NCBI RefSeq assembly: GCF_000160115.1
Contig: NZ_GG665866.1
Span: forward strand, 918,825-982,824
From: Shuttleworthella satelles DSM 14600
GTDB taxonomy: Bacteria; Bacillota; Clostridia; Lachnospirales; Lachnospiraceae
Reading direction: 5' to 3'
Length of the DNA: 64,000 nucleotides
Shown one piece after another: positions 1 to 64,000 of the stretch; within the stretch, counting starts at the first letter, position 1, and each line of letters begins with the position of its first letter. Made by a program: the position numbers and the translations under genes. Below the pieces are notes generated by a model, which worked only from the letters and a program-made list of their open reading frames with translations, was not told the origin of the DNA and made no database searches.

Positions 1-746
1 GAAGCCGCGAAGGAGAGAGTGAACTCAGCGGATCCGACCGTATAGGACTCGACGCCGATCCCGAAGACCTTGGACTCGACACAGGGCTTTACCTTGGCGA
101 AATCGAAGGGCTCGGAGAGAATCTGCTCAATGGAGTCCTTATAGCGCATTCTCGGCCCCATGCGGTCTGCCGGAATATCCTTAAAACCATCCCCGGTCCA
201 AATATTCATGGTGCAGGGAAATCCGGTCTCCTCGGCGAAATAATTGGAGATACGAATGCAGGCCTTGCCGTGCTCGATCCAGAAGCTGCGAATCTCCTCA
301 TCCGGCGAGGAAAGGGTCAGGCCCTTGGCCATGGGATGGCTGAAAAAGGTCGGATTAAAATCCAGGCCGATGCCGTGTTTCTTGGCGAAATCAACCCATT
401 TCTTAAAGTGCCTGGGCTCAATCTGATCGCGGTCCACCCAGGGATTTTCCTCGTCAAAAACGGCATAGCTGGCGTGCACATTGATCTTCTTGGTTCCGGG
501 GGTCAACTTTAATACTTCCTCAATATCCGCAAAGAGCTCCTCCGGAGTTCTGGCCCTCCCTGGGTAGTTGCCGGTCGTCTGAATCCCGCCGGACAGGCCC
601 CTTCCCTTTTGATCAAAGCCAAGGACGTCGTCTCCCTGCCAGCAGTGGAGAGAGACCGGCACCTTTTTCAGGATCTCGATCGCCCGGTCGGTATCTACTC
701 CGACCTTTGCATATGCCTCTCTTGCCGCCTCATATCTTGCGCTCAT
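1..746 (-). CDS. rhaA: L-rhamnose isomerase, partial (C-terminus outside window)
   Basis: It converts L-rhamnose to L-rhamnulose in the cytoplasm, the first step of rhamnose catabolism. About 248 codons are visible. The start codon is at 746, behind a GAAAGGAGC-type ribosome site. The N-terminal part reads VSLHCWQGDDV, then NPWVDRDQ and LDFNPTFFSHP, which are characteristic of RhaA. The C-terminal part runs off the left edge. It lies 78 bases downstream of the rhamnulokinase gene in the same direction, so the two are very probably one operon. Confidence 0.93.
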   Translation of the reverse strand, partial: MSARYEAAREAYAKVGVDTDRAIEILKKVPVSLHCWQGDDVLGFDQKGRGLSGGIQTTGNYPGRARTPEELFADIEEVLKLTPGTKKINVHASYAVFDEENPWVDRDQIEPRHFKKWVDFAKKHGIGLDFNPTFFSHPMAKGLTLSSPDEEIRSFWIEHGKACIRISNYFAEETGFPCTMNIWTGDGFKDIPADRMGPRMRYKDSIEQILSEPFDFAKVKPCVESKVFGIGVESYTVGSAEFTLSFAA

Positions 747-824
747 ACCTGCTCCTTTCCTGAAAGGATCAATCCTTCCTCTTTCTCTGATTTTTATCCT
801 TCTCTGATTTTAAAAAACACTGGT

Positions 825-2225
825 TCACGGCTGATAAGACCTGATCTCAAAGGAATCCCGGATCAGCTTCCTGCCCGCCTGCAGGTCTTCTACCTGGTCC
901 GCGGCAATCATCTGGGCGAGAATGTTCCCAATCGCCGTCGCCTCGGTCGGGCCCGCGAGTACCTCCCGCCCCGTAGCTCTGGCCGTCAGTTGATTTAAAT
1001 AGTCCGCGTTGGCGCCGCCGCCAACGACATGAATCCTCTCATAGGACACCCCGTTGACCGCTTCCAACTCCTGAATGGTCCTTCCGTAGCAGACCGCCAG
1101 CGAATTGTAGATCACACTTGCCAGCTGACCAATCCCCTGCGGAACCTCCTGTCCCTTTTCCTCACAGGCCGTCTGCACCTCTCTTGCCATACTGGCCGGG
1201 GTCAGGAAACGGGGATCATTGGCATCGACCAGGGATTTGATCTTCTCTTTTTCCGCCAGACGACATATTTCCGCGAAGCTCATATCAGGGGCAATTTCTT
1301 TGCGGACTGACTGGATCATCCACAGGCCCATAATGTTCTTGAGATAGCGGAAGCGATCATTGTAGCCTCCCTCATTTGTAAAGTTGGCCGCTCTGCTCTC
1401 CGGGGAACAGTTGGCTTCTTCCAGTTCCGTTCCCATCAGTGACCATGTCCCGGAAGAGATATAGAGAAGATTGCTATCCTGACTGGGAACAGCCATGACG
1501 GCCGAAGCGGTATCGTGGCTGGCCGGCAGCACAATCTTACAGTTGAATCCAATCTCCTCCTGAAGCTCGGGGAGAAGTTCTCCAATGCAGGTTCCCGGTT
1601 TTGTCATGGGCTGAAAGATCCGCCTGGGATAGCCCAGGCGATCGATCAGATCCCAGTCCCAATTCCTGCTCTTGGGGTCTACCAGCTGGCCGGTCGTCGC
1701 GTTGGTGTATTCCTGGGCCTTGACTCCGGAGAGCAGGAAGTGAAAATAATCCGGGATCATCAGCATGGCGTCCGCCTGCTCCAGGATCTGTGGACGCATT
1801 GTCTGATCCGCCGCCAGCTGGTAGATGGTGTTGAAGATCTGCTTTTGAATTCCGGTTCTGGCATAGAGCTGATCCTCAGAGATCTTTTTATACACGAGTT
1901 CATCCGCCCCGCCCGTTCTCTGATCCCGATAGCCGTAAGCCTCTCCCAGGCGTCTGCCATCCCTGTCAATCAGAGCATAGTCAACTCCCCAGCTGTCGAT
2001 GCCGACAGATTCCGGAATTTTGCCCATCTCTTTGCACTTAATCATCCCCCTCTTGATCTCCTCAAAGAGCTGGATGAGATCCCAGGCCAGATGCCCCTGT
2101 CTTCGGACCATCCCATTGGGAAAGCGGTGAATTTCCTCCAGCTGCATCCTTCCATCCTCAAGGTGGGCAAGGATGTGACGTCCGCTGGAGGCCCCAATGT
2201 CGACAGCCAGATAGTACTTGCTCAT
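825..2225 (-). CDS. rhaB: Rhamnulokinase
   Basis: This FGGY-family sugar kinase phosphorylates L-rhamnulose with ATP to give rhamnulose-1-phosphate. The 466-residue length is normal for RhaB. The N-terminus shows the ATPase-fold phosphate loop DIGASSGR, followed by GIDSWGVDYALID around residue 95. The C-terminal domain carries ISSGTWSLMG and VVGGGANADYLNQLTA, typical of the family. The start at 2225 has a good AAAGGAGGG ribosome site. It precedes rhaA in the operon. No aldolase gene (rhaD) is visible in the window and it may follow rhaA beyond the left edge. Confidence 0.95.
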   Translation of the reverse strand: MSKYYLAVDIGASSGRHILAHLEDGRMQLEEIHRFPNGMVRRQGHLAWDLIQLFEEIKRGMIKCKEMGKIPESVGIDSWGVDYALIDRDGRRLGEAYGYRDQRTGGADELVYKKISEDQLYARTGIQKQIFNTIYQLAADQTMRPQILEQADAMLMIPDYFHFLLSGVKAQEYTNATTGQLVDPKSRNWDWDLIDRLGYPRRIFQPMTKPGTCIGELLPELQEEIGFNCKIVLPASHDTASAVMAVPSQDSNLLYISSGTWSLMGTELEEANCSPESRAANFTNEGGYNDRFRYLKNIMGLWMIQSVRKEIAPDMSFAEICRLAEKEKIKSLVDANDPRFLTPASMAREVQTACEEKGQEVPQGIGQLASVIYNSLAVCYGRTIQELEAVNGVSYERIHVVGGGANADYLNQLTARATGREVLAGPTEATAIGNILAQMIAADQVEDLQAGRKLIRDSFEIRSYQP

Positions 2226-2241
2226 CGAATCCCTCCTTTTG

Positions 2242-2274
2242 CTTGCTGCACTTGATCGATTCCTTACTGCATTT
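2242..2274 (-). promoter_or_regulatory. Direct repeat upstream of rhaB, candidate AraC-type half-sites
   Basis: Read on the minus strand, AAATGCAGTAAG and AAGTGCAGCAAG lie in direct orientation exactly 21 bases apart, between the terminator and the rhaB ribosome site. Two helical turns is the usual spacing for direct half-sites of AraC-family activators, and such a regulator is encoded just upstream. The assignment is inference: the repeats lie close to the start codon, and no convincing -35/-10 pair was found. Confidence 0.3.
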
Positions 2275-2320
2275 GGCAGCCCTCGCTTCCATGCCCTAAT
2301 CCTACCCTCAAAACGGCAGC

Positions 2321-2359
2321 AAAAAAAGGACAGTTTTTGTGTGAAAACTGTCCTTTTTT
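2321..2359. terminator. Bidirectional Rho-independent terminator after the AraC gene
   Basis: A perfect stem (AAAAAAGGACAGTTTT paired with its complement, TGTGTG-type loop) is flanked by A and T runs on both sides, so it can work in either direction. It separates the AraC/GH31 transcript from the rhaBA transcript. Confidence 0.9.
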
Positions 2360-2401
2360 GTCAAGGGTAAATATCATGTGGACAAGACCAGCAGAAGCCC
2401 T

Positions 2402-3361
2402 CTATGCCCTGTGACTCAGCCGGTAAGCCCTCGGTGTCTCTCCATACTCCTTTTTAAATAATCGGTAGAAGTAGGACTGGTTTTCATAGCCCACCTTCAT
2501 GCCGATTTCGTCCACGCGCATAGAAGTCTGAGTCAAAAGATAAGCCGCCTGCTGCAGACGCTTTGCCTGAATCAGACGGGTGTAATTGCGGCCGGTCAGC
2601 CGTCTGATCTCCTTGGACAACCAGAACAGGTCATAGCCCAGGATAGCTGCCAGATCGGATAATTTCCCATCGACATAATGGTCTTCCACATAGTTTAAAA
2701 CCGCAAGCTGCAGGTTGGCCCCCCTGTCCGAGGCCTCAAGGGCAATTCGGTCAGAGTAATTGACCAGGTTGAGAAAAAGCAGTCCCATACTGATCTGATT
2801 GATCGCCCTCTGGTTGGTCTCATGGTTCCAGAGACTCCAGATCAGATTTTCCAGCAGGTTCTGAATTGGAAGAATATCCGCCACCTGAAAGTGAAGATAA
2901 GAAGTCTCCCCTCTTCCCTGAAGGGCGTCGAGAAGAAAAGCGCGCAGGGGACTCTCTGTCTCCCCCAGCATACGCAGACCCTCATCAAAGAACTGGGGAA
3001 GGACAATGAAGTTGACCGCGATATCCTCCTCTCCGGCCGGAAAGAGTTCCTGCCTTGCCTTCTGGGACAAAAAGAGGATCTCCCCCTCTCTGAGAAGAAT
3101 ATCGTCCCCGTCCACCACATGGTGGGTGAAGCCCTGGCACATATAAACCACTTCAATATAGTTGTGCCGATGGGGAGGGAAGTAGGCAAAGCGGGTCGAC
3201 GGCCGCACCGTAATCAGACGTCCCCGTTCCAGGAGCTTGTCCGCATCAACGGTATCCGCCCTCCTGCTCGTGTAAATGTCCGCATCAGGTCCGTTTCCCG
3301 CAAGAATCCCCTCTTCTTCCGGACTGATCCTGCGCAATTCATTTAAAAGCTTTACATTCAT
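2402..3361 (-). CDS. AraC-family transcriptional regulator, probable rhamnose regulator
   Basis: The 319-residue protein has a cupin-like sensing domain in the first half (FAYFPPHRHNYIEVVYMCQG near residue 60) and a C-terminal double helix-turn-helix (LAAILGYDLFWLSKEIRR, then VDEIGMKVGYENQSYFYRLF). This is the usual layout of sugar-responsive AraC activators. It sits between rhaB and the GH31 gene, 37 bases downstream of the latter, and is probably co-transcribed with it. Control of rhaBA by rhamnose is an inference from position; the inducer cannot be read from sequence. Confidence 0.9.
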   Translation of the reverse strand: MNVKLLNELRRISPEEEGILAGNGPDADIYTSRRADTVDADKLLERGRLITVRPSTRFAYFPPHRHNYIEVVYMCQGFTHHVVDGDDILLREGEILFLSQKARQELFPAGEEDIAVNFIVLPQFFDEGLRMLGETESPLRAFLLDALQGRGETSYLHFQVADILPIQNLLENLIWSLWNHETNQRAINQISMGLLFLNLVNYSDRIALEASDRGANLQLAVLNYVEDHYVDGKLSDLAAILGYDLFWLSKEIRRLTGRNYTRLIQAKRLQQAAYLLTQTSMRVDEIGMKVGYENQSYFYRLFKKEYGETPRAYRLSHRA

Positions 3362-3398
3362 CTCCAGCCAATCTCTTTACCTGTATTTCCTCATCCCT

Positions 3399-5750
3399 CT
3401 ACTTCAGCTCGTAGCTGTTTCCTCCCAGGGGCTCTTCGACCCTGATATGCGCATAGGGATGACCATATCCGTTCACAGTCTGCCTCCCGATCAGCCGGCC
3501 ATCCTCCTGGATAAATTCGTAGATATCCACCTTGCCCTGCCGATAGTCGAAATCCTCTCCGTTATCCCGATAGTGGCGATAGCTGCCCCTGCCCGGGAAG
3601 ACCTTGAGAATTAGGCTGTCATATTCCCTCTCCCCAACATACTGCATGACTTCCCAGTTGGGGATAATCGCCCCGGCTCTGGCAAAGAGGGGGAGCTGGT
3701 CTAAGGCCGCGCTGACCACCTGATAGGACCCTCCCTCATAGACAGTCCCGGTAAAATAGTCATACCAGGTTCCCTGGGGGAAATAGACAAGGCGCCGGGT
3801 CTTCCCCTGATCCACAACAGGAGCCGCCATCAGGTCCTCGCCGACCAGAAACTGGTCATTGATCGCAAAGACATTGGGATCATTCGGATAGTGGAGCACC
3901 AAAGGGCGCATCAGCGGAAGACCCGTGAACTCCGTCACCCGGCAGAGGTCATAGAGATAGGGCAAGAGCCGGTAGCGCAGCTCGACGTATTCCCGGTAAA
4001 TATCCAAAACCCTGCTTGTAAACTGCCAGGGCTCCTGAAAGAGGCAGAATACGGCGGAGTGGTTGCGAAAGAGAGGAGAAAAGACGGCTGCCTCAATCCA
4101 CCGCGCCATAAGCTCGCCATTGGCGTCCCCGGAAAAACCTCCGAGATCCGTCCCTGCCAAAGAGAATCCGGACAGGCCAAGGTTGCATAGCTGGGGAATC
4201 ATCATCTGCAGATGGGACCAGATTGACTGGTTGTCCCCGGTCCAGACTGTGGCGTACTTCTGTCCGCCGGCATAGGTGGCCCGCGTAATGACAAAGGGCC
4301 GCTTGCCATTGGCCTTTCTCAGCCCCTGGCTGGTCGCCTTGGACATAAGATAACCGTAGACATTATGTATTTTCGCGTGGGATATAGGCTGATCTTCCCG
4401 ATGAAAGCAGACGTCATCCGGCAGTTCTCCCCGAAAAGAAGCCGGTTCATTCATGTCATCCCAGGTAGCGTCGAATCCCCAGTCCGTCAGAATCTTCTCT
4501 TTTCCCGCCCACCAGTCGCGCACTTTCCGGCGCCCGAAGTCCGGGAAGACGGTATCTCCCGGCCAGACGGCATTGACATAGACCTGACCGTTTCTATCCC
4601 TGGCAAAGTAATCGCCTTCGATTCCCTCATCATAGACGGCATATCCCGGATCCTTCTTGACCCCGGGATCGATGATCGGCACCGCGTGAAAGCCTTTTTT
4701 ATGTAGGTCTTTCAGCAGTTCCTGGGGACAATCGCCATAATATTTTCTGTCCCAGGTAAAGACCCGGTAACCGTCCATATAGTCGATATCGAAATGGATG
4801 GCATCACAGGGGATTCGATATGCTCGCATCTGATCTGCGATCCGACGGAAGACGCGGGCAGAGTCATAGCCCAGGCGGGACTGCTGATAGCCGAGCGTCC
4901 ACAGCTGGGGCAGGGGCTGGCGCCCGGTCAGCTCCGTGTAGAGGGAGACGAGGCCGACCATATCGGGGCTGTAGAGGATGTACTCCACATGATTCCCCCC
5001 ATTTGCCTGGTAGTAATAGAGCTCCGGGTCATCTCTTCCCAGGTCGATATGGCTGCGGCAGGGATTGTCATAGAAGAAGCCAAGCACTCCCTGGTCCCTT
5101 CGGACAATGAGAAAAGGGATGGACTTATAGGTGGCTGTCACCTGTTCCGTGTGTGTCTGGGGGATATCCGAATTCCAGTTGTCAAAGGCATAGCCCCTCT
5201 TATCCAAAAAGCCGGTCTTGTCACCCAGGCCATAGAAATGTTCATCTGCGTGCATTTGCCTGGTCACAATGAAGGAGGGAACCTGCTTGATCTTCTCTAA
5301 AGGGTTCTCATGCCCCTCCTCCTCCATCACGGTCTTATTATCTGAAACCGCCCCGAAGATCCCGCCCAGCTTCTCCTCGGTCTCAGAGGTCATGCGGGCC
5401 GGCTTGACCAGTTCCTTGTCCCCGCTTGCGGCCAGTAAATTTCCTTTGGTATCGTAAATTGTGTTGGTGAAATCATCTCCGATCACAAGAGAGAGTCTGC
5501 CTGTCTTAAGGGTCAGCCTGGCCCGGGCCCCACTGCCCTTTCTGAGGGTGATGTCCACGTCCTGATGGAGGTCTTCTTCCACGGCATAGGATTCATCCTC
5601 CCCGCTCTCATAGGCGACAAAGAGCTTGATCAGATCCTCCCGCAGGATATCCACCGAGGCCTCAGCCCCCTCGTAGTGCAGACGGATGACAGACCCCTCC
5701 CGGTCATATCCCAGCAGCTTTCCCAACTTCTGATTCTTCTGTTTTGCCAT
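3399..5750 (-). CDS. GH31 family alpha-glycosidase (alpha-glucosidase/alpha-xylosidase-like)
   Basis: This is a 783-residue retaining exo-alpha-glycosidase. The GH31 nucleophile motif TWDDMNEPASF lies near the middle and the acid/base region TWTGDNQSIWSHLQ follows. FHFDIDYMDGYRVFTWD is also typical of the family. There is no signal peptide, so the substrate must be cleaved in the cytoplasm. The start at 5750 is preferred over an upstream in-frame ATG at 5774 because AGAAGGA lies just before it. The gene sits upstream of the AraC regulator in the rhamnose block, which suggests action on a plant glycoside. Its exact specificity is not determined here. Confidence 0.9.
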   Translation of the reverse strand: MAKQKNQKLGKLLGYDREGSVIRLHYEGAEASVDILREDLIKLFVAYESGEDESYAVEEDLHQDVDITLRKGSGARARLTLKTGRLSLVIGDDFTNTIYDTKGNLLAASGDKELVKPARMTSETEEKLGGIFGAVSDNKTVMEEEGHENPLEKIKQVPSFIVTRQMHADEHFYGLGDKTGFLDKRGYAFDNWNSDIPQTHTEQVTATYKSIPFLIVRRDQGVLGFFYDNPCRSHIDLGRDDPELYYYQANGGNHVEYILYSPDMVGLVSLYTELTGRQPLPQLWTLGYQQSRLGYDSARVFRRIADQMRAYRIPCDAIHFDIDYMDGYRVFTWDRKYYGDCPQELLKDLHKKGFHAVPIIDPGVKKDPGYAVYDEGIEGDYFARDRNGQVYVNAVWPGDTVFPDFGRRKVRDWWAGKEKILTDWGFDATWDDMNEPASFRGELPDDVCFHREDQPISHAKIHNVYGYLMSKATSQGLRKANGKRPFVITRATYAGGQKYATVWTGDNQSIWSHLQMMIPQLCNLGLSGFSLAGTDLGGFSGDANGELMARWIEAAVFSPLFRNHSAVFCLFQEPWQFTSRVLDIYREYVELRYRLLPYLYDLCRVTEFTGLPLMRPLVLHYPNDPNVFAINDQFLVGEDLMAAPVVDQGKTRRLVYFPQGTWYDYFTGTVYEGGSYQVVSAALDQLPLFARAGAIIPNWEVMQYVGEREYDSLILKVFPGRGSYRHYRDNGEDFDYRQGKVDIYEFIQEDGRLIGRQTVNGYGHPYAHIRVEEPLGGNSYELK

Positions 5751-5819
5751 ACAGATTCCTTCTCTTCCCGACACATCTGCGATAAGCAGCGCAGATACCC
5801 CGGTGATTTTGATTTTACA

Positions 5820-7274
5820 TTATGATTCCGAATCCGGTCTGCATGGTTCCGAATCCGGTCTGCCCGCTTTTTCGTACCAGTCCAAAAAGCTGTGTTTGAC
5901 CCCCTGTTCCTTGTAGGCGATTACCGTCTGCAGGTTGACATTTTCCACGCTCCGAAAAATATTCTTCTCTACATACGGATTGGTCTTCTTGAGCTCTCTG
6001 ATCAGGGCCTTGATTTCGGCCCGCTTGGACCCGGTCTCTGCCCCTCCCACAACGGAACAGGAATCCGTCAGACGGCAGGCGCAGAGGATAAAGCGCAGGT
6101 CATTGTAGCGGGCCCAGTGGATAATGTCCGCCTCACGGACCAGATAGAGGGGGCGGATCAACTCCATCCCCTGAAAATTCGTGGAGTGGACCTTGGGCAT
6201 CATGGTCTGAATCTGGCCGCCATAGAGCATGCCCATCAGGATGGTCTCAATCACATCGTCAAAATGGTGGCCCAGAGCGATCTTATTGCAGCCCAGCTCC
6301 CTGGCCTTGGCGTAGAGATGGCCACGCCGCATGCGGGCGCAGAGATAGCAGGGATTTTCAATCTCCTCTCCGGCCACGATATCATAGATGGAAGATTCAA
6401 AGACCCGGATAGGGATTCCCAGAAGCCTGGCATTATCTGTGATCCTCCGGTAGTTCTCCTCATTATAGCCCGGATTCATAAGCAGAAATTCCAGACTGAA
6501 GTTCTGCTTCCCGTGCCGCAGGAGCTCCTGAAAGAGCTTGGCCATTATCATGGAGTCCTTGCCTCCGGAAATACAGACGGCGATCTTGTCTCCGTCTTGG
6601 ATCATGCCATACTCCCTGATGGCCCTGGTGAACTTGCACCAGATGTCTTTCTTAAACTTCTTGATCAGGCTGCGCTCAATTTCTCTGGTCCGGTCGGCGA
6701 CCCTGTCCTCTTTCTCCATAAATCGCGAGAGCTGATAGCGAATATAAGCCTGGTAGCCGTGCTCGATCGAATAGATCTCATAGCCCAGAGCTGACAGGTC
6801 TCTGGCGACCTCCTCCGAATGTTCTCCCGAATAACACAGGAGGTAGACTGGCCGATCCAGGGGAAGCTCCTCTTTTCTTTCGACGACCTCCTCCCAGAAG
6901 ATATTTCCGGCTCCCTCGATGGTATCCTTTGCAAACTCCTCCTGACTTCTGACGTCGATCAGGCACTTGTCCCTCGGGTCCTCCATCATCTGCTCTATAG
7001 TGCGAACATAGGCCCTTCGTCCTGAGTCTGTCTCCTCTGCAGCCACAGGGAATTTTCGTCCAGGCCCCGCTTTCTCTTTGGCCACAGAGACTTTCTCAAC
7101 CGAAGTCTCTGCGCCTGTGACAGAAATTCCCCGATCAACACTCTGCTCATCTTTGGCAGAAGTCCTCCGATCAACATTCTTCTCGTCTCCGGCAGAAGTC
7201 CTCCGATCAACACGCTTCTCCTCTCCGGCAGAAACGCTCTGCCCCATGCCGTCCTGATTTATCTCCTGACTCAC
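5820..7274 (-). CDS. Rhodanese-PP-loop fusion protein, TtcA-like
   Basis: The 484-residue protein has three parts. Residues about 1-80 are a low-complexity charged linker with near-identical 12-residue repeats (RRTSAGDEKNVD type). Residues about 90-170 are a rhodanese domain with a CYSGEHS active-site loop. The rest is a PP-loop ATPase with SGGKDSM, a CYLC pair and GHHFDDVIETILM, as in the TtcA/TtuA family that thiolates tRNA. The GTG start lies 4 bases after the arsR-like stop behind GAGGAG. A sulfur carrier fused to a thiolase-type ATPase suggests direct persulfide transfer. Its place at the end of a metal-efflux operon is unusual. Confidence 0.82.
   Translation of the reverse strand: MSQEINQDGMGQSVSAGEEKRVDRRTSAGDEKNVDRRTSAKDEQSVDRGISVTGAETSVEKVSVAKEKAGPGRKFPVAAEETDSGRRAYVRTIEQMMEDPRDKCLIDVRSQEEFAKDTIEGAGNIFWEEVVERKEELPLDRPVYLLCYSGEHSEEVARDLSALGYEIYSIEHGYQAYIRYQLSRFMEKEDRVADRTREIERSLIKKFKKDIWCKFTRAIREYGMIQDGDKIAVCISGGKDSMIMAKLFQELLRHGKQNFSLEFLLMNPGYNEENYRRITDNARLLGIPIRVFESSIYDIVAGEEIENPCYLCARMRRGHLYAKARELGCNKIALGHHFDDVIETILMGMLYGGQIQTMMPKVHSTNFQGMELIRPLYLVREADIIHWARYNDLRFILCACRLTDSCSVVGGAETGSKRAEIKALIRELKKTNPYVEKNIFRSVENVNLQTVIAYKEQGVKHSFLDWYEKAGRPDSEPCRPDSES
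7129..7236. repeat. Three tandem 36-bp repeats in the linker of the rhodanese-TtcA gene
   Basis: Three nearly identical 36-base units, each containing CCGATCAACA and CGGCAGAA, encode a 12-residue charged repeat. The unit is a multiple of three, so copy-number change would alter only linker length. Confidence 0.75.
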
Positions 7275-7277
7275 CTC

Positions 7278-7577
7278 TCACTCCTCTTCCACATGCTCTA
7301 AGGCGGTGCCTATAATGCTCGATACATGCGCGTCTGCCAGAGAATAATAGATCTGTTTTCCATCTCTTCTGGCCTTGACCAGACGAGTGTTCTTTAAGAT
7401 CCGCAGCTGATGGGAAATCGCCGGCTGGGTCATGGACAGGGTCTCCGCCAGATCGCTCACGCAGATTTCACCCTCGCTGAGAGCGCAGAGAATGCGGATA
7501 CGGGTGGCGTCTCCGAAGATTTTAAAGAGCTCTGCCAGTCTCAGCAGAGACTCCTCCTTGATGTCAAAAGCTTTCAT
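7278..7577 (-). CDS. ArsR/SmtB-family metal-responsive repressor (CzrA-like)
   Basis: This is a 99-residue winged-helix repressor. The recognition helix region reads TLSMTQPAISHQLRILK. The C-terminal helix carries D-A-H followed 11 residues later by H and then E (residues about 83-99), which matches the alpha-5 zinc site of CzrA/SmtB with Glu in place of the last ligand. The cysteine at the alpha-3 position (GEICVSDLA) is also present. It lies 25 bases after the P-type ATPase gene and probably represses the operon through the palindrome at 9841-9864. Confidence 0.9.
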   Translation of the reverse strand: MKAFDIKEESLLRLAELFKIFGDATRIRILCALSEGEICVSDLAETLSMTQPAISHQLRILKNTRLVKARRDGKQIYYSLADAHVSSIIGTALEHVEEE

Positions 7578-7602
7578 ATTGTCCGAGCCCTATCTCTTTT
7601 TT

Positions 7603-9501
7603 CTACAGTTTCTTTACAAAGAGTACCCGAACCGCGTTGATTACGCAAATAACCATGACGCCCACATCGGCGAAAATCGCCAGCCACATATTGGCGATCC
7701 CGAGAGCGCCGAGCACAAGGCAGGTCAGCTTCACACCGATGGCAAAAACCAGGTTTTCATAGACAATCCTCATGCACTTTCTCGCAATTCGGATGGCCTT
7801 AGCAATCTTCACGGGATCATCATCCATGAGAACCACATCGGCGGCCTCAATCGCAGCGTCAGACCCCATAGCCCCCATGGCGATTCCAATATCCGCCCGG
7901 GTTAAAACCGGGGCGTCGTTGATCCCGTCTCCCACAAAGGCAACCGTCTCTTTCCCCTCTTTTTGACTCAGGATATCCTCCAGGGCAGATACCTTATCCT
8001 GGGGCAGAAGCTGGGACCGGACCTCGGAGATTCCCACCTGATTTGCAATATTTTCCGCCACAGCGCGACTGTCCCCGGTCAGCATCACCTGACGGCTGAC
8101 CCCAAGCTTCTTTAACTTGTCAATCGCCTCTTTCGAGGACTCCTTGACCTGGTCCGCAATCACAATATGGCCGGCATATGCCCCGTCCACTGCCATATGA
8201 ACAATGGACCCCACAGAGTGACACTCGATGAAATTGATCCCGACGGTATCCATCAGTTTGCCGTTTCCACAGGCCACCTGATGTCCGTCGACCCGGGCAA
8301 TCACACCCTGCCCGGAAATCTCTCTCACATCTCGAATGACCGAGAAATCAATCGGCTTGCCATAGGCTTCTTCCAGAGATTTCGAAATCGGATGAGAGGA
8401 ATTGGCCTCTGCGTGAGCCGCCAGACGAAGCATTTCTTCATGGTCGAAGGTCGCATGGTGCAGACCGCTGACCTGGAAATTCCCCTTGGTAATGGTCCCG
8501 GTCTTGTCCATGACAATGGTCTTAATCTTGGACAGGGTCTCCATATAATTGGATCCCTTGATGAGAATCCCCGAGGAAGAAGCTCCGCCCAGGCCTCCGA
8601 AGAAGCTGAGGGGAATAGAGACAACGATGGCACAGGGACAGGAAATAACAAGAAGGGTCAGGGCTCGATAAATCCAGTCGCCCCAGTCGGGATTGAGACC
8701 CATAATAAGGCGAATGACAGGGCCTATGAATGCCAGAGCAAGGGCTGAATATACGACAGCCGGGGTATAATAGCGGGCAAACTTGGAAATGAAGTTCTCT
8801 GATCTGGACTTTCGGGAGGAGGCGTTCTCCACCAGGTCTAAAATCTTAGAGGCTGTGGACTCCTCAAATTCTCTTGTCGTCCGGATTGTCAGAAGGCCAT
8901 CCTGATTGATACAGCCGGAGAGGACTTCTGATCCTTCCGCGACCTCTCTTGGGGCGGACTCTCCGGTCAGAGCGGCCGTATCCAGACTGGATTTTCCCCT
9001 GATCACCGTCCCGTCAATGGGAATCTTCTCCCCAGGTTTTACCGTGATTGTCGATCCGACTCCTACCTGATCCGGATCAACCTGGACTGTCGTTCCGTCT
9101 TCTCTCAACAGATTGGCGTAGTCCGGACGAATATCCATGAGAGCTGTGATGTTCTTTCGGCTCCGACCGACAGCGACAGACTGGAAGAACTCCCCGATCT
9201 GATAGAAGAGCATAACCGCGACACCCTCGCGGAAATCGCCCAGAGCCATGGCTCCGACGGTGGCGATCGCCATGAGGAAGGCCTCATCAAAAGGCCGCCT
9301 CTTGGCGATATTTCGAGCAGCTCCCTTTAATACCGGCCAGCCCAGGAGAAAATAGGGAATCAGGAAGAGGCCATTTTGGATGTATTGCCCGATTCCCTCC
9401 GGAAAGGGAAGCAGGGAAATAAGAATCCAGAGAAGGCCGCCCAGCACAATTTCTTTGAATGCTCTCTTCTGTTTTTTGTTCAGATCACGAAACCAGGACA
9501 T
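7603..9501 (-). CDS. P1B-type heavy-metal ATPase, Zn/Cd-type
   Basis: The 632-residue membrane pump exports divalent metal. It shows the transmembrane metal site CPC (SCPCAIVVSIP), the phosphorylation motif DKTGTITKG, TGES in the actuator domain, the SSHP motif and GDGINDAP. It has no N-terminal HMA domain; a separate 72-residue HMA protein is encoded just upstream. The start at 9501 (MSWFRDLNKKQKR) is chosen because GAAAGGAGC lies right before it. An apparent earlier start at 9516 lies inside a 44-base duplication. Zn/Cd/Pb is more likely than Cu given the repressor type. Confidence 0.93.
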   Translation of the reverse strand: MSWFRDLNKKQKRAFKEIVLGGLLWILISLLPFPEGIGQYIQNGLFLIPYFLLGWPVLKGAARNIAKRRPFDEAFLMAIATVGAMALGDFREGVAVMLFYQIGEFFQSVAVGRSRKNITALMDIRPDYANLLREDGTTVQVDPDQVGVGSTITVKPGEKIPIDGTVIRGKSSLDTAALTGESAPREVAEGSEVLSGCINQDGLLTIRTTREFEESTASKILDLVENASSRKSRSENFISKFARYYTPAVVYSALALAFIGPVIRLIMGLNPDWGDWIYRALTLLVISCPCAIVVSIPLSFFGGLGGASSSGILIKGSNYMETLSKIKTIVMDKTGTITKGNFQVSGLHHATFDHEEMLRLAAHAEANSSHPISKSLEEAYGKPIDFSVIRDVREISGQGVIARVDGHQVACGNGKLMDTVGINFIECHSVGSIVHMAVDGAYAGHIVIADQVKESSKEAIDKLKKLGVSRQVMLTGDSRAVAENIANQVGISEVRSQLLPQDKVSALEDILSQKEGKETVAFVGDGINDAPVLTRADIGIAMGAMGSDAAIEAADVVLMDDDPVKIAKAIRIARKCMRIVYENLVFAIGVKLTCLVLGALGIANMWLAIFADVGVMVICVINAVRVLFVKKL

Positions 9502-9561
9502 GAAAGCTCCTTTCATCTTTTGTTCAGATCACGAAACCAGGACATGAAAGCTCCTTTCATC
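9474..9561. repeat. Perfect 44-bp tandem duplication at the ATPase start, creating a leader ORF
   Basis: Bases 9474-9517 and 9518-9561 are identical. Each copy holds the ribosome site, the ATG and the first nine codons of the ATPase. Because 44 is not a multiple of three, the upstream copy reads MSWFRDLNKR and stops (9513-9545 minus), 12 bases before the real start. The leader has the same ribosome site and could couple or compete with ATPase translation. Confidence 0.9.
9513..9545 (-). CDS. Ten-residue leader peptide produced by the 44-bp duplication
   Basis: It starts at 9545 behind GAAAGGAGC, an exact copy of the ATPase ribosome site, and encodes MSWFRDLNKR. Its TGA overlaps the duplicated ribosome site of the real gene. 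It is likely translated because the initiation signals are identical, but any function is unknown. Confidence 0.45.
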   Translation of the reverse strand: MSWFRDLNKR

Positions 9562-9568
9562 ACTCTGT

Positions 9569-9787
9569 TCAGAAGAAAATCTCGCAGTCGTCCTCCACCT
9601 TCCGGCAGTTTTCCAGTACGCGCGGCATGACCTCCGCGGGATCGGCTCCATCTTCAAATTCCACCTTCATCTGAAGCAGCATAAAGTTGACCAGGGCATC
9701 TTTCACTCCATCGGTTTTTTGTGCTGCCTCTTCCATCTTGTTGGCGCAGTTGGCGCAGTCAACATCGATCTTGTAGCTCTTCTTCAT
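9569..9787 (-). CDS. Small HMA-domain metallochaperone-like protein
   Basis: The 72-residue protein consists of one heavy-metal-associated domain with the metal loop DCANCANKM near residue 10 (CxxC) and a CEIFF end. In many P1B ATPases this domain forms the N-terminus; here it is a separate gene first in the operon, 68 bases before the ATPase. It probably delivers or buffers metal for the pump. Confidence 0.85.
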   Translation of the reverse strand: MKKSYKIDVDCANCANKMEEAAQKTDGVKDALVNFMLLQMKVEFEDGADPAEVMPRVLENCRKVEDDCEIFF

Positions 9788-9840
9788 GGAATTTCTCTCC
9801 TCTCCTGCATCGAAATATCAAAATTGAATGACGTCTCTAT

Positions 9841-9903
9841 ACATATGATTAGTTGTTCATATGTTTATGTTTAGATGGTATCTTTCTTTGATGCTTCTGT
9901 CAA
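9841..9903 (-). promoter_or_regulatory. Promoter and ArsR-type operator of the metal-efflux operon
   Basis: On the minus strand TTGACA (9898-9903) and TACCAT (9875-9880) are 17 bases apart. Just downstream lies the inverted repeat ACATATGA...TCATATGT (9841-9848 and 9857-9864), which resembles CzrA/CadC operators (ATATGAACA half-sites). A repressor bound there would cover the transcription start. Confidence 0.75.
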
Positions 9904-10003
9904 GACTTGTTTTTATTAAAAGAACTCTTTTTACAGCTGGAATTACCGGGTCTTTAACGACATGATTTCTAAAATAATGACTCAAAACATGACCACAAAA
10001 AAG

Positions 10004-10058
10004 AAAAGCCCCCAAAACAGGGACTTTTGCGAAGCAAGATACGGGAGTCGAACCCGAA
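10004..10058 (-). other. 3' end of a tRNA gene with its terminator; probable prophage attachment site
   Basis: On the minus strand CGGGTTCGACTCCCG (10042-10056) is a T-arm with the invariant TTCGA loop, followed by a 3' acceptor-like strand and then a hairpin with AAAAG/CTTTT arms and a T run (10004-10028). No D-arm or anticodon arm lies upstream; the prophage begins there instead. This is what remains when a phage integrates into the 3' end of a tRNA gene. The tRNA identity is unknown and no second copy of the core was found. Confidence 0.55.
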
Positions 10059-10267
10059 AAGGCTAATATCCCGCAAACGCCGTAAAATCAGCATTTTCCA
10101 AAATCTTCCGTATTTACGCTGTTTGTAAATGATTCTTGTCTATCAAATTTGAATGCTGAAAACCATATTTTTACAACATGTATGACACAAAATATGACAC
10201 GATTATGCACCCCAAGATTATAGCTGCGGATAGAGTACATCGACAAACTTTATTTCATTTTTCAATA
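10059..10267. other. Non-coding left junction of the prophage
   Basis: No gene is seen in these 209 bases between the tRNA fragment and the lysis-gene terminator. At about 10180-10202 the heptamer ATGACAC occurs twice in direct orientation, separated by a short A/T stretch. Such repeats are candidates for arm-type integrase binding sites, but this is only a guess. Confidence 0.35.
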
Positions 10268-10296
10268 AAAAAAGAGGAGGCCGAAGCCCCCCCTCA
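10265..10296 (-). terminator. Terminator after the endolysin gene
   Basis: On the minus strand a GC-rich hairpin with a TTCG loop (GGGGC TTCG GCCTCC) is followed by a T run. It ends the late operon two bases after the endolysin stop. Confidence 0.85.
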
Positions 10297-10298
10297 TT

Positions 10299-11315
10299 TC
10301 ACTTTACATATCTCTCTCCATCCATAATCAGGCATACCCAGCCGGAGGGTGTACGCCCCCAAGTGGAGATCGACAGGTGGACAATCTCTTTGAGAGTGAA
10401 AACCGTACCATGCGGGTAGCTCTTAATCACCGCATGATTGAGCCCGGCGCCATCACGCACACGCAAGGATGATGCGGTTACAGTGTAGTTGTGGCCAACC
10501 TCCCACCCATCGGATGGGCCTTGTGTGCCTCCCGCACTGTACTCTCCTCGATCTGCAGCATAAGCCGCCCCCCGCATCTCAAGACAAACCCAGCCGGAGG
10601 GTGTACGTCCCCATGTAGAGATCGACAGATGGACAATCTCTTTGAGCGTAAAGACTGTCCCTCTAGGATAGGACTTTATAATGCCGTGATTCAGGCCCGC
10701 ACCGTCGCGCACCCTCAGGCTGCCGACGATCACCTCGTAGTTGTGGCCCACGATCCAGTCCCCTGCAGGAGCCAACGCAGGTGTTTCCTCCGGCGCAGAT
10801 TGTTCTGCTGGCACGCTTGCGGTCGCAATGCCTGCCTTAAACACAGCCCACACAGAATCATTGAGCAGTTCATTGGCATTGGGGCAGAGCTTCCCGTTGA
10901 CATCGTAGTGGCGGAGGATATGGGCGCTGTCAATTCCATGCCTCTCGCAAATCTCTCTTCCCAAGGCCTGCGCTCTAGCGATTGTCGCATTACCGATTCT
11001 GCCATCTGCATGCACGCACATCTCAATAGATATGCTATTAAAGTTGTTTGCTCTCAGATAGTAGGGGATGTGCCAGCTCTGGGGCCTGCCTCCTACGGAG
11101 TAAGCGACTGTGTCCTCCGGCACAGACAAGATTACCTCAGCGTCATCCACAAAATAATGCGCTGACGCGATCGGGCCTTCGCCCCTAGCAAAATAATTGC
11201 CGTTCCCCCGGGCTGTATCCCCTCGATTGGCCGTGTAGTGATAAATCAGGTAGATTATCTTGCTTCTTTTCCCGCCATGCATCCTCGGATTAGCGGGTAT
11301 ATAGGCATAACTCAT
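10299..11315 (-). CDS. Endolysin: N-acetylmuramoyl-L-alanine amidase with two SH3-like repeats
   Basis: The 338-residue lysin cuts the amide bond between muramic acid and the stem peptide. Residues about 1-165 form an Amidase_2 domain with zinc ligands in LIYHYTANRGD, HILRHYDVNGK and the LCPN cysteine. Two nearly identical cell-wall-binding repeats follow, each with SLRVRDGAGLNH, FTLKEIVHLSISTWGR and PSGWVCL (about residues 185-255 and 270-338). No signal peptide is present, so release depends on the holin. It is the last gene of the late operon. Confidence 0.93.
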   Translation of the reverse strand: MSYAYIPANPRMHGGKRSKIIYLIYHYTANRGDTARGNGNYFARGEGPIASAHYFVDDAEVILSVPEDTVAYSVGGRPQSWHIPYYLRANNFNSISIEMCVHADGRIGNATIARAQALGREICERHGIDSAHILRHYDVNGKLCPNANELLNDSVWAVFKAGIATASVPAEQSAPEETPALAPAGDWIVGHNYEVIVGSLRVRDGAGLNHGIIKSYPRGTVFTLKEIVHLSISTWGRTPSGWVCLEMRGAAYAADRGEYSAGGTQGPSDGWEVGHNYTVTASSLRVRDGAGLNHAVIKSYPHGTVFTLKEIVHLSISTWGRTPSGWVCLIMDGERYVK

Positions 11316-11324
11316 GCGTCCTCC

Positions 11325-11606
11325 TTATCCCTGTACATTTGCCTGATCTGTCTCATCACCAGGCTTATATGCTCCTGCGCTGTCTACCTCCGGAATACCG
11401 GCAATAGAAGTTAAGATAGATACAAGTCCGGCAAGTACACTGGCGGACCCAACCATAATCCAGTTGACCTGACCCATAACCGCAGATGTGCCGATCGTAG
11501 CGATAGCGGTCTGTGCAGCGGTCTTTACCGCACGCACTGCCGCCGCCTTTACCCACGCAACTGTGTCAACGCTGGGGTTAAATACCGCACTCTTAAGCAT
11601 TGTCAT
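11325..11606 (-). CDS. Holin, r1t-type
   Basis: This 93-residue membrane protein reads AVRAVKTAAQTAIATIGTSA and then VNWIMVGSASVLAGLVSILTSIAGIP, two hydrophobic segments as in phage r1t holins. It sits directly before the endolysin. The start at 11606 follows GAGGAGAAAGAAA and overlaps the end of the upstream gene by 14 bases; the longer reading from 11648 has no ribosome site. Confidence 0.85.
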   Translation of the reverse strand: MTMLKSAVFNPSVDTVAWVKAAAVRAVKTAAQTAIATIGTSAVMGQVNWIMVGSASVLAGLVSILTSIAGIPEVDSAGAYKPGDETDQANVQG

Positions 11607-11931
11607 TTTCTTTCTCCTCTCTTCTGTCCTTATGGACAATCTCATCAATTCGATGGTGCGCCGATTTTGCAGACTGCTCGACGGTGAGCAGTCGATTGCT
11701 TATATCTGCGACTGTGCTCCGGAAGGCCTTCTGGTCTTCCTTAATTTCTGTTGTATCTTTTTGGATGTTTTGCAGTGCGGTTTCAATCTTGGCTCCTCTT
11801 GCCGCTTCCAGCCTCGCCTTCTCGATCTCTTCCCGCACATCACCCCCGTTGTTATGCACCGCCGTAAGGATCCCAAAAACCACGGTCCCAATCAGGGATG
11901 CAAGGGCTACTAAAATTGCTGGCTCTATCAC
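11593..11931 (-). CDS. Small membrane-anchored coiled-coil protein (XhlA-like position)
   Basis: The 112-residue protein has an N-terminal transmembrane helix (AILVALASLIGTVVFGILTAV) followed by a long charged helix (REEIEKARLEAARGAK, NIQKDTTEIKEDQKAF). Proteins with this form often lie next to the holin in Gram-positive phages and are described as holin-like or XhlA-like. The role in lysis is inferred from position. Confidence 0.6.
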   Translation of the reverse strand: MIEPAILVALASLIGTVVFGILTAVHNNGGDVREEIEKARLEAARGAKIETALQNIQKDTTEIKEDQKAFRSTVADISNRLLTVEQSAKSAHHRIDEIVHKDRREEKENDNA

Positions 11932-13289
11932 TTGTACCGCCCCCTCACGTAAATCCTCACGGTATGCGACTTATCCAGGCCATCACTGCCCGTCGGCTGG
12001 TAGAGGGTAAAGTACACACGGCCTAAGCTGTCAAGGTTTGGATCCTCGGAACTTGATGTAACCCAGCCGTCCCGATCGGTATCAAGATGCACATCCTCTA
12101 AGGCGATCAGCTTGATCGGCAGATGAAAGTACTCTCTGTATGACCAGATCTCAGCACTCCCAACTTTGCTCCATCCAGAGGTGGAGTCGACCCCAGCAAT
12201 CACCCACATCTCGCAGAGGCCGCTTTTCCACTTGCGCCAGCTCCAGGTTGTGCGCTCTGGGCTAAAGTACTGATCCATCACATAATCCTTTGTGTCATCT
12301 GTCTTTGCTTTTAAGTCTGAGATTGATGCGAGCACAGATCCAAGGATTTCCCGGAATTCGTCCTTAATCTTAGCTTCTAAATTTTTGGCGTTTCGCCCGC
12401 CTTCAAAAGCCTCTTTCCACTCCTCGACGGTTCCTCCGACAGATGTATTAATTGGATCGCTCAAATCTCTGAAATTGATTCTTTTTGCTATAATTTCAGC
12501 CTCGTCATTTGCAGAATGCGCTTCGATCGCGACAGCGTGTTCGCCGTTAGTCACAATTAGTGAGCTCGATCCATTCGACACAAGAGTTGCGTTGGAAACA
12601 CTCTTCATTTCTCCGTCTAAATAATCGTGTGCATTGTACATCTCCAAGTGTGCGCCAGAACTCTGTCCTATCCGCACGGCCTTTCCGTCAAAAACAAGCG
12701 CGTTCCCGCTCAACTGCATCAAGGTAGTGTTACTTGTGTCTTTGATCTTATAGGATCCGCTTGCATCCAATGCCACATATGGAGTCGAGTATGTCAATCC
12801 ATCCTCCGACTTTCCAAGGGTAATTCCTTCTTCTGTCTCTCTGATCAGATTTTTAAGCATTTTTGTCTCCTCCTTTGCTTCTGCCGCTGTCTGCTTAGCT
12901 CCATCAGCCGCTGACTGTGCCTGACTCGCCTTATCAGATGCCTGCTTGGCGGTGTCCTTGGCCTTGCCTGCGTCGTCTTTAGCCTCCGTCACTGCCTTCT
13001 GTGTCCGGTCGCCGCCGCCGACAACTCCCGTCACTGTAGGCGTTTTTGCCTTGCCGTCGGCTCCCAAGAGCTCCACGCGCACGGTATCGCCCTTTTTGAC
13101 GGCCACGGTTGTGGCGATCGGCACGCTCTGGGAATCGTCCCCGCTGATCGTCACGCCGCCCATATCGATGTAGACAGTCCCGTCAACGCTGTCTGACGTA
13201 GCCAGTGCTGTCACGGTAGTCGTCGTCGCTGTTTCTTTTGGCTCTGCCTGTTGCTCGGCAAAAATTTTTGCCATGTCTAATCTGTCCAT
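11928..13289 (-). CDS. Phage tail/baseplate protein, probable receptor-binding or tail-tip component
   Basis: The 453-residue protein has an N-terminal beta-rich part (VTISGDDSQSVPIATTVAVKKGDTVRVEL), an alanine/lysine coiled coil at about residues 100-150, a middle beta domain, and a C-terminal domain ending in HTVRIYVRGRYK. Such layouts are common in Gram-positive siphovirus tail-fibre or upper-baseplate proteins. It lies between tail genes and the lysis cassette. The start ATG at 13289 overlaps the preceding stop and follows AAGGAGG. Confidence 0.65.
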   Translation of the reverse strand: MDRLDMAKIFAEQQAEPKETATTTTVTALATSDSVDGTVYIDMGGVTISGDDSQSVPIATTVAVKKGDTVRVELLGADGKAKTPTVTGVVGGGDRTQKAVTEAKDDAGKAKDTAKQASDKASQAQSAADGAKQTAAEAKEETKMLKNLIRETEEGITLGKSEDGLTYSTPYVALDASGSYKIKDTSNTTLMQLSGNALVFDGKAVRIGQSSGAHLEMYNAHDYLDGEMKSVSNATLVSNGSSSLIVTNGEHAVAIEAHSANDEAEIIAKRINFRDLSDPINTSVGGTVEEWKEAFEGGRNAKNLEAKIKDEFREILGSVLASISDLKAKTDDTKDYVMDQYFSPERTTWSWRKWKSGLCEMWVIAGVDSTSGWSKVGSAEIWSYREYFHLPIKLIALEDVHLDTDRDGWVTSSSEDPNLDSLGRVYFTLYQPTGSDGLDKSHTVRIYVRGRYK

Positions 13290-14341
13290 CACACCTCCTT
13301 AAGCGTTAGCTTTTGCGTCAGGCTCGATAAGCTGATCGAGTCGATATTTTTTATCATGCATTTTCGCCGGATGCCGTCTAAATCTGTATACATGACGATC
13401 TCCCCACAGGAGCAAGGGAAGTACATCGTGGTCATTGTGTAGCTGATGGTATAGCCGTTGTTTGCCGCATAGCTATCGGCTAAATCTTGTGCAGCCGCTT
13501 GCGTCTGTGGCTGTAAGTCGCTGATGCTATATACTTTTGCCCTTGTGTACCCCCTCCTCTGGAGGGAGGCTCTGGATGATGGACGCACGTCTGCTTGTGC
13601 TACAATCTCCCGATTGTCACCGCTATAGATCACGATCGCCCGGCTCTCCATGTCATAAAGAGTCGTACTCCGCTCGATACCATCATCAAGGATCATAGAC
13701 CGCTCCGATGTCGCATCAAGTTCCCAGCGCACACCCCTGGATGCAGGAGCGATATAAGGCTCGGCTGTGATGCGCCCGTGGCCGTCGACGGACAAATAAT
13801 TCCTTGACACCGTGCAGATGTCTTTCATGATGCTAAGATAAGACTCCCCCAAGTCATAAGCTTTCGAGGATCCGTATCTATAGTTGAGCGCTCCTGCCTT
13901 TGCTCTAAAAGTTTTTTCACAGACTTTTGCCACCGACTCAAGAGCAGTTAAAGCATAAGCGCCTTTCCCGATCGTCCAATGATTGCCGCAAAAGTCCTCT
14001 TTCAGCGTCCAAAGGACGGATTGGAGTTCGTACTCGATCGAGTGTAAACCTGCACTTACAGAGTCACCAGTGATGCCTGATACCACAAAAGTGCCGATTT
14101 CAGATTTATAATCTGTCCCTGGAATCGTGTCTACGATCCGAATCCAGCTGTCCTCGATATAGTCACTTTCAACAACCTTAATTTTTGCACTCGCCCTTGT
14201 CTCTGTCTCATGGCCAAAAGATAAGGAGCAGTCCTCAAGGACTACTCCTGTTAACTCTCCCCGGATGGAGTTGAGATCATGCGGATCTACTTGTAAAAAC
14301 TCCCACGCATGCTCCACTCTTGGATCTTTCCAGTCAATCAT
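13289..14341 (-). CDS. Phage tail protein (tail-associated, function not assigned)
   Basis: This 350-residue protein begins MIDWKDPRVEHAWEF. It has beta-rich segments in the first third (LEDCSLSFGHETETRASAKIKVVES) and a CSCGE cysteine pair near residue 310. It sits between the lectin-like tail protein and the tail-tip protein with 4-base overlaps on both sides, so it belongs to the tail-tip/baseplate group. It may be a tail-spike or baseplate hub protein, but no catalytic motif is clear. Confidence 0.55.
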   Translation of the reverse strand: MIDWKDPRVEHAWEFLQVDPHDLNSIRGELTGVVLEDCSLSFGHETETRASAKIKVVESDYIEDSWIRIVDTIPGTDYKSEIGTFVVSGITGDSVSAGLHSIEYELQSVLWTLKEDFCGNHWTIGKGAYALTALESVAKVCEKTFRAKAGALNYRYGSSKAYDLGESYLSIMKDICTVSRNYLSVDGHGRITAEPYIAPASRGVRWELDATSERSMILDDGIERSTTLYDMESRAIVIYSGDNREIVAQADVRPSSRASLQRRGYTRAKVYSISDLQPQTQAAAQDLADSYAANNGYTISYTMTTMYFPCSCGEIVMYTDLDGIRRKCMIKNIDSISLSSLTQKLTLKEV

Positions 14342-16677
14342 ATGCTCTCAACCCCCATCTTTACACTTACGGATCCATGCTCGTGACCTCTTGCTGTATG
14401 GCTAAGATCTACGGAGGCGATCGCGACTTTCTCCCACTCTCCATAAGGAGAGCGATAGATCACATGATGCGCATCTGCCAAAGCCAAGAAGTCCTCGCGA
14501 GTCGAATGCTCTACATGAGCATTCAAGTAAATTCCGGATACTGTCTTTTCTTGCTTTTCGGATGCACCAAAGCGGTAGATCGGATACTTTCGACCTGTGG
14601 TCACTGCAGAGGCGATTTGTGCCTGTAAGATGTCGCTTACAGATGGAGCCTCATCTTTAGCAAGACCTAAAGCGCACTCGTAAGCCTCGCCTTTCTTTTT
14701 ATACGTCCAGAGATACCAGTCACAGGTGACCTTGGCCTGATTTACTGTGGTATACGCGCCCCATTTAGAGCCGTTTTTTGCTAAAAAGCAGACTCGCCAA
14801 TCCACTCCGATCGGTGGAGCGATGAGGAATCTTGTATCTGCTCCCTGGTCAGTCAGCCGATCGCAAGGTTCCATACGGTCTCCAAAAAGGAGATAACACT
14901 CGGTGATCTCCTGCGTTTTGGTGGATCCGATGTAGTGATTCCCGATTTTTGCCAAGGATCCGACGACAGAAAGCCCCGCATTCGTGGCAGCTGACAAGGT
15001 CATCTTTTTTGTGACGGAAGTCTCGGCTCCGGCATTTGTGACGATCTGCATATAAAGATCAATCGCAGCCCCATCTTGCGGGATAAAATTCAGTTTAGAA
15101 TTTGGGATTGTGACCTGCCCCATCCTTGGCTGACCGGATGCTGTATAAGAGCACAAAGGCTTGCCACTCACGGATGCCTTAATTTTTATGCGATTCCCAC
15201 CATGCTTATAGTCACTCTCATATGCCACAGAAAGACCCTCGACTGACCAGGACACGGATCGTATGGTCAAGGCTGCCCTCCATACAAATTTAAAAAGCTT
15301 AGAAGCTGCCGCACCATGAGCATTTAGCCCGCTTTTATCCATATAGTCCTTTTCGTATCTGCGGACTTGTAACTCAACCTCCGCATAGTCGCATGTGGTA
15401 TTATCCAAGGTTACTCCGATAGATGAGGGGCTTTTTTTCAAGGCTGTGTCGGCAGTCGTGATGTTCGGCTCTCCGGAGAGGCCCCATCCGGAGTTAGAAG
15501 CGGATCCGTCTCGTAAAGATCGGTAAGAACTCCATGCCGAGATAGACTTATCAGGGGCTTGTATCCTCACTCTATATCTGGCCTGATAAGTCGTCCCTTC
15601 GCCTCTCCACTCCGGATAAAAGTTTTCAGACCCCTTTACTGAGATCCAGTACGTCCCCTTGATCTGCAGATCTGCAGGCATTGACATATCTGCCGCAAGC
15701 ATGTCCGCTCGCTCAAAAATCCATCGCTGAGCTAAGCTGTTATTTTTTGGATATAGCTGCAGATTTGTTTCCTGTTTAATGTTTCCACCAATAACATCAA
15801 GGCAAAGTGTCTCCCCGTTGGCGGCAGTGTTATGGATTTCATAAGTCGGCACAAGCACGCCGTTAAATTTAGCTAAGCCGGCCGGGACGATCAGCCAGCG
15901 CATATCCTGCTCCGGTGAATGATGCTCTCTGACATCCTCAAGCGACCACTGATCGACCGGAGTTGACTTGCCAACCCGATCATCTCCGACAGCGTCCAGA
16001 TACTTAAAAGAGTGTGTAGGGATGATATGGCTGTAGCCGTTGGCCGCGTAATCCCTGACCCAGTAAACCTGATGATTGCGCCCGTTGTAGGCCGATACCA
16101 TAGCACGCGCGCCGTTTGCTGTGCTTTCCCAGGCGATCCCAACGACAATCTTAGGATCTAAGGCTGACCGTATGGTGTATGTTCCTTGCGGGACCGGATC
16201 CGCAGGCACAAAGGCCCACATCTGATCTAGGGCCGTACCCTCATCCGTGGATAGGCCGATGTCACCGCCTGCAGAGGGCGTCCCTGTGCCTACGCACTCG
16301 ATCAAAAGAGTCGGTTTGCTGTAAGACCTGATCTTATAGGCCTGATACTGCCTGCCAGCAATTGTAATCTGCTTACCATCTACCGGGTCTATCTTATACG
16401 CCTGCGAGGCTTTTCCCGTGGGATCCCTCTGTTGGATGGTCCTTGCGGTCGTGATATTTTCGTCCAGCAAGCCCAAGGCTTTCCCGGATTTTGACATCAT
16501 AAGCCGCCTACTCCCGTCTTGCATCGTCCACACAGTGACAAATTGCGCATCGGTGCCGTTGGCTGGCCAGACTTGGATGTTCGCCCCGTTTAAGGTCGTA
16601 TCTCCCGCACAGTCCAATACAAGGTCTGGATTGGCCCCGTTGACGAGGATATATGTTCCATCTGCTATTGTTGCCAT
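14338..16677 (-). CDS. Phage tail protein with N-terminal ricin-type lectin repeats
   Basis: The 779-residue protein starts with two or three ricin B-like units (GTYILVNGANPDLVLDCAGD; GTYTIRSALDPKIVVGIAWE; YEIHNTAANGETLCLDVIGG with LAQRWIFE, the QxW signature). Residues about 335-620 look like fibronectin-type beta sandwiches (YWISVKGSENFYPEWRGEGT; YAEVELQVRRYEKDYMDKSG). The position directly after the tape measure suggests a distal-tail or tail-tip role. The lectin part probably binds surface glycans of the host; its sugar is not predictable here. Confidence 0.7.
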   Translation of the reverse strand: MATIADGTYILVNGANPDLVLDCAGDTTLNGANIQVWPANGTDAQFVTVWTMQDGSRRLMMSKSGKALGLLDENITTARTIQQRDPTGKASQAYKIDPVDGKQITIAGRQYQAYKIRSYSKPTLLIECVGTGTPSAGGDIGLSTDEGTALDQMWAFVPADPVPQGTYTIRSALDPKIVVGIAWESTANGARAMVSAYNGRNHQVYWVRDYAANGYSHIIPTHSFKYLDAVGDDRVGKSTPVDQWSLEDVREHHSPEQDMRWLIVPAGLAKFNGVLVPTYEIHNTAANGETLCLDVIGGNIKQETNLQLYPKNNSLAQRWIFERADMLAADMSMPADLQIKGTYWISVKGSENFYPEWRGEGTTYQARYRVRIQAPDKSISAWSSYRSLRDGSASNSGWGLSGEPNITTADTALKKSPSSIGVTLDNTTCDYAEVELQVRRYEKDYMDKSGLNAHGAAASKLFKFVWRAALTIRSVSWSVEGLSVAYESDYKHGGNRIKIKASVSGKPLCSYTASGQPRMGQVTIPNSKLNFIPQDGAAIDLYMQIVTNAGAETSVTKKMTLSAATNAGLSVVGSLAKIGNHYIGSTKTQEITECYLLFGDRMEPCDRLTDQGADTRFLIAPPIGVDWRVCFLAKNGSKWGAYTTVNQAKVTCDWYLWTYKKKGEAYECALGLAKDEAPSVSDILQAQIASAVTTGRKYPIYRFGASEKQEKTVSGIYLNAHVEHSTREDFLALADAHHVIYRSPYGEWEKVAIASVDLSHTARGHEHGSVSVKMGVESI

Positions 16678-19277
16678 TAGTACATCCTCCCCTTTCTGAG
16701 CATTTCCGCGACAAAATCTGTGATACGGCTGTCCATCTGCGCCGTGTCGTTAAGTGTGATCCCATCAACAACTACCTGATACGTTGGTCCACTTGACAAC
16801 ATGGATTCTAAAATCCTGCCACGCTCCGCATTTTGGGCTAGCAATTTTGAGAGGAGTCCGGCGATCTGTAGAAGAACCTCACCGCCTCCGGATTCTTCCC
16901 GGACGATCTTTCGGAGGTCGTCAAGCGCACCCACAAACTCAGGTCGCTTCTCTCCAACTCCGATAATCTGCGGTCCAGAAAAAATGCCACCTCGATCGTA
17001 CCAGTCGATCCCGATATGCGGCAACTCCGGTGGAAATTTGCTTAGATCCAGCCCACCCGAGACGGTAAAGTGAGGTAGCTTGATCTTTGGAAATTCCAAG
17101 TGCAGCCCTGCCCAAAAGCCTTTGATCGCATCAAGTCCAGATCGAAAAAACTCTTTTGCTTTTCCCATCTTGTCGCCAGCTCCTGCGGCAAATTCGCCTA
17201 ATCTTGCGAGCCCATTTTGCACACCTCCGGACAGTTTCTCGCCGATAGAATCTCTGATGGATCCCATCTTCTCTCGCGCGGATGCTGCCATTTCATCAAA
17301 GCGTCCACGGGCATTTCCGACCATCTCTCCGAGCTTTCCTCCTGTGATGTTGTTAAGAAAGTCATAGCCTGTCATAAAATGCCCTTTGACGCCTTCCATT
17401 GTAGCGGCGACAGCTCCTTGCAGTCCGCCGCCGTGCTCATCATAGGCTTGCCGCATCGCGGATAAGTGCTGTGTCATGGTTGCCTTTGCAGCCTCCCACG
17501 CAGCTCCGACTACTTGCCCAATGGGGCTGTTAGCCACATGATCCTTTAAGGCATTCCATTTTTCCTGTACGCCGTTTTTAATTCCTTCCCAAGCTTCATG
17601 TGTTTTCTGCTTGATCTCTCCCCATTTTTTCTGGATATTTTCGCCAAGTTCTTTTGCTTTTGCTTTGATCTTGTCCCAGTTTTTATAGAGTAATACCCCC
17701 GCAGCAACTGCTCCGCTAATCGCAAGCACAATCCAACCGATAGGGCCGGTTAGTACGCCAATAGCAGCACCAATCGCAGGGAGAGCTCCAGCAACTGCGC
17801 CGACAAGAGAAATGACCTTTCCGATGATGAAAACGAGTGGCCCTATCGCCGCAACAATGAGACCGATTTTTACGATCATCTCCTGCTGCCCTGGTGACAA
17901 TTTCTGGAACCACTCATTCAGTTTTTGCATGCCGGCAACCAACTTTTCGATGATCGGTGTTGCCATCGTCTGGACCGTCTCGAATAGTTGTGCACCGGTC
18001 GATTTTAAGCTGTTCATCGCAATCTTCATGCGATCTACCGGCTTGACAGTCCGATCAAAGGTTCCCTCAGTCGCCCCTGCGTAGTCCTGTAGGCTTTTTC
18101 CCATTGCATCGAGACTCAGCTTGCCTTCCATCATGGCTTTGGCTAGCTGTGGCCCGGCTTTTGCACCAAAGATTTCTGTGGCAGCTTTCATCTTGTCTGT
18201 AGAGCTTGCTCCTGATTTCATCTTGGCATCAAGCTCCTCAAGCATTTTTGTGGCCGGTTTCCCTTCCTTCGCTGCATTTTTAAGCACGGCCTTCATTCCA
18301 GTCATTGCCGTTGATGCGTCTATTCCGTTTTTATCTAGGCTTGCTAAAAGAGTTGCGGAGTCTGATGCAGATAACCCTATTTCCTGCAAAGACGGGCCTA
18401 GCTGCGTCATGCTTTGTGACAAGCTTGTGACGGAAATCCCCGTATCTTGGCTCTGCTTAGTCAGCATGTCTAAGAAATCACCTGCCTGCTCTGCCGGAAT
18501 GTTGAATGCCGCCATAGCCGCCTGCGAAGAGTCAACTGCCTGTGTGACATCTTCGCCGTTTATTTTTGCAAATTTTACATATTTGGCAGATAAATCTTCG
18601 AGAGCCTGTCCGGTCAAGCCAAAGCGAGTGTTTACCTCTCCAATTGCATCTCCTGCAGTCTTAAAGTCAGTCGGTACAGAACTTGCGATTGACCTCATCC
18701 GGTTTTCCATGTCCTCTAGGGCCTCGCCAGTTGCCCCCGTCTTGGTCTTGACGCTATCCGCGCCTTCTTCAACTTCCTTCCATGCGGCTCCGGCCGCAAC
18801 TCCGATCCCGACAATCGGTGCTGTCACATGTGTCGAAATGCTCTTCCCTACCGATGTGATTTTGGCTCCAAAGGATTTCATGCGAGCACTTAAAGCTTTT
18901 AGACTCTGCGCTCCGGAAGACCCAAATCGCTTCGCTTCTTTGGTTAGAGCCGTCAAGGAAGTCTTAGTTATTGCGATCTCTCGTTCGAGTTTGCGATATT
19001 CCTGGCTGTTTTTATCAACTCCTTTTGCATCCAGCTTTTCCTGCGCCTGCTTCAAGGCATCAAGCTTTGTCTTTGTCGCTTGAATCCGATCGGCTAAAAG
19101 TTTCTGCTTTTCTTTCAGCAAATCGACATTCCCGGGGTTTAGCTTTAGAGCCTTATTGACATCGCTTAGCGATCTCTGTGTGCCTTTGATCGACTTCTGG
19201 GCTTTCGAGAGGGCATCAGACAGTCTTGTCGTGTCTCCGCCAAGCTGGATTGTGATGCCTTTGATTGTTCCAGACAT
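16677..19277 (-). CDS. Tail tape measure protein
   Basis: The 866-residue protein sets tail length. It has an N-terminal coiled-coil region (QKSIKGTQRSLSDVNKALKL; AKQAQEKLD-type repeats), a long alanine-rich middle, and hydrophobic segments around residues 465-535 (IVAAIGPLVFIIGKVISLVG; LTGPIGWIVLAISGAVAAGV) typical of tape measures. It follows the tail-chaperone frameshift pair, and its AGGAGGTG ribosome site overlaps the end of the chaperone extension. Confidence 0.92.
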   Translation of the reverse strand: MSGTIKGITIQLGGDTTRLSDALSKAQKSIKGTQRSLSDVNKALKLNPGNVDLLKEKQKLLADRIQATKTKLDALKQAQEKLDAKGVDKNSQEYRKLEREIAITKTSLTALTKEAKRFGSSGAQSLKALSARMKSFGAKITSVGKSISTHVTAPIVGIGVAAGAAWKEVEEGADSVKTKTGATGEALEDMENRMRSIASSVPTDFKTAGDAIGEVNTRFGLTGQALEDLSAKYVKFAKINGEDVTQAVDSSQAAMAAFNIPAEQAGDFLDMLTKQSQDTGISVTSLSQSMTQLGPSLQEIGLSASDSATLLASLDKNGIDASTAMTGMKAVLKNAAKEGKPATKMLEELDAKMKSGASSTDKMKAATEIFGAKAGPQLAKAMMEGKLSLDAMGKSLQDYAGATEGTFDRTVKPVDRMKIAMNSLKSTGAQLFETVQTMATPIIEKLVAGMQKLNEWFQKLSPGQQEMIVKIGLIVAAIGPLVFIIGKVISLVGAVAGALPAIGAAIGVLTGPIGWIVLAISGAVAAGVLLYKNWDKIKAKAKELGENIQKKWGEIKQKTHEAWEGIKNGVQEKWNALKDHVANSPIGQVVGAAWEAAKATMTQHLSAMRQAYDEHGGGLQGAVAATMEGVKGHFMTGYDFLNNITGGKLGEMVGNARGRFDEMAASAREKMGSIRDSIGEKLSGGVQNGLARLGEFAAGAGDKMGKAKEFFRSGLDAIKGFWAGLHLEFPKIKLPHFTVSGGLDLSKFPPELPHIGIDWYDRGGIFSGPQIIGVGEKRPEFVGALDDLRKIVREESGGGEVLLQIAGLLSKLLAQNAERGRILESMLSSGPTYQVVVDGITLNDTAQMDSRITDFVAEMLRKGRMY

Positions 19278-19287
19278 TTTTCACCTC

Positions 19288-19461
19288 CTAAAAAGCATCA
19301 AAATCGGCTTGAACTGCAACCCGATCTTCCGTCTTGCATTCTCCATTAAGCGAATTCCACTCGACAATATAATCAACCCACATGCCCATCGTCATTAGCT
19401 TTGCATCATTCATGCTCAATCCTCTTGCCACACCTGCGGCGAGAATCGTGTTAATCGTCAC
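19288..19461 (-). CDS. Tail assembly chaperone extension (gpT-like frame)
   Basis: This 57-codon frame begins with a GTG overlapping the stop of the upstream chaperone gene and ends in the ribosome site of the tape measure gene. It reads TINTILAAGVARGLSMNDAK and DYIVEWNS. In lambda-like tails the T part is made by -1 frameshifting as a GT fusion. Here the upstream frame (ending LKELKKATE) can pass into this frame by slipping -1 on the A run at 19471-19475. It could also start on its own GTG, but no ribosome site is evident. Confidence 0.7.
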   Translation of the reverse strand: MTINTILAAGVARGLSMNDAKLMTMGMWVDYIVEWNSLNGECKTEDRVAVQADFDAF

Positions 19462-19850
19462 TCCGTCGCCTTTTTGAGTTCCTTCAGGGACGGAGTCCGG
19501 GAGTTTTTTGATGTGAAAAATGACTCTACTGTTTCCGGAATCAGCTCCTCCATGATATCCATGACGCAGAAATCGTCTCCCAACTCAGTGATCCATGCCA
19601 CAAAGTCAGGGATCGAGTCATCACAGAGCCTTGCCATCGCCCAAGCAATCTGAGCGATACAGATTACACCAAGATCTTCGAAAAATACCGCGGTCCGCTC
19701 CGTGTCATCCTTGGCACTAAAAGCCTTAATGATTGTCGGAATCATGATCTTTGACGGATCCGTCCCGAACTGTGCCTTATAAACAAAAGTCCACGCAAAA
19801 GCGGTTGAAAATGCCACCTCTCTGTCTCCGATTTTTAAAGTTTTTACCAT
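19458..19850 (-). CDS. Tail assembly chaperone (gpG-like)
   Basis: This is a 130-residue protein between the major tail and tape measure genes. It starts MVKTLKIGDREVAFSTAFAW and ends with the charged stretch PSLKELKKATE. The size, position and overlapping second frame match the G/GT chaperones that coat the tape measure before tail tube assembly. Confidence 0.78.
   Translation of the reverse strand: MVKTLKIGDREVAFSTAFAWTFVYKAQFGTDPSKIMIPTIIKAFSAKDDTERTAVFFEDLGVICIAQIAWAMARLCDDSIPDFVAWITELGDDFCVMDIMEELIPETVESFFTSKNSRTPSLKELKKATE
19467..19477 (-). promoter_or_regulatory. Candidate -1 programmed frameshift site
   Basis: On the minus strand CTC-AAA-AAG-GCG lies 10-20 bases before the stop of the gpG-like frame. 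A slip of one base back on AAAAAG joins it to the gpT-like frame. This is the expected location for the tail chaperone frameshift. The heptamer (C AAA AAG) is not perfect. Confidence 0.5.
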
Positions 19851-19863
19851 GCTTACCTCACTT

Positions 19864-19899
19864 AAAAAAACAAGTGCGGCAGGTTATCCTGTCGCACTT
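19864..19899 (-). terminator. Strong hairpin terminator between major tail and chaperone genes
   Basis: AAGTGCGACAGG and CCTGCCGCACTT pair around an ATAA loop and are followed by seven T on the minus strand. It lies inside the late operon and would reduce transcription of genes downstream of the abundant major tail protein. Confidence 0.85.
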
Positions 19900-19905
19900 A
19901 TATCG

Positions 19906-20493
19906 TCAATGCCCGGGAGTTACAGTGGAGTCCTTTTCATAAGGTTTTTCTCCATATAAAGAGTTGTAGCCGGCATCACCCTGTTCAGCACTCGCCTTCA
20001 CAATCCTTGTGTCAAGCCTGGGCTTTGCGGAGAATGAAAGCTTTGCCTCATTGTACTTCTTCTTTTCTTCAATCGTCTCTGAGGAAATGTCCGGACGAGT
20101 TGCAAGGCAACGGTAGAAAACATGTCGCCGCTGGTTGATGTCTCCCTCGAACTCGCAAGCCATCGCAAACTCTGCCGGCTTTGCTTCTGAGCTCTCAAAG
20201 ATCACTCCATTCTTGTCCTTGATCTCCTTTAGAATCTTGACCCGAAAATCCTCCGGGACGTCAGCAATGGTCAGATCGCCACTATATCCGTTGTTCGTCA
20301 CAGTACTGACATACGTGGCATTGTCTGCATAAAATGAGTCGGTTGATCCCTCTGCCTTCAGCGCCAAATTGACGGCTCCGGGGATCTTAAACTTTTCTCC
20401 ATAAGTCGGGACTCCGTCATCACTTGTCGATGTGATCGGCCAAACGATGACATTCCTTAGTCCATAGGTTACCTTATTTTTCTCTGTTCCCAT
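19906..20493 (-). CDS. Major tail protein
   Basis: The 195-residue protein forms the tail tube. It reads VTYGLRNVIVWPITSTSDDG, GAVNLALKAEGSTDSFYADN and GYSGDLTIADVPEDF, as in phi13/TP901-type major tail proteins. The start at 20493 follows AGGAGGAAAA. It lies after the head-tail joining genes and before a strong terminator. Confidence 0.88.
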   Translation of the reverse strand: MGTEKNKVTYGLRNVIVWPITSTSDDGVPTYGEKFKIPGAVNLALKAEGSTDSFYADNATYVSTVTNNGYSGDLTIADVPEDFRVKILKEIKDKNGVIFESSEAKPAEFAMACEFEGDINQRRHVFYRCLATRPDISSETIEEKKKYNEAKLSFSAKPRLDTRIVKASAEQGDAGYNSLYGEKPYEKDSTVTPGH

Positions 20494-20501
20494 TTTTCCT
20501 C

Positions 20502-20813
20502 CTAACAATAAAAAACAGTCTGAAACATCTTTTCTGTGTCAATCCAATTGGAGGCACCGCCAGACCAGGGGATCTCATACTTACAGAAAAGATCGATCAG
20601 GATTTTTTCCGCTTCTAAGTCCTTTACCTTCGTGTAAAGTTCGACCGCAAAAGACGGCGTCCAGTCATAGACCGTGTTATCGGCATAAAACTGCACTTTT
20701 TCAGTTTCAAAATACGCGATGTATTTTTCAGATTTTGGCGGATCCTTGAATTGATAGTATGCAAAAGGGATCTTAGACTCCTTTAGTATTTGAGTGATGG
20801 TCTCATACTTCAT
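20502..20813 (-). CDS. Tail completion/terminator-type protein
   Basis: The 103-residue protein (FAYYQFKDPPKSEKYIAYFE; VELYTKVKDLEAEKILIDLF) lies between the HK97 gp10-like gene and the major tail gene. This is the usual place of the tail terminator protein that caps the tube. The assignment rests on position and fold-like pattern. Confidence 0.65.
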   Translation of the reverse strand: MKYETITQILKESKIPFAYYQFKDPPKSEKYIAYFETEKVQFYADNTVYDWTPSFAVELYTKVKDLEAEKILIDLFCKYEIPWSGGASNWIDTEKMFQTVFYC

Positions 20814-21220
20814 AATCTCATCTCCTCGACCGCATCAGCAAATCTCCTTGATGCCTCATGATTTACTTTGGCTATATGCGGGAAAGTTTTCGACCGCCTC
20901 CCCGTCTTTGCAATTACATGTCCAAACTCCAGAAGATGCGTCAGCTGATAATGCTTGGAATTGTGGACTTCATAATTCACAATTCCAACTGCATTCTCAT
21001 CGACTTTTACCTTCCAACTTTTTGCGTAAGAGCCAGGCGGGTATCTGCGATCAAATCCATCCGTCCGTACAGGGGATGTCTCCTTGAGTTCTTTCGCGCC
21101 ATAATCAGCAGCTTCTTTTGCGGCCTCGTTCACTTTCTTTATGACTTCCAACTTCATGTCATCAAGCGCTCTATTGACCACATCACTTAGCTGATCGATG
21201 CGGACGATTTCATCTTGCAA
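20810..21220 (-). CDS. HK97 gp10-like tail/head-tail protein
   Basis: The 136-residue protein reads AADYGAKELKETSPVRTDGF, GSYAKSWKVK and LTHLLEFGHVIAKTG, ending with a helical tail. The TSPVRTG...YAKSW...HLLEFGH pattern is the hallmark of the HK97 gp10 family in siphovirus head-tail regions. It overlaps both neighbours by a few bases. Confidence 0.85.
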   Translation of the reverse strand: MQDEIVRIDQLSDVVNRALDDMKLEVIKKVNEAAKEAADYGAKELKETSPVRTDGFDRRYPPGSYAKSWKVKVDENAVGIVNYEVHNSKHYQLTHLLEFGHVIAKTGRRSKTFPHIAKVNHEASRRFADAVEEMRL

Positions 21221-21530
21221 CTCCAGTCACCTCTCTGTAGTAAAGCTCTATACCTCCGTCTTCGGTCGGATAGGTGCGATATATGAAATATTTCTCCCCC
21301 TCAATTTCCAAAAAACTCTCTTTCTTGTAGTCAGCCTCATCTCTCAGAAACACCATGCCTTGCGGATTTAACCCGGCCTGCGCTACGGATGCCCACTCCT
21401 GCCTTGAGATGCCGTGAAGCGTTCCAATGACGCTCCTCCTCACTTCTTCGCCAGGGATCTGCTGCCCGATTCCATCAAGTCTATACTTGATGGAAATTAG
21501 AATTACATCTGCAATTCTCTCCATGCTCAC
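21210..21530 (-). CDS. Head-tail adaptor/head closure protein
   Basis: A 106-residue protein beginning MSMERIADVILISIKYRLDG with a beta-rich C-terminal half (ESFLEIEGEKYFIYRTYPTE; GIELYYREVTGVAR). Its place between the gp6-like connector and the gp10-like gene fits the head closure protein of HK97/SPP1-type phages. Confidence 0.65.
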   Translation of the reverse strand: MSMERIADVILISIKYRLDGIGQQIPGEEVRRSVIGTLHGISRQEWASVAQAGLNPQGMVFLRDEADYKKESFLEIEGEKYFIYRTYPTEDGGIELYYREVTGVAR

Positions 21531-21808
21531 CTCCGGTTATAATCTCCGCAGAGTGCAAGAGCAGCCTTAAGATGCTCATAGGCCTGTCCAAAGGTCTCCG
21601 CATTACTGTCATACCCAAACTGGGATTTCAAGTATAGTTTCAACGCCTGCTGAATCAACGGGTCTTCTGGATCCACTTTTACAACTCCACCAATCAACAA
21701 GTCCATCAGGCAGGCCTCCACGACCTGCCTGATCTCCTCATCTCTTGATCCGATTCTCAGCCATCCTTTGGCTGAGTTAATCAATTCTGCGCTAATCTCA
21801 GCCATCAA
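21527..21808 (-). CDS. gp6-like head-tail connector
   Basis: This is a 93-residue, all-helical protein (GWLRIGSRDEEIRQVVEACL; PLIQQALKLYLKSQFGYDSN; AYEHLKAALAL). It resembles the short gp6-type connectors found directly after the major capsid gene. Confidence 0.75.
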   Translation of the reverse strand: MMAEISAELINSAKGWLRIGSRDEEIRQVVEACLMDLLIGGVVKVDPEDPLIQQALKLYLKSQFGYDSNAETFGQAYEHLKAALALCGDYNRR

Positions 21809-21815
21809 GCCCTCC

Positions 21816-22970
21816 TTATGCGGTCTTCACAGTCAAAACAGCAAAGGATTTGTCATTGATCAGAGCGCACTCGCTTCTCTCGTAGCCGGAATAGATATAC
21901 TTGTGTGCCTTGATGTCCTTGTCGGTCTCGACCATGATGTCGGAAACGACGTTGTTCACAACCTGCTTTGGGTCTCCGATCAGAAGCTCGTTGTCTGCAA
22001 CGCTATCCTCGATCTTAATGGGGGCACCCAAAAGATAGCCCTGGATTCCCTCTGTCGCATTGGGCTGGAAGATCAGACGGCCATCGCCATCCGTCAGGGT
22101 TGCAAGACGGTTATACAGCGTCGCTCTTGTGCAGTACACCGCAGGAGTCTTGGCCTTCTGCAGAGATGCAAAAGCACCGCAGATCTCTTCATAAGTTGCT
22201 TTGCCTACTGCCGCTGTCGTCTTCTTGTTCCCGGCGTTCACGCCTGCCTTAATGGTTGCGACCATATCATTTGCGATTGCGTCTCCGATACTAGAGGCGA
22301 TCTCGCTTACAAGATAAGCCTCTAAAGCATCGATACTCATCTCCGCCTCCGCATAAGACAGCTCAATCGCCTTCACAAAGTCATTCCCGGACAGGGTCAC
22401 CTTAACAATGGTGTTCTGCTCATCGTCTACAGGTGCAGTCCCTTCTGCGGTCTTTGCCTGCTTTGTTCCGGCTCCCTTTACAATTGCAGTATGCTTCACG
22501 ACTTCAAGGATCGTGCCGGTGCGGTATGTGGTCACATCGCCCACAATCGTGTGCGTCTTAGACACAAGGTCCCAGATTTCATTTAACATGGTTGTGGGAA
22601 GCGGTGCCGGCGTGTTCTGCGTCGTGTGAGTGAATGCGGTGTTCTCCAGAGCGGTCATCTGATCAGCTCTCCCTGAAATCTGCTTCAAAAAAGCGTTCTT
22701 ATACTCAACACTTGCTACGTCTGCAACTGCTCCAATAGTCTTGTTTTCTTCTCCCAACTTTCTTTCCTCCTTGAATCTTGCGTTCACATCAGTTCCCTTC
22801 TCAAGCGCCATTTCCTCGGCATGCGCCGTCTTCTCCGCTTCAAAAGCGGACTCAATCTGATTAATCTCCGCTTTCTTAGCTTCTGCCTCCTCCAACTTTC
22901 CCGCTCTTGCAAGCTCTGCGCCTTCTGCTTTCAGCTTGGCAATCTGCTTTGTCTTTTCTGCTAAGTTCAT
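21816..22970 (-). CDS. HK97-family major capsid protein
   Basis: The 384-residue precursor has an N-terminal helical delta/scaffold domain (about residues 1-75, rich in E, K and A) and an HK97-fold body (LPTTMLNEIWDLVSKTHTIV; VKAIELSYAEAEMSIDALEA; DLIFQPNATEGIQGYLLG-type P/A-loop region). The delta domain is expected to be removed by the protease encoded just upstream. Confidence 0.93.
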   Translation of the reverse strand: MNLAEKTKQIAKLKAEGAELARAGKLEEAEAKKAEINQIESAFEAEKTAHAEEMALEKGTDVNARFKEERKLGEENKTIGAVADVASVEYKNAFLKQISGRADQMTALENTAFTHTTQNTPAPLPTTMLNEIWDLVSKTHTIVGDVTTYRTGTILEVVKHTAIVKGAGTKQAKTAEGTAPVDDEQNTIVKVTLSGNDFVKAIELSYAEAEMSIDALEAYLVSEIASSIGDAIANDMVATIKAGVNAGNKKTTAAVGKATYEEICGAFASLQKAKTPAVYCTRATLYNRLATLTDGDGRLIFQPNATEGIQGYLLGAPIKIEDSVADNELLIGDPKQVVNNVVSDIMVETDKDIKAHKYIYSGYERSECALINDKSFAVLTVKTA

Positions 22971-23614
22971 CTCTCCTCCTTTGCAAAATACGCTAAAAGA
23001 TTTTCTTTCCGTTCCTGCATCTTCCGGATCACAGACGCCTGAATCAACTCTCCTCCAGACGCAACCAATGCTACCGGCTCAATCTCTTTCGAACTCTCCC
23101 CGGCAATTTCATCAATCAACCCATAATCAACAGCATCTTGTGCAGTGATCCATGTCTCTGCATCCATCAGGTCTAAAGCATCTTTCTCGCTCATGCCGGA
23201 CTTGGCCACATATGCCTCCGCAATCGCACGATTTGCCTGTTTCAGCACCTCTGACGCATGATTCATGTCTCTGTAGTCTCCTGCCGTGTATGCGCTGACA
23301 TTGTGCACCATCATCTGAGCTGTCCGTGTGATGTCCGATTTCCCGGCGCATGCGATCATTGATGCCGCAGATGCAGCAAGACCGACAACATGGATCTTGA
23401 CATCTCCCTTATAGCCCTGAATTGCCGCATAAATTTCTGATGCGGCAAAGACATTTCCGCCGGCAGAATTAATGTCAATATCAACCTTTTCTCCGCTGGC
23501 CTCTTCTAGCTGCCTCAAGACAGCGGATGGGCTCGTGCATTTTTCGCCGAAGTACTCATAAATCCATGCTTCTTCGTCCGGAACAATTGCGCCTTTGATT
23601 TCAATCTTCGCCAC
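22967..23614 (-). CDS. ClpP-like prohead protease
   Basis: The 215-residue serine protease has NSAGGNVFAASEIYAAIQ, the nucleophile region GLAASAASMIACAG, the histidine in MMVHNVSAYTAGD, and AETWITAQDAVDYGLIDEI. It processes the capsid precursor. The GTG start at 23614 is preferred because AAAGGAGGAG lies just before it; an earlier in-frame start at 23641 lies inside the portal gene. It overlaps the portal gene end by 14 bases. Confidence 0.9.
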   Translation of the reverse strand: MAKIEIKGAIVPDEEAWIYEYFGEKCTSPSAVLRQLEEASGEKVDIDINSAGGNVFAASEIYAAIQGYKGDVKIHVVGLAASAASMIACAGKSDITRTAQMMVHNVSAYTAGDYRDMNHASEVLKQANRAIAEAYVAKSGMSEKDALDLMDAETWITAQDAVDYGLIDEIAGESSKEIEPVALVASGGELIQASVIRKMQERKENLLAYFAKEER

Positions 23615-24800
23615 CTTCTCCTCCTTTCTCCAAAATTCCATTTCCTACAGTCTGCGTGTCCAATCGTCGAATTGGGACATCTCCTCCGGGGATCGGAGCC
23701 ATATTAAGAGCTGCTCTCCATTCATTGGGAGTCATCGCCCCCCTGTCGACCATTGACACCAAGCTGAGTTTTGTGGAAATTGACGCAGAATCCCAGGCAC
23801 TTGCTTCGAAAACAATTTTGTTCCCAAAAGACCGCTCCCGGCGTGTGAACAATTTCCTCGTGTATTCCCCGCCAAGCTGGATTAAAACCGGCTCGACCTC
23901 TGCGTCGAAATAAGCATTGTACTGTCCCTCTGAGAATTTCGATGACACGATCTCTGCATTCGTATTAAAAAGATCAAAGATCCTTTTTGTTGTCCGGTCC
24001 ATCTGCAGGGCGTTTGGCACATAGTCGGTCGGAGTGATTTGCTTTGCATCTGCTTTTGCGTCAACCGCTGCAACGCCTGTGCCGTTCGATGTGGCCAGAA
24101 AATTGTCTGCAAAATCCTTTGCCTGCGTTTTTAAATCCTCCGGCCGCATGCTGTTCGTGAAGCTCAAAAGCCAGCGAATCACAGAGCTGTTCTTGATCGC
24201 ATTCATCACCCCTTGATCCATCGTCGTGACGACATCAAGCAATGGCGTGAGCGCAGGTGCAATCGGTGTTCCGAAGATGTCGTTCTCGTTGAAATCCTGC
24301 CTTAGATGGATGATATCCTCGTATGGAAAGGTGTAGGCCTTATTGTTCATCATCTGGAATTCCAGCAAAAGTTGACCGTTCTTGTCATAAATTGCCTTGA
24401 CTGTTCTCCCGATAATGGGATAGATCTCAATTGGGCTACCGTATTCATCCCGAATGATTAGCGCAAAAGCGTTCGCATTCAAAATCAACTGAGTCGCCAT
24501 CTTCTCCTGCAGCATCTGCCCTGTCATAAGCGAATTTGGCTCTTCAAGCAAAAATTTAACCGCATTTGATGGATTGACAGTCATTTCCTTGTGTCCATCC
24601 TCAAACACGGTTTCTCTTATATGTTTTGCCAGAAGTTTCCCGATTGCTTTCACTTTTGGCCGTATGCAGCTCCTCACGATATCTGCGTCATAGATCTTTC
24701 CTGACCAGCTGATATAATTGTTTCCAACCTGTTGCATCAGCTCCACGCCAGACACTTGCTTCGCCGCAAACATACTTTTGATTTTTGATATAATTCCCAT
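23601..24800 (-). CDS. HK97-family portal protein
   Basis: The 399-residue protein forms the DNA-entry vertex. Typical segments are YISWSGKIYDADIVRSCIRP, EIYPIIGRTVKAIYD, DIIHLRQDFNENDIFGTPI and the C-terminal SMVDRGAMTPNEWRAALNM. The start at 24800 follows GAGGTGAAA. It lies between the large terminase and the protease. Confidence 0.92.
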   Translation of the reverse strand: MGIISKIKSMFAAKQVSGVELMQQVGNNYISWSGKIYDADIVRSCIRPKVKAIGKLLAKHIRETVFEDGHKEMTVNPSNAVKFLLEEPNSLMTGQMLQEKMATQLILNANAFALIIRDEYGSPIEIYPIIGRTVKAIYDKNGQLLLEFQMMNNKAYTFPYEDIIHLRQDFNENDIFGTPIAPALTPLLDVVTTMDQGVMNAIKNSSVIRWLLSFTNSMRPEDLKTQAKDFADNFLATSNGTGVAAVDAKADAKQITPTDYVPNALQMDRTTKRIFDLFNTNAEIVSSKFSEGQYNAYFDAEVEPVLIQLGGEYTRKLFTRRERSFGNKIVFEASAWDSASISTKLSLVSMVDRGAMTPNEWRAALNMAPIPGGDVPIRRLDTQTVGNGILEKGGEGGED

Positions 24801-24807
24801 TTTCACC

Positions 24808-26457
24808 TCAAATCAAAGATAAGTAATCTTCCCTTTTGTCTAAAAGAACTGTATAGGCATCCAGAAGAGATGCTGTCCCGTCAATCCTCTTGGTCTGTGA
24901 TCGTCCCTTGTTCGGCTGGATATTCCCGTTTACATCCGATTTGACGTAAGTATTCGCAAAGCACCATCGATCGATAGGATTTGCGTCATACACGATGTTT
25001 CCGGCCTGAAAGTCTGCCTTAAGATCCTTCATCGGTTGAGATAAGGTTACGGCCCCCTGGCGGATTGGGATCATCGTACTTTTCCCAAACTCTTGGCAGA
25101 AAAGAGACAAGAGACTGTCATCAATATGCCAAGGATCATACCCAATATACAAAGGCCATATGTCTTCCTTATCTCGCATTTCTAAAAACCAGTCAAGAAA
25201 CACCCGCTTATGGACTTTATTCCCTGGCACTACTCGGATCAATCCTCTACTCTCCCAGATGTCATAAGGCACATCGTCCGGATGGTGCCGGTCCTTTGTC
25301 ATGTCGAGCTTGGATTGTGGAATCCAGTACATGGATTTTACATAGATTTTAGGATCATCCGGGCGCATGCCTATAAGCTTTGCACTGTTCAAGTCAATGC
25401 TATCGGCAGCATCCATTCCACCGATTGCATATTTGAAATTTATTTCTTCCGGGATCTTCTCGTCATTGGCCAGCTCGTCCCAAGATAACCATGCGGCATC
25501 GGCATTCTCTTTCAAGTTGAAATCCTTGACTAAGACGGTCGGAAGGAAGGTGTCATCAGACTTCCCTTTTCCCACGCATCCCTCAAGGAATTCCTTACTC
25601 TTGATTGTGCCTAGCCCTGGATTAGCCTTGACCCATTTTCCGGGCTGATTCCACTCATCCCTTTTGTCCAGCTCATATATGATCGGCAGAAAGCGCTCGT
25701 CTTTGATCGTCCCTTCAATCACCCCCTTTGCATACTCGTACTGACTATCGAAAATTGATTCTCTAACAAATCCGCTTGTCGTGATGCACCAGAGCATCGG
25801 CTGAGATCTGGAGGACATCGACTGCTTCATCAAATCGTAGACGTCACGATTCTTAATCGCCGCCAGCTCGTCGATTACGATGCAGTGGCCATTCAATCCG
25901 TCCAGACTGTTGGTGTTGCTTGCCAGGGGCTTTATAAATCCCATGTTCACATCGCAATATAGATCGCTTTGACGTTTCCGCACATGCTTCGCAATCGTCT
26001 TTGACTGACGCACCATGTTGACACATTCCGTGAATCCCTTCATCGCCTGGTCTCTTGCGGTAGCGATTTGATAACATTCGGGGGCGCCCTCTTTGTCAGC
26101 GATAAGCATGTAAAGCTGAATCGCCGAAAGAAGCGTTGTTTTCCCGTTTTTTCGACCGACAATATTCAATACTTCTTGATATCGCCGGTGATCGTTGTCA
26201 TCCAAAAATCCATATGCCGCCTGCAGCATTGCCTTCTGGTAGAGTTCAAGTTTCAGAAAATGTCCTGCCTGCCCTTGAGATTGTTTGCAAAATTGCTCAA
26301 TAAATTCGATTGGCCGATGTGCACGGTCATCATCAAAGTGCCACCTGTCTTGATGATGGAGATCCTCTAAGAGCCTTTCATACTCTCGTTTTAACTTCTC
26401 GCACGCTGCAACCTTTCCATCAAGGACAGCTGTTCCATACTTTTCTAAATCAGTCAC
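24808..26457 (-). CDS. Terminase large subunit
   Basis: The 549-residue packaging motor has an ATPase domain with the Walker A-like VGRKNGKTTLLSAI near residue 107 and CIVIDELAAIKNRD (Walker B), followed by a nuclease part with AIGGMDAADSIDLNSAKLIG and IGYDPWHIDDSLL. These match the HK97/lambda-like TerL_1 type. Its start overlaps the end of the small subunit by 8 bases. Confidence 0.94.
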   Translation of the reverse strand: MTDLEKYGTAVLDGKVAACEKLKREYERLLEDLHHQDRWHFDDDRAHRPIEFIEQFCKQSQGQAGHFLKLELYQKAMLQAAYGFLDDNDHRRYQEVLNIVGRKNGKTTLLSAIQLYMLIADKEGAPECYQIATARDQAMKGFTECVNMVRQSKTIAKHVRKRQSDLYCDVNMGFIKPLASNTNSLDGLNGHCIVIDELAAIKNRDVYDLMKQSMSSRSQPMLWCITTSGFVRESIFDSQYEYAKGVIEGTIKDERFLPIIYELDKRDEWNQPGKWVKANPGLGTIKSKEFLEGCVGKGKSDDTFLPTVLVKDFNLKENADAAWLSWDELANDEKIPEEINFKYAIGGMDAADSIDLNSAKLIGMRPDDPKIYVKSMYWIPQSKLDMTKDRHHPDDVPYDIWESRGLIRVVPGNKVHKRVFLDWFLEMRDKEDIWPLYIGYDPWHIDDSLLSLFCQEFGKSTMIPIRQGAVTLSQPMKDLKADFQAGNIVYDANPIDRWCFANTYVKSDVNGNIQPNKGRSQTKRIDGTASLLDAYTVLLDKREDYLSLI

Positions 26458-26803
26458 TTAAAAAAGCCATCAGTTCATCATCGGTGGCTCGTGATTCAAC
26501 TGCTGGCAGCATCGCGTCAAGTTGTTTCATTGTCCGCTGATACTGTGCGGACAAGCTGATATAGATGTCGGCGCTCGGTCTCTTTCTTTCGTAGGGCTCA
26601 AGACTGGCTGACTGGCGGAAGCCTTCGGTCCATCCATTTTCATCAAGATCCGCCTCCAAGTCATCAAGCGTCACTTTTTGATAAGCAGCCTTTTCTATCA
26701 TCCGCTCAGCGACTAGGCCATGCGCTCCGGATATTTCTTTGTATTTTGCTTTCATTGCACGGATCTCTTTTGCGATCCTTTTCTCTTTTTCTGTTTTTGC
26801 CAT
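26450..26803 (-). CDS. Terminase small subunit, P27-like
   Basis: The 117-residue helical protein reads AERMIEKAAYQKVTLDDLEA and YISLSAQYQRTMKQLDAMLP, in the style of P27-family small terminases that recognise the packaging site. It lies directly upstream of the large subunit. Confidence 0.8.
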   Translation of the reverse strand: MAKTEKEKRIAKEIRAMKAKYKEISGAHGLVAERMIEKAAYQKVTLDDLEADLDENGWTEGFRQSASLEPYERKRPSADIYISLSAQYQRTMKQLDAMLPAVESRATDDELMAFLSD

Positions 26804-26904
26804 TTTTCATTGATTCTCCTTGAAAGTAAGGGGGTGTCTAATTTTTACCAGTCAGTAAAAGAAACCTTCGGCACCGGTGCGGTGTTTTCCAACGCCAACC
26901 CGAT

Positions 26905-27225
26905 TTATGGGGGGAGTACCCTTGGATCACCAGAATCATCAAAAGAAATTTTCCTTCGACGCTCCATCTGTCTTCCGCAATATTGATGGAGTCTGTCATG
27001 ACAATCCTTGCAGACGTACTCAAGATTCTTCCAGTCCAAGGTCACCGAAGGATCATTGATCGTCTTAGGAGAGATATGCCTTCGGTGATGGACAAGAAAT
27101 CCTGCTGCCTCATGGCACTCTTCACACAAGCCTCCGTCAATCCCCCACCTATGCTTGATGTAACTATCCCTGCACTCATGCCAGGCTTTACTGGCATAGA
27201 ACCCCTTTGCATACCCATGAGCCAT
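26905..27225 (-). CDS. HNH endonuclease
   Basis: This 106-residue protein has GLCEECHEAAGFLVHHRRHI, then SVTLDWKNLEYVCKDCHDRL, giving two CxxC pairs and the HH...N...H nuclease core. HNH proteins next to the terminase small subunit are common in cos-type siphoviruses and assist DNA cutting during packaging. The start follows an AAGGCGGGG ribosome site. Confidence 0.9.
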   Translation of the reverse strand: MAHGYAKGFYASKAWHECRDSYIKHRWGIDGGLCEECHEAAGFLVHHRRHISPKTINDPSVTLDWKNLEYVCKDCHDRLHQYCGRQMERRRKISFDDSGDPRVLPP

Positions 27226-27542
27226 ATCGCCCCGCCTTCTTACCTAATGCACTAAAAAAGGACGCCATCCCTGACATCCTTTCACTCGTATATTGCAGCC
27301 CCACCGCTGACTTCGCAGGTCTCTGCCCACGCGCCCGCCAAACTAAATTTGACACTCCTCTTTCATTCGACATTTAGGCAATGGCTGTGCCCTGCTGCCT
27401 CATGAATCTCTTATCGCAATCATACTGGCCCAGATTCGAGGGGATATACGCATCAGAGGAATTCAAAGAAAAACTATTGTATATGGGCCAGTAATTATGT
27501 GAGTGGTTCTCTTTCGATTTCCACGTTATCATCTTACACCGG
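27226..27542. other. Non-coding gap with a 10-bp inverted repeat upstream of the packaging genes
   Basis: No well-supported gene is seen in these 317 bases between the late regulator and the HNH gene. TACTGGCCCA (27423-27432) and its exact complement TGGGCCAGTA (27484-27493) flank 51 bases. The gap is a plausible home for the late promoter and/or the cos site. Confidence 0.5.
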
Positions 27543-27980
27543 TCAAAGGTGTTTTTTGGTGTCGTCTTTCAGCACAGACTTTCCGAATTCATACAATGCA
27601 CGACCATGCAAATGCTTTACCCAGTCAAGAGAATAATTTAGCTTTCGTGCCACATCACTCAGAGAGAGCATGTCAACATATCTCATACAGAGAATCTGAA
27701 CATAATCTGTATTCCCCAAGCTCATAATCTCATCTATAATTTTTGCCCTGTGACGCGCTGTATCGGCTATGTCTTCTGCGATCTCCGCTTCAAGATCTGC
27801 CACCCTGACAATTTGCCTCTCTAAAGTATCTCCATTTGGAGAAGACCTTACTGGTTCTGATGAGTAATCCATACCAGAGATATAACCGATCTCCTCGTTC
27901 AACCTTTCAAGCTCTTTCTTTTTCATCGAGATTCGCATTGACAGATATCGAATTGTGAGAAGATACTCTTTAGGCGTCAA
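27543..27980 (-). CDS. Late transcription regulator, DUF1492/sigma-70 region 4-like
   Basis: The 145-residue protein has a helical N-terminal half (TPKEYLLTIRYLSMRISMKK) and a C-terminal sigma region 4-like helix-turn-helix (VQILCMRYVDMLSLSDVARK; SLDWVKHLHGRAL). Such ArpU/RinA-type proteins end the early operon and switch on late genes. A TTG start at 27980, six bases after GAGGAGG, matches the family start better than the in-frame ATG at 27995. Confidence 0.78.
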   Translation of the reverse strand: MTPKEYLLTIRYLSMRISMKKKELERLNEEIGYISGMDYSSEPVRSSPNGDTLERQIVRVADLEAEIAEDIADTARHRAKIIDEIMSLGNTDYVQILCMRYVDMLSLSDVARKLNYSLDWVKHLHGRALYEFGKSVLKDDTKKHL

Positions 27981-28236
27981 CTGCTGCCTCCTCATCCTGC
28001 TGCTTCACGCTTATCAATTTCCTGTTCTTTTTATACTTTGTCTTTGCTTTCTCCAAGGACTCCTCCCTGGTCACCTGTCCACAAGTAAGCATCACCATAT
28101 ACCGACCATAGGAAACCCCTTCGACCTTTGCCAGCATATCCACCTTTGTGATCCGGTCGGCCGCATTATACCGGTGCCACCACTTCACCCAAGTCTCTTG
28201 GCCGTCAGGATGGCAACAATCACTTTTTCGCATCAT
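27970..28236 (-). CDS. Small phage protein of unknown function
   Basis: About 88 residues (KSDCCHPDGQETWVKWWHRY; MLAKVEGVSYGRYMVMLTCG; KAKTKYKKNRKL). The start is probably the ATG at 28236, or 28233, just after GCGGGAGG; it overlaps the upstream gene. The helical pattern could be a helix-turn-helix, but no family is recognised. It overlaps the late regulator by 11 bases. Confidence 0.6.
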   Translation of the reverse strand: MMRKSDCCHPDGQETWVKWWHRYNAADRITKVDMLAKVEGVSYGRYMVMLTCGQVTREESLEKAKTKYKKNRKLISVKQQDEEAAVDA

Positions 28237-28588
28237 CCTCCCGCCTCTCATATAGATCGCTCGTACCGCAGACAACCTCTCTTTCCTCGTCGCTCATCTT
28301 ATAGCCATACCTCTCAAGTACGAAATAAAATGCGTGTACCTTCTTCCCTGTATCTGCCTTATATTTGCCATCACTCATCATCAGATTCGCAGCTCTCGCG
28401 TCCGCTTCTACAACACACATCATTTTTTCCAGCATACTTAAATTTTTGATTGTCTCTGCCGTATCTGCGCGATCCTCTTCTGTGATATTCCAACTCTCCT
28501 TCCCAGAGAAAAAGCTCACAAGTGTATTCTCCCCGACCAGACTATACCAACCGAGGATCTGATCAAACAACTCTCTTTCGATTTCCAC
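28220..28588 (-). CDS. Phage protein of unknown function
   Basis: The 122-residue protein starts at a GTG (VEIERELFDQILGWYSLVGE) and is mostly helical (TAETIKNLSMLEKMMCVVEA; VHAFYFVLERYGYKMSDEER). No motif or family is recognised. It lies in the early operon between the ParB-like gene and small late-switch genes. The ribosome site is weak, so the start is uncertain. Confidence 0.6.
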   Translation of the reverse strand: MEIERELFDQILGWYSLVGENTLVSFFSGKESWNITEEDRADTAETIKNLSMLEKMMCVVEADARAANLMMSDGKYKADTGKKVHAFYFVLERYGYKMSDEEREVVCGTSDLYERREDDAKK

Positions 28589-28657
28589 CGTGTCTTTTGG
28601 ACCCTTAATGTCTTCTGATATGATGTGCTTGATGAAGAGACTTCGCTTATCAGCCGC

Positions 28658-29572
28658 TTACCGCATGATTTCTTTGATCTTCTTCCCGTTCTTCCGCAGC
28701 TTTTCCTGACGTAAATCCCATGCGGTCTTCTCCCTCTTTTGCTTCTTGGCCTTGCGTATAAGATAAAGCCGTCCATATTGCTCCAAGTAAAAAACGTCTT
28801 CTGTTTTTTCTGGGATTTCAAACCTCTTGACATCACTATCAAGATCGAAACTGAGAATCGTCTCCCACTTATCAGAGTAGATTTCTCTCTCCGCGCCCTC
28901 TGGCGCCTTCTGCATGCCATGCTCTTTGAGCTTATCCGTCAAGATTTGCAGAGTCTCTTGCGCCTTTTCCTTTCTTTGCTCCCGTATAACCGCAAACGCT
29001 AAAGCATTCGAGTTTTCCGCTTCCTCTAAAATCTGGTTGCGCTTCTTTACGTCTTTGATCTTCTCCAGCTGGTAGAGATCCATGAGCGACAGTTGAAATC
29101 CTTCCTCCTGTTCCTTCGCTTTTAGGGCCTTGGAGTCAAGCTTAGCTATCTCCAGGCGGTGCTTGATGGTCGGTCGGCTGAAACCGGTCTTTTCGGCAAT
29201 GCTCGCCTCCGTCTCCCCCAGGTCAAGCATCATCTGGAAGCCATTGGCCTGCTCCCAAATGGTCAGGTCATTGCGCTGCATGTTTTCCTCTAGCATGATT
29301 GACACTTGCTCCCGCTCTGACAGGCCCTCTACAATCCTGCATGGGACCATCTTCACGCCGGCAAGTCTGGCCGCCGCGCATCTCCGGTGACCGATCAGAA
29401 TTGTGAAATTCCCCTTATCCCCTTCTTTTGGCATAACAGTCAAGTTCTGCATCAGGCCATTCTTCTTGATGGAATCTGTCAACTCTGCCAGATCCCCGAG
29501 ATCCTTTCTCGGGTTCCCAGGATGCGGGAAAAGGTGCTCTATGCTAATGCTTATCGTATTTTTGAATATCAT
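28658..29572 (-). CDS. ParB/Spo0J-like DNA-binding protein
   Basis: The 304-residue protein has the ParB N-terminal domain (HPGNPRKDLGDLAELTDSIK; ILIGHRRCAAARLAG; LEENMQRNDLTIWEQANGFQ) and a central helix-turn-helix (SIAEKTGFSRPTIKHRLEIA). The GHRR motif is part of the CTP/DNA-binding site in this fold. In phages such proteins may act in replication or plasmid-like maintenance; no partner ParA is present. Confidence 0.88.
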   Translation of the reverse strand: MIFKNTISISIEHLFPHPGNPRKDLGDLAELTDSIKKNGLMQNLTVMPKEGDKGNFTILIGHRRCAAARLAGVKMVPCRIVEGLSEREQVSIMLEENMQRNDLTIWEQANGFQMMLDLGETEASIAEKTGFSRPTIKHRLEIAKLDSKALKAKEQEEGFQLSLMDLYQLEKIKDVKKRNQILEEAENSNALAFAVIREQRKEKAQETLQILTDKLKEHGMQKAPEGAEREIYSDKWETILSFDLDSDVKRFEIPEKTEDVFYLEQYGRLYLIRKAKKQKREKTAWDLRQEKLRKNGKKIKEIMR

Positions 29573-29594
29573 ATTTACCCTCTTTTCTCTTCAT

Positions 29595-30017
29595 TCAGTT
29601 GAATGGAAGCTCCTCTTGCATCTCGTCCGGAACAGGAGCAAATCCATCAGCCCCTATATCCTGCTGCCTCGTGCTCTCTTCCTGCCTCTCCTCTGCTGCC
29701 TTCTTGGACTCCGCGAACTCGATGTTGTTCACTATCACCTGGAAGCCATAGACCATTTGTCCGTCCCGGTTCTGATAATTGTTATTCTGCATTTCGCCGT
29801 CTAAGACGACCTTGGTCCCCTTTTGCAGGTACTTCTCGATAAATTCCCCGGTCCGACCAAATGCCGTGCAGTTAAAGAAGTCCGCCGCTGGGCCATCCTC
29901 ACGCTTGTACCTCCGGTCGACAGCCAGAGAAAATCGGGCAATGCATGTGTTATTAGGGCCTCCGTATCTTATCTCCGGATCCCTGGTCAATCTCCCCATC
30001 AGTATCAGCTTGTTCAC
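29595..30017 (-). CDS. ssb: Single-stranded DNA-binding protein
   Basis: The 140-residue OB-fold protein starts MNKLILMGRLTRDPEIRYGG, includes FFNCTAFGRTGEFIEKYLQK, and ends in the acidic tip EELPFN that docks repair and replication partners. The GTG start follows GAGGAGCGC. It belongs to the prophage replication module. Confidence 0.95.
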   Translation of the reverse strand: MNKLILMGRLTRDPEIRYGGPNNTCIARFSLAVDRRYKREDGPAADFFNCTAFGRTGEFIEKYLQKGTKVVLDGEMQNNNYQNRDGQMVYGFQVIVNNIEFAESKKAAEERQEESTRQQDIGADGFAPVPDEMQEELPFN

Positions 30018-30032
30018 TCTTGCGCTCCTCTC

Positions 30033-30242
30033 TTAGAACTGTCCTTTTTCAATTCTCATTTGCAGCACTACCCGATACTTCCTCATTGCGCATAGTTGCG
30101 CCTGCATGGATATCTTCGTTTCCTCGTTGATCTCATTCTCATTCACGAAAAACGCCAACCTTGCAATTCTCACATTCAGATTTCCAAGCTCTTCCAGGCG
30201 ATCATTCATCCGTCGAAATTTTGCGGTCTGTTCTTGTGTCAT
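30033..30242 (-). CDS. Small helical phage protein of unknown function
   Basis: About 69 residues from the ATG at 30242 (MTQEQTAKFRRMNDRLEELG; RIARLAFFVNENEINEETK). A longer reading to 30416 overlaps the next gene fully and is unlikely. It is predicted to be helical with coiled-coil character and lies just upstream of ssb. Confidence 0.6.
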   Translation of the reverse strand: MTQEQTAKFRRMNDRLEELGNLNVRIARLAFFVNENEINEETKISMQAQLCAMRKYRVVLQMRIEKGQF

Positions 30243-30276
30243 TCTGTTTTTCTCTCTGCCTTCATGGTTTACTTCT

Positions 30277-30561
30277 TCACAGCAAGTTTTTCCCATAGCG
30301 CCGTATAAAATCCTCAATTGTTGCTCCGTAATAAAGCAACCAATGTGCTTCCGCGATCTGTTGGAGCAAGATATCATATCTTCCTTGGTCATGTAGGAGC
30401 CGGTGGCACTCCTCACAGAGCCTTACTGTCAAACCGTCCTCATCAGCTAATCTCCTGTTACTGGATCCATGCCACATATGGTGCGTGTGATCTGCCAGCC
30501 TGCCACAAATGAAGCATTCACTCTTCTTCTGCGGGATGATGCTTTTTCCAGTTCCTGTCAT
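30277..30561 (-). CDS. Zinc-binding HNH-like phage protein
   Basis: The 94-residue protein has CFICGRLADHTHHMWHGSSN and LTVRLCEECHRLLHDQGRYD, two Cys pairs and a histidine cluster laid out like a short HNH nuclease or zinc-finger protein. It starts at 30561 after GGAGAGAT and overlaps the end of the upstream gene by 44 bases. The catalytic state is unclear. Confidence 0.65.
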   Translation of the reverse strand: MTGTGKSIIPQKKSECFICGRLADHTHHMWHGSSNRRLADEDGLTVRLCEECHRLLHDQGRYDILLQQIAEAHWLLYYGATIEDFIRRYGKNLL

Positions 30562-31027
30562 ATCTCTCCATCATCTCCTTAAGTTCTCTAGGCGTCAGCG
30601 TCTCTACTCCGCTATCCTTTGCCTGTGCCACTGTAAGCTCGATCAAGTGGCTCATCTCCCTTGTGTCGTAGGTGTGAGAACCTCGCAAAAAGCAAAACTT
30701 TGAGTAGGCGCATCCGTCTCGGTACGACTCTCCCAGCGGATAAACATGGATTCCTTCTGCATCAAGCATGGACTCCAGATTTTCCGCCTTTGTCTCAAAG
30801 GTCGGTATCTTGTCCTTGTCGTACTGGTAGTACATGCAATCACGGATCAGGGAATTCTTCACATGGTTTGCGCTTACCCTTTCCACATCTGCAATTTTCC
30901 CGACCAGGACATGAAAATATGCGTTTGCACTAAGCGACCTTTTGCTTCTGTGCTCTTTGATCTCAAACCGCTTGCATGGATCTTGATCCATCAGCCAGGC
31001 TACAATCTTTTTTGTCGTCCCGATCAT
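30518..31027 (-). CDS. NinB-like phage recombination protein (tentative)
   Basis: The 169-residue protein from the ATG at 31027 (MIGTTKKIVAWLMDQDPCKR) carries KRSLSANAYFHVLVGKIAD, a pattern seen in NinB/Orf-type recombination mediators, and ends with a helical segment (PRELKEMMERYDRNWKKHHP). It lies within the replication module. The family assignment is from memory of the N-terminal pattern and is not firm. Confidence 0.5.
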   Translation of the reverse strand: MIGTTKKIVAWLMDQDPCKRFEIKEHRSKRSLSANAYFHVLVGKIADVERVSANHVKNSLIRDCMYYQYDKDKIPTFETKAENLESMLDAEGIHVYPLGESYRDGCAYSKFCFLRGSHTYDTREMSHLIELTVAQAKDSGVETLTPRELKEMMERYDRNWKKHHPAEEE

Positions 31028-31037
31028 CGTTATTCCT

Positions 31038-31694
31038 CTAAGCCTCCGCAATTCCCGAATGGAGCTTTCGGAAGGTTCGCATATGCTCTGTGATCTGCTC
31101 CACTGTGGCAAGCTCTCCCTCAGGCTCATTTGTCGTCTCTATCGCCCGTGAAGCATCCCCTGACAGGCTCTCGGCGATTGCTTGCGTATAAGGCCTCAGG
31201 TTTTCCGGGAGCTTTGCCTCTTCCCGCACTCGGGCCGCCACGGTCCTGAAGTTTCGGATAAAGTGAGACTGTCCCACACTCTCCACTGTGTCAGCATCCA
31301 TCATGGCCCACTCCCTGAGATTCCCCGGAGCTCCAACTGCCTTTCTAACCAGTGGTGGGAGTTTGTCGAATTCCTCCTCGCTGTAGTATCCGGCTCGACC
31401 TATCGCCTTTCTCACCAGAGCCCAGGCTTCTAGCTCCGTCATGTCGCTTTCCGCCGGCTTCTTGGCTTTTTGGATCCCGTCAATCACTTGCCCGGGAGAG
31501 GGTGGGAAACCGGAGGTGTCGTTTGTCAAGCAGACCTTAAGCCCCTGCGACGCCTCGGCGTAGTTGTAATGCTCCAAGACCATATGCCAGGCAATGATCA
31601 TGTTTCGCGTCTCGGCATCCGTGTATCTGGCAAAGACACGTGGATAGGTGGCCTTAACGACGTAGATCAGCTTTGCAACTTCCTCTCGTGTCAT
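31038..31694 (-). CDS. Replicative helicase loader/inhibitor-like protein (G39P-type)
   Basis: The 218-residue protein starts MTREEVAKLIYVVKATYPRV, followed by AWHMVLEHYNYAEASQGLKV and a proline-rich turn (SGFPPSPGQVIDGIQ), as in the G39P family that loads the DnaB-type helicase on the phage origin. It follows the replisome organizer gene with a 4-base overlap, the usual order of these two genes. The start at 31694 follows GGGGAGATAAAG. Confidence 0.75.
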   Translation of the reverse strand: MTREEVAKLIYVVKATYPRVFARYTDAETRNMIIAWHMVLEHYNYAEASQGLKVCLTNDTSGFPPSPGQVIDGIQKAKKPAESDMTELEAWALVRKAIGRAGYYSEEEFDKLPPLVRKAVGAPGNLREWAMMDADTVESVGQSHFIRNFRTVAARVREEAKLPENLRPYTQAIAESLSGDASRAIETTNEPEGELATVEQITEHMRTFRKLHSGIAEA

Positions 31695-32587
31695 AACTTT
31701 ATCTCCCCGTTAATCACTCCGAGCAGGTAGTCGTCTACATGATCCCCTGGGCTGTCTCTTCCCGTTTGGCTCTTCCCCCGGTTGGCGTAGTTGCCATCAA
31801 GGATCTTTGCCAAGTTTGCGTCCTTGAGGATCCAGTCAAAGTTAGCCGACCAGTCTCGGCTATTCGCTCCCTTGAGGAAGTCGGACTCTTCGGCCATTGC
31901 GAAAGCTCTGCTTAGATCATCAAGGCTGTACTTCTTGAGCCTGGCCTTGATCGCTTTCTTGCGGGCATCCGACAAAGCAGTTACACGACTTAAAGACGGG
32001 CAAAGGCGGTTATACAGGTCGGCTACCTCCTGGTAGTCGACAAGAAAGCGCTTGCCGCTTTCTCTTTTATCTATCTCTTTATCTATCTCTTTATCTATCT
32101 CTTTATCTATCTCTTTATCTATCTCTTTATCTATCTCTTTATCTATCTCTTTATCTATGTCACTTAATTCGTCACATTGTGACGCTGGCAGTAGTGTCTT
32201 GATTGCTGCATTTTTTGCTCTTAACCTCCGCATCCTCTCAGCGGAACCGCGCTCACTCCCGACTATGCAATCGTATCCAGCGATTGAAAGGCAGCCGTTC
32301 TCATCCTTGTAAACAAGGCCGAGGCGGCTAAAAAGGGCTATCGCCGCACGTACTGTGTCGATCTCGAAATACTTTGTATCTCTCTGGATCTTCTCAACAT
32401 CGTATGGGACTATGATTTCGTTTAGCGTCCGCTGAAGCTTGCCGCCGGTTTCAACCGTCATAAGGCACAGCATCTGATACAGCACGACATAATTTGCCCC
32501 GTCTTTTTGGCTCATCAGGAAATCGACAGCATCGCTGTCCATGAAGTCCTTTTTAAGCTTGATCCAGTAGAATTTTCTCTCCGCCAC
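31691..32587 (-). CDS. Phage replisome organizer (DnaD-like) with EIDK repeat linker
   Basis: The 298-residue protein has the replisome organizer N-terminal domain (RKFYWIKLKKDFMDSDAVDF; NEIIVPYDVEKIQRDTKYFE), a middle linker made of DIDK and seven EIDK tetrapeptides, and a DnaD-like C-terminal helical domain (LSDARKKAIKARLKKYSLDD; DWILKDANLAKILDGNYANR). It binds the phage origin and recruits the helicase loader encoded next. The GTG start at 32587 follows GGGAGGTTGAC. Confidence 0.88.
   Translation of the reverse strand: MAERKFYWIKLKKDFMDSDAVDFLMSQKDGANYVVLYQMLCLMTVETGGKLQRTLNEIIVPYDVEKIQRDTKYFEIDTVRAAIALFSRLGLVYKDENGCLSIAGYDCIVGSERGSAERMRRLRAKNAAIKTLLPASQCDELSDIDKEIDKEIDKEIDKEIDKEIDKEIDKEIDKRESGKRFLVDYQEVADLYNRLCPSLSRVTALSDARKKAIKARLKKYSLDDLSRAFAMAEESDFLKGANSRDWSANFDWILKDANLAKILDGNYANRGKSQTGRDSPGDHVDDYLLGVINGEIKL
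32067..32158. repeat. Tandem 12-bp repeats inside the replisome organizer gene
   Basis: Seven perfect units of TTATCTATCTCT plus a partial eighth lie head to tail. They encode the EIDK linker. In several Gram-positive phages the origin lies inside the initiator gene and holds iterons, so these may double as origin repeats. The length of 12 keeps the reading frame when copies are gained or lost. Confidence 0.85.
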
Positions 32588-32588
32588 G

Positions 32589-32915
32589 TCAACCTCCCAT
32601 GCAGTCCTCTATGCTCATCTGCGCCAACTCCTCGTCTCTGTGTGCGTCAAGCCAGGCCCGGATCGTCTCGCAATTCTTCCAGACAGATCGCCGCCGTGCG
32701 CTTTCTTGTCGGTAGTAGCTTTGCACCACATCAAAATCTTGGTAGCTGGGCTGGAAATAGCCCTTTGAATTGCTTACCACCGGATGCTCCGGTGTGCTTG
32801 CCTTGCGAATCATCTCTCGAATCGTCCGGTCATCAATCCCTGTAGCGGCGACAAGATATGTCCTGCCGACGGCATTTTTTGAGCCGAAGGGGATGTAGTC
32901 TAAAATGTCGGTCAT
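32589..32915 (-). CDS. Phage helix-turn-helix-like protein of unknown function
   Basis: About 108 residues from the ATG at 32915 (MTDILDYIPFGSKNAVGRTY; TGIDDRTIREMIRKASTPEH). The middle looks like a winged-helix DNA-binding region. No good ribosome site was found for this start, and a longer reading would overlap the small membrane-protein gene at 32978-33070. It lies just upstream of the replisome organizer and may assist initiation. Confidence 0.55.
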   Translation of the reverse strand: MTDILDYIPFGSKNAVGRTYLVAATGIDDRTIREMIRKASTPEHPVVSNSKGYFQPSYQDFDVVQSYYRQESARRRSVWKNCETIRAWLDAHRDEELAQMSIEDCMGG

Positions 32916-32977
32916 TTTTGTCTCATTTCGTTTGTAATGCTTCTGAGGAATCAGCGCTAATGGCCTGATTCCTCTTT

Positions 32978-33070
32978 TCATGCCATCCATAAAACTGCGG
33001 CCATCAATCCGACTGCTCCAGCCCAAAGGGCGACAGTCTTTAGCACATCAAGTATCCTTACTTTTCTCAT
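32978..33070 (-). CDS. 30-residue single-pass membrane peptide
   Basis: It reads MRKVRILDVLKTVALWAGAV and then GLMAAVLWMA, one hydrophobic helix with a charged N-terminus. The GAGGAGGCAAAAAG ribosome site is perfect, and its ATG overlaps the stop of the upstream repeat-protein gene (ATGA), so translation is coupled. Function unknown. Confidence 0.65.
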   Translation of the reverse strand: MRKVRILDVLKTVALWAGAVGLMAAVLWMA

Positions 33071-33891
33071 CTTTTTGCCTCCTCTTCTGTGGCTAACGCC
33101 TCCGCGAATTTTACGTACTTTTTATACATTCGTCCGGACTCCTCAGAGTCGGCGTATGCTTTTTTAATCAGCTCCTCCGACGTACCTAAAAAGCACCCAA
33201 CTGACCACATTTTTGTTTTTGGGTTGTAAAAAAAATCTCTGAGGCTCGACCAGGAGTTTTTGAAGATAAAGTTGTCTGTGTCTTTAAGTTCAAAATCTTC
33301 TCCGTACCAAAACGTCACCCGAGCATTGCCGCACACCCAAGCATTGCCGTACACCCGAGCATTGCCGTACACCTGAGCATTGCCGTACACCCAAGCATTG
33401 CCGTACATCCGAGCATTGCCGTACACCTGAGCATTGCCGTACACCCAAGCATTGCCGTACATCCGAGCATTGCCGTACACCTGAGCATTGCCGTACACCC
33501 GAGCATCACCGGACACCCGAGCATTGCCGTACACCTGAGCATTGCTGGACACCCAAGCATCACCGCACACCCAAGCATTGCCGTACACCCGAGCATCGCT
33601 GGACACCAGAGCATTGCCGGACACCAGAGCATCGCTGGACACCCGAGCATTGCCGTACACCCGAGCATTGCCGTACACCCGAGCATTGCTGGACACCCGA
33701 GCATTGCCGTACACCTGAGCATTGCTGGACACCCAAGCATCGTCGCTATGACTTAAATTCTCTTCTTTTTCAACAAATCCGCCCAAGTCACCGGCTTTTA
33801 CGTCGCCAAAGTCGATTAATGCTTTGATCCGATAAAGCTGTCTAAACTCTGTGTCTTTTGTGTCAGAGGTCAGCTCAAATTTCTTTTCCAT
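33067..33891 (-). CDS. Hexapeptide-repeat (left-handed beta-helix-like) phage protein
   Basis: The 274-residue protein has an N-terminal part (FELTSDTKDTEFRQLYRIKA; AGDLGGFVEKEENLSHSDDA), 24 consecutive hexads of the form NARVYG, NAQVYG or DARVSS (about residues 49-192), and a C-terminal part (FKNSWSSLRDFFYNPKTKMW). Hexads with small residue, aliphatic and glycine at fixed positions form left-handed beta helices in acyltransferases, but no catalytic histidine region is evident. The start at 33891 follows GAGAGGTAAAA. Function in the early phage operon is unknown. Confidence 0.8.
   Translation of the reverse strand: MEKKFELTSDTKDTEFRQLYRIKALIDFGDVKAGDLGGFVEKEENLSHSDDAWVSSNAQVYGNARVSSNARVYGNARVYGNARVSSDALVSGNALVSSDARVYGNAWVCGDAWVSSNAQVYGNARVSGDARVYGNAQVYGNARMYGNAWVYGNAQVYGNARMYGNAWVYGNAQVYGNARVYGNAWVCGNARVTFWYGEDFELKDTDNFIFKNSWSSLRDFFYNPKTKMWSVGCFLGTSEELIKKAYADSEESGRMYKKYVKFAEALATEEEAKR
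33313..33744. repeat. About 24 tandem 18-bp units encoding the hexapeptide repeats
   Basis: Units of the type ATTGCCGTACACCCGAGC, with variants at two or three positions, run head to tail with no spacers. Some larger blocks (such as the 54-base block around 33380-33490) recur exactly, which suggests recent expansion by unequal exchange. Confidence 0.9.
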
Positions 33892-33896
33892 CGCTT

Positions 33897-34064
33897 TTAC
33901 CTCTCTTGTGCATAGTAAAAAAGTGTCAGCCATACAATCCCGCCCATCACCATAGCGGCGGGGATCAGGCTCTCACTGTCTAAAAGCATCGCCCCGATCA
34001 CGAAAGCCGCCGCCGCTAAAGCGGTGATCGAGCGCAAGATAGTGTTGTGCAACCTCCTCTTCAT
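33897..34064 (-). CDS. Small two-helix membrane protein of the early phage operon
   Basis: The 55-residue product (MKRRLHNTILRSITALAAAA, then VIGAMLLDSES and AAMVMGGIVWLTLFYYAQER) has two hydrophobic helices. Its ATG overlaps the stop of the upstream helix-turn-helix gene (ATGA), and its stop overlaps the ribosome site of the hexapeptide-repeat gene. Function unknown; small early membrane proteins sometimes act in superinfection exclusion. Confidence 0.6.
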   Translation of the reverse strand: MKRRLHNTILRSITALAAAAFVIGAMLLDSESLIPAAMVMGGIVWLTLFYYAQER

Positions 34065-34303
34065 TTAGCCCCTCCTATCAACTCCAATCTGTCGTGGTCA
34101 TCCAGTCCCTTGCTCAAGATGCGGATCTCTCTAAGGGTCATAAAAGACGGGTCCCTCATACGGCGGTAGAGGGTCGATCCTCCGATCCCTAACCTCTTGG
34201 CCAGCTCTGGATCGCTAAGCCCTTCCCGCTCCTGATACTTGCGTATGATGCTTTTAGTCCTTCGGTTCTCTATGTCTGTCTCTGACGGCTTTAGTTTTGG
34301 CAT
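34061..34303 (-). CDS. Helix-turn-helix protein of the early phage operon
   Basis: The 80-residue protein reads YQEREGLSDPELAKRLGIGG and STLYRRMRDPSFMTLREIRI, a Cro/XRE-type helix-turn-helix. It starts behind AGGAGG at 34303 and is divergent from the DUF4145-like gene 50 bases away. Confidence 0.8.
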   Translation of the reverse strand: MPKLKPSETDIENRRTKSIIRKYQEREGLSDPELAKRLGIGGSTLYRRMRDPSFMTLREIRILSKGLDDHDRLELIGGAK

Positions 34304-34353
34304 TGTGGTCCTCCTTTCTGTTGTTGTAAAATCTCCCTATTGGGAGGTACAAA

Positions 34354-35019
34354 ATGAACTTCATAAGTAAACCGGCAAATTATTTTTATGATGGCTTTTC
34401 TTTTGACTACGAGAAGCCGGCCACTTGTCCCTATTGCGGAATAGGAACGGATGCTCAACTTAGAGACTCTCATTATTCCTATGTAGAGGATGGATACTTA
34501 TTAACTGCTGTCGGAACTTGCACTGCATGTAATAAGGCTTTCATGTTTGGCTCATTCCACAAAGACGATGATTCCGGTGTAGCCAAGAATGTTTTTATCT
34601 ACCCCTCCGTCACATACGAGAAATTTCAGAATGAAAGTATTTCTAAATTTTCTCCTCGATTCATTGACGTATATAATCAATCCCTTCAAGCTGAATTTAA
34701 TGGCGCAATAGATATCGCTGCTATCGGATTCCGGACGTCTCTTGAAATACTGATTAAAGATTTCGCAATTAACGTCCTTGACGATGATTCTTCTAAAGTT
34801 TCAGAATTAAAACTCATGGGCTCCATCTCAGAATATTTGAGCGAAGATCTAGCGAAATCTGCTGACGTAATCCGGATTCTTGGCAATGACTACACTCACT
34901 ACCAGAAAAAATATCCTGATATGGATTTTGTAATTCTTAAGAAATACATGGAGATCTTCGTCAAACAGGTTGAGGTTGACTATATGATCAAAAATCCTCC
35001 GGTCGCCCGAAAGTCCTAA
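34354..35019 (+). CDS. Zinc-ribbon plus DUF4145-like (HEPN-type) protein, candidate prophage accessory gene
   Basis: The 221-residue protein has an N-terminal zinc ribbon (CPYCG near residue 26 and CTACNK near residue 63) and a helical C-terminal half (GAIDIAAIGFRTSLEILIKD; DVIRILGNDYTHYQKKYP) that resembles DUF4145, a group linked to HEPN-fold and defence genes. It is the only plus-strand gene in this stretch and has its own GGGAGG ribosome site, so it looks like an inserted accessory gene expressed apart from the lytic operon. An antiphage or exclusion role is inference. Confidence 0.65.
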   Translation: MNFISKPANYFYDGFSFDYEKPATCPYCGIGTDAQLRDSHYSYVEDGYLLTAVGTCTACNKAFMFGSFHKDDDSGVAKNVFIYPSVTYEKFQNESISKFSPRFIDVYNQSLQAEFNGAIDIAAIGFRTSLEILIKDFAINVLDDDSSKVSELKLMGSISEYLSEDLAKSADVIRILGNDYTHYQKKYPDMDFVILKKYMEIFVKQVEVDYMIKNPPVARKS

Positions 35020-35186
35020 TCTGGCTCTCTCTCCGCAAGCAGTTTTCCATCAAAACTCCAATACTGAATCACCTCCCGATTGACATCGTCTGCCGTTCCA
35101 CGACCCCGGATTGATCTGGTTTCAATAACTTGAATCACTCTTGCGCTGTCCGTACCTCTTGGCCGGACAGTTTTTTCACTCTTCAC
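35016..35186 (-). CDS. Small conserved-type phage protein
   Basis: The 56-residue product starts at a GTG after AAGGAGGAAG and reads RVIQVIETRSIRGRGTADDV and REVIQYWSFDGKLLAEREPD. The RGxGT...QYW..dGxLLAE.DP pattern is common in small proteins of Gram-positive phages with unknown function. Its end overlaps the end of the convergent DUF4145-like gene by four bases. Confidence 0.7.
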   Translation of the reverse strand: MKSEKTVRPRGTDSARVIQVIETRSIRGRGTADDVNREVIQYWSFDGKLLAEREPD

Positions 35187-35266
35187 CCTTCCTCCTTTCC
35201 GATCTTTACGCTGAGGCCTAATGCTTTCAGCACAAGATCCGCCCGCACTGTCATGGCGATGTTCAA

Positions 35267-35443
35267 TTAAACCTTGATATCAAGCTTTAACTTCATCTTG
35301 GCCAACTTCTGTATGCAGACGTTGGCTTTTTGTAACTCATCGTTAAGTTCATTCAGTAGACTCTTAATTTCTTCAATATTTGACTCCACATACACCGGGC
35401 ATTCCACGGTAGTAGTCTTCGTTGCGCTTTTCTTACTCGCCAT
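35267..35443 (-). CDS. Small coiled-coil phage protein
   Basis: The 58-residue product from the ATG at 35443 (MASKKSATKTTTVECPVYVE; LLNELNDELQKANVCIQKLA) is largely one amphipathic helix. The start follows AGAGGAAG and overlaps the end of the ribbon-helix-helix gene. Function unknown. Confidence 0.55.
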   Translation of the reverse strand: MASKKSATKTTTVECPVYVESNIEEIKSLLNELNDELQKANVCIQKLAKMKLKLDIKV

Positions 35444-35606
35444 CTTTCTTCCTCTTCTCATTCTGCCTTCTGTACTCACTCAGCCACTCCCTTAGGATTT
35501 GATTGATCAGCCCGTTCTTCGTGTAGCCTAGATAATCCGCTATTTCTTTTACCTGTTTATCCAGTTCCTGCGGCATTCGTATCCCTGTTACCTTTCGTCC
35601 CTTCAT
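35433..35606 (-). CDS. Ribbon-helix-helix DNA-binding protein
   Basis: The 57-residue protein (GRKVTGIRMPQELDKQVKEI; YTKNGLINQILREWLSEYRR) is a CopG/Arc-type regulator. It starts at 35606 after AAAAGGAGCG and directly follows the repeated sites at 35620-35686. It probably binds those sites and controls the divergent pair of genes. Confidence 0.75.
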   Translation of the reverse strand: MKGRKVTGIRMPQELDKQVKEIADYLGYTKNGLINQILREWLSEYRRQNEKRKKDGE

Positions 35607-35618
35607 TTTTCGCTCCTT

Positions 35619-35701
35619 TTTGTTGCCAATGTGTTGTCACAATAATAGTCTGTTGCCATTTCGTTGTCAATAACTATTTGTTGCCATTTTGAAAACTATA
35701 A
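35619..35701. promoter_or_regulatory. Divergent promoter region with repeated GTTGCCA/GTTGTCA sites
   Basis: On the minus strand TTGACA (35665-35670) and TATTAT (35642-35647) are 17 bases apart, a near-consensus promoter for the ribbon-helix-helix gene. Three GTTGCCA copies and two GTTGTCA copies lie in the plus orientation about 11 bases apart and overlap this promoter. They look like operator half-sites for Arc/CopG-type proteins encoded on both sides. A TATAAT at 35697-35702 may serve the plus-strand gene. Confidence 0.65.
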
Positions 35702-35725
35702 TGAGCGATAACAGGAGGTAGAATT

Positions 35726-35905
35726 ATGACAAAAGAACGCCATCATTTCGCCGTACGAACAGATCGTGAAACACTTGATAAGTTCAAGTATGTCGCAGAA
35801 TTCAATGCCCGTAGTGCCAACCGTGAACTTGAACTGCTAATGCGCCAGCACATCAAACGTTTTGAGGATTCTCACGGCAAAATTGATCTAACCAATGCCG
35901 TATAG
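35726..35905 (+). CDS. Arc-family ribbon-helix-helix DNA-binding protein
   Basis: The 59-residue product (RHHFAVRTDRETLDKFKYVA; SANRELELLMRQHIKRFEDS) is a typical Arc repressor-like protein with its own ACAGGAGG ribosome site. It is divergent from the minus-strand ribbon-helix-helix gene, with the repeated sites between them. Its last 53 bases overlap the end of another ribbon-helix-helix gene on the opposite strand. Confidence 0.7.
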   Translation: MTKERHHFAVRTDRETLDKFKYVAEFNARSANRELELLMRQHIKRFEDSHGKIDLTNAV

Positions 35906-36017
35906 CGTGAATGCAGATCTGATTCACACTCACTCCCATCTTCTCCGCTTCTTCTTTCAGCGCTTCGTATATCTCTTCGGGGATACGAAGCGTTATTTGT
36001 TTGGCATCACTCTCCAT
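35853..36017 (-). CDS. Ribbon-helix-helix protein
   Basis: The 54-residue product (QITLRIPEEIYEALKEEAEK; SVNQICIHAIRHWLDQF) matches the MetJ/Arc/CopG fold. The start at 36017 is likely; a start at 36035 behind AGAAGGCAG is also possible. It follows the Cro-like gene in the early operon. Confidence 0.7.
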   Translation of the reverse strand: MESDAKQITLRIPEEIYEALKEEAEKMGVSVNQICIHAIRHWLDQFCRENPQNV

Positions 36018-36066
36018 CTCTCCTCTTCTCCTCATTCTGCCTTCTGTACTCGCTCAGCACTGCCAT
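36007..36066 (-). pseudogene. Remnant of a duplicated ribbon-helix-helix gene end
   Basis: This 19-codon frame (MAVLSEYRRQNEEKRRDGE) copies the last residues of the gene at 35433-35606 (WLSEYRRQNEKRKKDGE), with closely matching DNA. It shows that a regulator cassette was duplicated and one copy mostly deleted. It may still act as a leader frame for the following gene. Confidence 0.6.
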
Positions 36067-36081
36067 AATCAGTCCTGTTAA

Positions 36082-36099
36082 AGTTCAATTACTTGAACT
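36082..36099. promoter_or_regulatory. Operator palindrome downstream of the Cro-like gene
   Basis: AGTTCAATTACTTGAACT is an 18-base inverted repeat of the same type as the three palindromes between cro and cI (36339-36416). It lies just after the Cro-like stop and could be a remote operator for CI or Cro. Confidence 0.7.
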
Positions 36100-36100
36100 A

Positions 36101-36307
36101 TCAGGTAAAAAAATAGGGGGCCGCATCGGATAAGTTGACATCCAGTAACTCACACCAAGCGATAATATCCTTTTGGGTAAATTGTACTTCCCCAGTCATC
36201 TTCCTAGAAAGAGTCGTATTAGATATGCCCAATTCCTTTGCAAACTTCTCCTGCGTCCCAAACTTTTCAATGATCCTCCCGCGGAGCTTGTTATAAGAGA
36301 AACCCAT
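36101..36307 (-). CDS. Cro-like repressor (DUF739-type)
   Basis: The 68-residue helix-turn-helix protein (GRIIEKFGTQEKFAKELGIS; TTLSRKMTGEVQFTQKDIIA) is of the DUF739 type found at the Cro position of many Gram-positive prophages. It is divergent from the CI-like gene across three operators and is the first gene of the lytic transcript. Confidence 0.85.
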   Translation of the reverse strand: MGFSYNKLRGRIIEKFGTQEKFAKELGISNTTLSRKMTGEVQFTQKDIIAWCELLDVNLSDAAPYFFT

Positions 36308-36338
36308 TTTCTCACCTCCTATCTTTCTATATTTGTTG

Positions 36339-36450
36339 GTTCAATTCTTTGAACTTGATTCGAGTTTAATTCTTTGAACTTCGCTTGTCAACAGAAAAGT
36401 TTAATTTTCTTTAACTTTTTATTGCAATGTTTCAGTCGACGAATTAAAAT
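36339..36450. promoter_or_regulatory. Lysis-lysogeny switch: three operators and divergent promoters
   Basis: Three related palindromes lie at 36339-36354 (GTTCAATTCTTTGAAC), 36363-36380 and 36398-36416. The lytic promoter on the minus strand has TTGACA (36386-36391) and TAAACT (36363-36368) 17 bases apart, so one operator overlaps its -10. The lysogenic promoter on the plus strand has TTGCAA (36422-36427) and TAAAAT (36445-36450) 17 bases apart. Confidence 0.85.
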
Positions 36451-36478
36451 ACAGTTATCCAAGCTAGGAGGTTACGAC

Positions 36479-36910
36479 ATGAAGAAACAGCTTACCGATG
36501 CCGAACGTAAATGCCGTGATCGAATCATTGAACTTATTGAGACGAGATGCGGCGGCAGTCAACAAGTATTTGCAGACAGAGCTAATATAGGAAAGTCTTC
36601 TGTGTCTCAATATGTAAATGGAACCAATACCCCCGGAAATGTTACAGCCGGGAAAATTGCATCCGCATTCAACGTCAATCCGGCCTGGATTATGGGATTT
36701 GATGCCCCGATGGTCACTGAGCCAGGGAATGAAGAGGATGACTACTACATCAATGAGGAGGCAAGACGCTTAGCCGATGCCATGCATAAGGATCCCCGCT
36801 ATCAAGTCCTCTTCGACGCCAGCCGCAAGGTCAAGCCGGAGGACATCGAGAAGGTCAAGCGGATGATTGACCTGATGCGTAGCGACTACGATGGGGACGA
36901 CCCGGCGTGA
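36479..36910 (+). CDS. CI-like prophage repressor
   Basis: The 143-residue protein has an XRE-type helix-turn-helix (GSQQVFADRANIGKSSVSQY) at about residues 24-45 and a helical C-terminus without a LexA-type peptidase domain. Repressors of this short type are usually inactivated with help of an ImmA-like metalloprotease, and such a gene lies at 38028. The start at 36479 follows GGAGG. Confidence 0.87.
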   Translation: MKKQLTDAERKCRDRIIELIETRCGGSQQVFADRANIGKSSVSQYVNGTNTPGNVTAGKIASAFNVNPAWIMGFDAPMVTEPGNEEDDYYINEEARRLADAMHKDPRYQVLFDASRKVKPEDIEKVKRMIDLMRSDYDGDDPA

Positions 36911-36925
36911 GGGATTGGAAGCGGC

Positions 36926-37028
36926 TTGACACTTGTGCCCTAAATGGTATACTAATACCCGAAGCGAATGGCTGGTGACCGGCCACAAAAGAGCTTTGGG
37001 CCCAATACCGCCCAAGGCTCTTTTTGTA
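36926..37028 (+). ncRNA. Short structured RNA with own promoter upstream of the Abi_2 gene (abiF-type candidate)
   Basis: TTGACA (36926-36931) and TATACT (36948-36953) with a 16-base spacer form a strong promoter. About 10 bases later comes a tight hairpin (TGGCTGG TGA CCGGCCA), then a second hairpin (AAGAGC..GGGC / GCCC..GGCTCT) ending in a T run at about 37025, 20 bases before the Abi_2 start. A transcript of about 65 nucleotides would end before the gene. The arrangement fits the abiF RNA motif described upstream of AbiF-type genes; the match itself was not tested. Confidence 0.7.
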
Positions 37029-37045
37029 TTTAAGAGGGGACCGAT

Positions 37046-38017
37046 ATGCAAAGTCACACAATGTATGAATTAGTTGACAAACAGGTTGAGAAATTAAATA
37101 GCCAAGGACTAATCATACATGATTATGACGATTTGAAAAATGATTTGAGAATTTACGGATATTCAAATCTAATAAAAAGCTATCGTGATCCTTATATGCA
37201 TTTTGACGGGACTACCAAACGGTATCGAAACGGTATAACATACGAGCAAATATGTTCACTCTATCTGATGGATAAGTCCTTAAGAACCTGCATCATGGCC
37301 GCAATGCTTGACCTTGAAGAATATATTAAGACTCAGCTTGCAGAGGTTTTATTGTGCTCTTTCGGAGAAAAACAAGAAGATTACCTACAGTTCAAAAATT
37401 TCAGAGATCGATCCAAGCCTTATACACCGGATCGTTTTACTTTAGAGGGGGTACTAAATTCCCTAACAGAGGCTTCTCTGTCAGGGAAAAATCCAATCAA
37501 ATACTATAGAGAAAAGTATGGCAATGTTCCTCCGTGGATTCTGTTGAAAGGTGTATATTTTGGCACGACAATAAATTTAATTAATTCGCTAAAGCCAAAA
37601 GAAAGGGACATGTTTGCGTCATCTTTCTATCCACCGGAAGATGAATTCATTCAATCTTTGAGCCGTGCGCAACTCCAATCACTAATGATGGATACACTTT
37701 ATATTGCTAACGCATATAGGAATTGCGCGGCTCATGGCGGGCGAATTTATGATTTTGATACTTCTAACAGGTTCCATGATAGGAGTTTGTTCACGAAAAT
37801 CCCAAACCCCCACATACGAGGATTCAATCTGTTCCTTTTCCTACTATGTCATCTGCAATACAGAGAGCCGTATAAATCTATAATGAATACCCTAAATTAT
37901 GAGTTGAATTTTCATTTAGAGAAATACAGCGAGGATGCAACTTACCTTAGCCAATATCTGGGGGTTGAAATTTTGCTAAAAACTGATCTTGATCACCCTA
38001 AATCGAAACCTAAATAA
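37046..38017 (+). CDS. Abi_2 family abortive-infection protein (AbiD/AbiF-like)
   Basis: The 323-residue protein reads NSQGLIIHDYDDLKNDLRIY, TYEQICSLYLMDKSLRTCIM and PPWILLKGVYFGTTINLINS, the standard Abi_2 sequence features. The HEPN ribonuclease motif R-x4-H is present as AYRNCAAHGGRIYD (Arg225, His230). Proteins of this group abort infection by other phages. It is carried by the prophage on the lysogeny side, so it probably protects the lysogen. Its RNA leader may control or neutralise it. Confidence 0.9.
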   Translation: MQSHTMYELVDKQVEKLNSQGLIIHDYDDLKNDLRIYGYSNLIKSYRDPYMHFDGTTKRYRNGITYEQICSLYLMDKSLRTCIMAAMLDLEEYIKTQLAEVLLCSFGEKQEDYLQFKNFRDRSKPYTPDRFTLEGVLNSLTEASLSGKNPIKYYREKYGNVPPWILLKGVYFGTTINLINSLKPKERDMFASSFYPPEDEFIQSLSRAQLQSLMMDTLYIANAYRNCAAHGGRIYDFDTSNRFHDRSLFTKIPNPHIRGFNLFLFLLCHLQYREPYKSIMNTLNYELNFHLEKYSEDATYLSQYLGVEILLKTDLDHPKSKPK

Positions 38018-38027
38018 AGAGGACAGT

Positions 38028-38261
38028 ATGGGAGTTATTGAATCAGATGTCAGAGTGGTAGAGCTGGACCTTCCGGAGTCAGTCGCCGGGTACACCATGC
38101 GGTCAGCTGACGACTACTACACGATTGTACTCAACAGCCGGCTGAATGCGTCCCGAAATCTGGCCACATACAGTCATGAGATGGCGCACATCATGAGGGA
38201 GGACTTCTCTTCTTCCGCTGATGCCGGACTGATCGAGATATATGCACACAATGAGTTATAA
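38028..38261 (+). CDS. Short ImmA/IrrE-like metalloprotease
   Basis: The 77-residue protein has YSHEMAHIMRED, the HExxH zinc motif of ImmA, after a beta-rich start (YTIVLNSRLNASRNLATY). It is shorter than usual (about 130-180 residues), so it may be a minimal or trimmed form. ImmA proteins cleave CI-type repressors after DNA damage. The ATG at 38028 follows AAAGAGGA. Confidence 0.75.
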   Translation: MGVIESDVRVVELDLPESVAGYTMRSADDYYTIVLNSRLNASRNLATYSHEMAHIMREDFSSSADAGLIEIYAHNEL

Positions 38262-38272
38262 AGGAGGTAACT

Positions 38273-38539
38273 ATGGGATTGTTTAATGCGGATATGATTC
38301 CAGGAAAAGCTGCAGGGTCTAAAAGTGATAAATATGTTGTGCTACAGGTGATCCTTACAGAAAAGTTAATCGGTACAGGATCCGGAATAAGCAGCCTATC
38401 AAATTTGCAGAAGGTCATCAATGATCAAGCAGCCAAAGGGTATCGATTACACACCATCACAACGGCCTCATCCGGCTCCAAGGGTTTTCTTGGCGGCGAT
38501 AAGATTCAAGCCACTATGGTGTTTGAAAGACTAGATTAG
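38273..38539 (+). CDS. DUF4177-like small protein
   Basis: The 88-residue product (YVVLQVILTEKLIGTGSGIS; INDQAAKGYRLHTITTASSG; IQATMVFERLD) follows the pattern of DUF4177 proteins. It starts behind AAAGGAGG and is the last gene of the lysogeny transcript. Function unknown. Confidence 0.7.
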   Translation: MGLFNADMIPGKAAGSKSDKYVVLQVILTEKLIGTGSGISSLSNLQKVINDQAAKGYRLHTITTASSGSKGFLGGDKIQATMVFERLD

Positions 38540-38632
38540 TATAACAAAAGCCCCCTGGTTAGCGCCAGAGGGCAGAACTCCGTGAAGTGAATCACTAAGT
38601 CCTCAGCAAACATAGTGTAACACTTCTCGGAG

Positions 38633-38662
38633 CACCTGAAAATTAAACAGGTGTTCTTTTTG
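38633..38662 (+). terminator. Terminator at the right edge of the prophage
   Basis: CACCTG and CAGGTG pair around an A/T-rich loop, followed by TTCTTTTT. A further hairpin (CCCCCTGG/CCAGAGGG) lies at about 38556-38577. In related prophages this stretch leads into the integrase gene; here the IS30 terminal repeat starts four bases later. Confidence 0.75.
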
Positions 38663-38666
38663 TACG

Positions 38667-39765
38667 CTTGAATATACACTCTAAGTGCAACAATTAAAAA
38701 ATGACTCATAGCCTTGGTATAATGGTGTTTGCTAAGACATCCAAAATCCAAGGAGGAACTATGAGTCATTACAAACATCTTACACCAATTGAGAGAGAAA
38801 AGATATTTCTTCTCCACTCTCAGAATAAAACATTGACCTATATAGCCAAGACTATTCATCGTGATAAGTCAACAGTCTCCAGAGAAATAGCTCGCAACAG
38901 CTATAAGGGAGCTTATTCACCAAGTGTAGCTCATACTAAATATTTGAAACGTCGTACCAACTGCAAACCTAAACTCAAACTCTCTAATCCTAAAATATTC
39001 AAATATGTTAGAGATAAGTTTCTAAAATTAAAATGGTCACCTGAACAAATATGTGGTCGGCTAAAACTGGAGAAATCCGAGCGATATATCAGTTATGCAA
39101 CAATATATCGTGCTATATATTCTGGAATGTTTGACACTGACAAGGAACGTGCTTCGAATGGTAATCGTGGTGCCATCCGCAAACTTCGTCATCGTGGGAA
39201 ATCACGACATGCACAATGGTACATTGAAAAACGCGGGAAAATTCCAATCAGCAACAATATTTCAGATAGACCTAAGGAAGCTAATAACCGAATCCGCATA
39301 GGAGATTGGGAAGCCGATACGGTTATTGGCAAGAGAGGCGGGGCTTGCCTTGTTACTCTGGTTGACAGAAAGAGTCGTTTTCTTCTAAGTTCTAAAGCCA
39401 AGAAGAAAGATTCTGTGTCTGTAAGAGATACTATGATTTCCTGTCTTACAGGGCAACCTTGTCACTCAATTACACCTGATCGAGGCATGGAATTTGCGAA
39501 ACACGCTGAAATTTCCCTTGCACTCGAAAAGGTTAAATTTTATTTTCCGCTGCCACATCATCCTTGGCAACGAGGAACAAATGAAAATACAAATGGACTT
39601 CTTAGAGAGTATTTTCCTAAGAGTTACGACCTTGATGATGTGACAGAAGAATATATACAAAGCAAAGTGGATGAAATGAACAAACGACCACGAAAATGCC
39701 TTGGATTCAAAACACCCTATGAAGTCTATCATTCAATCGTGTTGCACTTAGCTTGACAATTCAAG
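38667..39765 (+). mobile_element. IS30-family insertion sequence
   Basis: The element is about 1.1 kb. Its ends form an imperfect inverted repeat: CTTGAAT...CTAAGTGCAACA at 38667-38692 and the complement at 39740-39765. One transposase gene fills it. No clear target duplication is seen, which fits recombination or deletion next to the insertion. Confidence 0.88.
38761..39756 (+). CDS. IS30-family transposase
   Basis: The 331-residue protein begins MSHYKHLTPIEREKIFLLHS with an N-terminal helix-turn-helix (TLTYIAKTIHRDKSTVSREI), followed by the DDE core: GDWEADTVIG, ITPDRGMEFA and RGTNENTNGLLREYFPKS. The start at 38761 follows CCAAGGAGGAACT; an upstream in-frame ATG at 38701 lies in the terminal region and has no ribosome site. 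All catalytic residues are present, so it may be active. Confidence 0.95.
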   Translation: MSHYKHLTPIEREKIFLLHSQNKTLTYIAKTIHRDKSTVSREIARNSYKGAYSPSVAHTKYLKRRTNCKPKLKLSNPKIFKYVRDKFLKLKWSPEQICGRLKLEKSERYISYATIYRAIYSGMFDTDKERASNGNRGAIRKLRHRGKSRHAQWYIEKRGKIPISNNISDRPKEANNRIRIGDWEADTVIGKRGGACLVTLVDRKSRFLLSSKAKKKDSVSVRDTMISCLTGQPCHSITPDRGMEFAKHAEISLALEKVKFYFPLPHHPWQRGTNENTNGLLREYFPKSYDLDDVTEEYIQSKVDEMNKRPRKCLGFKTPYEVYHSIVLHLA

Positions 39766-39797
39766 TGCTCAAAATTAGAAAGAAAGGAAAAGACAAA

Positions 39798-40118
39798 ATG
39801 AAAAACATAGAAGAAAAAATTTTAATGGCAGATGAAGAAATCAAGCAGTTACAAAACAAAAGAAAAAAACTCATCAGCCAACAGAAACAGGAAGAAAGAA
39901 AAAAGAGGGATAAAAGAATATATGAAAAGGGAGCAGTCTTTGAAAGTATATTTACAGAAAGCAAGAACTTAACCAAAGATGAATTTTATCAGCTAATCAC
40001 ATCACTAATTCATAAAGAAGAAGCTAATCTCAAAATACAAAAAATCATAGAGAAAAGAGAACAAATAGAAAATCAATATATAGAAAACCAAGATGAAGAA
40101 ACAGAGATAGAAGAATAG
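39798..40118 (+). CDS. DUF3847-like accessory protein of the Mob module
   Basis: The 106-residue product is a charged coiled coil (EEKILMADEEIKQLQNKRKK; EKGAVFESIFTESKNLTKDE). DUF3847 proteins of this type lie upstream of MobA/MobL relaxase genes in Clostridia and are thought to help the relaxase at oriT, like MobC. The start follows GAAAGGAAAAGACAAA. Confidence 0.75.
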   Translation: MKNIEEKILMADEEIKQLQNKRKKLISQQKQEERKKRDKRIYEKGAVFESIFTESKNLTKDEFYQLITSLIHKEEANLKIQKIIEKREQIENQYIENQDEETEIEE

Positions 40119-40119
40119 T

Positions 40120-40299
40120 CCCTTGTTTACAAGGGTGCACTTATACACCCTAAAGGGTGTGTGCGTTCTCCGAAGGCTCTTAGCAGAGAGCATATCAGCT
40201 AAAGCTGATACAGGGGAGGTACACTCCCCTACGGAAATAAATTTCCTACCCCTTATGTACTTCCCAAAAGAAATCGGATAAAAGTTATCCGATTTTTTT
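40120..40299. other. oriT candidate: seven consecutive inverted repeats before the relaxase gene
   Basis: Near-perfect palindromes follow one another: 40120-40135, 40145-40160, 40176-40191, 40193-40210, 40212-40230, 40233-40246 and 40271-40295, most with 2- to 5-base centres. On the minus strand the palindrome ACACCCTTTAGGGTGT is followed by ATAAGTGCACCCT (40132-40144), close to the RSF1010/MOBQ nick sequence TAAGTGCGCCCT and in the same order (palindrome, then nick). The last hairpin ends in a T run and is probably a terminator. Confidence 0.75.
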
Positions 40300-40357
40300 A
40301 GGAAGTCTTATCCATCGCCACCATACCCATATCAGAAAAGAGAGGAGGTTTTCTCTT

Positions 40358-41818
40358 ATGGCGATATATCATCTTTGCATAAAGATTATCTCAAGAAGTA
40401 AAGGCAAAAGTGCAGTAGCAGCTTCCGCTTATCGAAGTGGCGAAACAATAAAAAATGAGTATGACGGAATAGTACATGACTTTACAAGAAAAGGCGGAAT
40501 AACCCATACAGAAATTTTATTGCCGCAAAACGCACCACAGGAATTTTCAGACAGAGGAACATTATGGAATAGCGTCGAGAGAATAGAAAAAAGTAAAAAT
40601 TCTCAGCTTGCAAGAGAAATAGAAATTGCCCTACCAAAAGAATTAGACAATGAAAAACAAATTGAACTTGTACAAGAATATGTAAAAGAAAATTTTGTAA
40701 AAGTCGGTATGTGTGCCGATATTGCCTTACACGATAAAAATGACGGAAATCCACACGCTCATATCTTACTTACTATGCGACCGCTAAACGAAGATAAAAC
40801 ATGGGGAGCAAAATCAAAAAAAGAATATATCCTTGACAACAACGGGGAAAAGATAAAACTCAAAAACGATAATTACAAGACAAAGAAAATTGACACAGTT
40901 GATTGGAACGAACAAGATAAAGCGGAACAATGGCGAAAAGCATGGGCAGACATTGCAAACAAATATTTGGAAGAAAACAGCATACAGGAAAAAGTCGACC
41001 ACCGTTCTTATCAAAGACAGGGGATAGAGCAAATACCTACCATTCATTTAGGAGTATCAGCAAGTCAAATGGAAAAGAAAGGCATAGCTACCGACAGAGG
41101 AAATATCAACCGAGAAATCAAACATCAGAATAAGCTATTAAGAGAAATTGCACGAAGAATAAAAGTATTGCTAAATTGGATAAGGGGAATTGGAAAAGAA
41201 GAAAAAGTAGAAAATGAAAATATAAAGTCTACCCTCCCAACCAAAGAAAATCTGTTATCAGTTTTGGAAAATCTTATCCGTAAAAACGCAGATAAGAATA
41301 ATGCAGACTTAGAGAAATATATTGAAAGTTATCAGCTACTCAAAGAGAAAAACATTACAAGTATCAATCAATTAAAAGATAGCATTACCGATTTACGAGA
41401 TAAGAATTATAAGACCACAAGAGCCTTAAAAGATACCGAGAAAAAGATTGATGAAAAAACACAACTCATAGACCAATCAGAAAAATATTTGAAGTACAAG
41501 GATACCTACAAAGCCTATACTAAGTTAAAGAAAAACAAACAGGAAGATTTTTATAATGAGCATACGGCAGAACTTATTTTATTTGAAAGTGCAAAGAAAC
41601 ATCTCAAAGAACATTTAGGAGAAAGTAAGACCTTAGCCATCAGTAAATGGAAATCAGAACTTAACACTTTGAAGAAAGATAAAAAGAGCCTTTACAATCA
41701 AATATTGGAGGTACGAGAAGAAGTTGAACAGGCTGAAAAAGTTAAAACCTGTATAGAGCAGTTACAGGAGCATTCAAAGGAACTATCACAGGTAAAGAGA
41801 AATGAATTAGACATATAA
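40358..41818 (+). CDS. MobA/MobL-family relaxase (MOBQ type)
   Basis: The 486-residue protein nicks oriT and leads DNA transfer. The N-terminus has the family start AIYHLCIKIISRSKGKSAVA and SAAYRSGE-like ASAYRSGETI, and the histidine triad HDKNDGNPHAHILLTMRPL near residue 130. NREIKHQNKLLREI follows. Residues about 295-480 form a long coiled coil. The ribosome site is GAGAGGAGG. The relaxase domain looks intact, so the segment could be mobilized if a helper provides the transfer channel. Confidence 0.92.
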   Translation: MAIYHLCIKIISRSKGKSAVAASAYRSGETIKNEYDGIVHDFTRKGGITHTEILLPQNAPQEFSDRGTLWNSVERIEKSKNSQLAREIEIALPKELDNEKQIELVQEYVKENFVKVGMCADIALHDKNDGNPHAHILLTMRPLNEDKTWGAKSKKEYILDNNGEKIKLKNDNYKTKKIDTVDWNEQDKAEQWRKAWADIANKYLEENSIQEKVDHRSYQRQGIEQIPTIHLGVSASQMEKKGIATDRGNINREIKHQNKLLREIARRIKVLLNWIRGIGKEEKVENENIKSTLPTKENLLSVLENLIRKNADKNNADLEKYIESYQLLKEKNITSINQLKDSITDLRDKNYKTTRALKDTEKKIDEKTQLIDQSEKYLKYKDTYKAYTKLKKNKQEDFYNEHTAELILFESAKKHLKEHLGESKTLAISKWKSELNTLKKDKKSLYNQILEVREEVEQAEKVKTCIEQLQEHSKELSQVKRNELDI

Positions 41819-41833
41819 AACCAATTGAAAAAA

Positions 41834-41842
41834 TGGTATAAT
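41834..41842 (+). promoter_or_regulatory. Extended -10 promoter for the NTF2-like gene
   Basis: TGGTATAAT contains the TGn extension and a perfect TATAAT box. It starts 15 bases after the relaxase stop and about 40 bases before the next gene. No good -35 box is visible, as usual for extended -10 promoters. Confidence 0.6.
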
Positions 41843-41879
41843 TATAAATAGTTATTTGATTTTGGAGGAGCTTAAATTT

Positions 41880-42299
41880 ATGAATGAAAGAGAGAAAATC
41901 ATTCGTTTATGGTTTGATATGTGGCTTACACAACAAGACTTAGGGATAGATGAAATTTTTTCTGATGATGTAATTTATATTGAGAGTTGGTGTCCTAAGT
42001 ATGAAAACCGTCAAACAGTAAAGCACTGGTTTAACGAGTGGAATACAAGAGGAATAGTGCTTGCGTGGGATATAAAGCAATTTTTTCATAAGGATAATCA
42101 AACTATTGTAGAATGGCACTTCAAAAATAAAATGAATGAGGGGAAAGTTGAAGAATTTGACGGTATTTCTTTGATTGTTTGGACAGCCGATAATAAGATA
42201 AAAGCATTAAAAGAGTTTGGCTGTAATTGCAATAACTACAATCCTTATAAAGAGAGTAAAAGTCCATTATTTAGAGATGAAAAAGTAAATTGGTTTTGA
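41880..42299 (+). CDS. NTF2/SnoaL-like domain protein
   Basis: The 139-residue product (EKIIRLWFDMWLTQQDLGID; ENRQTVKHWFNEWNTRGIVL; NQTIVEWHFKNKMNEGKVEE; GISLIVWTADNKIKALKEFG) has the NTF2 cone pattern of helix and curved strands. Such proteins can be enzymes or ligand binders; the role is unknown. The start at 41880 follows TTGGAGGAG. It is cargo of the mobilizable segment. Confidence 0.75.
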   Translation: MNEREKIIRLWFDMWLTQQDLGIDEIFSDDVIYIESWCPKYENRQTVKHWFNEWNTRGIVLAWDIKQFFHKDNQTIVEWHFKNKMNEGKVEEFDGISLIVWTADNKIKALKEFGCNCNNYNPYKESKSPLFRDEKVNWF

Positions 42300-42311
42300 G
42301 GAGATGAAATA

Positions 42312-42911
42312 TTGATAGAAAGTAGACCGGAGTTTGATAAAATTACATCGTTTGATGAGTTTAATAAATACTATTGGTATCGTGAAGAACTTTCGCAGAT
42401 ATGCAAGTCATTAGAATTAGAATATAAAGGTACAAAACAGGAACTCAATTATATTATTGAACAGTACTTTAAGGGTAATTTGATTAAAAAGTCATCAACA
42501 AAAAATGAAAAGAAACAAGTAAATACTATTACTTTAGACACGCCATTACTTAAATGTAGGTTCTCTTTTAACATGCAATTTAGAGAATATTTTTCAATTT
42601 TGACAGATGTTTCACCATTTAAATTTACTGCTGATATGGCTACTGCTTGGAGAAAAGTAAAAAGAGAAAATGATTTGAGTTTTACAATTCAAGACATGCT
42701 GAAAGTTTATTACGGAAAATCAGATTATGCCAAGTATGATAATTCAGTTTGTCAATGGAATCAATTTTTAAAGGATTTCTGTGCAGACGAAAATAGTCGC
42801 AACTATTCAAACAAACTAAAAGTAGCTTCCATTCTTTGGAAAGAAGTTAGAAGTTCAAGAAATGAAAAAATTTATTCAAATAATCTTTTGACTGATATGC
42901 AGGTAAAATAA
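42312..42911 (+). CDS. SAP-domain/DUF6434-like protein
   Basis: The 199-residue protein starts at a TTG behind GAGGAGATG. Residues about 1-60 resemble a SAP-type DNA-binding fold (YYWYREELSQICKSLELEYK; GTKQELNYIIEQYF). The middle and end (FREYFSILTDVSPFKFTADM; FTIQDMLKVYYGKSDYAKYD; QWNQFLKDFCADEN) are helical and match a protein type common in Firmicutes accessory DNA. Function unknown. Confidence 0.7.
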   Translation: MIESRPEFDKITSFDEFNKYYWYREELSQICKSLELEYKGTKQELNYIIEQYFKGNLIKKSSTKNEKKQVNTITLDTPLLKCRFSFNMQFREYFSILTDVSPFKFTADMATAWRKVKRENDLSFTIQDMLKVYYGKSDYAKYDNSVCQWNQFLKDFCADENSRNYSNKLKVASILWKEVRSSRNEKIYSNNLLTDMQVK

Positions 42912-42977
42912 AAGAGTATTGCAAGTAAGATATTCTCAGATTGCTAAACTAACAATTTTATAAAAATTAACACAGGA

Positions 42978-43009
42978 ACAGTAAATCAAAAAAGGTTTAC
43001 TGTTTTTTC
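42978..43009 (+). terminator. Rho-independent terminator
   Basis: ACAGTAAA and TTTACTGT pair around an A-rich loop and are followed by a T run. It ends the NTF2/SAP transcript. Confidence 0.8.
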
Positions 43010-43036
43010 TTTGCCTAAAAACGGAAAGGAGGACTT

Positions 43037-43201
43037 ATGGAAGAAGAAAAAAGAGAAGTAAAAGCACCACCTAATAAACAGTTAATTATGGATATTGGAA
43101 AGACAAAATACACTGTAAACCTACATTTCAAGCAAGGAACAGGCGAAACATACAAAGATAAAATACTAAAACTAATCAAGAGAGAAACAGAAAATATATA
43201 A
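43037..43201 (+). CDS. TnpW-like transposon-encoded small protein
   Basis: The 54-residue product (LIMDIGKTKYTVNLHFKQGT; ETYKDKILKLIKRETENI) follows the pattern of TnpW proteins of Tn4451-like elements: an IGKT-Y-V start, an HF strand, then a helix. GGAAAGGAGG lies 6 bases before the ATG. It supports an origin of this block from an integrative mobilizable element. Confidence 0.7.
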   Translation: MEEEKREVKAPPNKQLIMDIGKTKYTVNLHFKQGTGETYKDKILKLIKRETENI

Positions 43202-43611
43202 ATTTGTCAAAAAATTTTGTTTATGTCCTTGACAAATCTTCCCGAATGGTTCAATTGTTCTTTAAAAAAACACATTTAAGACATAATATATTAAAAAAGC
43301 ACCAAAATCAAATGTTATGATTTCGGCGTTGACTACATATTTTCTCTAAAATACCTTCTGAGCCTTCAGGATACCATCCGCAAAATCTGGTTCCGCACCA
43401 CAATCCCTCTCTAAAAAGAAACGGCTCTCACTGTAACAATACCGGCCGCCCGCGATCGGGCAGATCTCACTCCCTGCTCACGCAGGCGCTTGAACATCAG
43501 GCGGCTGTCATCATAGAGCACTTCGGACTTGGAGGCAAAGAGATAAATCGGGGTACAGCCTGTGAAGAATCCCGTCCTTTACACATGAAACTGATATATT
43601 CCGAACGACCT
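43202..43611. other. Junction between mobilizable remnant and chromosomal DNA
   Basis: The first part (to about 43345) is A/T-rich with no gene. The base composition then changes abruptly to the chromosomal type, which carries a fragment of an esterase-like gene (see 43400-43566). The element border therefore probably lies near 43330-43350. Confidence 0.5.
43400..43566 (-). pseudogene. C-terminal fragment of an alpha/beta-hydrolase (esterase-like) gene
   Basis: On the minus strand a frame reads GCTPIYLFASKSEVLYDDSR and LMFKRLREQGV, which resembles the P-x-Y-L-x-A-x-x-E-V-L-x-D-D-S region near the C-terminus of acetyl-esterase-type hydrolases. Coding potential then jumps to another frame. There is no start and no upstream part, so it is a decayed remnant. 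Confidence 0.5.
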
Positions 43612-44922
43612 CTAACTGCGGAGAGATCCGAGATAGGCAAGGCTTTCCTTAGGATGTCTGGCAAAACCATTCTCCCGGTCCACAGCAATCAGTCCGAAGG
43701 TCATGGCGAAGCCTCTCTGCCACTCAAAATTGTCCAGAAGGCTCCAGTAGAAATATCCCTTCACCGGCAGGCCCCTGGCGATACATGCGGCGACACTCTC
43801 TGTCGCGCGGTCAATATAGACACGGCGGACCGCATCATCCTCCGTGGCGATTCCGTTCTCTGTGACAATCAGATCTCCATGAAATTTCTCTGCCACCCTG
43901 GCAAGAACATTGCCGATTGCCTTCGGATAGTTCTCATAGCCCATCTGTGTAAAGGAAACCGCGTCCCTCGCATCCACACTTCCGCTCTCGTCGAAGCACT
44001 TTCTGGTGTAGCACTGACATCCCAGGAAATCATCCTCCTCAATAAAGGGAAGATAGTGTAGGAATTCATCTGCCCACTCGGTCTCGGCATAGGCTTCGCC
44101 TCCCGGATAGGCCTGCAGATCGTGCAGGGAAAGGGTCAGTCCCACCTTGATCTCAGGCGCAAGCTCTCGAATAACCTTCTTTGCCGCCAAATGTGCCTTC
44201 ATGACAATCAGATCTCCTGCAGTGCTTCCCGGTGAGACGAAAGTCGCCAGCTTTCTTGGATCCTGAAAACCGAATGCGGCAGCGCTGTCCATTGCGGCGG
44301 CCATCATGTCCGACTGCATGTTGATGCCGACCTGTACATCCCCCGCCTTCTTCTGCATGCTCTCCGCCTTCTCCTTATTGGTCATGGCCGCATGCTGCAT
44401 CCGCTGCATCATGTCCTTCATAAGCGCCTCCAGCTGGATACGCATATTGGCTTCATTAATGGTGCAGATATACCTGACTTTACCGGCAAGAGCGGGCAGT
44501 ACATAGCGCACATAGCGTTCAAAGCAGCCAACCGTCTTCTCATCCTCCCAGCCGCCCCGTCGGATCAGCCAGGCAGGAGAACTGAAATGGTGCAGAGTTA
44601 CAACCGGTTCTACTCCCTGGGCCAGACAGAAGTCAACCATCTCAATATAGTGGCCAAGCTCTTCCTGATCAAAACTTCCCTCCTCCGGCTCAATGCGAGC
44701 CCACTCAATGCTGAAACGATAGGCGTTCAATCCCGCTTCCTTTAAGAGCAGAATATCCTCCTGATAGCGATTATAGTGATCTACCGCCGCCCCTGAGGGC
44801 TCCGAGAACTGGGAGTGCTTTAAATGCTCCTGTATCCAGTAATCACTGTGAATGTTGTTCCCCTCCACCTGATGGGCCGCTGTTGCAGCACCCAGAAGAA
44901 ATTTCTCAGAAAATCGCGCCAT
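43612..44922 (-). CDS. GH1 family beta-glycosidase
   Basis: The 436-residue retaining beta-glycosidase has FLLGAATAAHQVEGN at the start, the acid/base motif CTINEAN near residue 158 and the nucleophile motif VTENGIA near residue 348, with FYWSLLDNFEW following. There is no signal peptide. The start at 44922 follows GAAGGAGGAG. It is the last gene of the operon, 166 bases after GH78. It may hydrolyse glucosides released by the rhamnosidase; phosphorylated substrates are possible but no PTS gene is nearby. Confidence 0.93.
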   Translation of the reverse strand: MARFSEKFLLGAATAAHQVEGNNIHSDYWIQEHLKHSQFSEPSGAAVDHYNRYQEDILLLKEAGLNAYRFSIEWARIEPEEGSFDQEELGHYIEMVDFCLAQGVEPVVTLHHFSSPAWLIRRGGWEDEKTVGCFERYVRYVLPALAGKVRYICTINEANMRIQLEALMKDMMQRMQHAAMTNKEKAESMQKKAGDVQVGINMQSDMMAAAMDSAAAFGFQDPRKLATFVSPGSTAGDLIVMKAHLAAKKVIRELAPEIKVGLTLSLHDLQAYPGGEAYAETEWADEFLHYLPFIEEDDFLGCQCYTRKCFDESGSVDARDAVSFTQMGYENYPKAIGNVLARVAEKFHGDLIVTENGIATEDDAVRRVYIDRATESVAACIARGLPVKGYFYWSLLDNFEWQRGFAMTFGLIAVDRENGFARHPKESLAYLGSLRS

Positions 44923-45088
44923 TTGCTCCTCCTTCTCACCTGATTCAAAACAATCGAATTCTTGCGCCGCAATCCTTTCATTGCCATGAACCATCTGCTG
45001 TCTCTATTCCATACAGAATACATCCTTATGTTTCAGGATCTTTCCCGCTGCTCTGACTCTGAAAAAGACCCTCTCCCGACAGACCGGA

Positions 45089-47467
45089 TCACCCCTGTCC
45101 TGCCAGGATCTCCCTTCGCTCATAACTTCCGGCTGCCAGTGTCTCTGTGGCTCCAGACGGGAAAATCACCTCTGTCTCTGCGGGAACTGTCACCGCAAGG
45201 AATAGTGCTTTCCGCCGTCCAGATCCAGTTCCCTCTATATCTCCTGACAGGACAGTCCTTTCCCGATCTCCTGTATCCCTGATCTCCCAGGTTACCCGGA
45301 TCTCTCCCCGCGGACTCCGATAACTCCCGCTCACCTTACCCAGACGCTCATCGACAATCGGACGGATCCGAATTTGCTCAAAGCCCGGCGCCTTGGGCTG
45401 AATTCCCAGAATATACTCGTAATAGAAGCGTCCCACACTGCCGAAGGCATAGTGATTGAAGGAGACCATATTACCACCGGACATCTTGGTCTCATTAACG
45501 CTTCCGTCCGGCATAAGCCCGTCCCAGCGCTCCCAGATGGAGGTCGCCCCTGCTTTGACCTCATACATCCATCCCGGACATTTCTCAGACAAAAGCAGAT
45601 CATAGGCCAGCTTTTCCTCTCCTCCTTCTGCCAGCAGGGGCAGAAGATACTGGGTTGCGTAGAAGCCGGTTCCAATCCCCTCTTCTCTCAGCTTCTTAAC
45701 CAGAGTCTGAAAGACTTTCCCATAGAGTTCCGCATCCCTGTCTGTCTTCTCTTCTGGCAGGAGACTTCCCAGATCACCCAGAACGAGAGAAAGTGCCATG
45801 ACATAAGCCCCCTGGTAGTCATCCTTCATCTGTCCGTTCTTTTTGATGAAGGCCTGAATATAGGCCTCCCTGCTATCCCTGTATTGTTTTCCGTAATGGT
45901 CGGCGTCCTCTTTTTTCCCCAGCCTTTTGGCCAGTGCAGATAAAATCCGAAGGTCATTGATCAAAAAGGCATTGGAGACCGGCCCATTATGCATAGCCAT
46001 ATAAGCCGTATCCCTACCCAGGGCCAGCCAGTCCCCCAGGTTTGGGGCAATCCACAGATTCTTCTTGCCCAGCAAGCCGCCCATATGAGATATCTCACAG
46101 TCCACATGAGCCCTGATGCTGTCATACTGTTCCCTTAAAGCTGCCTCGTCCCCGTACAGATCAGCGATCAGCTGGGGGAGAATGGTCACTGCATTGCCCC
46201 AACCCAGCATATTCATAAATCCGATCTTGCCGGGCCCGTCCGCCGGAACCACCGGGGAGACATACTTCTCTGCATGATCCATCTGCGTGTAACGGATATC
46301 CCGCAGGAATTTTTCCAAAAAGATCTTCGTATTAAAATTATACATGCCGGTGCGGGCAAATGCCTGACCATCCCCCGTATATCCCTCTCTCTCGTCCCGC
46401 TGGGGGCAGTCCGTGGGGACCTCAATGTAATTGCTCTTCTGACTCCACAGCTGATTTTGGTAGAGGCGGTCGACCAGAGGATTCCGACAGGTGAATCTTC
46501 CCGTCCGTTCCATATCCGTATACACTGCAAAGGCGGTCAGAAGCCCCTCCCGGTAAGGACATCCCGTCAACTCCACATAGCGAAAACCCATGTAAGTAAA
46601 TCTGGGAAGATATGGTCTCGTCTCCCCTCCCTTATAATAGACCGTTTCCTGCTTTGCCTTGCGCAGATTGGCCGTGTAGAGAGTCCCCTCCGCTGTCAGC
46701 AGTTCCCCGTGGCGCAGAGTGATCTTGGCCCCATCCGGCTGACCGCTCAAATAGCGCGGATCAATCCGGATCTGCCCGGCGAAATTCTGTCCGAAATCCA
46801 GAATGGTCACCTCCTGCCCGGCCTCATTTTCCCCATGAGAAATAACTGTGGGCAGCGGCATCTCCTCCTGACGTCTGGTCCGTGCAAGGGGAGCATCCAG
46901 ATTCCCGGGAAGCGTCTGCTTTGAGGCAATTACCTTCCAGGAGGCCGGCCTGTGACGACCATGTGCATGGTAGATCTCTCCATCGTATAAGCCCGCATAT
47001 TCATAGGGGCTCTCTTCTCCCACAACCGTATCCGGCGTACTGGAAAACACATCCTTGCTTCCGTCCTCATACACCAGCTCCAGGATCCAGGCTGCCGCGG
47101 CGTGACTGCCGTAGATCTGCGTCTTATTCTCAAAGGTAAATCTCCCGCAGTACCAGCCCTGGCCCAGATAGACGCGCAGGCTGACAGTCTCTGAATCCGC
47201 CTGCTGAAAGAGGTCTGTCAGATCATATTCATTGACCTGCAGTTCTCTCGGATAATAAGTAAAACCGGGGGCAAAGAGAATATCTCCAATCTTCTCTCCG
47301 TTGAGTTCGGCTTCATAGACGCCCAGCGCCGTGATCGCAAGTTTTGCCTGCATAAGCTGCCTGTCTGCAGCAGGCCTGATCTCCTGGACAAAGACGTCCA
47401 CCTGCCCCTCCACATAAGGAGTATCCGACTGGATCAGGCACTCGCAAAGTTCCTTCCAATCACTCAT
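45089..47467 (-). CDS. GH78 family alpha-L-rhamnosidase
   Basis: The 792-residue inverting enzyme releases terminal L-rhamnose. The N-terminal beta-sandwich reads ALGVYEAELNGEKIGDILFA and PGFTYYPRELQVNEYDLTD. The catalytic domain has VPTDCPQRDEREGYTGDGQA, the classical acidic motif, and the C-terminal part SFNHYAFGSVGRFYYEYILG. No signal peptide is present, so it works inside the cell on imported rhamnosides. The ATG overlaps the upstream stop. Free rhamnose would then be used by RhaA and RhaB encoded at the left of the window. Confidence 0.94.
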   Translation of the reverse strand: MSDWKELCECLIQSDTPYVEGQVDVFVQEIRPAADRQLMQAKLAITALGVYEAELNGEKIGDILFAPGFTYYPRELQVNEYDLTDLFQQADSETVSLRVYLGQGWYCGRFTFENKTQIYGSHAAAAWILELVYEDGSKDVFSSTPDTVVGEESPYEYAGLYDGEIYHAHGRHRPASWKVIASKQTLPGNLDAPLARTRRQEEMPLPTVISHGENEAGQEVTILDFGQNFAGQIRIDPRYLSGQPDGAKITLRHGELLTAEGTLYTANLRKAKQETVYYKGGETRPYLPRFTYMGFRYVELTGCPYREGLLTAFAVYTDMERTGRFTCRNPLVDRLYQNQLWSQKSNYIEVPTDCPQRDEREGYTGDGQAFARTGMYNFNTKIFLEKFLRDIRYTQMDHAEKYVSPVVPADGPGKIGFMNMLGWGNAVTILPQLIADLYGDEAALREQYDSIRAHVDCEISHMGGLLGKKNLWIAPNLGDWLALGRDTAYMAMHNGPVSNAFLINDLRILSALAKRLGKKEDADHYGKQYRDSREAYIQAFIKKNGQMKDDYQGAYVMALSLVLGDLGSLLPEEKTDRDAELYGKVFQTLVKKLREEGIGTGFYATQYLLPLLAEGGEEKLAYDLLLSEKCPGWMYEVKAGATSIWERWDGLMPDGSVNETKMSGGNMVSFNHYAFGSVGRFYYEYILGIQPKAPGFEQIRIRPIVDERLGKVSGSYRSPRGEIRVTWEIRDTGDRERTVLSGDIEGTGSGRRKALFLAVTVPAETEVIFPSGATETLAAGSYERREILAGQG

Positions 47468-48390
47468 AAAATTCCTTTCTCTTCTGATTTTCTCTTTGCC
47501 TCGGCAGCCGTCTCTCCCAGATGGGTCTCCAGCCAGGCTCCACTGACCTGCAGGGATGAGATGGCATTCTTGTTCACCCATCCGTCATGCTGCTCTAGAA
47601 TCACCGCCTGACAGGCATTCTCTTTTGCCTGTGCCAGAATTTTTCCTAGAGGCATATTCCCCTGTCCCAACTCCATCTCTCCGGATCTGCGGATAGATGC
47701 GGTGGCGCCTGCCGGTCTCGTTCCCCGGTCACACAGGTGCAGCAGATGCTGTCTTCTGCCCAGCTTCTCCATCCAGACCAGGGGATCGGCCCCTGTCTCC
47801 GCGGGCCAGTAAGCGTCGAATTCGAATGAAACCAGCGCTGGGTCTGTCTCTGCAATGATCCGATCATAGGCAACCATCCCGGCGTGATCTTTCTCCTCTG
47901 CTTTGCAGGAATTCTCCCTGATTCGGACAAATTCACAGTTATGATTGTGATAAAGGAAGTCATAGCCCCGATCTGCAGCTGTCTGTCCGACCCGGTTGAG
48001 ACGGGCAATCAGGTCTGTTAAGGCCACATCGTCCGAATAGTCGAAATGATACATTCCAGTCAGCACAATCCGCCTCGTCCCATAAGAGGCGGCCTCCTTC
48101 AAGACATCCTCCAGATTCTTCTCCAGCGTTCCCAGATCACTGTGCAGGGCGATGACAGAGAGTCCACTCTCAGCCAGCATCTCTTTCCAGGGAAGGTTCC
48201 CGCCAGCTCCCATGGCCATACCGGACAGTCTTGTAAAGAGCCGTATGGTCGCAGGCAGCTTATGGGTCATAAAGCGGTTCAACTCGATTCCTGCAAAACC
48301 GGCCTCCTTCACCGCTCTCAAGGCAGACATAGCCTCCTCTTCTGTCTTCACATTACTTCACAGCTGTACCTGCTGTATTCCTCTTTGCAT
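47464..48390 (-). pseudogene. TIM-barrel sugar isomerase/epimerase with in-frame TGA near the N-terminus
   Basis: The family start MQRGIQQVQL begins at an ATG at 48390 behind AAGGAAG, but codon 11 is TGA (48358-48360), after which the frame continues SNVKTEEEAMSALRAVKEAG with no further stop. The remaining part from a GTG at 48351 (295 residues) has the AP-endonuclease-2/xylose isomerase-like barrel (FLYHNHNCEF; SFEFDAYWPAETGADP; LLHLCDRG; AVILEQH). The TGA removes the first beta strand. A CGA-to-TGA change explains it. A restart at GTG might give a partial product. Confidence 0.7.
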
Positions 48391-48406
48391 CCGCCACTTC
48401 CTTAAC

Positions 48407-50707
48407 TCAAGATTTCTTCTTTGGAATTCCCTGCAGGACACGATTTAACTGCTTCACCGCTTCCTCACCAACTCCGCCCTGCTTCAGGAGAGAAACCATA
48501 GTCATCCGCCCCAGCATCTTCTGTAAAGCGGGGTTATCCTTGACACTGTCCGCCACATCTCCCCGGCTGGCAGAAGCCTGCTCCATCATGGTATTGACGA
48601 CAGCCCCTGCCTGCGGATCCTCGCGGATCTCGCCCAGCTTATCCCAAACGGACCAGAAATCCGGATCGATTTCTTCCGCATCGAACCAGTTATCAACCGA
48701 TCCGAGAGAAGAATTGAAGATATAGTCTGCATCCTTCCCATCCACCTTATGAATCCGCATCCCGTCTACCGTCGGCTGGCCACAAGCTGCTCCGCCTTCA
48801 ATGTCTCCGAATCCTCTGGCTGCAATCCACTGGCTCCCGACATTGGGGATAACAAAGTGAAAAACAGTATTTCCCCTTTGCTCAGCGACCTTGTTCCCAT
48901 TCACATAGAGCGCAACCCGGGGTTGGTTGGAATAAACCGTAATCTTCGTCTCATCGCTCTCGCGATTCTCGTATTTTTTGCCACAGAGATGCACAAAAGG
49001 TTCCCTCTTGTTCCAGGCTGCCTTGTAAAGGTAGAAGGCATCCTTTCGATAGCTTCGGTCAAAGGTCACCAGCCCCTTCTGGTTCTCTCCGTGCCTGCCG
49101 CCCTCATCACGTCCATCGGCGGCAAAGTCAAAGAGGTTCCAGACATGGGTCGCCCAGAGCCAGGGACGTGCCTGGATCATCGCCAGATTGTGTTCGTGAT
49201 AGAGAGCCTGATATCCCTCCGTATAATCGCTTCTGACGGGATCTTCCGCCTGGTAAGCCGGGTTGGCATCCGCGCCGTACTCGGAATATCCGATTGCCAT
49301 CTGCGGATGGTCCTGGTGAAATGCATCGAAGAAATGATCCGCCTCTTCCAGCTCTCCCACGTACCAGCCGAAGTAAAGATTGTAGCTGTTGACATCCGGC
49401 ACCTCAAGCAGGGGAGAATCGGTCTCTAACATGAAGACATTAGCCATCGTCGTCTTTCTGGTCGGATCCATGGCATGGGCTAAGTTATTTAAGGCCCTGT
49501 GATTATCCAGCAGTTCTTCATTCACGGCACTTGCCACCGTTATCTCATTGGACAGACCCCAGACAGCAATAGAGGCGTGGTTGTAATTCTGGGCAATCAG
49601 TTCCCGCATCATCTGCAGGGTACACTCCCGGCCCTTTGGCATGAACATGGTAATAAAAGGAATCTCAGCCCAGACCACAATTCCCTCACGGTCGCACAGG
49701 TCATAGAAGTACTGGGCGTGCTGATAGTGAGCCAGCCGCAGGGTATTGGCTCCAATCTCCCTGACGAAGGCCATATTCTGATCCAGGACTGCTTTTGTAA
49801 TGGCATTGCCCATTCCCTTGACGTCCTGATGCATAGAGACACCTCGCAGTGGATAGGGATGGCCATTTAAGAGAAAGCCCTTCTGCGGATCAATATCAAA
49901 AGTTCGGCAGCCGAACTTTTCAGAAAGGGTCTCATCCGCAAGAGCCGCCACAACCGTATATAAATAGGGATCTTTGATTCCCTCCCAGCGGCGGGCATTT
50001 TCAATCCTCACCGTGCAGATCGCGTGTCCGCTCTCATCCGTTCTGACTTCCTCTTTCAGAATCGCCTGTCCCTCTCCATCCATAATCTGAAAGCGGACTT
50101 TCTGACCAAAAGCCGCAGATGTTCCCTGTTTAACCCAGGTCTCCAGAGTCACATCCGCGTATCCCAGGTCCAGATCCAGCAGGGGAGTGACCTTCAATCC
50201 GCAGGAGCCGAAATAGTCCCGGTCGAAGTGAACCAGAGGCAGGCTAAGAACCCTCACTGCCCGATAGAGACCGCCGTAGAAAGTAAAATCAGCCTGCTGC
50301 GGATAGACGCGGTCACTGTCCCCATTCTCGCAGGAAACAACGATTTCCAGTGTCTCTGTCTTCAGAAGCTCCTCCGTGATATCAATTCGAAAAGTCGAAA
50401 AGCCATTCTCATGATGGCATTTGCACGCCCCATTGACATAGACCTCCGCCGTATAGGCCGCCCCCTCAAATTCCAGGTAGACGCGGCCATTCTCGTATAA
50501 CGGTATTTCTTCAGCCTGCAGGGCGCGCACGTACCAGCACTTGCCGCGATAATAATCATTGCCGCCATCCTGTCCGTCAACCGCATTCCAGGTATGCGGA
50601 AGGCTGACCGTCTCAGCCTCTGGCATGACTGCTCTGATCGCCGCATCCTGTGCTGAGGAAGCGAACTTAATGAATTTCCAATTCTCACAAATATCTACAG
50701 ACGACAT
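48407..50707 (-). CDS. GH2 family beta-glycosidase (beta-galactosidase/glucuronidase-like)
   Basis: The 766-residue enzyme has a sugar-binding N-domain (VSLPHTWNAVDGQDGGNDYY; YRGKCWYVRAL), an immunoglobulin-like middle, and a TIM barrel with GVSMHQDVKGMGNAI, the acid/base motif AVWGLSNEI and the nucleophile region GYSEYGADANP. There is no signal peptide. The start at 50707 follows GGGAGGAATTGAT and overlaps the stop of the transporter gene. The exact sugar is not determined. Confidence 0.92.
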   Translation of the reverse strand: MSSVDICENWKFIKFASSAQDAAIRAVMPEAETVSLPHTWNAVDGQDGGNDYYRGKCWYVRALQAEEIPLYENGRVYLEFEGAAYTAEVYVNGACKCHHENGFSTFRIDITEELLKTETLEIVVSCENGDSDRVYPQQADFTFYGGLYRAVRVLSLPLVHFDRDYFGSCGLKVTPLLDLDLGYADVTLETWVKQGTSAAFGQKVRFQIMDGEGQAILKEEVRTDESGHAICTVRIENARRWEGIKDPYLYTVVAALADETLSEKFGCRTFDIDPQKGFLLNGHPYPLRGVSMHQDVKGMGNAITKAVLDQNMAFVREIGANTLRLAHYQHAQYFYDLCDREGIVVWAEIPFITMFMPKGRECTLQMMRELIAQNYNHASIAVWGLSNEITVASAVNEELLDNHRALNNLAHAMDPTRKTTMANVFMLETDSPLLEVPDVNSYNLYFGWYVGELEEADHFFDAFHQDHPQMAIGYSEYGADANPAYQAEDPVRSDYTEGYQALYHEHNLAMIQARPWLWATHVWNLFDFAADGRDEGGRHGENQKGLVTFDRSYRKDAFYLYKAAWNKREPFVHLCGKKYENRESDETKITVYSNQPRVALYVNGNKVAEQRGNTVFHFVIPNVGSQWIAARGFGDIEGGAACGQPTVDGMRIHKVDGKDADYIFNSSLGSVDNWFDAEEIDPDFWSVWDKLGEIREDPQAGAVVNTMMEQASASRGDVADSVKDNPALQKMLGRMTMVSLLKQGGVGEEAVKQLNRVLQGIPKKKS

Positions 50708-50708
50708 A

Positions 50709-52202
50709 TCAATTCCTCCCTGCTGCTCCCACTGCGTTTCTTTTAGCCAGCGCCGCTCTCTTATCTGCAATATCCTTCTGAATCTGAACCATAGAAGCCT
50801 TGTCCAGCTTGCAGAAATGCATGGCGATCAAAGTGCAGACCCAACCAAGCATCGACAGACCATAGCGAAGGATAATACACATCCACAAAACAGAAGAGGT
50901 CAGTTTATCTCCCGGCTGAGGCATTACAGTCGTATACCCGATCACGGCTACTCCGCCTGCCGCAATCGCAGCGCTGAAGGAAGATACGATCTTGTCAATC
51001 AGACTGTATGTTCCTGTCACAACCGCTGGAATATACTTTCCGCTGCGATTCAGTTCATAGTCAATGATATCTGCCATAAATGCCGTATTGGCCATCGTAA
51101 CACACATCTTAGACCCATTTCCCAGCAGATCCAGAGCAAGATACAGAATCATCGGAATGCTCATCATGACAGCAATCCGGCGCGTATCGCTCAGCGCAAG
51201 AAAAACAATCATCAGAGCCGTCACCGCCAGGCAGATCTTGGCCCAGGTGACGGTCGCCTCCTTATTGCCATGCTTGCCCGCATATTTGGCCCCGAAGAAT
51301 CCAAAGATAATAGAGGGGAGCATACTGACAACTCCCAGCATGGTGGACATGCTCATATTGCCAATCACAATACCGAACATCAGCGTGCTGACAATCGCCT
51401 GCGAGGAAGTCTGCTGGGCGATCTTATCGGACGCTGCCGCCGCAATATAGCATTTGAGCGGATTGTTATGAGCTAAAACCTCAGCCATGTCGCGAAGCTT
51501 CAGCTTTTCTCTCTTCTCTGTCAGCCCGGCGAAATTCTCCGGGATATCAATCTTGCGAACCGAGAGGCAAACCGCCACCATCCCAAGAAAGGTAACCGCC
51601 AGGCACACATAGCAGGCTGCCGCCAGGAAAGCCTGATTGTATTTCCCTCCAAATTTTGGCAGGAGAACAACATTTAAGACCACCATCAGAGCCATGGGCA
51701 CCACATACTGGAAGGCCGCCTGCCAGACGCCGATCATGGGCCGCTGTTTGGGGTCATTGGAGAGCAGAGCCGGTATGGTCTGCACTGTCATGTTGACGCA
51801 GGTATAGCCGACTACATAGAGCATATACAAAAGAATAAAAATTGGGATTCCATGACCTTTGCCGGATGCAAAGTTGAACAGAAAAAGCAGGGCAAAAGCC
51901 TCAATACACCAGCCACAAATAACTAGCACACGGATTTTCCCGTATCTGGTATTGACCCGGTCATAGACAAATGCCATAAGCGGATCTGTAATCGCGTCAA
52001 AAATACGGGTGAAGGTCAGAATATAGCCAACCGTCAGCGTTGCAATTCCATAGCCGATGTTGGCGGAATAACTGGCCAGTCCGACCAGGGAATAGACCCC
52101 CATACTCATCAGGGCATTCATGGCAAACAAAATCACCTGTGCTGTCCTGGCCCTTCGATAGACCGGTCTCTTTTCTCCTTCTGCCTGTAATACTTCACTC
52201 AT
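50709..52202 (-). CDS. GPH-family glycoside:cation symporter (MelB-like)
   Basis: The 497-residue membrane protein has about 12 hydrophobic helices and begins with an N-terminal cytoplasmic segment, followed by ILFAMNALMSMGVYSLVGLA, FTRIFDAITDPLMAFVYDRV and NTRYGKIRVLVICGW, the classical GPH motif. It probably imports a rhamnoside or glycoside for the enzymes encoded downstream. The start at 52202 follows GAGGGAGGAAAAG. It is the first gene of the operon. Confidence 0.92.
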   Translation of the reverse strand: MSEVLQAEGEKRPVYRRARTAQVILFAMNALMSMGVYSLVGLASYSANIGYGIATLTVGYILTFTRIFDAITDPLMAFVYDRVNTRYGKIRVLVICGWCIEAFALLFLFNFASGKGHGIPIFILLYMLYVVGYTCVNMTVQTIPALLSNDPKQRPMIGVWQAAFQYVVPMALMVVLNVVLLPKFGGKYNQAFLAAACYVCLAVTFLGMVAVCLSVRKIDIPENFAGLTEKREKLKLRDMAEVLAHNNPLKCYIAAAASDKIAQQTSSQAIVSTLMFGIVIGNMSMSTMLGVVSMLPSIIFGFFGAKYAGKHGNKEATVTWAKICLAVTALMIVFLALSDTRRIAVMMSIPMILYLALDLLGNGSKMCVTMANTAFMADIIDYELNRSGKYIPAVVTGTYSLIDKIVSSFSAAIAAGGVAVIGYTTVMPQPGDKLTSSVLWMCIILRYGLSMLGWVCTLIAMHFCKLDKASMVQIQKDIADKRAALAKRNAVGAAGRN

Positions 52203-52419
52203 TGCTTTTCCTCCCTCATTTCTTGAAAATATCTTTGCTCTCATCAGGAGCATCCCTGCGGACGGCTCGATGTCATCTTCAAATAGATTATAGAAAGGCA
52301 ATTCATAGACTACGTTCTAAAATTCGCTATAATGTTATTATATTCGTCAAAATTAATTTGGCGGTTTACCCAAAACTCAGCTCTGTTTTTTGTATATTCT
52401 GTCTGGTTCGGAGGCAATC
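52203..52419. promoter_or_regulatory. Divergent promoter region between the symporter and AraC genes
   Basis: The region is A/T-rich around 52320-52360. A near-palindrome (GCTATAATGTTATTATATTCG) lies at about 52327-52348, and TTGACG occurs next to it on the minus strand without a well-spaced -10, as expected for an activator-dependent promoter. This is the likely control point of the glycoside operon by the AraC regulator. Confidence 0.4.
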
Positions 52420-53736
52420 ATGAATGATCCCCTTCTGGCAAAAATTTCCTTCTTCAACGATATGGTTCAGGCAAGTTATCCCGCTTCTCTCTGGTCTTAT
52501 GACGATCAGCTGGAAGAAGAAAATGCCCTCACACCAAACGCAGTTCTCCGTCCCCGCTATTTCTCAGACGAGTACATTCTCAGTCAGCTCCTTCTTCGCA
52601 AAAGCCAGGGACAGCTGTCCCCCCTGATCCTGGAGTACCGCGTCGGCATTCGATGGATCGCCGCCTTTGAGCCGCTTTCACCTGCACCGGAGAATCCAAC
52701 AAGGACGCAGACGGACTCCTCCCCCTCTTCACAGACCGCCGTCAACCGCATCTGGTTTCTAGGTCCTTATCTCAGCGGGAATCTCTCGACGCACCTCCTG
52801 CGTAAGGGACTCCAGTCCTATGACCTGTCTCCCCATATCCAGCGGCAAATGCTGACTGCCTTCGATGAGATTCCCTCCGTCTCCCAGGATGCCCTCTTTA
52901 CCCTAGCCATCCAGCTTCACCGTCTCCTGACGCATCAGACTCTTCCCCCCACTTCTATCCGCATCCTGTCTGCCGGCAAGCAATATTCTCCTAAGGCTTC
53001 CCGGAAGGCTTCTGAGAAGGAACTCCTGACACAAATGGTTCTGGGAGAGGCCAGATCCTCCTATCAGACCAGTCACAGCGGAATCCGCCAGAGTGAGCTT
53101 CTTCTGCTGGACAGCATTCGAAACGGGAATCTTGATTACAAGCAGCTTCTGTCCCACAGTATGCGCCTCAGCAGCGGGATCAAATCCATGAATGTTCCTC
53201 CCTTACGGCTTGCGCAAGACAACGGGATCACCCTGTTGGCTCTGGTCAGCCGGGCCGCAATTGAGGGTGGACTCCCGGCAGATATTGCCTACGATATGAA
53301 TGACCGTTATCTGGACAGTCTGGAACAAAGCCAGGATATTGAAGAAGTTCAGGCGGCGATCTTCGATTTCCTGGATGACTTTGTGCAGCGGATCTATCTG
53401 ATCCGAAACTCTGCCGGGATCTCCCATGAAATCCTGGAAGTATGTCATTATATTGAAGCCCATCTCTCATCTGTCCTGACTGCTGCGAATCTTGCCCCCA
53501 TATCCGGCTACAGCCCTTACTATTTCTCCGATAAATTCCAGCGGGAAATGAAGATCCCTCTGAGTGCCTATATCCGTGAGAAAAGACTGGCAAGAGCCGC
53601 CCGTATGCTCAAAGAAACAACCGCCGCCGTCACAGAAGTGGCGGCAGCGGTCGGAATGGAAAGCCGAAGCTATTTTTCCGTTTCTTTCAAGCGAAAGTAT
53701 GGGATGTCACCGGCTCACTATCGAAAAACAAGATAA
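52420..53736 (+). CDS. AraC-family transcriptional regulator of the glycoside operon
   Basis: The 438-residue protein has a long N-terminal sensing region and a C-terminal AraC-type domain (LAPISGYSPYYFSDKFQREM; VTEVAAAVGMESRSYFSVSF; KRKYGMSPAHYRKTR). It is divergent from the symporter gene with 217 bases between, the usual layout for a local activator. The start at 52420 follows TTCGGAGGCAATC; the inducer is not known. Confidence 0.9.
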   Translation: MNDPLLAKISFFNDMVQASYPASLWSYDDQLEEENALTPNAVLRPRYFSDEYILSQLLLRKSQGQLSPLILEYRVGIRWIAAFEPLSPAPENPTRTQTDSSPSSQTAVNRIWFLGPYLSGNLSTHLLRKGLQSYDLSPHIQRQMLTAFDEIPSVSQDALFTLAIQLHRLLTHQTLPPTSIRILSAGKQYSPKASRKASEKELLTQMVLGEARSSYQTSHSGIRQSELLLLDSIRNGNLDYKQLLSHSMRLSSGIKSMNVPPLRLAQDNGITLLALVSRAAIEGGLPADIAYDMNDRYLDSLEQSQDIEEVQAAIFDFLDDFVQRIYLIRNSAGISHEILEVCHYIEAHLSSVLTAANLAPISGYSPYYFSDKFQREMKIPLSAYIREKRLARAARMLKETTAAVTEVAAAVGMESRSYFSVSFKRKYGMSPAHYRKTR

Positions 53737-53742
53737 GAGATC

Positions 53743-55119
53743 TTACAGGTCAAATGCCGGAATCGACGCGAAACCTCTCTGCAGATCCTCATCGGTTGGA
53801 ATATAGTCTGCCATCTTCCCGTCATTATAGGATTCGTATGCCTTCATATCAAAATAGCCGGTGCCTGTCAGGCCAAATACGATATTTTTCTCTTCTCCTG
53901 TCTCTTTGCAGCGAAGCGCCTCATTGATCGCCGCGCGGATGGCATGGCTGGACTCCGGCGCCGGAAGAATTCCCTCCGTACGGGCAAAGAGCTCTGCGGC
54001 CTCAAATACAGAAGTCTGCTCAACGGAGACCGCCCTCATATATCCGTCATGATAGAGCTGAGACAGAACGGGACTCATTCCATGATAGCGCAGTCCCCCC
54101 GCATGATTGGGGGATGGAATGAAATCATGCCCCAAAGTATACATCTTGGCAATCGGTGTCACCATACCGGTGTCACAGAAATCATAGACATATCTGCCCC
54201 GGGTCAGCGACGGACAGGAAGCCGGCTCGACTGCGACAATATCATAATCCGCCTCTCCTCGCAGCTTCTCTCCCACAAAGGGAGCAATCAATCCGCCCAG
54301 GTTCGATCCGCCGCCCGCGCAGCCAATGATCACATCCGGCTTGACACCCAACTTGTCCAGTGCCGCCTTGGTCTCCAGACCAATGATACTCTGATGAAGC
54401 ACGACCTGATTTAAGACAGATCCCAGCACATAGCGATAACCCTCAGACTGAACCGCAACCTCAACAGCTTCAGAAATTGCGCAGCCAAGAGAGCCGCTTG
54501 TCCCCGGATGATCTGCAAGGATCTTCCTCCCTACTTCCGTCAGATCAGAGGGGGATGGAATAACGCTTGCGCCATAGGTCCGCATGACCTCTCTTCGGAA
54601 GGGCTTCTGCTCATAGGAGACCTTGACCATATATACCTTGCAGTCAAGGCCAAAGAAAGCGCATGCCATCGAGAGAGCTGTCCCCCACTGGCCCGCTCCG
54701 GTTTCTGTTGTAACCCCTTTCAGTCCCTGCTTCTTGGCATAATAAGCCTGGGCGATTGCGGAATTCAGCTTATGACTGCCGGATGTGTTGTTTCCCTCGA
54801 ATTTATAGAAAATATGCGCCGGCGTATCCAGAGCCTTCTCCAGAAATTCAGCGTGAACCAGCGGCGACGGGCGATACATCTTATAGAAATGATAGATTTC
54901 ATCCGGAATGGCAATCTCTCGATCCGTGTTATTTAACTCCTGCTCAGCTAATTCCCGGCAGAAGACACCGGAGAGCTCATCAGCAGTCATGGGCTTTAAT
55001 GTGCCCGGATTCAAAAGGGGCGCCGGCTTATTCTTCATGTCGGCACGCAGGTTATACCATGCCTTAGGGATCTCATTTTCTTCCAGATAGGTCTTGTAGG
55101 GTGTCTTGCTCCTTGCCAT
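53743..55119 (-). CDS. trpB: Tryptophan synthase beta chain, TrpB2-type
   Basis: The 458-residue PLP enzyme makes tryptophan from indole and serine. It has the lysine region EGNNTSGSHKLNSAIAQAYY, TTETGAGQWGTALSMACAFF, the phosphate loop GCAGGGSNLGG and the TrpB2-specific long N-terminus (EIPKAWYNLRADMKNKPAPL). The GTG/ATG choice is clear: the ATG at 55119 follows GGAAAGGAG. No trpA is adjacent, so it probably salvages indole. It is controlled by the T-box leader upstream. Confidence 0.93.
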   Translation of the reverse strand: MARSKTPYKTYLEENEIPKAWYNLRADMKNKPAPLLNPGTLKPMTADELSGVFCRELAEQELNNTDREIAIPDEIYHFYKMYRPSPLVHAEFLEKALDTPAHIFYKFEGNNTSGSHKLNSAIAQAYYAKKQGLKGVTTETGAGQWGTALSMACAFFGLDCKVYMVKVSYEQKPFRREVMRTYGASVIPSPSDLTEVGRKILADHPGTSGSLGCAISEAVEVAVQSEGYRYVLGSVLNQVVLHQSIIGLETKAALDKLGVKPDVIIGCAGGGSNLGGLIAPFVGEKLRGEADYDIVAVEPASCPSLTRGRYVYDFCDTGMVTPIAKMYTLGHDFIPSPNHAGGLRYHGMSPVLSQLYHDGYMRAVSVEQTSVFEAAELFARTEGILPAPESSHAIRAAINEALRCKETGEEKNIVFGLTGTGYFDMKAYESYNDGKMADYIPTDEDLQRGFASIPAFDL

Positions 55120-55282
55120 TGTGTCTCCTTTCCTCGATCTGCTATCAGATCGAATGCCGGACATCTGCGTCCGCAAACCTGTGTCATACCGCGTGAACGG
55201 ATGCAGGGGATCGATGAGAATCCACAGGCATTTTATAACCATGAGTCTTCCGCGGAGCAAAGCACACAACAGGTATCAAATG

Positions 55283-55558
55283 ATTATAAAAAAGCCCTCG
55301 TCCACTACGATACGTAGGGACAAGAGCCTGTACTCCTGCGGTGCCACCCTATTTGACGCGAATCCTTCGCGCCCACTCATGCATACGAACATATGCGGGA
55401 TCTTGATCACGGAGATCCTGCTCCGTCTCACCTACTGAGTTACCCGTTCGGCTCGCCCTCAGAAGCCCATTCAGAATACAATTCCTGTCGCCATCACACC
55501 ATCGGCGGCTCTCTTGAAAGAATCGAGGCATTCCTACTATTTCTTCCTCACTGGTTTG
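55283..55558 (-). ncRNA. T-box riboswitch, tryptophan-type
   Basis: The T-box element AGGGTGGCACCGCAGG lies at 55335-55350 and is followed by a terminator hairpin (GCTCTTGTCC/GGACGAGGGC with an inner stem) and T run at 55287-55328. The Stem I region begins with AGAGAGCCG near 55515. The probable specifier is UGG at 55467-55469 in the context CTGAATGGGC, which fits tRNA-Trp. Uncharged tRNA would stabilise the antiterminator and allow trpB expression. Confidence 0.9.
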
Positions 55559-55564
55559 TCGCTT

Positions 55565-55593
55565 ACTATATCCTTTGATCTCGAGATTGTCAA
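55565..55593 (-). promoter_or_regulatory. Promoter of the T-box/trpB transcript
   Basis: TTGACA (55588-55593) and TATAGT (55565-55570) are exactly 17 bases apart on the minus strand. The spacer contains the palindrome ATCTCGAGAT. Transcription would begin near 55558, directly before the T-box Stem I. Confidence 0.8.
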
Positions 55594-55660
55594 CATATAT
55601 TCATCATTCCGTGTTACTAATAAGTTACGCAGGCATTTTTTGCTCAATCGTTGCCATTTT

Positions 55661-58600
55661 TTACTTTGTCACCAAATCCAACAGGCTCTGATAGCTGTCT
55701 ACCACATCGTAAACAACATCTCCGTTACTGATTGCCTTAAAGTGCTCTCTGGCACAGTGAATCTTTGATTCCTCGATTAGTCTAAGCTGCATTGAATTCA
55801 TTGAGCCCTTTGTTTCCGCAACAAAGTATATATGCTTCACTGTGCCTTCATAGAACGCAATCGCCCAGTCAGGGTTATAGTGCCCAACCGGTGTGGAGAT
55901 ATAGAATCCATCCGGGAGCTTCACATATACCGCCACATTGGTATTCGTATCCAGCTCTGTTGCAAACTTCTGCTCGTTGCTGGAATCGTATACGATATGG
56001 TCATACAGATGCTTCTTCGCCTTCATGGCATTCACACCAAGACGTCCCTTGATGGTCGGATCAGTAAATACATCGGTGCCGTAATGGTCATCCATGACAT
56101 CATATGTAATGTGCTCAATGATTGCCGTTGCCTTTTCATCATTGATAAGGGCTGCCGCCTTGATAATGAACTCTTCAGGGTTATCCTTAAACTGACCAAA
56201 TACACTCGGCTGAATACCCTTCAAAATCTGAACGACTGCCTTGCGTGTAAGCCCTGTCTCTTCCACGAACTTTCCAATCAAGTCATATTTCACATTGGAG
56301 CTGGCAGTAATGGTGTGGCCATAGCTTACAGACTCTTCCCTCAAAAAAGAAACTCCGGATATAAGCTCTTCCTTGGATTTAATCTTCTCCATGATTCCAG
56401 TTTCCACCTTGAAGATGATTTTAGATACACGAAGTTTCCGATCCAGGGACTGAATCGCCTTATGAATCAGCTCATCGGTATCGAAGTCAACCACATAGGT
56501 GGATTTGGCATTAATTTTCGCCCACAATGCTTTAAATTCCGGCATAGTAAGCTTGTTTTCATCCACATGCAGCTCCACATTATTACTGCGCGCGTTTTCA
56601 GGCATCATGGACTTTCCGTCATAAATGGAGTCAATGATTTCAATGACAGAAGCAGACGAATCTGCCACTTCCTCCGCAATCTTGATTTCATTGTTGGCCT
56701 TATCGGCATAGTATTTATCCGTGAGATTACCTTTCCTGTCAATGTAGCCGTTCACGATCAAATCGAAATGAATAGCTCTTGCGGTATCCTGATCCACAAC
56801 CTGCTCATTGCCCTTATCGTCTTCAATCACCTTGCCTACAAACAGGTCTGCTGTAACAGCACGGGGACGATCCGCCACTGCCTCTGCGATTTCCGTCTGC
56901 AAGCCCTTAGCAAAGCTGTCATAGCTTTCGCTGGCGACAACGGTCAGCACATTGACATTCTGTACATCTTCACCCAGCACATTAGTGTCCATGCGCTCAC
57001 CGTCCTGATTGACGCACAGACGCAGGCCGCGACCTACCTCCTGACGCTTGCGTACTTCACTGCTGCTCTGCTTCAAAGTACAGATCTGGAATACATTCGG
57101 ATTATCCCAACCTTCCCGCAGGGCAGAATGGGAGAAGATAAAACGAACCGGAGAGCGCTTCGGATCGCGATCCAGCAGCAGCTCCTTGTTCTTCATAATC
57201 AGCTCATAGGCATCTACATCATCCGTCGTGGTTTGCTTACGTCCCACCTTGGAGTCAATCATCTTACCCTTTTTGTCGATGGAAAAATATCCGGCATGGG
57301 TCTTCTCAGCGGGAATCGCATGCAAATACTTGATATAGTCATCCTCGCCAATACCGATCTGCAAATTGCCGATAATATCGTTATACTCTTCCACAAACAT
57401 CTGCGCGTATATGCCATCTGTTCCCTGACCGGCTTCATCATAGAGGCGATATTTTGCCACCTCATCAATAAAGAACAACGACAGCACCTTGATGCCCTTG
57501 TAAAATAACTCTCGCTCCCTCTGGATATGGGACAAAATCGTTTCTCGAATCTGAATGCGACGCAGTTGATCCTCGCTGACCTTGCCGATGACATCACCGG
57601 CATAGATTTTGATACCGTTCAAAAATTCCACGGAATCATCCCGGCCGTCGATGCGAGATACCACAAAGTTCTGCTTATACTCCTCCATGTTGCCGGAATT
57701 ATCATACAGATTGAATCCCTCGGAAACAGTGCGAGTAACCTTACGGGTACCGCTTGCTCCCTTAACATCAAACTGAATTGTTGCCGTAGGCGCAGCTTTC
57801 GAGAGGTTAATGTTCTCCAAATAAATGTAGCTCTCCGTGGCTGTGCTTCCGGATTCAGAGATACCCTTCACCGCGATTTTCTTTACCAGCCGTTTATTGT
57901 AGGCTTCCATAGCGTCCAGACGGTAGACCATGTTGTAGATACTGTCGCTTTTATGGGTTGCGGAATAACGCAGAGTCAGCAGGGGATTGAACTGCTTCAG
58001 GTTCTCCTTGGTTTGCTTACCCTCTACGGACTGAGGTTCATCAATAATCAGAATCGGATTCGTCTTGGCTATGATATCAATCGGACGGCGGGAACGGAAC
58101 TCATCCAGCCTCATGCTGATGCGTCTTGCGTCCTTACCTCTGGCATTGAAGGCCTGAGAGTTGATAATCATGGCACAGATGGAATTATCCGATGCAAATC
58201 GGTCAATTTCCGTCAGCTGAGCAGAGTTATAGACGAAGAACCGTACCTTCTTGCTATATTCCTCAGCAAAGTGCTCCTGCGTCACCTGAAAGGACTTGTA
58301 AACTCCCTCGCGGATAGCGATACTCGGCACAACCACGATGAACTTACTCCAGCCGTAATGCTTGTTCAGCTCATACATGGTCTTGATGTAAGTATAGGTC
58401 TTGCCGACACCAGTCTCCATCTCAATGGTCAGGTTGAAGTGACCTTCCAGTTTAGGTGATGGCTTCAGCTGGTTCGTCCGCTGTACCTTCTGCAAATTTT
58501 CCAGAATGATGCGATCAGAAAGCTCCGGTACGATCTTGTGGTTGCTCCAACCGGTGAAATCCTCCTCATCGGTCAATGACTGCTGATAATAGCCGTTGCC

Positions 58601-58708
58601 TCTGTCCATCATGTAGGAGGGTGTCAGATACGGCTGTCCGGCAAAGACATCCACCACAGCCTTGGCGGCATCAGCCTGAAATTTCTGATGTTTAAATCGC
58701 AGTCTCAT
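55661..58708 (-). CDS. res: Type III restriction enzyme, Res subunit
   Basis: The 1015-residue protein is the helicase-nuclease of a type III system. The ATPase motifs are METGVGKTYTYIKTMYEL (motif I), ILIIDEPQSVEGKQT (motif II), LRYSATHKSDS (motif III) and KRQEVGRGLRLCVNQDG (motif VI). The C-terminal nuclease region reads HYNPDWAIAFYEG and FVAETKGS. It follows the DUF1016 gene with a 17-base overlap. The start at 58708 is likely; 58723 is an alternative. Confidence 0.94.
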   Translation of the reverse strand: MRLRFKHQKFQADAAKAVVDVFAGQPYLTPSYMMDRGNGYYQQSLTDEEDFTGWSNHKIVPELSDRIILENLQKVQRTNQLKPSPKLEGHFNLTIEMETGVGKTYTYIKTMYELNKHYGWSKFIVVVPSIAIREGVYKSFQVTQEHFAEEYSKKVRFFVYNSAQLTEIDRFASDNSICAMIINSQAFNARGKDARRISMRLDEFRSRRPIDIIAKTNPILIIDEPQSVEGKQTKENLKQFNPLLTLRYSATHKSDSIYNMVYRLDAMEAYNKRLVKKIAVKGISESGSTATESYIYLENINLSKAAPTATIQFDVKGASGTRKVTRTVSEGFNLYDNSGNMEEYKQNFVVSRIDGRDDSVEFLNGIKIYAGDVIGKVSEDQLRRIQIRETILSHIQRERELFYKGIKVLSLFFIDEVAKYRLYDEAGQGTDGIYAQMFVEEYNDIIGNLQIGIGEDDYIKYLHAIPAEKTHAGYFSIDKKGKMIDSKVGRKQTTTDDVDAYELIMKNKELLLDRDPKRSPVRFIFSHSALREGWDNPNVFQICTLKQSSSEVRKRQEVGRGLRLCVNQDGERMDTNVLGEDVQNVNVLTVVASESYDSFAKGLQTEIAEAVADRPRAVTADLFVGKVIEDDKGNEQVVDQDTARAIHFDLIVNGYIDRKGNLTDKYYADKANNEIKIAEEVADSSASVIEIIDSIYDGKSMMPENARSNNVELHVDENKLTMPEFKALWAKINAKSTYVVDFDTDELIHKAIQSLDRKLRVSKIIFKVETGIMEKIKSKEELISGVSFLREESVSYGHTITASSNVKYDLIGKFVEETGLTRKAVVQILKGIQPSVFGQFKDNPEEFIIKAAALINDEKATAIIEHITYDVMDDHYGTDVFTDPTIKGRLGVNAMKAKKHLYDHIVYDSSNEQKFATELDTNTNVAVYVKLPDGFYISTPVGHYNPDWAIAFYEGTVKHIYFVAETKGSMNSMQLRLIEESKIHCAREHFKAISNGDVVYDVVDSYQSLLDLVTK

Positions 58709-59783
58709 CGTCTTCGTCTCCATTCTCATCCGACAGCTGTTCTTCCAGCAGCTTTTGCAGAGCTTCCTTACTCGGCAAGACAGTCTCATATTTGCTTGCA
58801 AAAATCTGCGTATTGTCCTCCGGCAGGGTCATTTCCACAACGGCATTGTTCTTGTCTCTACACAGCACAATTCCGATTGTAGAGTTCTCATCCGGCAATT
58901 TTACCTTTCGGTCATAGTAGTGGACATACATCTGCATCTGCCCGATATCCTGATGCTTCAATTCGCCGATTTTCAAATCGAACAGCACAAAGCAACGCAG
59001 CAGGCGATTATAAAAAACCAGATCCACCATAAAATGCTCTTCGTCAAAGGTGAACCGAACCTGTCTGCCGATGAATGCAAAACCAGTACCAAGCTCCAGC
59101 AAAAACTTCTGCAAATTGTCGATAATGCGGCTCTCCAGCTCGCTCTCGGAGTATTCCGGCAGTTCCTTTAAACCGAGAAATTCCAACACATATGGGTCTT
59201 TGACGGCATCTTTTGCGGTCTCAACCTTCTGCCCTTCCAGTGCCAGGCGATAAGCCTTATCCTTATCGGTACTAAGGGCAATGCGCTCATAGAGCGAACT
59301 ATTGTATTGCCGTTTCATTTCCGTGAGACTCCAGTCATTTTTAACAGATTCAATTTCGTAAAAATGCCGTTCATCCATATTATCCATCCGCATGAGCTTG
59401 AGGTAATGCGACCAGCTCAAATAAAATTTCCTGCCGGTGCTGACTGCTGGAAGGTTCTCGAATTGGCTAAACACTGTTTCGCTAATTTGATCTGTGGAAT
59501 AAACCCTGTAAAACTGACGGATGTTTTTCAAATTTGCAACTGAAAAACCCTTTCCGAATTTCTCAGTAAGGTATTTTGACAATTCCTGCAAAATTTGTTT
59601 TCCATAAGCAGCTCTGTTCTGACCGTGCTGTTCCTCTTCAACGATCATTCTGCCGATTTCGTAGTAGGCATAAACCATAGCAAGATTAACGGCAGATTTT
59701 GCTTTCTTTCTGGCCTGTGCCAACACTTCGGAAACACTCTCAAGGAAGTTTTGGTTAATCGGGGAGATTTCGTTTTTGCTCAT
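58692..59783 (-). CDS. DUF1016-type PD-(D/E)xK nuclease-fold protein (YhcG-like)
   Basis: The 363-residue protein has the N-terminal DUF1016 domain (YAYYEIGRMIVEEEQHGQNR; LTEKFGKGFSVANLKNIRQF; LSWSHYLKLMRM) and a C-terminal nuclease-like domain (HFMVDLVFYNRLLRCFVLFD, LKIGELKHQDIGQMQMYV) with the D...DLK residues. It is inserted between mod and res, 13 bases after mod. Its role in the R-M system is unknown; it may act as an extra nuclease or a DNA-binding partner. Confidence 0.9.
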   Translation of the reverse strand: MSKNEISPINQNFLESVSEVLAQARKKAKSAVNLAMVYAYYEIGRMIVEEEQHGQNRAAYGKQILQELSKYLTEKFGKGFSVANLKNIRQFYRVYSTDQISETVFSQFENLPAVSTGRKFYLSWSHYLKLMRMDNMDERHFYEIESVKNDWSLTEMKRQYNSSLYERIALSTDKDKAYRLALEGQKVETAKDAVKDPYVLEFLGLKELPEYSESELESRIIDNLQKFLLELGTGFAFIGRQVRFTFDEEHFMVDLVFYNRLLRCFVLFDLKIGELKHQDIGQMQMYVHYYDRKVKLPDENSTIGIVLCRDKNNAVVEMTLPEDNTQIFASKYETVLPSKEALQKLLEEQLSDENGDEDDETAI

Positions 59784-59796
59784 ATTCTTCCCCTCC

Positions 59797-61662
59797 TTAC
59801 AGTACTTTCACAGAAGTATCCGGTGTCAGCTCCTTAAAAATCTGTGTCACATTGATTTTTGCCGGACTGCTGGTAAAGCTGCTGTCGCGGAATACCGCAC
59901 GCAGCGGTTGACGCTTCGCAATCGTCTTAATGACGCTGTCCGGGATATTCTCGTCAAAGCAGGCAATCAGGTCGCCATCATTGTAGTTGTGTACCGTGCA
60001 ACCCTCGATGTCCTCGGACTGATACGGCAGAGACAGCGGCAAGCCCCACTCCAACAGGCAGCCAAACAGCAGATCAAGGTCAGTGCGGTCTTCCTTGATG
60101 TTGCTTTCCAGCAGGTCGAGAACATTCTGCTCGTAATCCGCAGGGGCGTAATATACATCCTTCATATTGGTATCATCCAACTTTAGGACACGGAAACCGC
60201 CGTCAAACTTTGCATCCGGGTGTTCCTCGGCAATTTTCCTGGCTGCGCGGCGGATGCGCTCCTTGCCGATTTCGCAGATGTTGGAGTAACCTGCCTTGTA
60301 CGCTGTTCCATTTATATCAGTTTCTTCAGGTAATTGAACGGCTACAAATTTACAGTGCTTGCTGTTTTCGGCATTATATTGCATAAGCGCATGTGCTGTA
60401 GTGCCTGAACCAGAGAAGAAATCCAGAACCACAGAATCACCTTTCAAGTTCGCTAAAGTCAGTAATCTTATCAAAAGACGAACAGGTTTTGGACCATCAA
60501 ATACCCCGGCATCCATAATATTGGTTACTTCTTTTGCGCCTTCCTGGCTATGCCCCACATCCTTGTAGAACATAATAGATGTCGGTGCCATGCCATCATA
60601 TTTCAACTCCATCAGAAATCTTTTTATACAAGGTACACTGTTACCGTCTGCACCAAAATAAATTCTATTATCCTGGAGTCTCTCTAAAAATGCATTTTTA
60701 GAGAGACTCCAGCAGCGACCTGCTGGAGGCTCTATTACTCGCCCCGATGGGGCGGTAATAGGATAGTCACAAGACGCTGTATAGGTTTTTACTGACATAT
60801 CACTCGGCTTCCAAACTCCTCGTGGATCATTGTCAGGATTTTGGTAACGTGCATTTGCTTCAACAGTTCTTGGCAATCTTCCAATTACGAACCGTGTTAT
60901 GTTCTTTGCATACATTAGAACATAATCATGGCTGTTTGATATAAACTTTGCATCATTTTTAGGAGCATATGCTCTTTCCCATACCAACTGTGCCACAAAG
61001 TTTTGCCCGCCAAACACCTCACTGCAACACTTTTTTAAATTTTCCTGCTCGTTATCATCAATGCTGATAAAAATAACGCCATCATCAGTAAGCAGATTTC
61101 TCGCCAACATCAGACGAGAATAAATCATGCTGCACCAATCCGAATGAAAACGTCCATTGGTGTCTGTGTTCTTGAACATACGGTTGCCGTCTTCATCGTA
61201 CACACCACTATCCTCATCATAGTCTGCCACAGACTGCTTGAAATCATCCCGATAGATGAAGTCATTTCCCGTGTTGTACGGCGGATCAATATAGATCATC
61301 TTTACCTTGCTGAGATAGCTCTCCTGCAAGAGTTTTAGCACTTCCAGGTTATCGCCCTCGATATAGAGGTTTTCCGTGCTGTCCCAGTTGACACTCTCCT
61401 CCTTGCAGGGGCGCAGGGTCTTGCGGATGGGTTTGTTTGCCTCCACGATGGCAGCCTTTTTTCCCACCCAGGTGAACTCATAGGCTTCATCACCCTCAAG
61501 CACATCGCCGGACAGCATCTGCCGCAGCAGGTCAAAATTGATGGCTTTTTTCGGCTTACCGCTCTCGTCCTTAGTCTCGGTTATGCAGTTCGGGAACAAC
61601 GCCCCGATTTTTTCTATATTCTGTGCGGTCATATCAATGGATTCCATATGCATTTTGTCCAT
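59797..61662 (-). CDS. mod: Type III modification methyltransferase, Mod subunit
   Basis: The 621-residue enzyme methylates adenine N6 and recognises the target for the Res subunit. The catalytic motif KMIYIDPPYNTGNDF comes near residue 130, before the S-adenosylmethionine motif VLDFFSGSGTTAHALMQYN near residue 430, the order of beta-group enzymes. The target recognition region lies between. It starts one base after the end of the HEPN-type gene, so translation is tightly coupled. Confidence 0.95.
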   Translation of the reverse strand: MDKMHMESIDMTAQNIEKIGALFPNCITETKDESGKPKKAINFDLLRQMLSGDVLEGDEAYEFTWVGKKAAIVEANKPIRKTLRPCKEESVNWDSTENLYIEGDNLEVLKLLQESYLSKVKMIYIDPPYNTGNDFIYRDDFKQSVADYDEDSGVYDEDGNRMFKNTDTNGRFHSDWCSMIYSRLMLARNLLTDDGVIFISIDDNEQENLKKCCSEVFGGQNFVAQLVWERAYAPKNDAKFISNSHDYVLMYAKNITRFVIGRLPRTVEANARYQNPDNDPRGVWKPSDMSVKTYTASCDYPITAPSGRVIEPPAGRCWSLSKNAFLERLQDNRIYFGADGNSVPCIKRFLMELKYDGMAPTSIMFYKDVGHSQEGAKEVTNIMDAGVFDGPKPVRLLIRLLTLANLKGDSVVLDFFSGSGTTAHALMQYNAENSKHCKFVAVQLPEETDINGTAYKAGYSNICEIGKERIRRAARKIAEEHPDAKFDGGFRVLKLDDTNMKDVYYAPADYEQNVLDLLESNIKEDRTDLDLLFGCLLEWGLPLSLPYQSEDIEGCTVHNYNDGDLIACFDENIPDSVIKTIAKRQPLRAVFRDSSFTSSPAKINVTQIFKELTPDTSVKVL

Positions 61663-61663
61663 G

Positions 61664-62788
61664 TTAGTTTTCCTCCTCTAGTGGCTTCAGTCTCAGCAAA
61701 AAATCTGTAAACAGGATTGCATTCAGTGCTGCTTTTCTTGTTGGATATGTTTCATAAAAACTGTGTGCTGCACTATGTCTCCCAGGCACATCTGCAATCG
61801 TTTCTTCCAGAGAATTGCAGTCATACATGATAAAGTCATCGTAATATGACTTGAATATCTCCAAATAATTGTTCTGCGAGGCAAGCGTTGAAAAATATTC
61901 CTTGGTCTTGCTTATTCTTTTTCGCCCATTGTCATGAGCCTTTCTGTATATAATTCCTTCCCATTGAGTGCTTAGAACAATAACAGTAATAGCGTACTCT
62001 TTCCGATGATAGGCCTGAACTGCCTGATGGAGAATTCTCATCAAATATTCCGGCAAATCAAGTCCGCGCCATTCTTTTTTCATTCCTTCAATGACAGGCT
62101 TTGTATAGTATCCATAGATTGCACGATCAATCTTTTTTACTCGATTGTTGCTTTTGCGCGTACTCCCGACGATATCAATCACATCGAATGTCAACTTTAT
62201 ATCGGCACACCAAATTGAACCTGGGAACCAGTGCGCATAATACATCTCAGAGAGATATATTCTTTTGATTTTATCTGGCTTAATCTCTGGCAGTGAGAAA
62301 GCCCGCAGGCTCTCAAACAATGGCGAAAAATCCAAAGATTGAATCCATTTAATCACCGGGGAATCATATACCGCTGCTACAGAATCGTACATTCTCTGTG
62401 CAGCCAATACACTTGTTCGTAACGCATCACTTTCAATCAGGGATTTCAACCCCACAACCATAGGACTATAGTCAAAATCAATATAGAGTCGTGGTATGTT
62501 TGCGAAATTCTGAATTATTTGCTGCACAGTCGGATTATGAATTTCATTGTAAAAATTTCGTTGAGCAGCAACGATTGGTTCTGTCATCTTTGTTATAGAA
62601 CAAAGAGTTTCCTGCATTTTTTGTATAGCCTCTGGCTGTTGAAATAAAGGCTGATAAGCAGAATACAGTTTGTTGCTCATTCCGATACTCTTAAACAACA
62701 ACGATGGTAATGCCGATACCGCTTCTTCATTATCTTCAATCTTTTCCAGAGGCTCATTATTCTTTGATTCATCGTGGGTATCGTTCAA
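61664..62788 (-). CDS. HEPN-domain protein of the type III R-M operon
   Basis: The 374-residue protein has a poorly conserved N-terminal half and a helical C-terminal domain with EYAITVIVLSTQWEGIIYRK and PGRHSAAHSFYETYPTRKAA, then LNAILFTDFLLRL. RHSAAH (Arg337-His342) is an R-x4-H motif, the mark of HEPN ribonucleases. The start is a TTG behind GGGAGGGACTTCA, overlapping the stop of the DUF4391-like remnant. It may be a back-up toxin that acts when restriction fails; this is inference. Confidence 0.7.
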   Translation of the reverse strand: MNDTHDESKNNEPLEKIEDNEEAVSALPSLLFKSIGMSNKLYSAYQPLFQQPEAIQKMQETLCSITKMTEPIVAAQRNFYNEIHNPTVQQIIQNFANIPRLYIDFDYSPMVVGLKSLIESDALRTSVLAAQRMYDSVAAVYDSPVIKWIQSLDFSPLFESLRAFSLPEIKPDKIKRIYLSEMYYAHWFPGSIWCADIKLTFDVIDIVGSTRKSNNRVKKIDRAIYGYYTKPVIEGMKKEWRGLDLPEYLMRILHQAVQAYHRKEYAITVIVLSTQWEGIIYRKAHDNGRKRISKTKEYFSTLASQNNYLEIFKSYYDDFIMYDCNSLEETIADVPGRHSAAHSFYETYPTRKAALNAILFTDFLLRLKPLEEEN

Positions 62789-63126
62789 TGAAGTCCCTCC
62801 CAGTCTATTCTCAGCTTCTTAATCTCAGTCTTCAGCTCCATCTTCCGATTGAGTTGCTTCTCTTTCTTCATTTTTGCTTCCAGTACAGCAATCTGCTTTT
62901 CCAGCTACTCTCGTTGTTTCTGCTGTTCGACGCTTTCCTTTAGCGTTGTATCTTCGCCGCCGGTAAGGCTGTCTCCTGCAATTTGACGGATTAAATTCTC
63001 GTATACTGAATCTATCGTCAGACCATCCAGATGCAGCGACGGTTCTTCCTCTGCGATCCTCTCTGTGCGGTAATAGCGGTTAACCTTGAATACCGCTTCA
63101 CTGGAACCGATAGCTTCTTTATCCTA
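62785..63126 (-). pseudogene. DUF4391-like gene, truncated and with an in-frame TAG
   Basis: The C-terminal third of a DUF4391-type protein is readable on the minus strand: VNRYYRTERIAEEEPSLHLD, IDSVYENLIRQIAGDSLTGG, then TAG (62905-62907) and LEKQIAVLEAKMKKEKQLNR. A CAG-to-TAG change explains the stop. The N-terminal part is missing, replaced by insertion-sequence debris at about 63127. DUF4391 genes commonly accompany type III-like R-M operons. Confidence 0.65.
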
Positions 63127-63509
63127 AATTATTCATCCCAACAGGGAAAATGCGGCAGGAAGCAGCATAACTACTGTATTTGATACGATTATTTCTTTTA
63201 TCTGATAGGTGAACAAAAAAAGCTCGTATCTCTGGTAGAATGTGGTTGTCAAGATCAAAAAAAAACAAGAAAAGGAGCTCTCTGTGACCATCTTAAACAC
63301 CACAACCCTTGAAAGCAATAGGCGTGTCAAAATAAATTTTACCGGCGTCCAAGGATAACTGTGTTGACGAGTAAAAAACCAGCCGGTATTCACCGAGGTT
63401 TTTCAGATGGATCGCCTTGTCTTCCAGCCTCCGATTTCAAAGTCATCTTTTCAATGTAAAGGTAACATATAATCAGCGCATTTTGACATAAGAAAGCCCC
63501 GGGAAAAGT
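63127..63509. other. Insertion-sequence debris upstream of the R-M operon
   Basis: No intact gene is seen. The stretch contains the start of an IS1380-type transposase (63284-63358) and further non-coding DNA up to the end of an IS3-family element. The promoter of the R-M operon, if any, is not obvious here. Confidence 0.45.
63284..63358 (+). pseudogene. N-terminal fragment of an IS1380-type transposase
   Basis: A GTG behind AAAAGGAG starts TILNTTTLESNRRVKINFTG, which looks like the beginning of IS1380-family transposases, then the frame is lost after 24 codons. The rest of the gene is absent. Confidence 0.45.
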
Positions 63510-64000
63510 TAATTTTGGTGTGCATCCCGTCAAGTAGACAATTGAAAAACAAAAAAGTTTTCCTGTCCGGCATTAATGCCGGGCAGTTTTCATGCTGTCC
63601 CCAACAGTTTTATTTCATGGTATTCCATTGGGGTCATGACTTTCAGTTTTCTCTGTACACGTTTGCCCGTATAATAGGTCATATATTTTTCAATTGCTTT
63701 AAGAAGTTCTTCTTTCGTTCTGAACTTACGCCCATAGTACATTTCACGTTTCATGATTCCCCAGAAGCCTTCCATAGGCCCGTTATCAATACAGTGCGCC
63801 ACTCTTGACATGCTTTGAGTCATCCCTGCGTCCACGACTTTCTGTCGGAACTCTTTTGATGTGTATTGGTATCCTCTGTCACTATGAAAAATAGGGGTTG
63901 CTCCTGGAGCGCTCTCTATAGCCTTATTAAACGTTGTGAATACAAGCGAATTATCATTGTGATTGCCATAAACATAAGCAACTGGTCGCCTGTCGCACAG
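63510..64000 (-). mobile_element. IS3-family insertion sequence, partial (continues past right edge)
   Basis: The end of an IS3-type element is visible: a terminal region around 63510-63540, a hairpin with T run on the minus strand (63563-63586, CCGGCAT/ATGCCGG) and the 3' part of the transposase gene. The other end lies outside the window. Confidence 0.75.
63590..64000 (-). CDS. IS3-family transposase (OrfB, integrase core), partial
   Basis: 137 codons of the C-terminal part are visible. They show FHSDRGYQYTSKEFRQKVVD (second D of the DDE triad) and DNGPMEGFWGIMKREMYYGR (the E), then YMTYYTGKRVQRKLKVMTPM. The N-terminal part lies beyond the right edge. The frame is open through the visible part. 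Confidence 0.92.
   Translation of the reverse strand: MCDRRPVAYVYGNHNDNSLVFTTFNKAIESAPGATPIFHSDRGYQYTSKEFRQKVVDAGMTQSMSRVAHCIDNGPMEGFWGIMKREMYYGRKFRTKEELLKAIEKYMTYYTGKRVQRKLKVMTPMEYHEIKLLGTA

What the first reader, a model, noticed from the sequence alone, without database searches (positions are those of the whole stretch)
36926..38017. Promoter-RNA-terminator unit directly before a prophage Abi_2 gene
A near-consensus promoter drives a predicted RNA of about 65 nucleotides with two hairpins that ends in a terminator 20 bases before the Abi_2 start. This matches the arrangement reported for the abiF RNA motif and is formally like type III toxin-antitoxin loci, where an RNA restrains the toxin and only readthrough makes protein. 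The Abi_2 protein carries the HEPN R-x4-H motif. The prophage may thus carry an RNA-controlled ribonuclease for exclusion.
Basis: partly seen in the sequence, partly recalled or inferred. Interest (0 to 1): 0.66.

Follow-up and report, generated by a model that had tools for sequence, protein, structure and literature searches.

The report
RNA-restrained Abi_2 toxin in a prophage
A prophage carries a probable RNA-cutting suicide enzyme preceded by its own small RNA of a type that the public RNA-family library does not recognise, and many other phages carry such RNAs without the enzyme, perhaps to disarm this kind of bacterial defence.

Summary
The unit is real: promoter 36926-36953, predicted ~67-nt RNA with two hairpins, terminator, ribosome site, then Abi_2 (37046-38017; PF07751, RNCAAH) in a tailed-phage prophage. 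The leader does not match Rfam abiF (RF03085), even at E<=10. A model built from 11 homologous leaders without the window finds it as the only hit in the 64-kb window (32 bits). So it belongs to a leader-RNA class unrecognised by Rfam, tied to one Abi_2 clade. Most likely it is the antitoxin of an AbiF/AbiFr-type RNA-protein toxin-antitoxin (known: C. difficile AbiF/RCd22; PbAbiF, 8vz6). Transcript, binding and toxicity are inferred.

The same hairpin occurs without Abi_2 in 14 viral records (0 of 14 have Abi_2), and as whole leaders without the gene in 4 of 9 hits in 397 family genomes. Of 54 RF03085-type pattern matches in viral contigs, 45 lack a neighbouring Abi_2, 4 have one, 5 could not be judged. 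Orphans lie near tRNA genes more than chance gives (9 of 14, 0.73 expected; 13 of 45, 2.82 expected). My boldest reading: phage antitoxin mimics, RNA decoys against Abi_2. The searches listed in the report showed no paper saying so.

The parts
36926..36953 (+). promoter TTGACA-16-TATACT with TG before the second hexamer
   Evidence: a sigma-70-like promoter lies at the same place in most homologous leaders printed
36955..36989 (+). leader-RNA motif: 5' single-stranded stretch (..GAAGCGAAT) plus 7-bp hairpin; member of the class modelled here as R1/R2
   Evidence: leave-one-out model R2: 32.0 bits, E 2.5e-5, only window hit at E<=1; only hit in the 2.17-Mb genome at E<=0.001, E 1.3e-4
36969..36985 (+). 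first hairpin, UGGCUGG-UGA-CCGGCCA, with a U-G pair kept in most relatives
   Evidence: fold; pair counts in homologues
36987..37025 (+). terminator hairpin, 15 pairs, loop CCAATACC, T-run
36960..37026 (+). predicted small RNA, about 67 nt (start inferred from the -10 box)
   Evidence: inference; no transcript data
37033..37039 (+). ribosome-binding-type site AGAGGGG
   Evidence: sequence
37046..38017 (+). Abi_2 (AbiD/AbiF-like) HEPN-type protein, 323 aa, RNCAAH at 225-230
   Evidence: Pfam, PADLOC AbiD, profile match to PDB 8vz6 E 9.5e-20 with the motif aligned

Best explanation
The unit is an RNA-protein toxin-antitoxin module of the AbiF/AbiFr kind carried as prophage cargo beside a repressor-type gene. 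Its promoter makes mostly a short RNA that stops at the terminator; some transcripts read through and give the Abi_2 mRNA (inferred from the homologous C. difficile locus). The 5' single-stranded stretch and the first hairpin bind the Abi_2 dimer and keep its HEPN active site (R225, H230) off (inferred). When a second phage disturbs transcription or RNA stability, the short-lived RNA runs out, the protein cuts RNA (by analogy tRNA or other single-stranded RNA), and the cell stops before the phage multiplies; the module also favours keeping the prophage (inferred). Shown here: the anatomy, the protein family and motif, membership of the leader in a paired RNA class tied to one Abi_2 clade, and occurrence of that RNA without the gene. 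Not shown: transcript, binding, toxicity, defence.
For: Anatomy. Protein family, match to PbAbiF 8vz6 with the R/H motif aligned. Leave-one-out recognition of the leader; at E<=0.001 nothing else in the genome. Hairpin in 21 leaders: 98.0% of cells paired, 12 cells with both sides changed, covariation score 0.341 against 0.208 shuffled, 0 of 500 shuffles as high on these three. In a quick 97-row protein tree the 11 rows of the leader class are one side of a branch, support 99, apart from the RF03085-labelled rows (labels set by me). Published precedent: RCd22 neutralises AbiFCd in cis and in trans by binding (PMC12373285, abstract and passages); the PbAbiF-RNA complex as told in a review (PMC12737573, passages). 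RNA kept where the gene is absent fits an RNA that acts in trans.
Against: No RF03085 match. Only one motif copy found, where classic type III antitoxins and RCd22 have repeats. Two of the five pairing measures, those that relatedness inflates least, do not exceed shuffles: pairs with both sides changed 2 (371 of 500 as high) and further pair types 6 (418 of 500); 4 (109 of 500) and 9 (406 of 500). The covariation thus rests on a few pairs (A-U/G-C and C-G/G-C swaps). The window's 5' stretch departs from its kin: it lacks the AATTAG core and the short 5' stem that many homologues show (that helix is 77.8% paired). No expression or activity data. The window's tree branch is rather long (0.89), so relaxed function cannot be excluded.
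Confidence: 0.75

Rival explanations
1. The leader is only a cis attenuator: it sets how much Abi_2 mRNA is made by early termination and has no action on the protein.
For: Terminator between promoter and gene; RCd22 also lowers abiF expression at the transcriptional level (PMC12373285, section heading). In some homologues (10 of 44 representatives score 8 or more), not in the window, the promoter spacer is complementary to the terminator region, which could make an antiterminator in read-in transcripts.
Against: The part that the class model recognises is the 5' stretch and first hairpin, without the terminator, and the same part is kept in RNAs with no Abi_2 gene behind them.
Confidence: 0.13
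2. AbiD1-like control: the leader governs translation and is opened by a protein of an infecting phage.
For: For lactococcal AbiD1, phage Orf1 binds the mRNA start region and activates translation (PMC2661086, abstract read); PADLOC names the window protein AbiD.
Against: Here a terminator separates the hairpin from the start codon; the RNA class also exists without the gene.
Confidence: 0.06
3. Ordinary parts: a stray promoter and terminator between two prophage genes, without a functional RNA.
For: Promoter-like and terminator-like sites occur by chance (6.5 and 2.8 expected in 3 kb); the 5' stem is not kept in the window.
Against: Leave-one-out match, fold z -4.73, the same order in most homologues printed.
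Confidence: 0.05

Closest known systems
C. difficile phi027 AbiFCd / RCd22 (PMC12373285)
   Same: Prophage-borne Abi_2 gene; sigma-A promoter, short structured RNA, terminator, ribosome site, gene; HEPN R/H motif; readthrough gives mRNA
   Different: RCd22 has two RF03085 motifs; in the window one hairpin of another class was found, which RF03085 does not hit. phi027 abiF lies in the lysis module (passages); the window gene lies next to an HTH_3 gene
PbAbiF / AbiFr, PDB 8vz6
   Same: Abi family protein; profile E 9.5e-20 over profile positions 5-236, RNxxxH aligned on R210/H215; one RNA per monomer as told in PMC12737573 (passages)
   Different: Its RNA was not compared with the window's; function was measured there, not here. 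The original paper was not read
Rfam RF03085 abiF RNA
   Same: Short hairpin RNA upstream of Abi_2
   Different: No covariance match in the window nor in 6 loci of its class at E<=1; a different conserved core
Type III toxin-antitoxins ToxIN, AbiQ, TenpIN, CptIN
   Same: RNA gene, terminator and toxin gene in one unit; RNA restrains an RNase
   Different: Different toxin family and complex (passage of PMC12373285); tandem repeats there, one motif found here
PhiTE pseudo-ToxI (PMC3475682, abstract read)
   Same: Phage-borne RNA resembling a type III antitoxin, without the toxin gene: the model for my reading of the orphan RNAs
   Different: Other toxin family; expansion under selection and protection shown there, nothing functional shown here

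Membership tests
Abi_2 / AbiD-AbiF HEPN proteins (PF07751) | Pfam match above the curated cut-off | tested here: met
   109 bits, cut-off 25.6
Abi_2 / AbiD-AbiF HEPN proteins (PF07751) | R-x4-H HEPN motif at the position of PbAbiF R210/H215 | tested here: met
   profile alignment to 8vz6; R225, N226, A229, H230 invariant in the 6 rows of A1. The role of R210/H215 is from PMC12373285 (passage)
Abi_2 / AbiD-AbiF HEPN proteins (PF07751) | toxic RNase activity | not testable with these tools
   needs expression
Rfam RF03085 abiF RNA | covariance-model score at or above 37 bits | tested here: not met
   no match at gathering or E<=10; the model works on relatives (13 of 291 genomes at E<=0.001, 9 over the cut-off)
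Rfam RF03085 abiF RNA | lies just upstream of an Abi_2 gene | tested here: met
Leader-RNA class of this report (models R1, R2) | recognised by a model built without it | tested here: met
   R2 from 11 other leaders: 32.0 bits, E 2.5e-5 in 417 kb
Leader-RNA class of this report (models R1, R2) | AATTAG core and short 5' stem before GAATG | tested here: not met
   the window reads ACCCGAAGCGAAT; the stem is formed in most but not all of the 12 rows
Type III toxin-antitoxin | RNA gene directly upstream, own promoter, terminator before the toxin gene | tested here: met
   (sequence signals only)
Type III toxin-antitoxin | two or more tandem antitoxin repeats | tested here: not met
   one motif found by R2 in the window; that repeats are a key feature is stated in PMC12373285 (passage)
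Type III toxin-antitoxin | RNA binds and inhibits the toxin | not testable with these tools
   inferred from homologues
Phage antitoxin mimic (reading of the orphan RNAs, not of the window) | antitoxin-like RNA in a phage without the toxin gene | tested here: met
   0 of 14 records with the new class have PF07751; over the cut-off in 3 of 48 records with the RF03085-type pattern, one more weak match below it; records may be fragments
Phage antitoxin mimic (reading of the orphan RNAs, not of the window) | protects the phage from the toxin | not testable with these tools
   needs infection assays

The most novel reading that the evidence does not exclude
Phages commonly carry solitary copies of Abi_2 antitoxin RNAs, of at least two unlike classes (RF03085-type and the window's class), often beside tRNA genes. 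They are RNA decoys that hold Abi_2/AbiF nucleases off during infection, while the neighbouring tRNA genes replace tRNAs that the nuclease cuts: an RNA-based counter-defence against the family from which Cas13 is said to descend.
Probability: 0.45. Interest if true: 0.86.

Novelty: new variant of a known kind. Interest (0 to 1): 0.63.

Why it matters
The module adds a second antitoxin-RNA class to the AbiF family; Rfam misses it in the window and in the 6 class loci scanned at a permissive threshold, so surveys that rely on RF03085 would undercount these systems. Because leader class and protein clade go together in the rows compared, the family is a test bed for how a HEPN nuclease and its RNA changed together on the way to Cas13. 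If the orphan RNAs are decoys, they would be a widespread RNA counter-defence that can be found by computation and tested in ordinary laboratory strains, and would offer a reason why some phages keep certain tRNA genes beside these RNAs.

Tried and rejected
RF03085 as the identity of the leader: rejected. Close-relative scans with the window protein alone: nothing in genome contigs, only the window's own prophage record in viral contigs; an alignment (A1) was needed. One general alignment of 29 leaders (A3) was too loose at the terminator and was not used for counts; A2 was used only for a fold. Promoter-spacer complementarity to the terminator region: real over the set but absent in the window, so left out of its mechanism. 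A blastn of an orphan region found nothing in the phage records; the Streptococcus-type leader found six records, all already seen with Abi_2. R2 in 10 other records (4 Enterocloster phages, SPBc2, one unnamed faecal phage record, 4 pattern contigs of 23-394 kb): nothing at E<=0.1. The Enterocloster and SPbeta phages are relatives of one orphan carrier by a phage RNA polymerase; that the 4 and 1 tested lack the RNA speaks against a general rule. Of the 49 pattern loci, 32 have neither Abi_2 nor a match that I count; weak R2 matches of 22-23 bits in L201, L204 and L237 I hold to be chance because the hairpin is not formed there. L243 is counted as an orphan though it scores only 12.7 bits, E 0.34. 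A structure prediction was not run: rows of A1 came from tools that the fold tool does not name as allowed.

Rows left out: the R1 searches were given 83 sources (the window among them) and 60, not all of the 191 loci then held (near-copies and the RF03085 loci L033-L047 left out). The tree used 97 of 122 proteins (near-copies about 90% alike and rows under 230 aa dropped, after rows under 250 aa had been dropped from the search for related loci set; two members of the leader class, L080 and L166, fell out by length). The tree's RNA labels other than the window's class are crude text matches. One search was given 48 of the 54 records (L270, which has an Abi_2-like frame, and five with too little DNA behind the motif were left out). 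The Abi_2 search looked 1.5 kb up and 1.8 kb down. The pair counts leave out L212, a copy of L209.

Full report
WHAT IS THERE. The window holds, on the + strand, TTGACA (36926) - 16 nt - TATACT (to 36953), a predicted RNA of about 67 nt with two hairpins, a terminator ending near 37025, AGAGGGG, and the Abi_2 frame 37046-38017. The fold is clearly better than shuffles (z -4.73). Upstream lies an HTH_3 gene; downstream are a short Peptidase_M78-like frame (19.7 bits, below its cut-off of 22), a DUF4177 gene and a transposase-like gene (HTH_38; rve below its cut-off). Phage structural and lysis genes lie within 10302-26457 on the other strand. An IMG/VR record of 29,969 bases carries the identical protein. 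The genome has one Abi_2 match. None of its three tyrosine-integrase matches lies in the window, so the prophage may be defective or use another recombinase.

THE PROTEIN. Pfam Abi_2 and PADLOC AbiD. A profile of the window protein and five homologues finds PDB 8vz6 at E 9.5e-20, with the RNxxAH motif on R210-H215 of PbAbiF. R225, N226, A229 and H230 are invariant among the six. That 8vz6 is an AbiF-RNA complex is told in PMC12737573 (passages); its original paper was not read.

THE LEADER IS NOT RF03085. cmscan gives no abiF match in the window at gathering or at E<=10 in the 301 bases around it. In 291 genomes of the class the RF03085 model has matches in 13 (9 over the cut-off); by position 9 of its 15 matches lie just before Abi_2 matches, so the model works on this family. 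None of 20 homologous loci gives an abiF match at gathering, and 6 loci of the window's class give no Rfam match at all at E<=1.

IT BELONGS TO ANOTHER CLASS. Homologues found with alignment A1 (33 loci in genome contigs; 122 in viral contigs, 80 kept) mostly have leaders of the same order (by eye). The closest share AATTAGYGAATG plus a hairpin RCUGSUNNSCGGYC. A model of 11 such leaders without the window (R2) finds window 36955-36989 at 32.0 bits, E 2.5e-5 in 417 kb, and nothing else in the window at E<=1; in the window's genome it is the only match at E<=0.001. The window keeps GCGAATG and the hairpin but not the AATTAG core. On 21 leaders the hairpin is 98.0% paired, with 12 double-change cells and covariation 0.341 against 0.208 in shuffles (0 of 500 as high on each) and at most 0.099 in slid controls. 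Against this, the number of pairs with a double change (2; 371 of 500 shuffles as high) and of further pair types (6; 418 of 500) do not exceed shuffles (likewise), and the tool warns that kinship alone can lift the first measures. So pairing is well supported, covariation only by a few pairs. In a quick tree of 97 Abi_2 proteins the 11 rows of this class form one side of a branch with support 99; the five rows labelled RF03085 lie elsewhere (one change, support 22). Leader and protein thus diverged together in these rows, as expected if one recognises the other; the labels were set by me and the sets were gathered by protein likeness, so this is supportive, not proof.

MECHANISM. In C. difficile phi027 the same order is shown to make mostly a short RNA, with some readthrough, and the RNA neutralises the toxic AbiF protein in cis and trans through direct binding; the structure of its hairpins matters (PMC12373285: abstract, section 7, passages of other sections). 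I infer the same for the window. The step that releases the toxin during infection is inference from type III systems in general.

ORPHAN RNAs. A pattern scan of IMG/VR for AATTAGYGAATGRCTG gave 49 contigs. Seven have Abi_2 within 1.8 kb downstream; eight more carry the hairpin and no Abi_2 there; R2 adds L196 and L221; 32 have neither. A longer pattern, TTAGYGAATGRCTGSTNNSCGGYC, gave 11 contigs, all among the 49: 4 with Abi_2, 7 without. A scan with a stretch downstream of the hairpin gave 11 contigs, 5 of them new, all 11 with the element by eye, one (L242) with two tandem copies. R2 scores the five new ones 27.2, 24.8, 22.2, 21.4 and 12.7 bits; that pattern was taken from orphans of the first scan, so these are kin, not an independent draw. 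Over whole records, R2 hits 13 of 14 orphan records at E<=0.001, once each; Abi_2 is in 0 of 14. Three of 7 tested (126, 159 and 162 kb) have a Terminase_6N match just over the cut-off. On 13 orphan rows the hairpin is 96.2% paired with 5 double-change cells (0 of 500 shuffles reach either); covariation 0.361 against 0.264 (7 of 500), pairs with a double change 3 (35 of 500), further types 7 (153 of 500). Without any pattern, R2 over 397 genomes of the window's family found 9 loci: 5 with Abi_2 behind, the window included, 4 without (L246, L247, L252, L254). In these four, promoter, hairpin and terminator look intact; a recombinase-like gene follows in three (by sequence look); in L252 a 12-codon frame follows the ribosome site, which I take for a remnant. 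So the RNA is kept where the gene is absent.

A SECOND CLASS DOES THE SAME. The lytic cyanophage S-CREM1 is reported to carry an abiF RNA (PMC9964418, passages); a 2025 review calls its role unconfirmed (PMC12197685, passage). In its record the RNA lies between tRNA-Asn and tRNA-Gly, and the record has no Abi_2 match. A pattern for the RF03085 core gave 54 viral contigs: 4 with Abi_2 near it, 45 without, 5 too near a contig end to judge. Abi_2 passes its cut-off in 3 of the 48 records given; a fourth has a weak match below it with two stops. The 45 orphans hold 26 distinct stems; on average 6.42 of 7 positions pair against 4.17 when arms are dealt anew, 0 of 2000 as high. A tRNA gene lies within 200 nt on the same strand in 9 of 14 orphans of the window's class (0.73 expected from random places on the same loci) and in 13 of 45 of the RF03085 type (2.82 expected); several loci in either set are near-copies, and one of the 13 (L306) rests on an odd tRNA-Stop prediction.

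READING. Two unlike classes of Abi_2 antitoxin-like RNA occur alone in phages, keep their pairing, and lie near tRNA genes more than random places do. The simplest common reason is counter-defence by mimicry, as shown for pseudo-ToxI of PhiTE against ToxIN (PMC3475682, abstract). A related HEPN effector, Cas13a, cuts tRNA anticodons (PMC11042736, title and start of abstract in a listing; passage of PMC12373285), which would make a tRNA gene a fitting neighbour. Other readings stand: phage small RNAs with another task, remnants of lost modules (likely for the prophage orphans), or an Abi_2 gene outside a fragment. The four Enterocloster phages and SPBc2 that I tested do not carry the R2 class.

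LITERATURE. Searches of the held library: no listed title, abstract start or passage that I saw calls abiF-type RNAs decoys. The library lacks most subscription papers.

Noticed in passing
L115, L136, L096, L107, L090 and others (leaders upstream of Abi_2); not in the window: The promoter spacer is complementary to the terminator region: over 44 representatives own score 5.93 against 5.03 for permuted pairs, 0 of 10000 as high (0 of 5000). Possible antiterminator in transcripts that read in from upstream. The window scores 5, no sign of it.
   Followed up: partly
L246, L247, L252, L254, L221: Whole leaders (promoter, hairpin, terminator) without Abi_2; in L247 and L252 a tyrosine-recombinase-like gene follows, in L254 and L221 (1.4 kb on) a serine-recombinase-like gene (by sequence look, not by a family search).
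   Followed up: partly
L242, about 680-738 (minus strand): Two tandem copies of the orphan hairpin element before a tRNA-Tyr gene, like the repeats of type III antitoxins.
   Followed up: no
L218:391-3381: 997-aa protein related to YonO-type RNA polymerase of SPbeta phages (about 37% identity): the 126-kb orphan carrier looks SPbeta-like.
   Followed up: partly
window 33067-33933 (-): Frame with many near-identical short repeats of the type GNARVYGNA.
   Followed up: no
window 38701-39756 (+) and 40358-41818 (+): Transposase-like gene (HTH_38) at the end of the IMG/VR prophage record as I place it, then a MobA/MobL relaxase gene: a mobilisable element may abut the prophage.
   Followed up: no
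window 55313-55560 (-): T-box leader, Rfam RF00230, 93.9 bits.
   Followed up: no
Streptococcus phages and satellites L074-L077: Abi_2 with the same leader order lies between DNA-binding or small genes and the integrase end of the record, including in satellite phages.
   Followed up: partly
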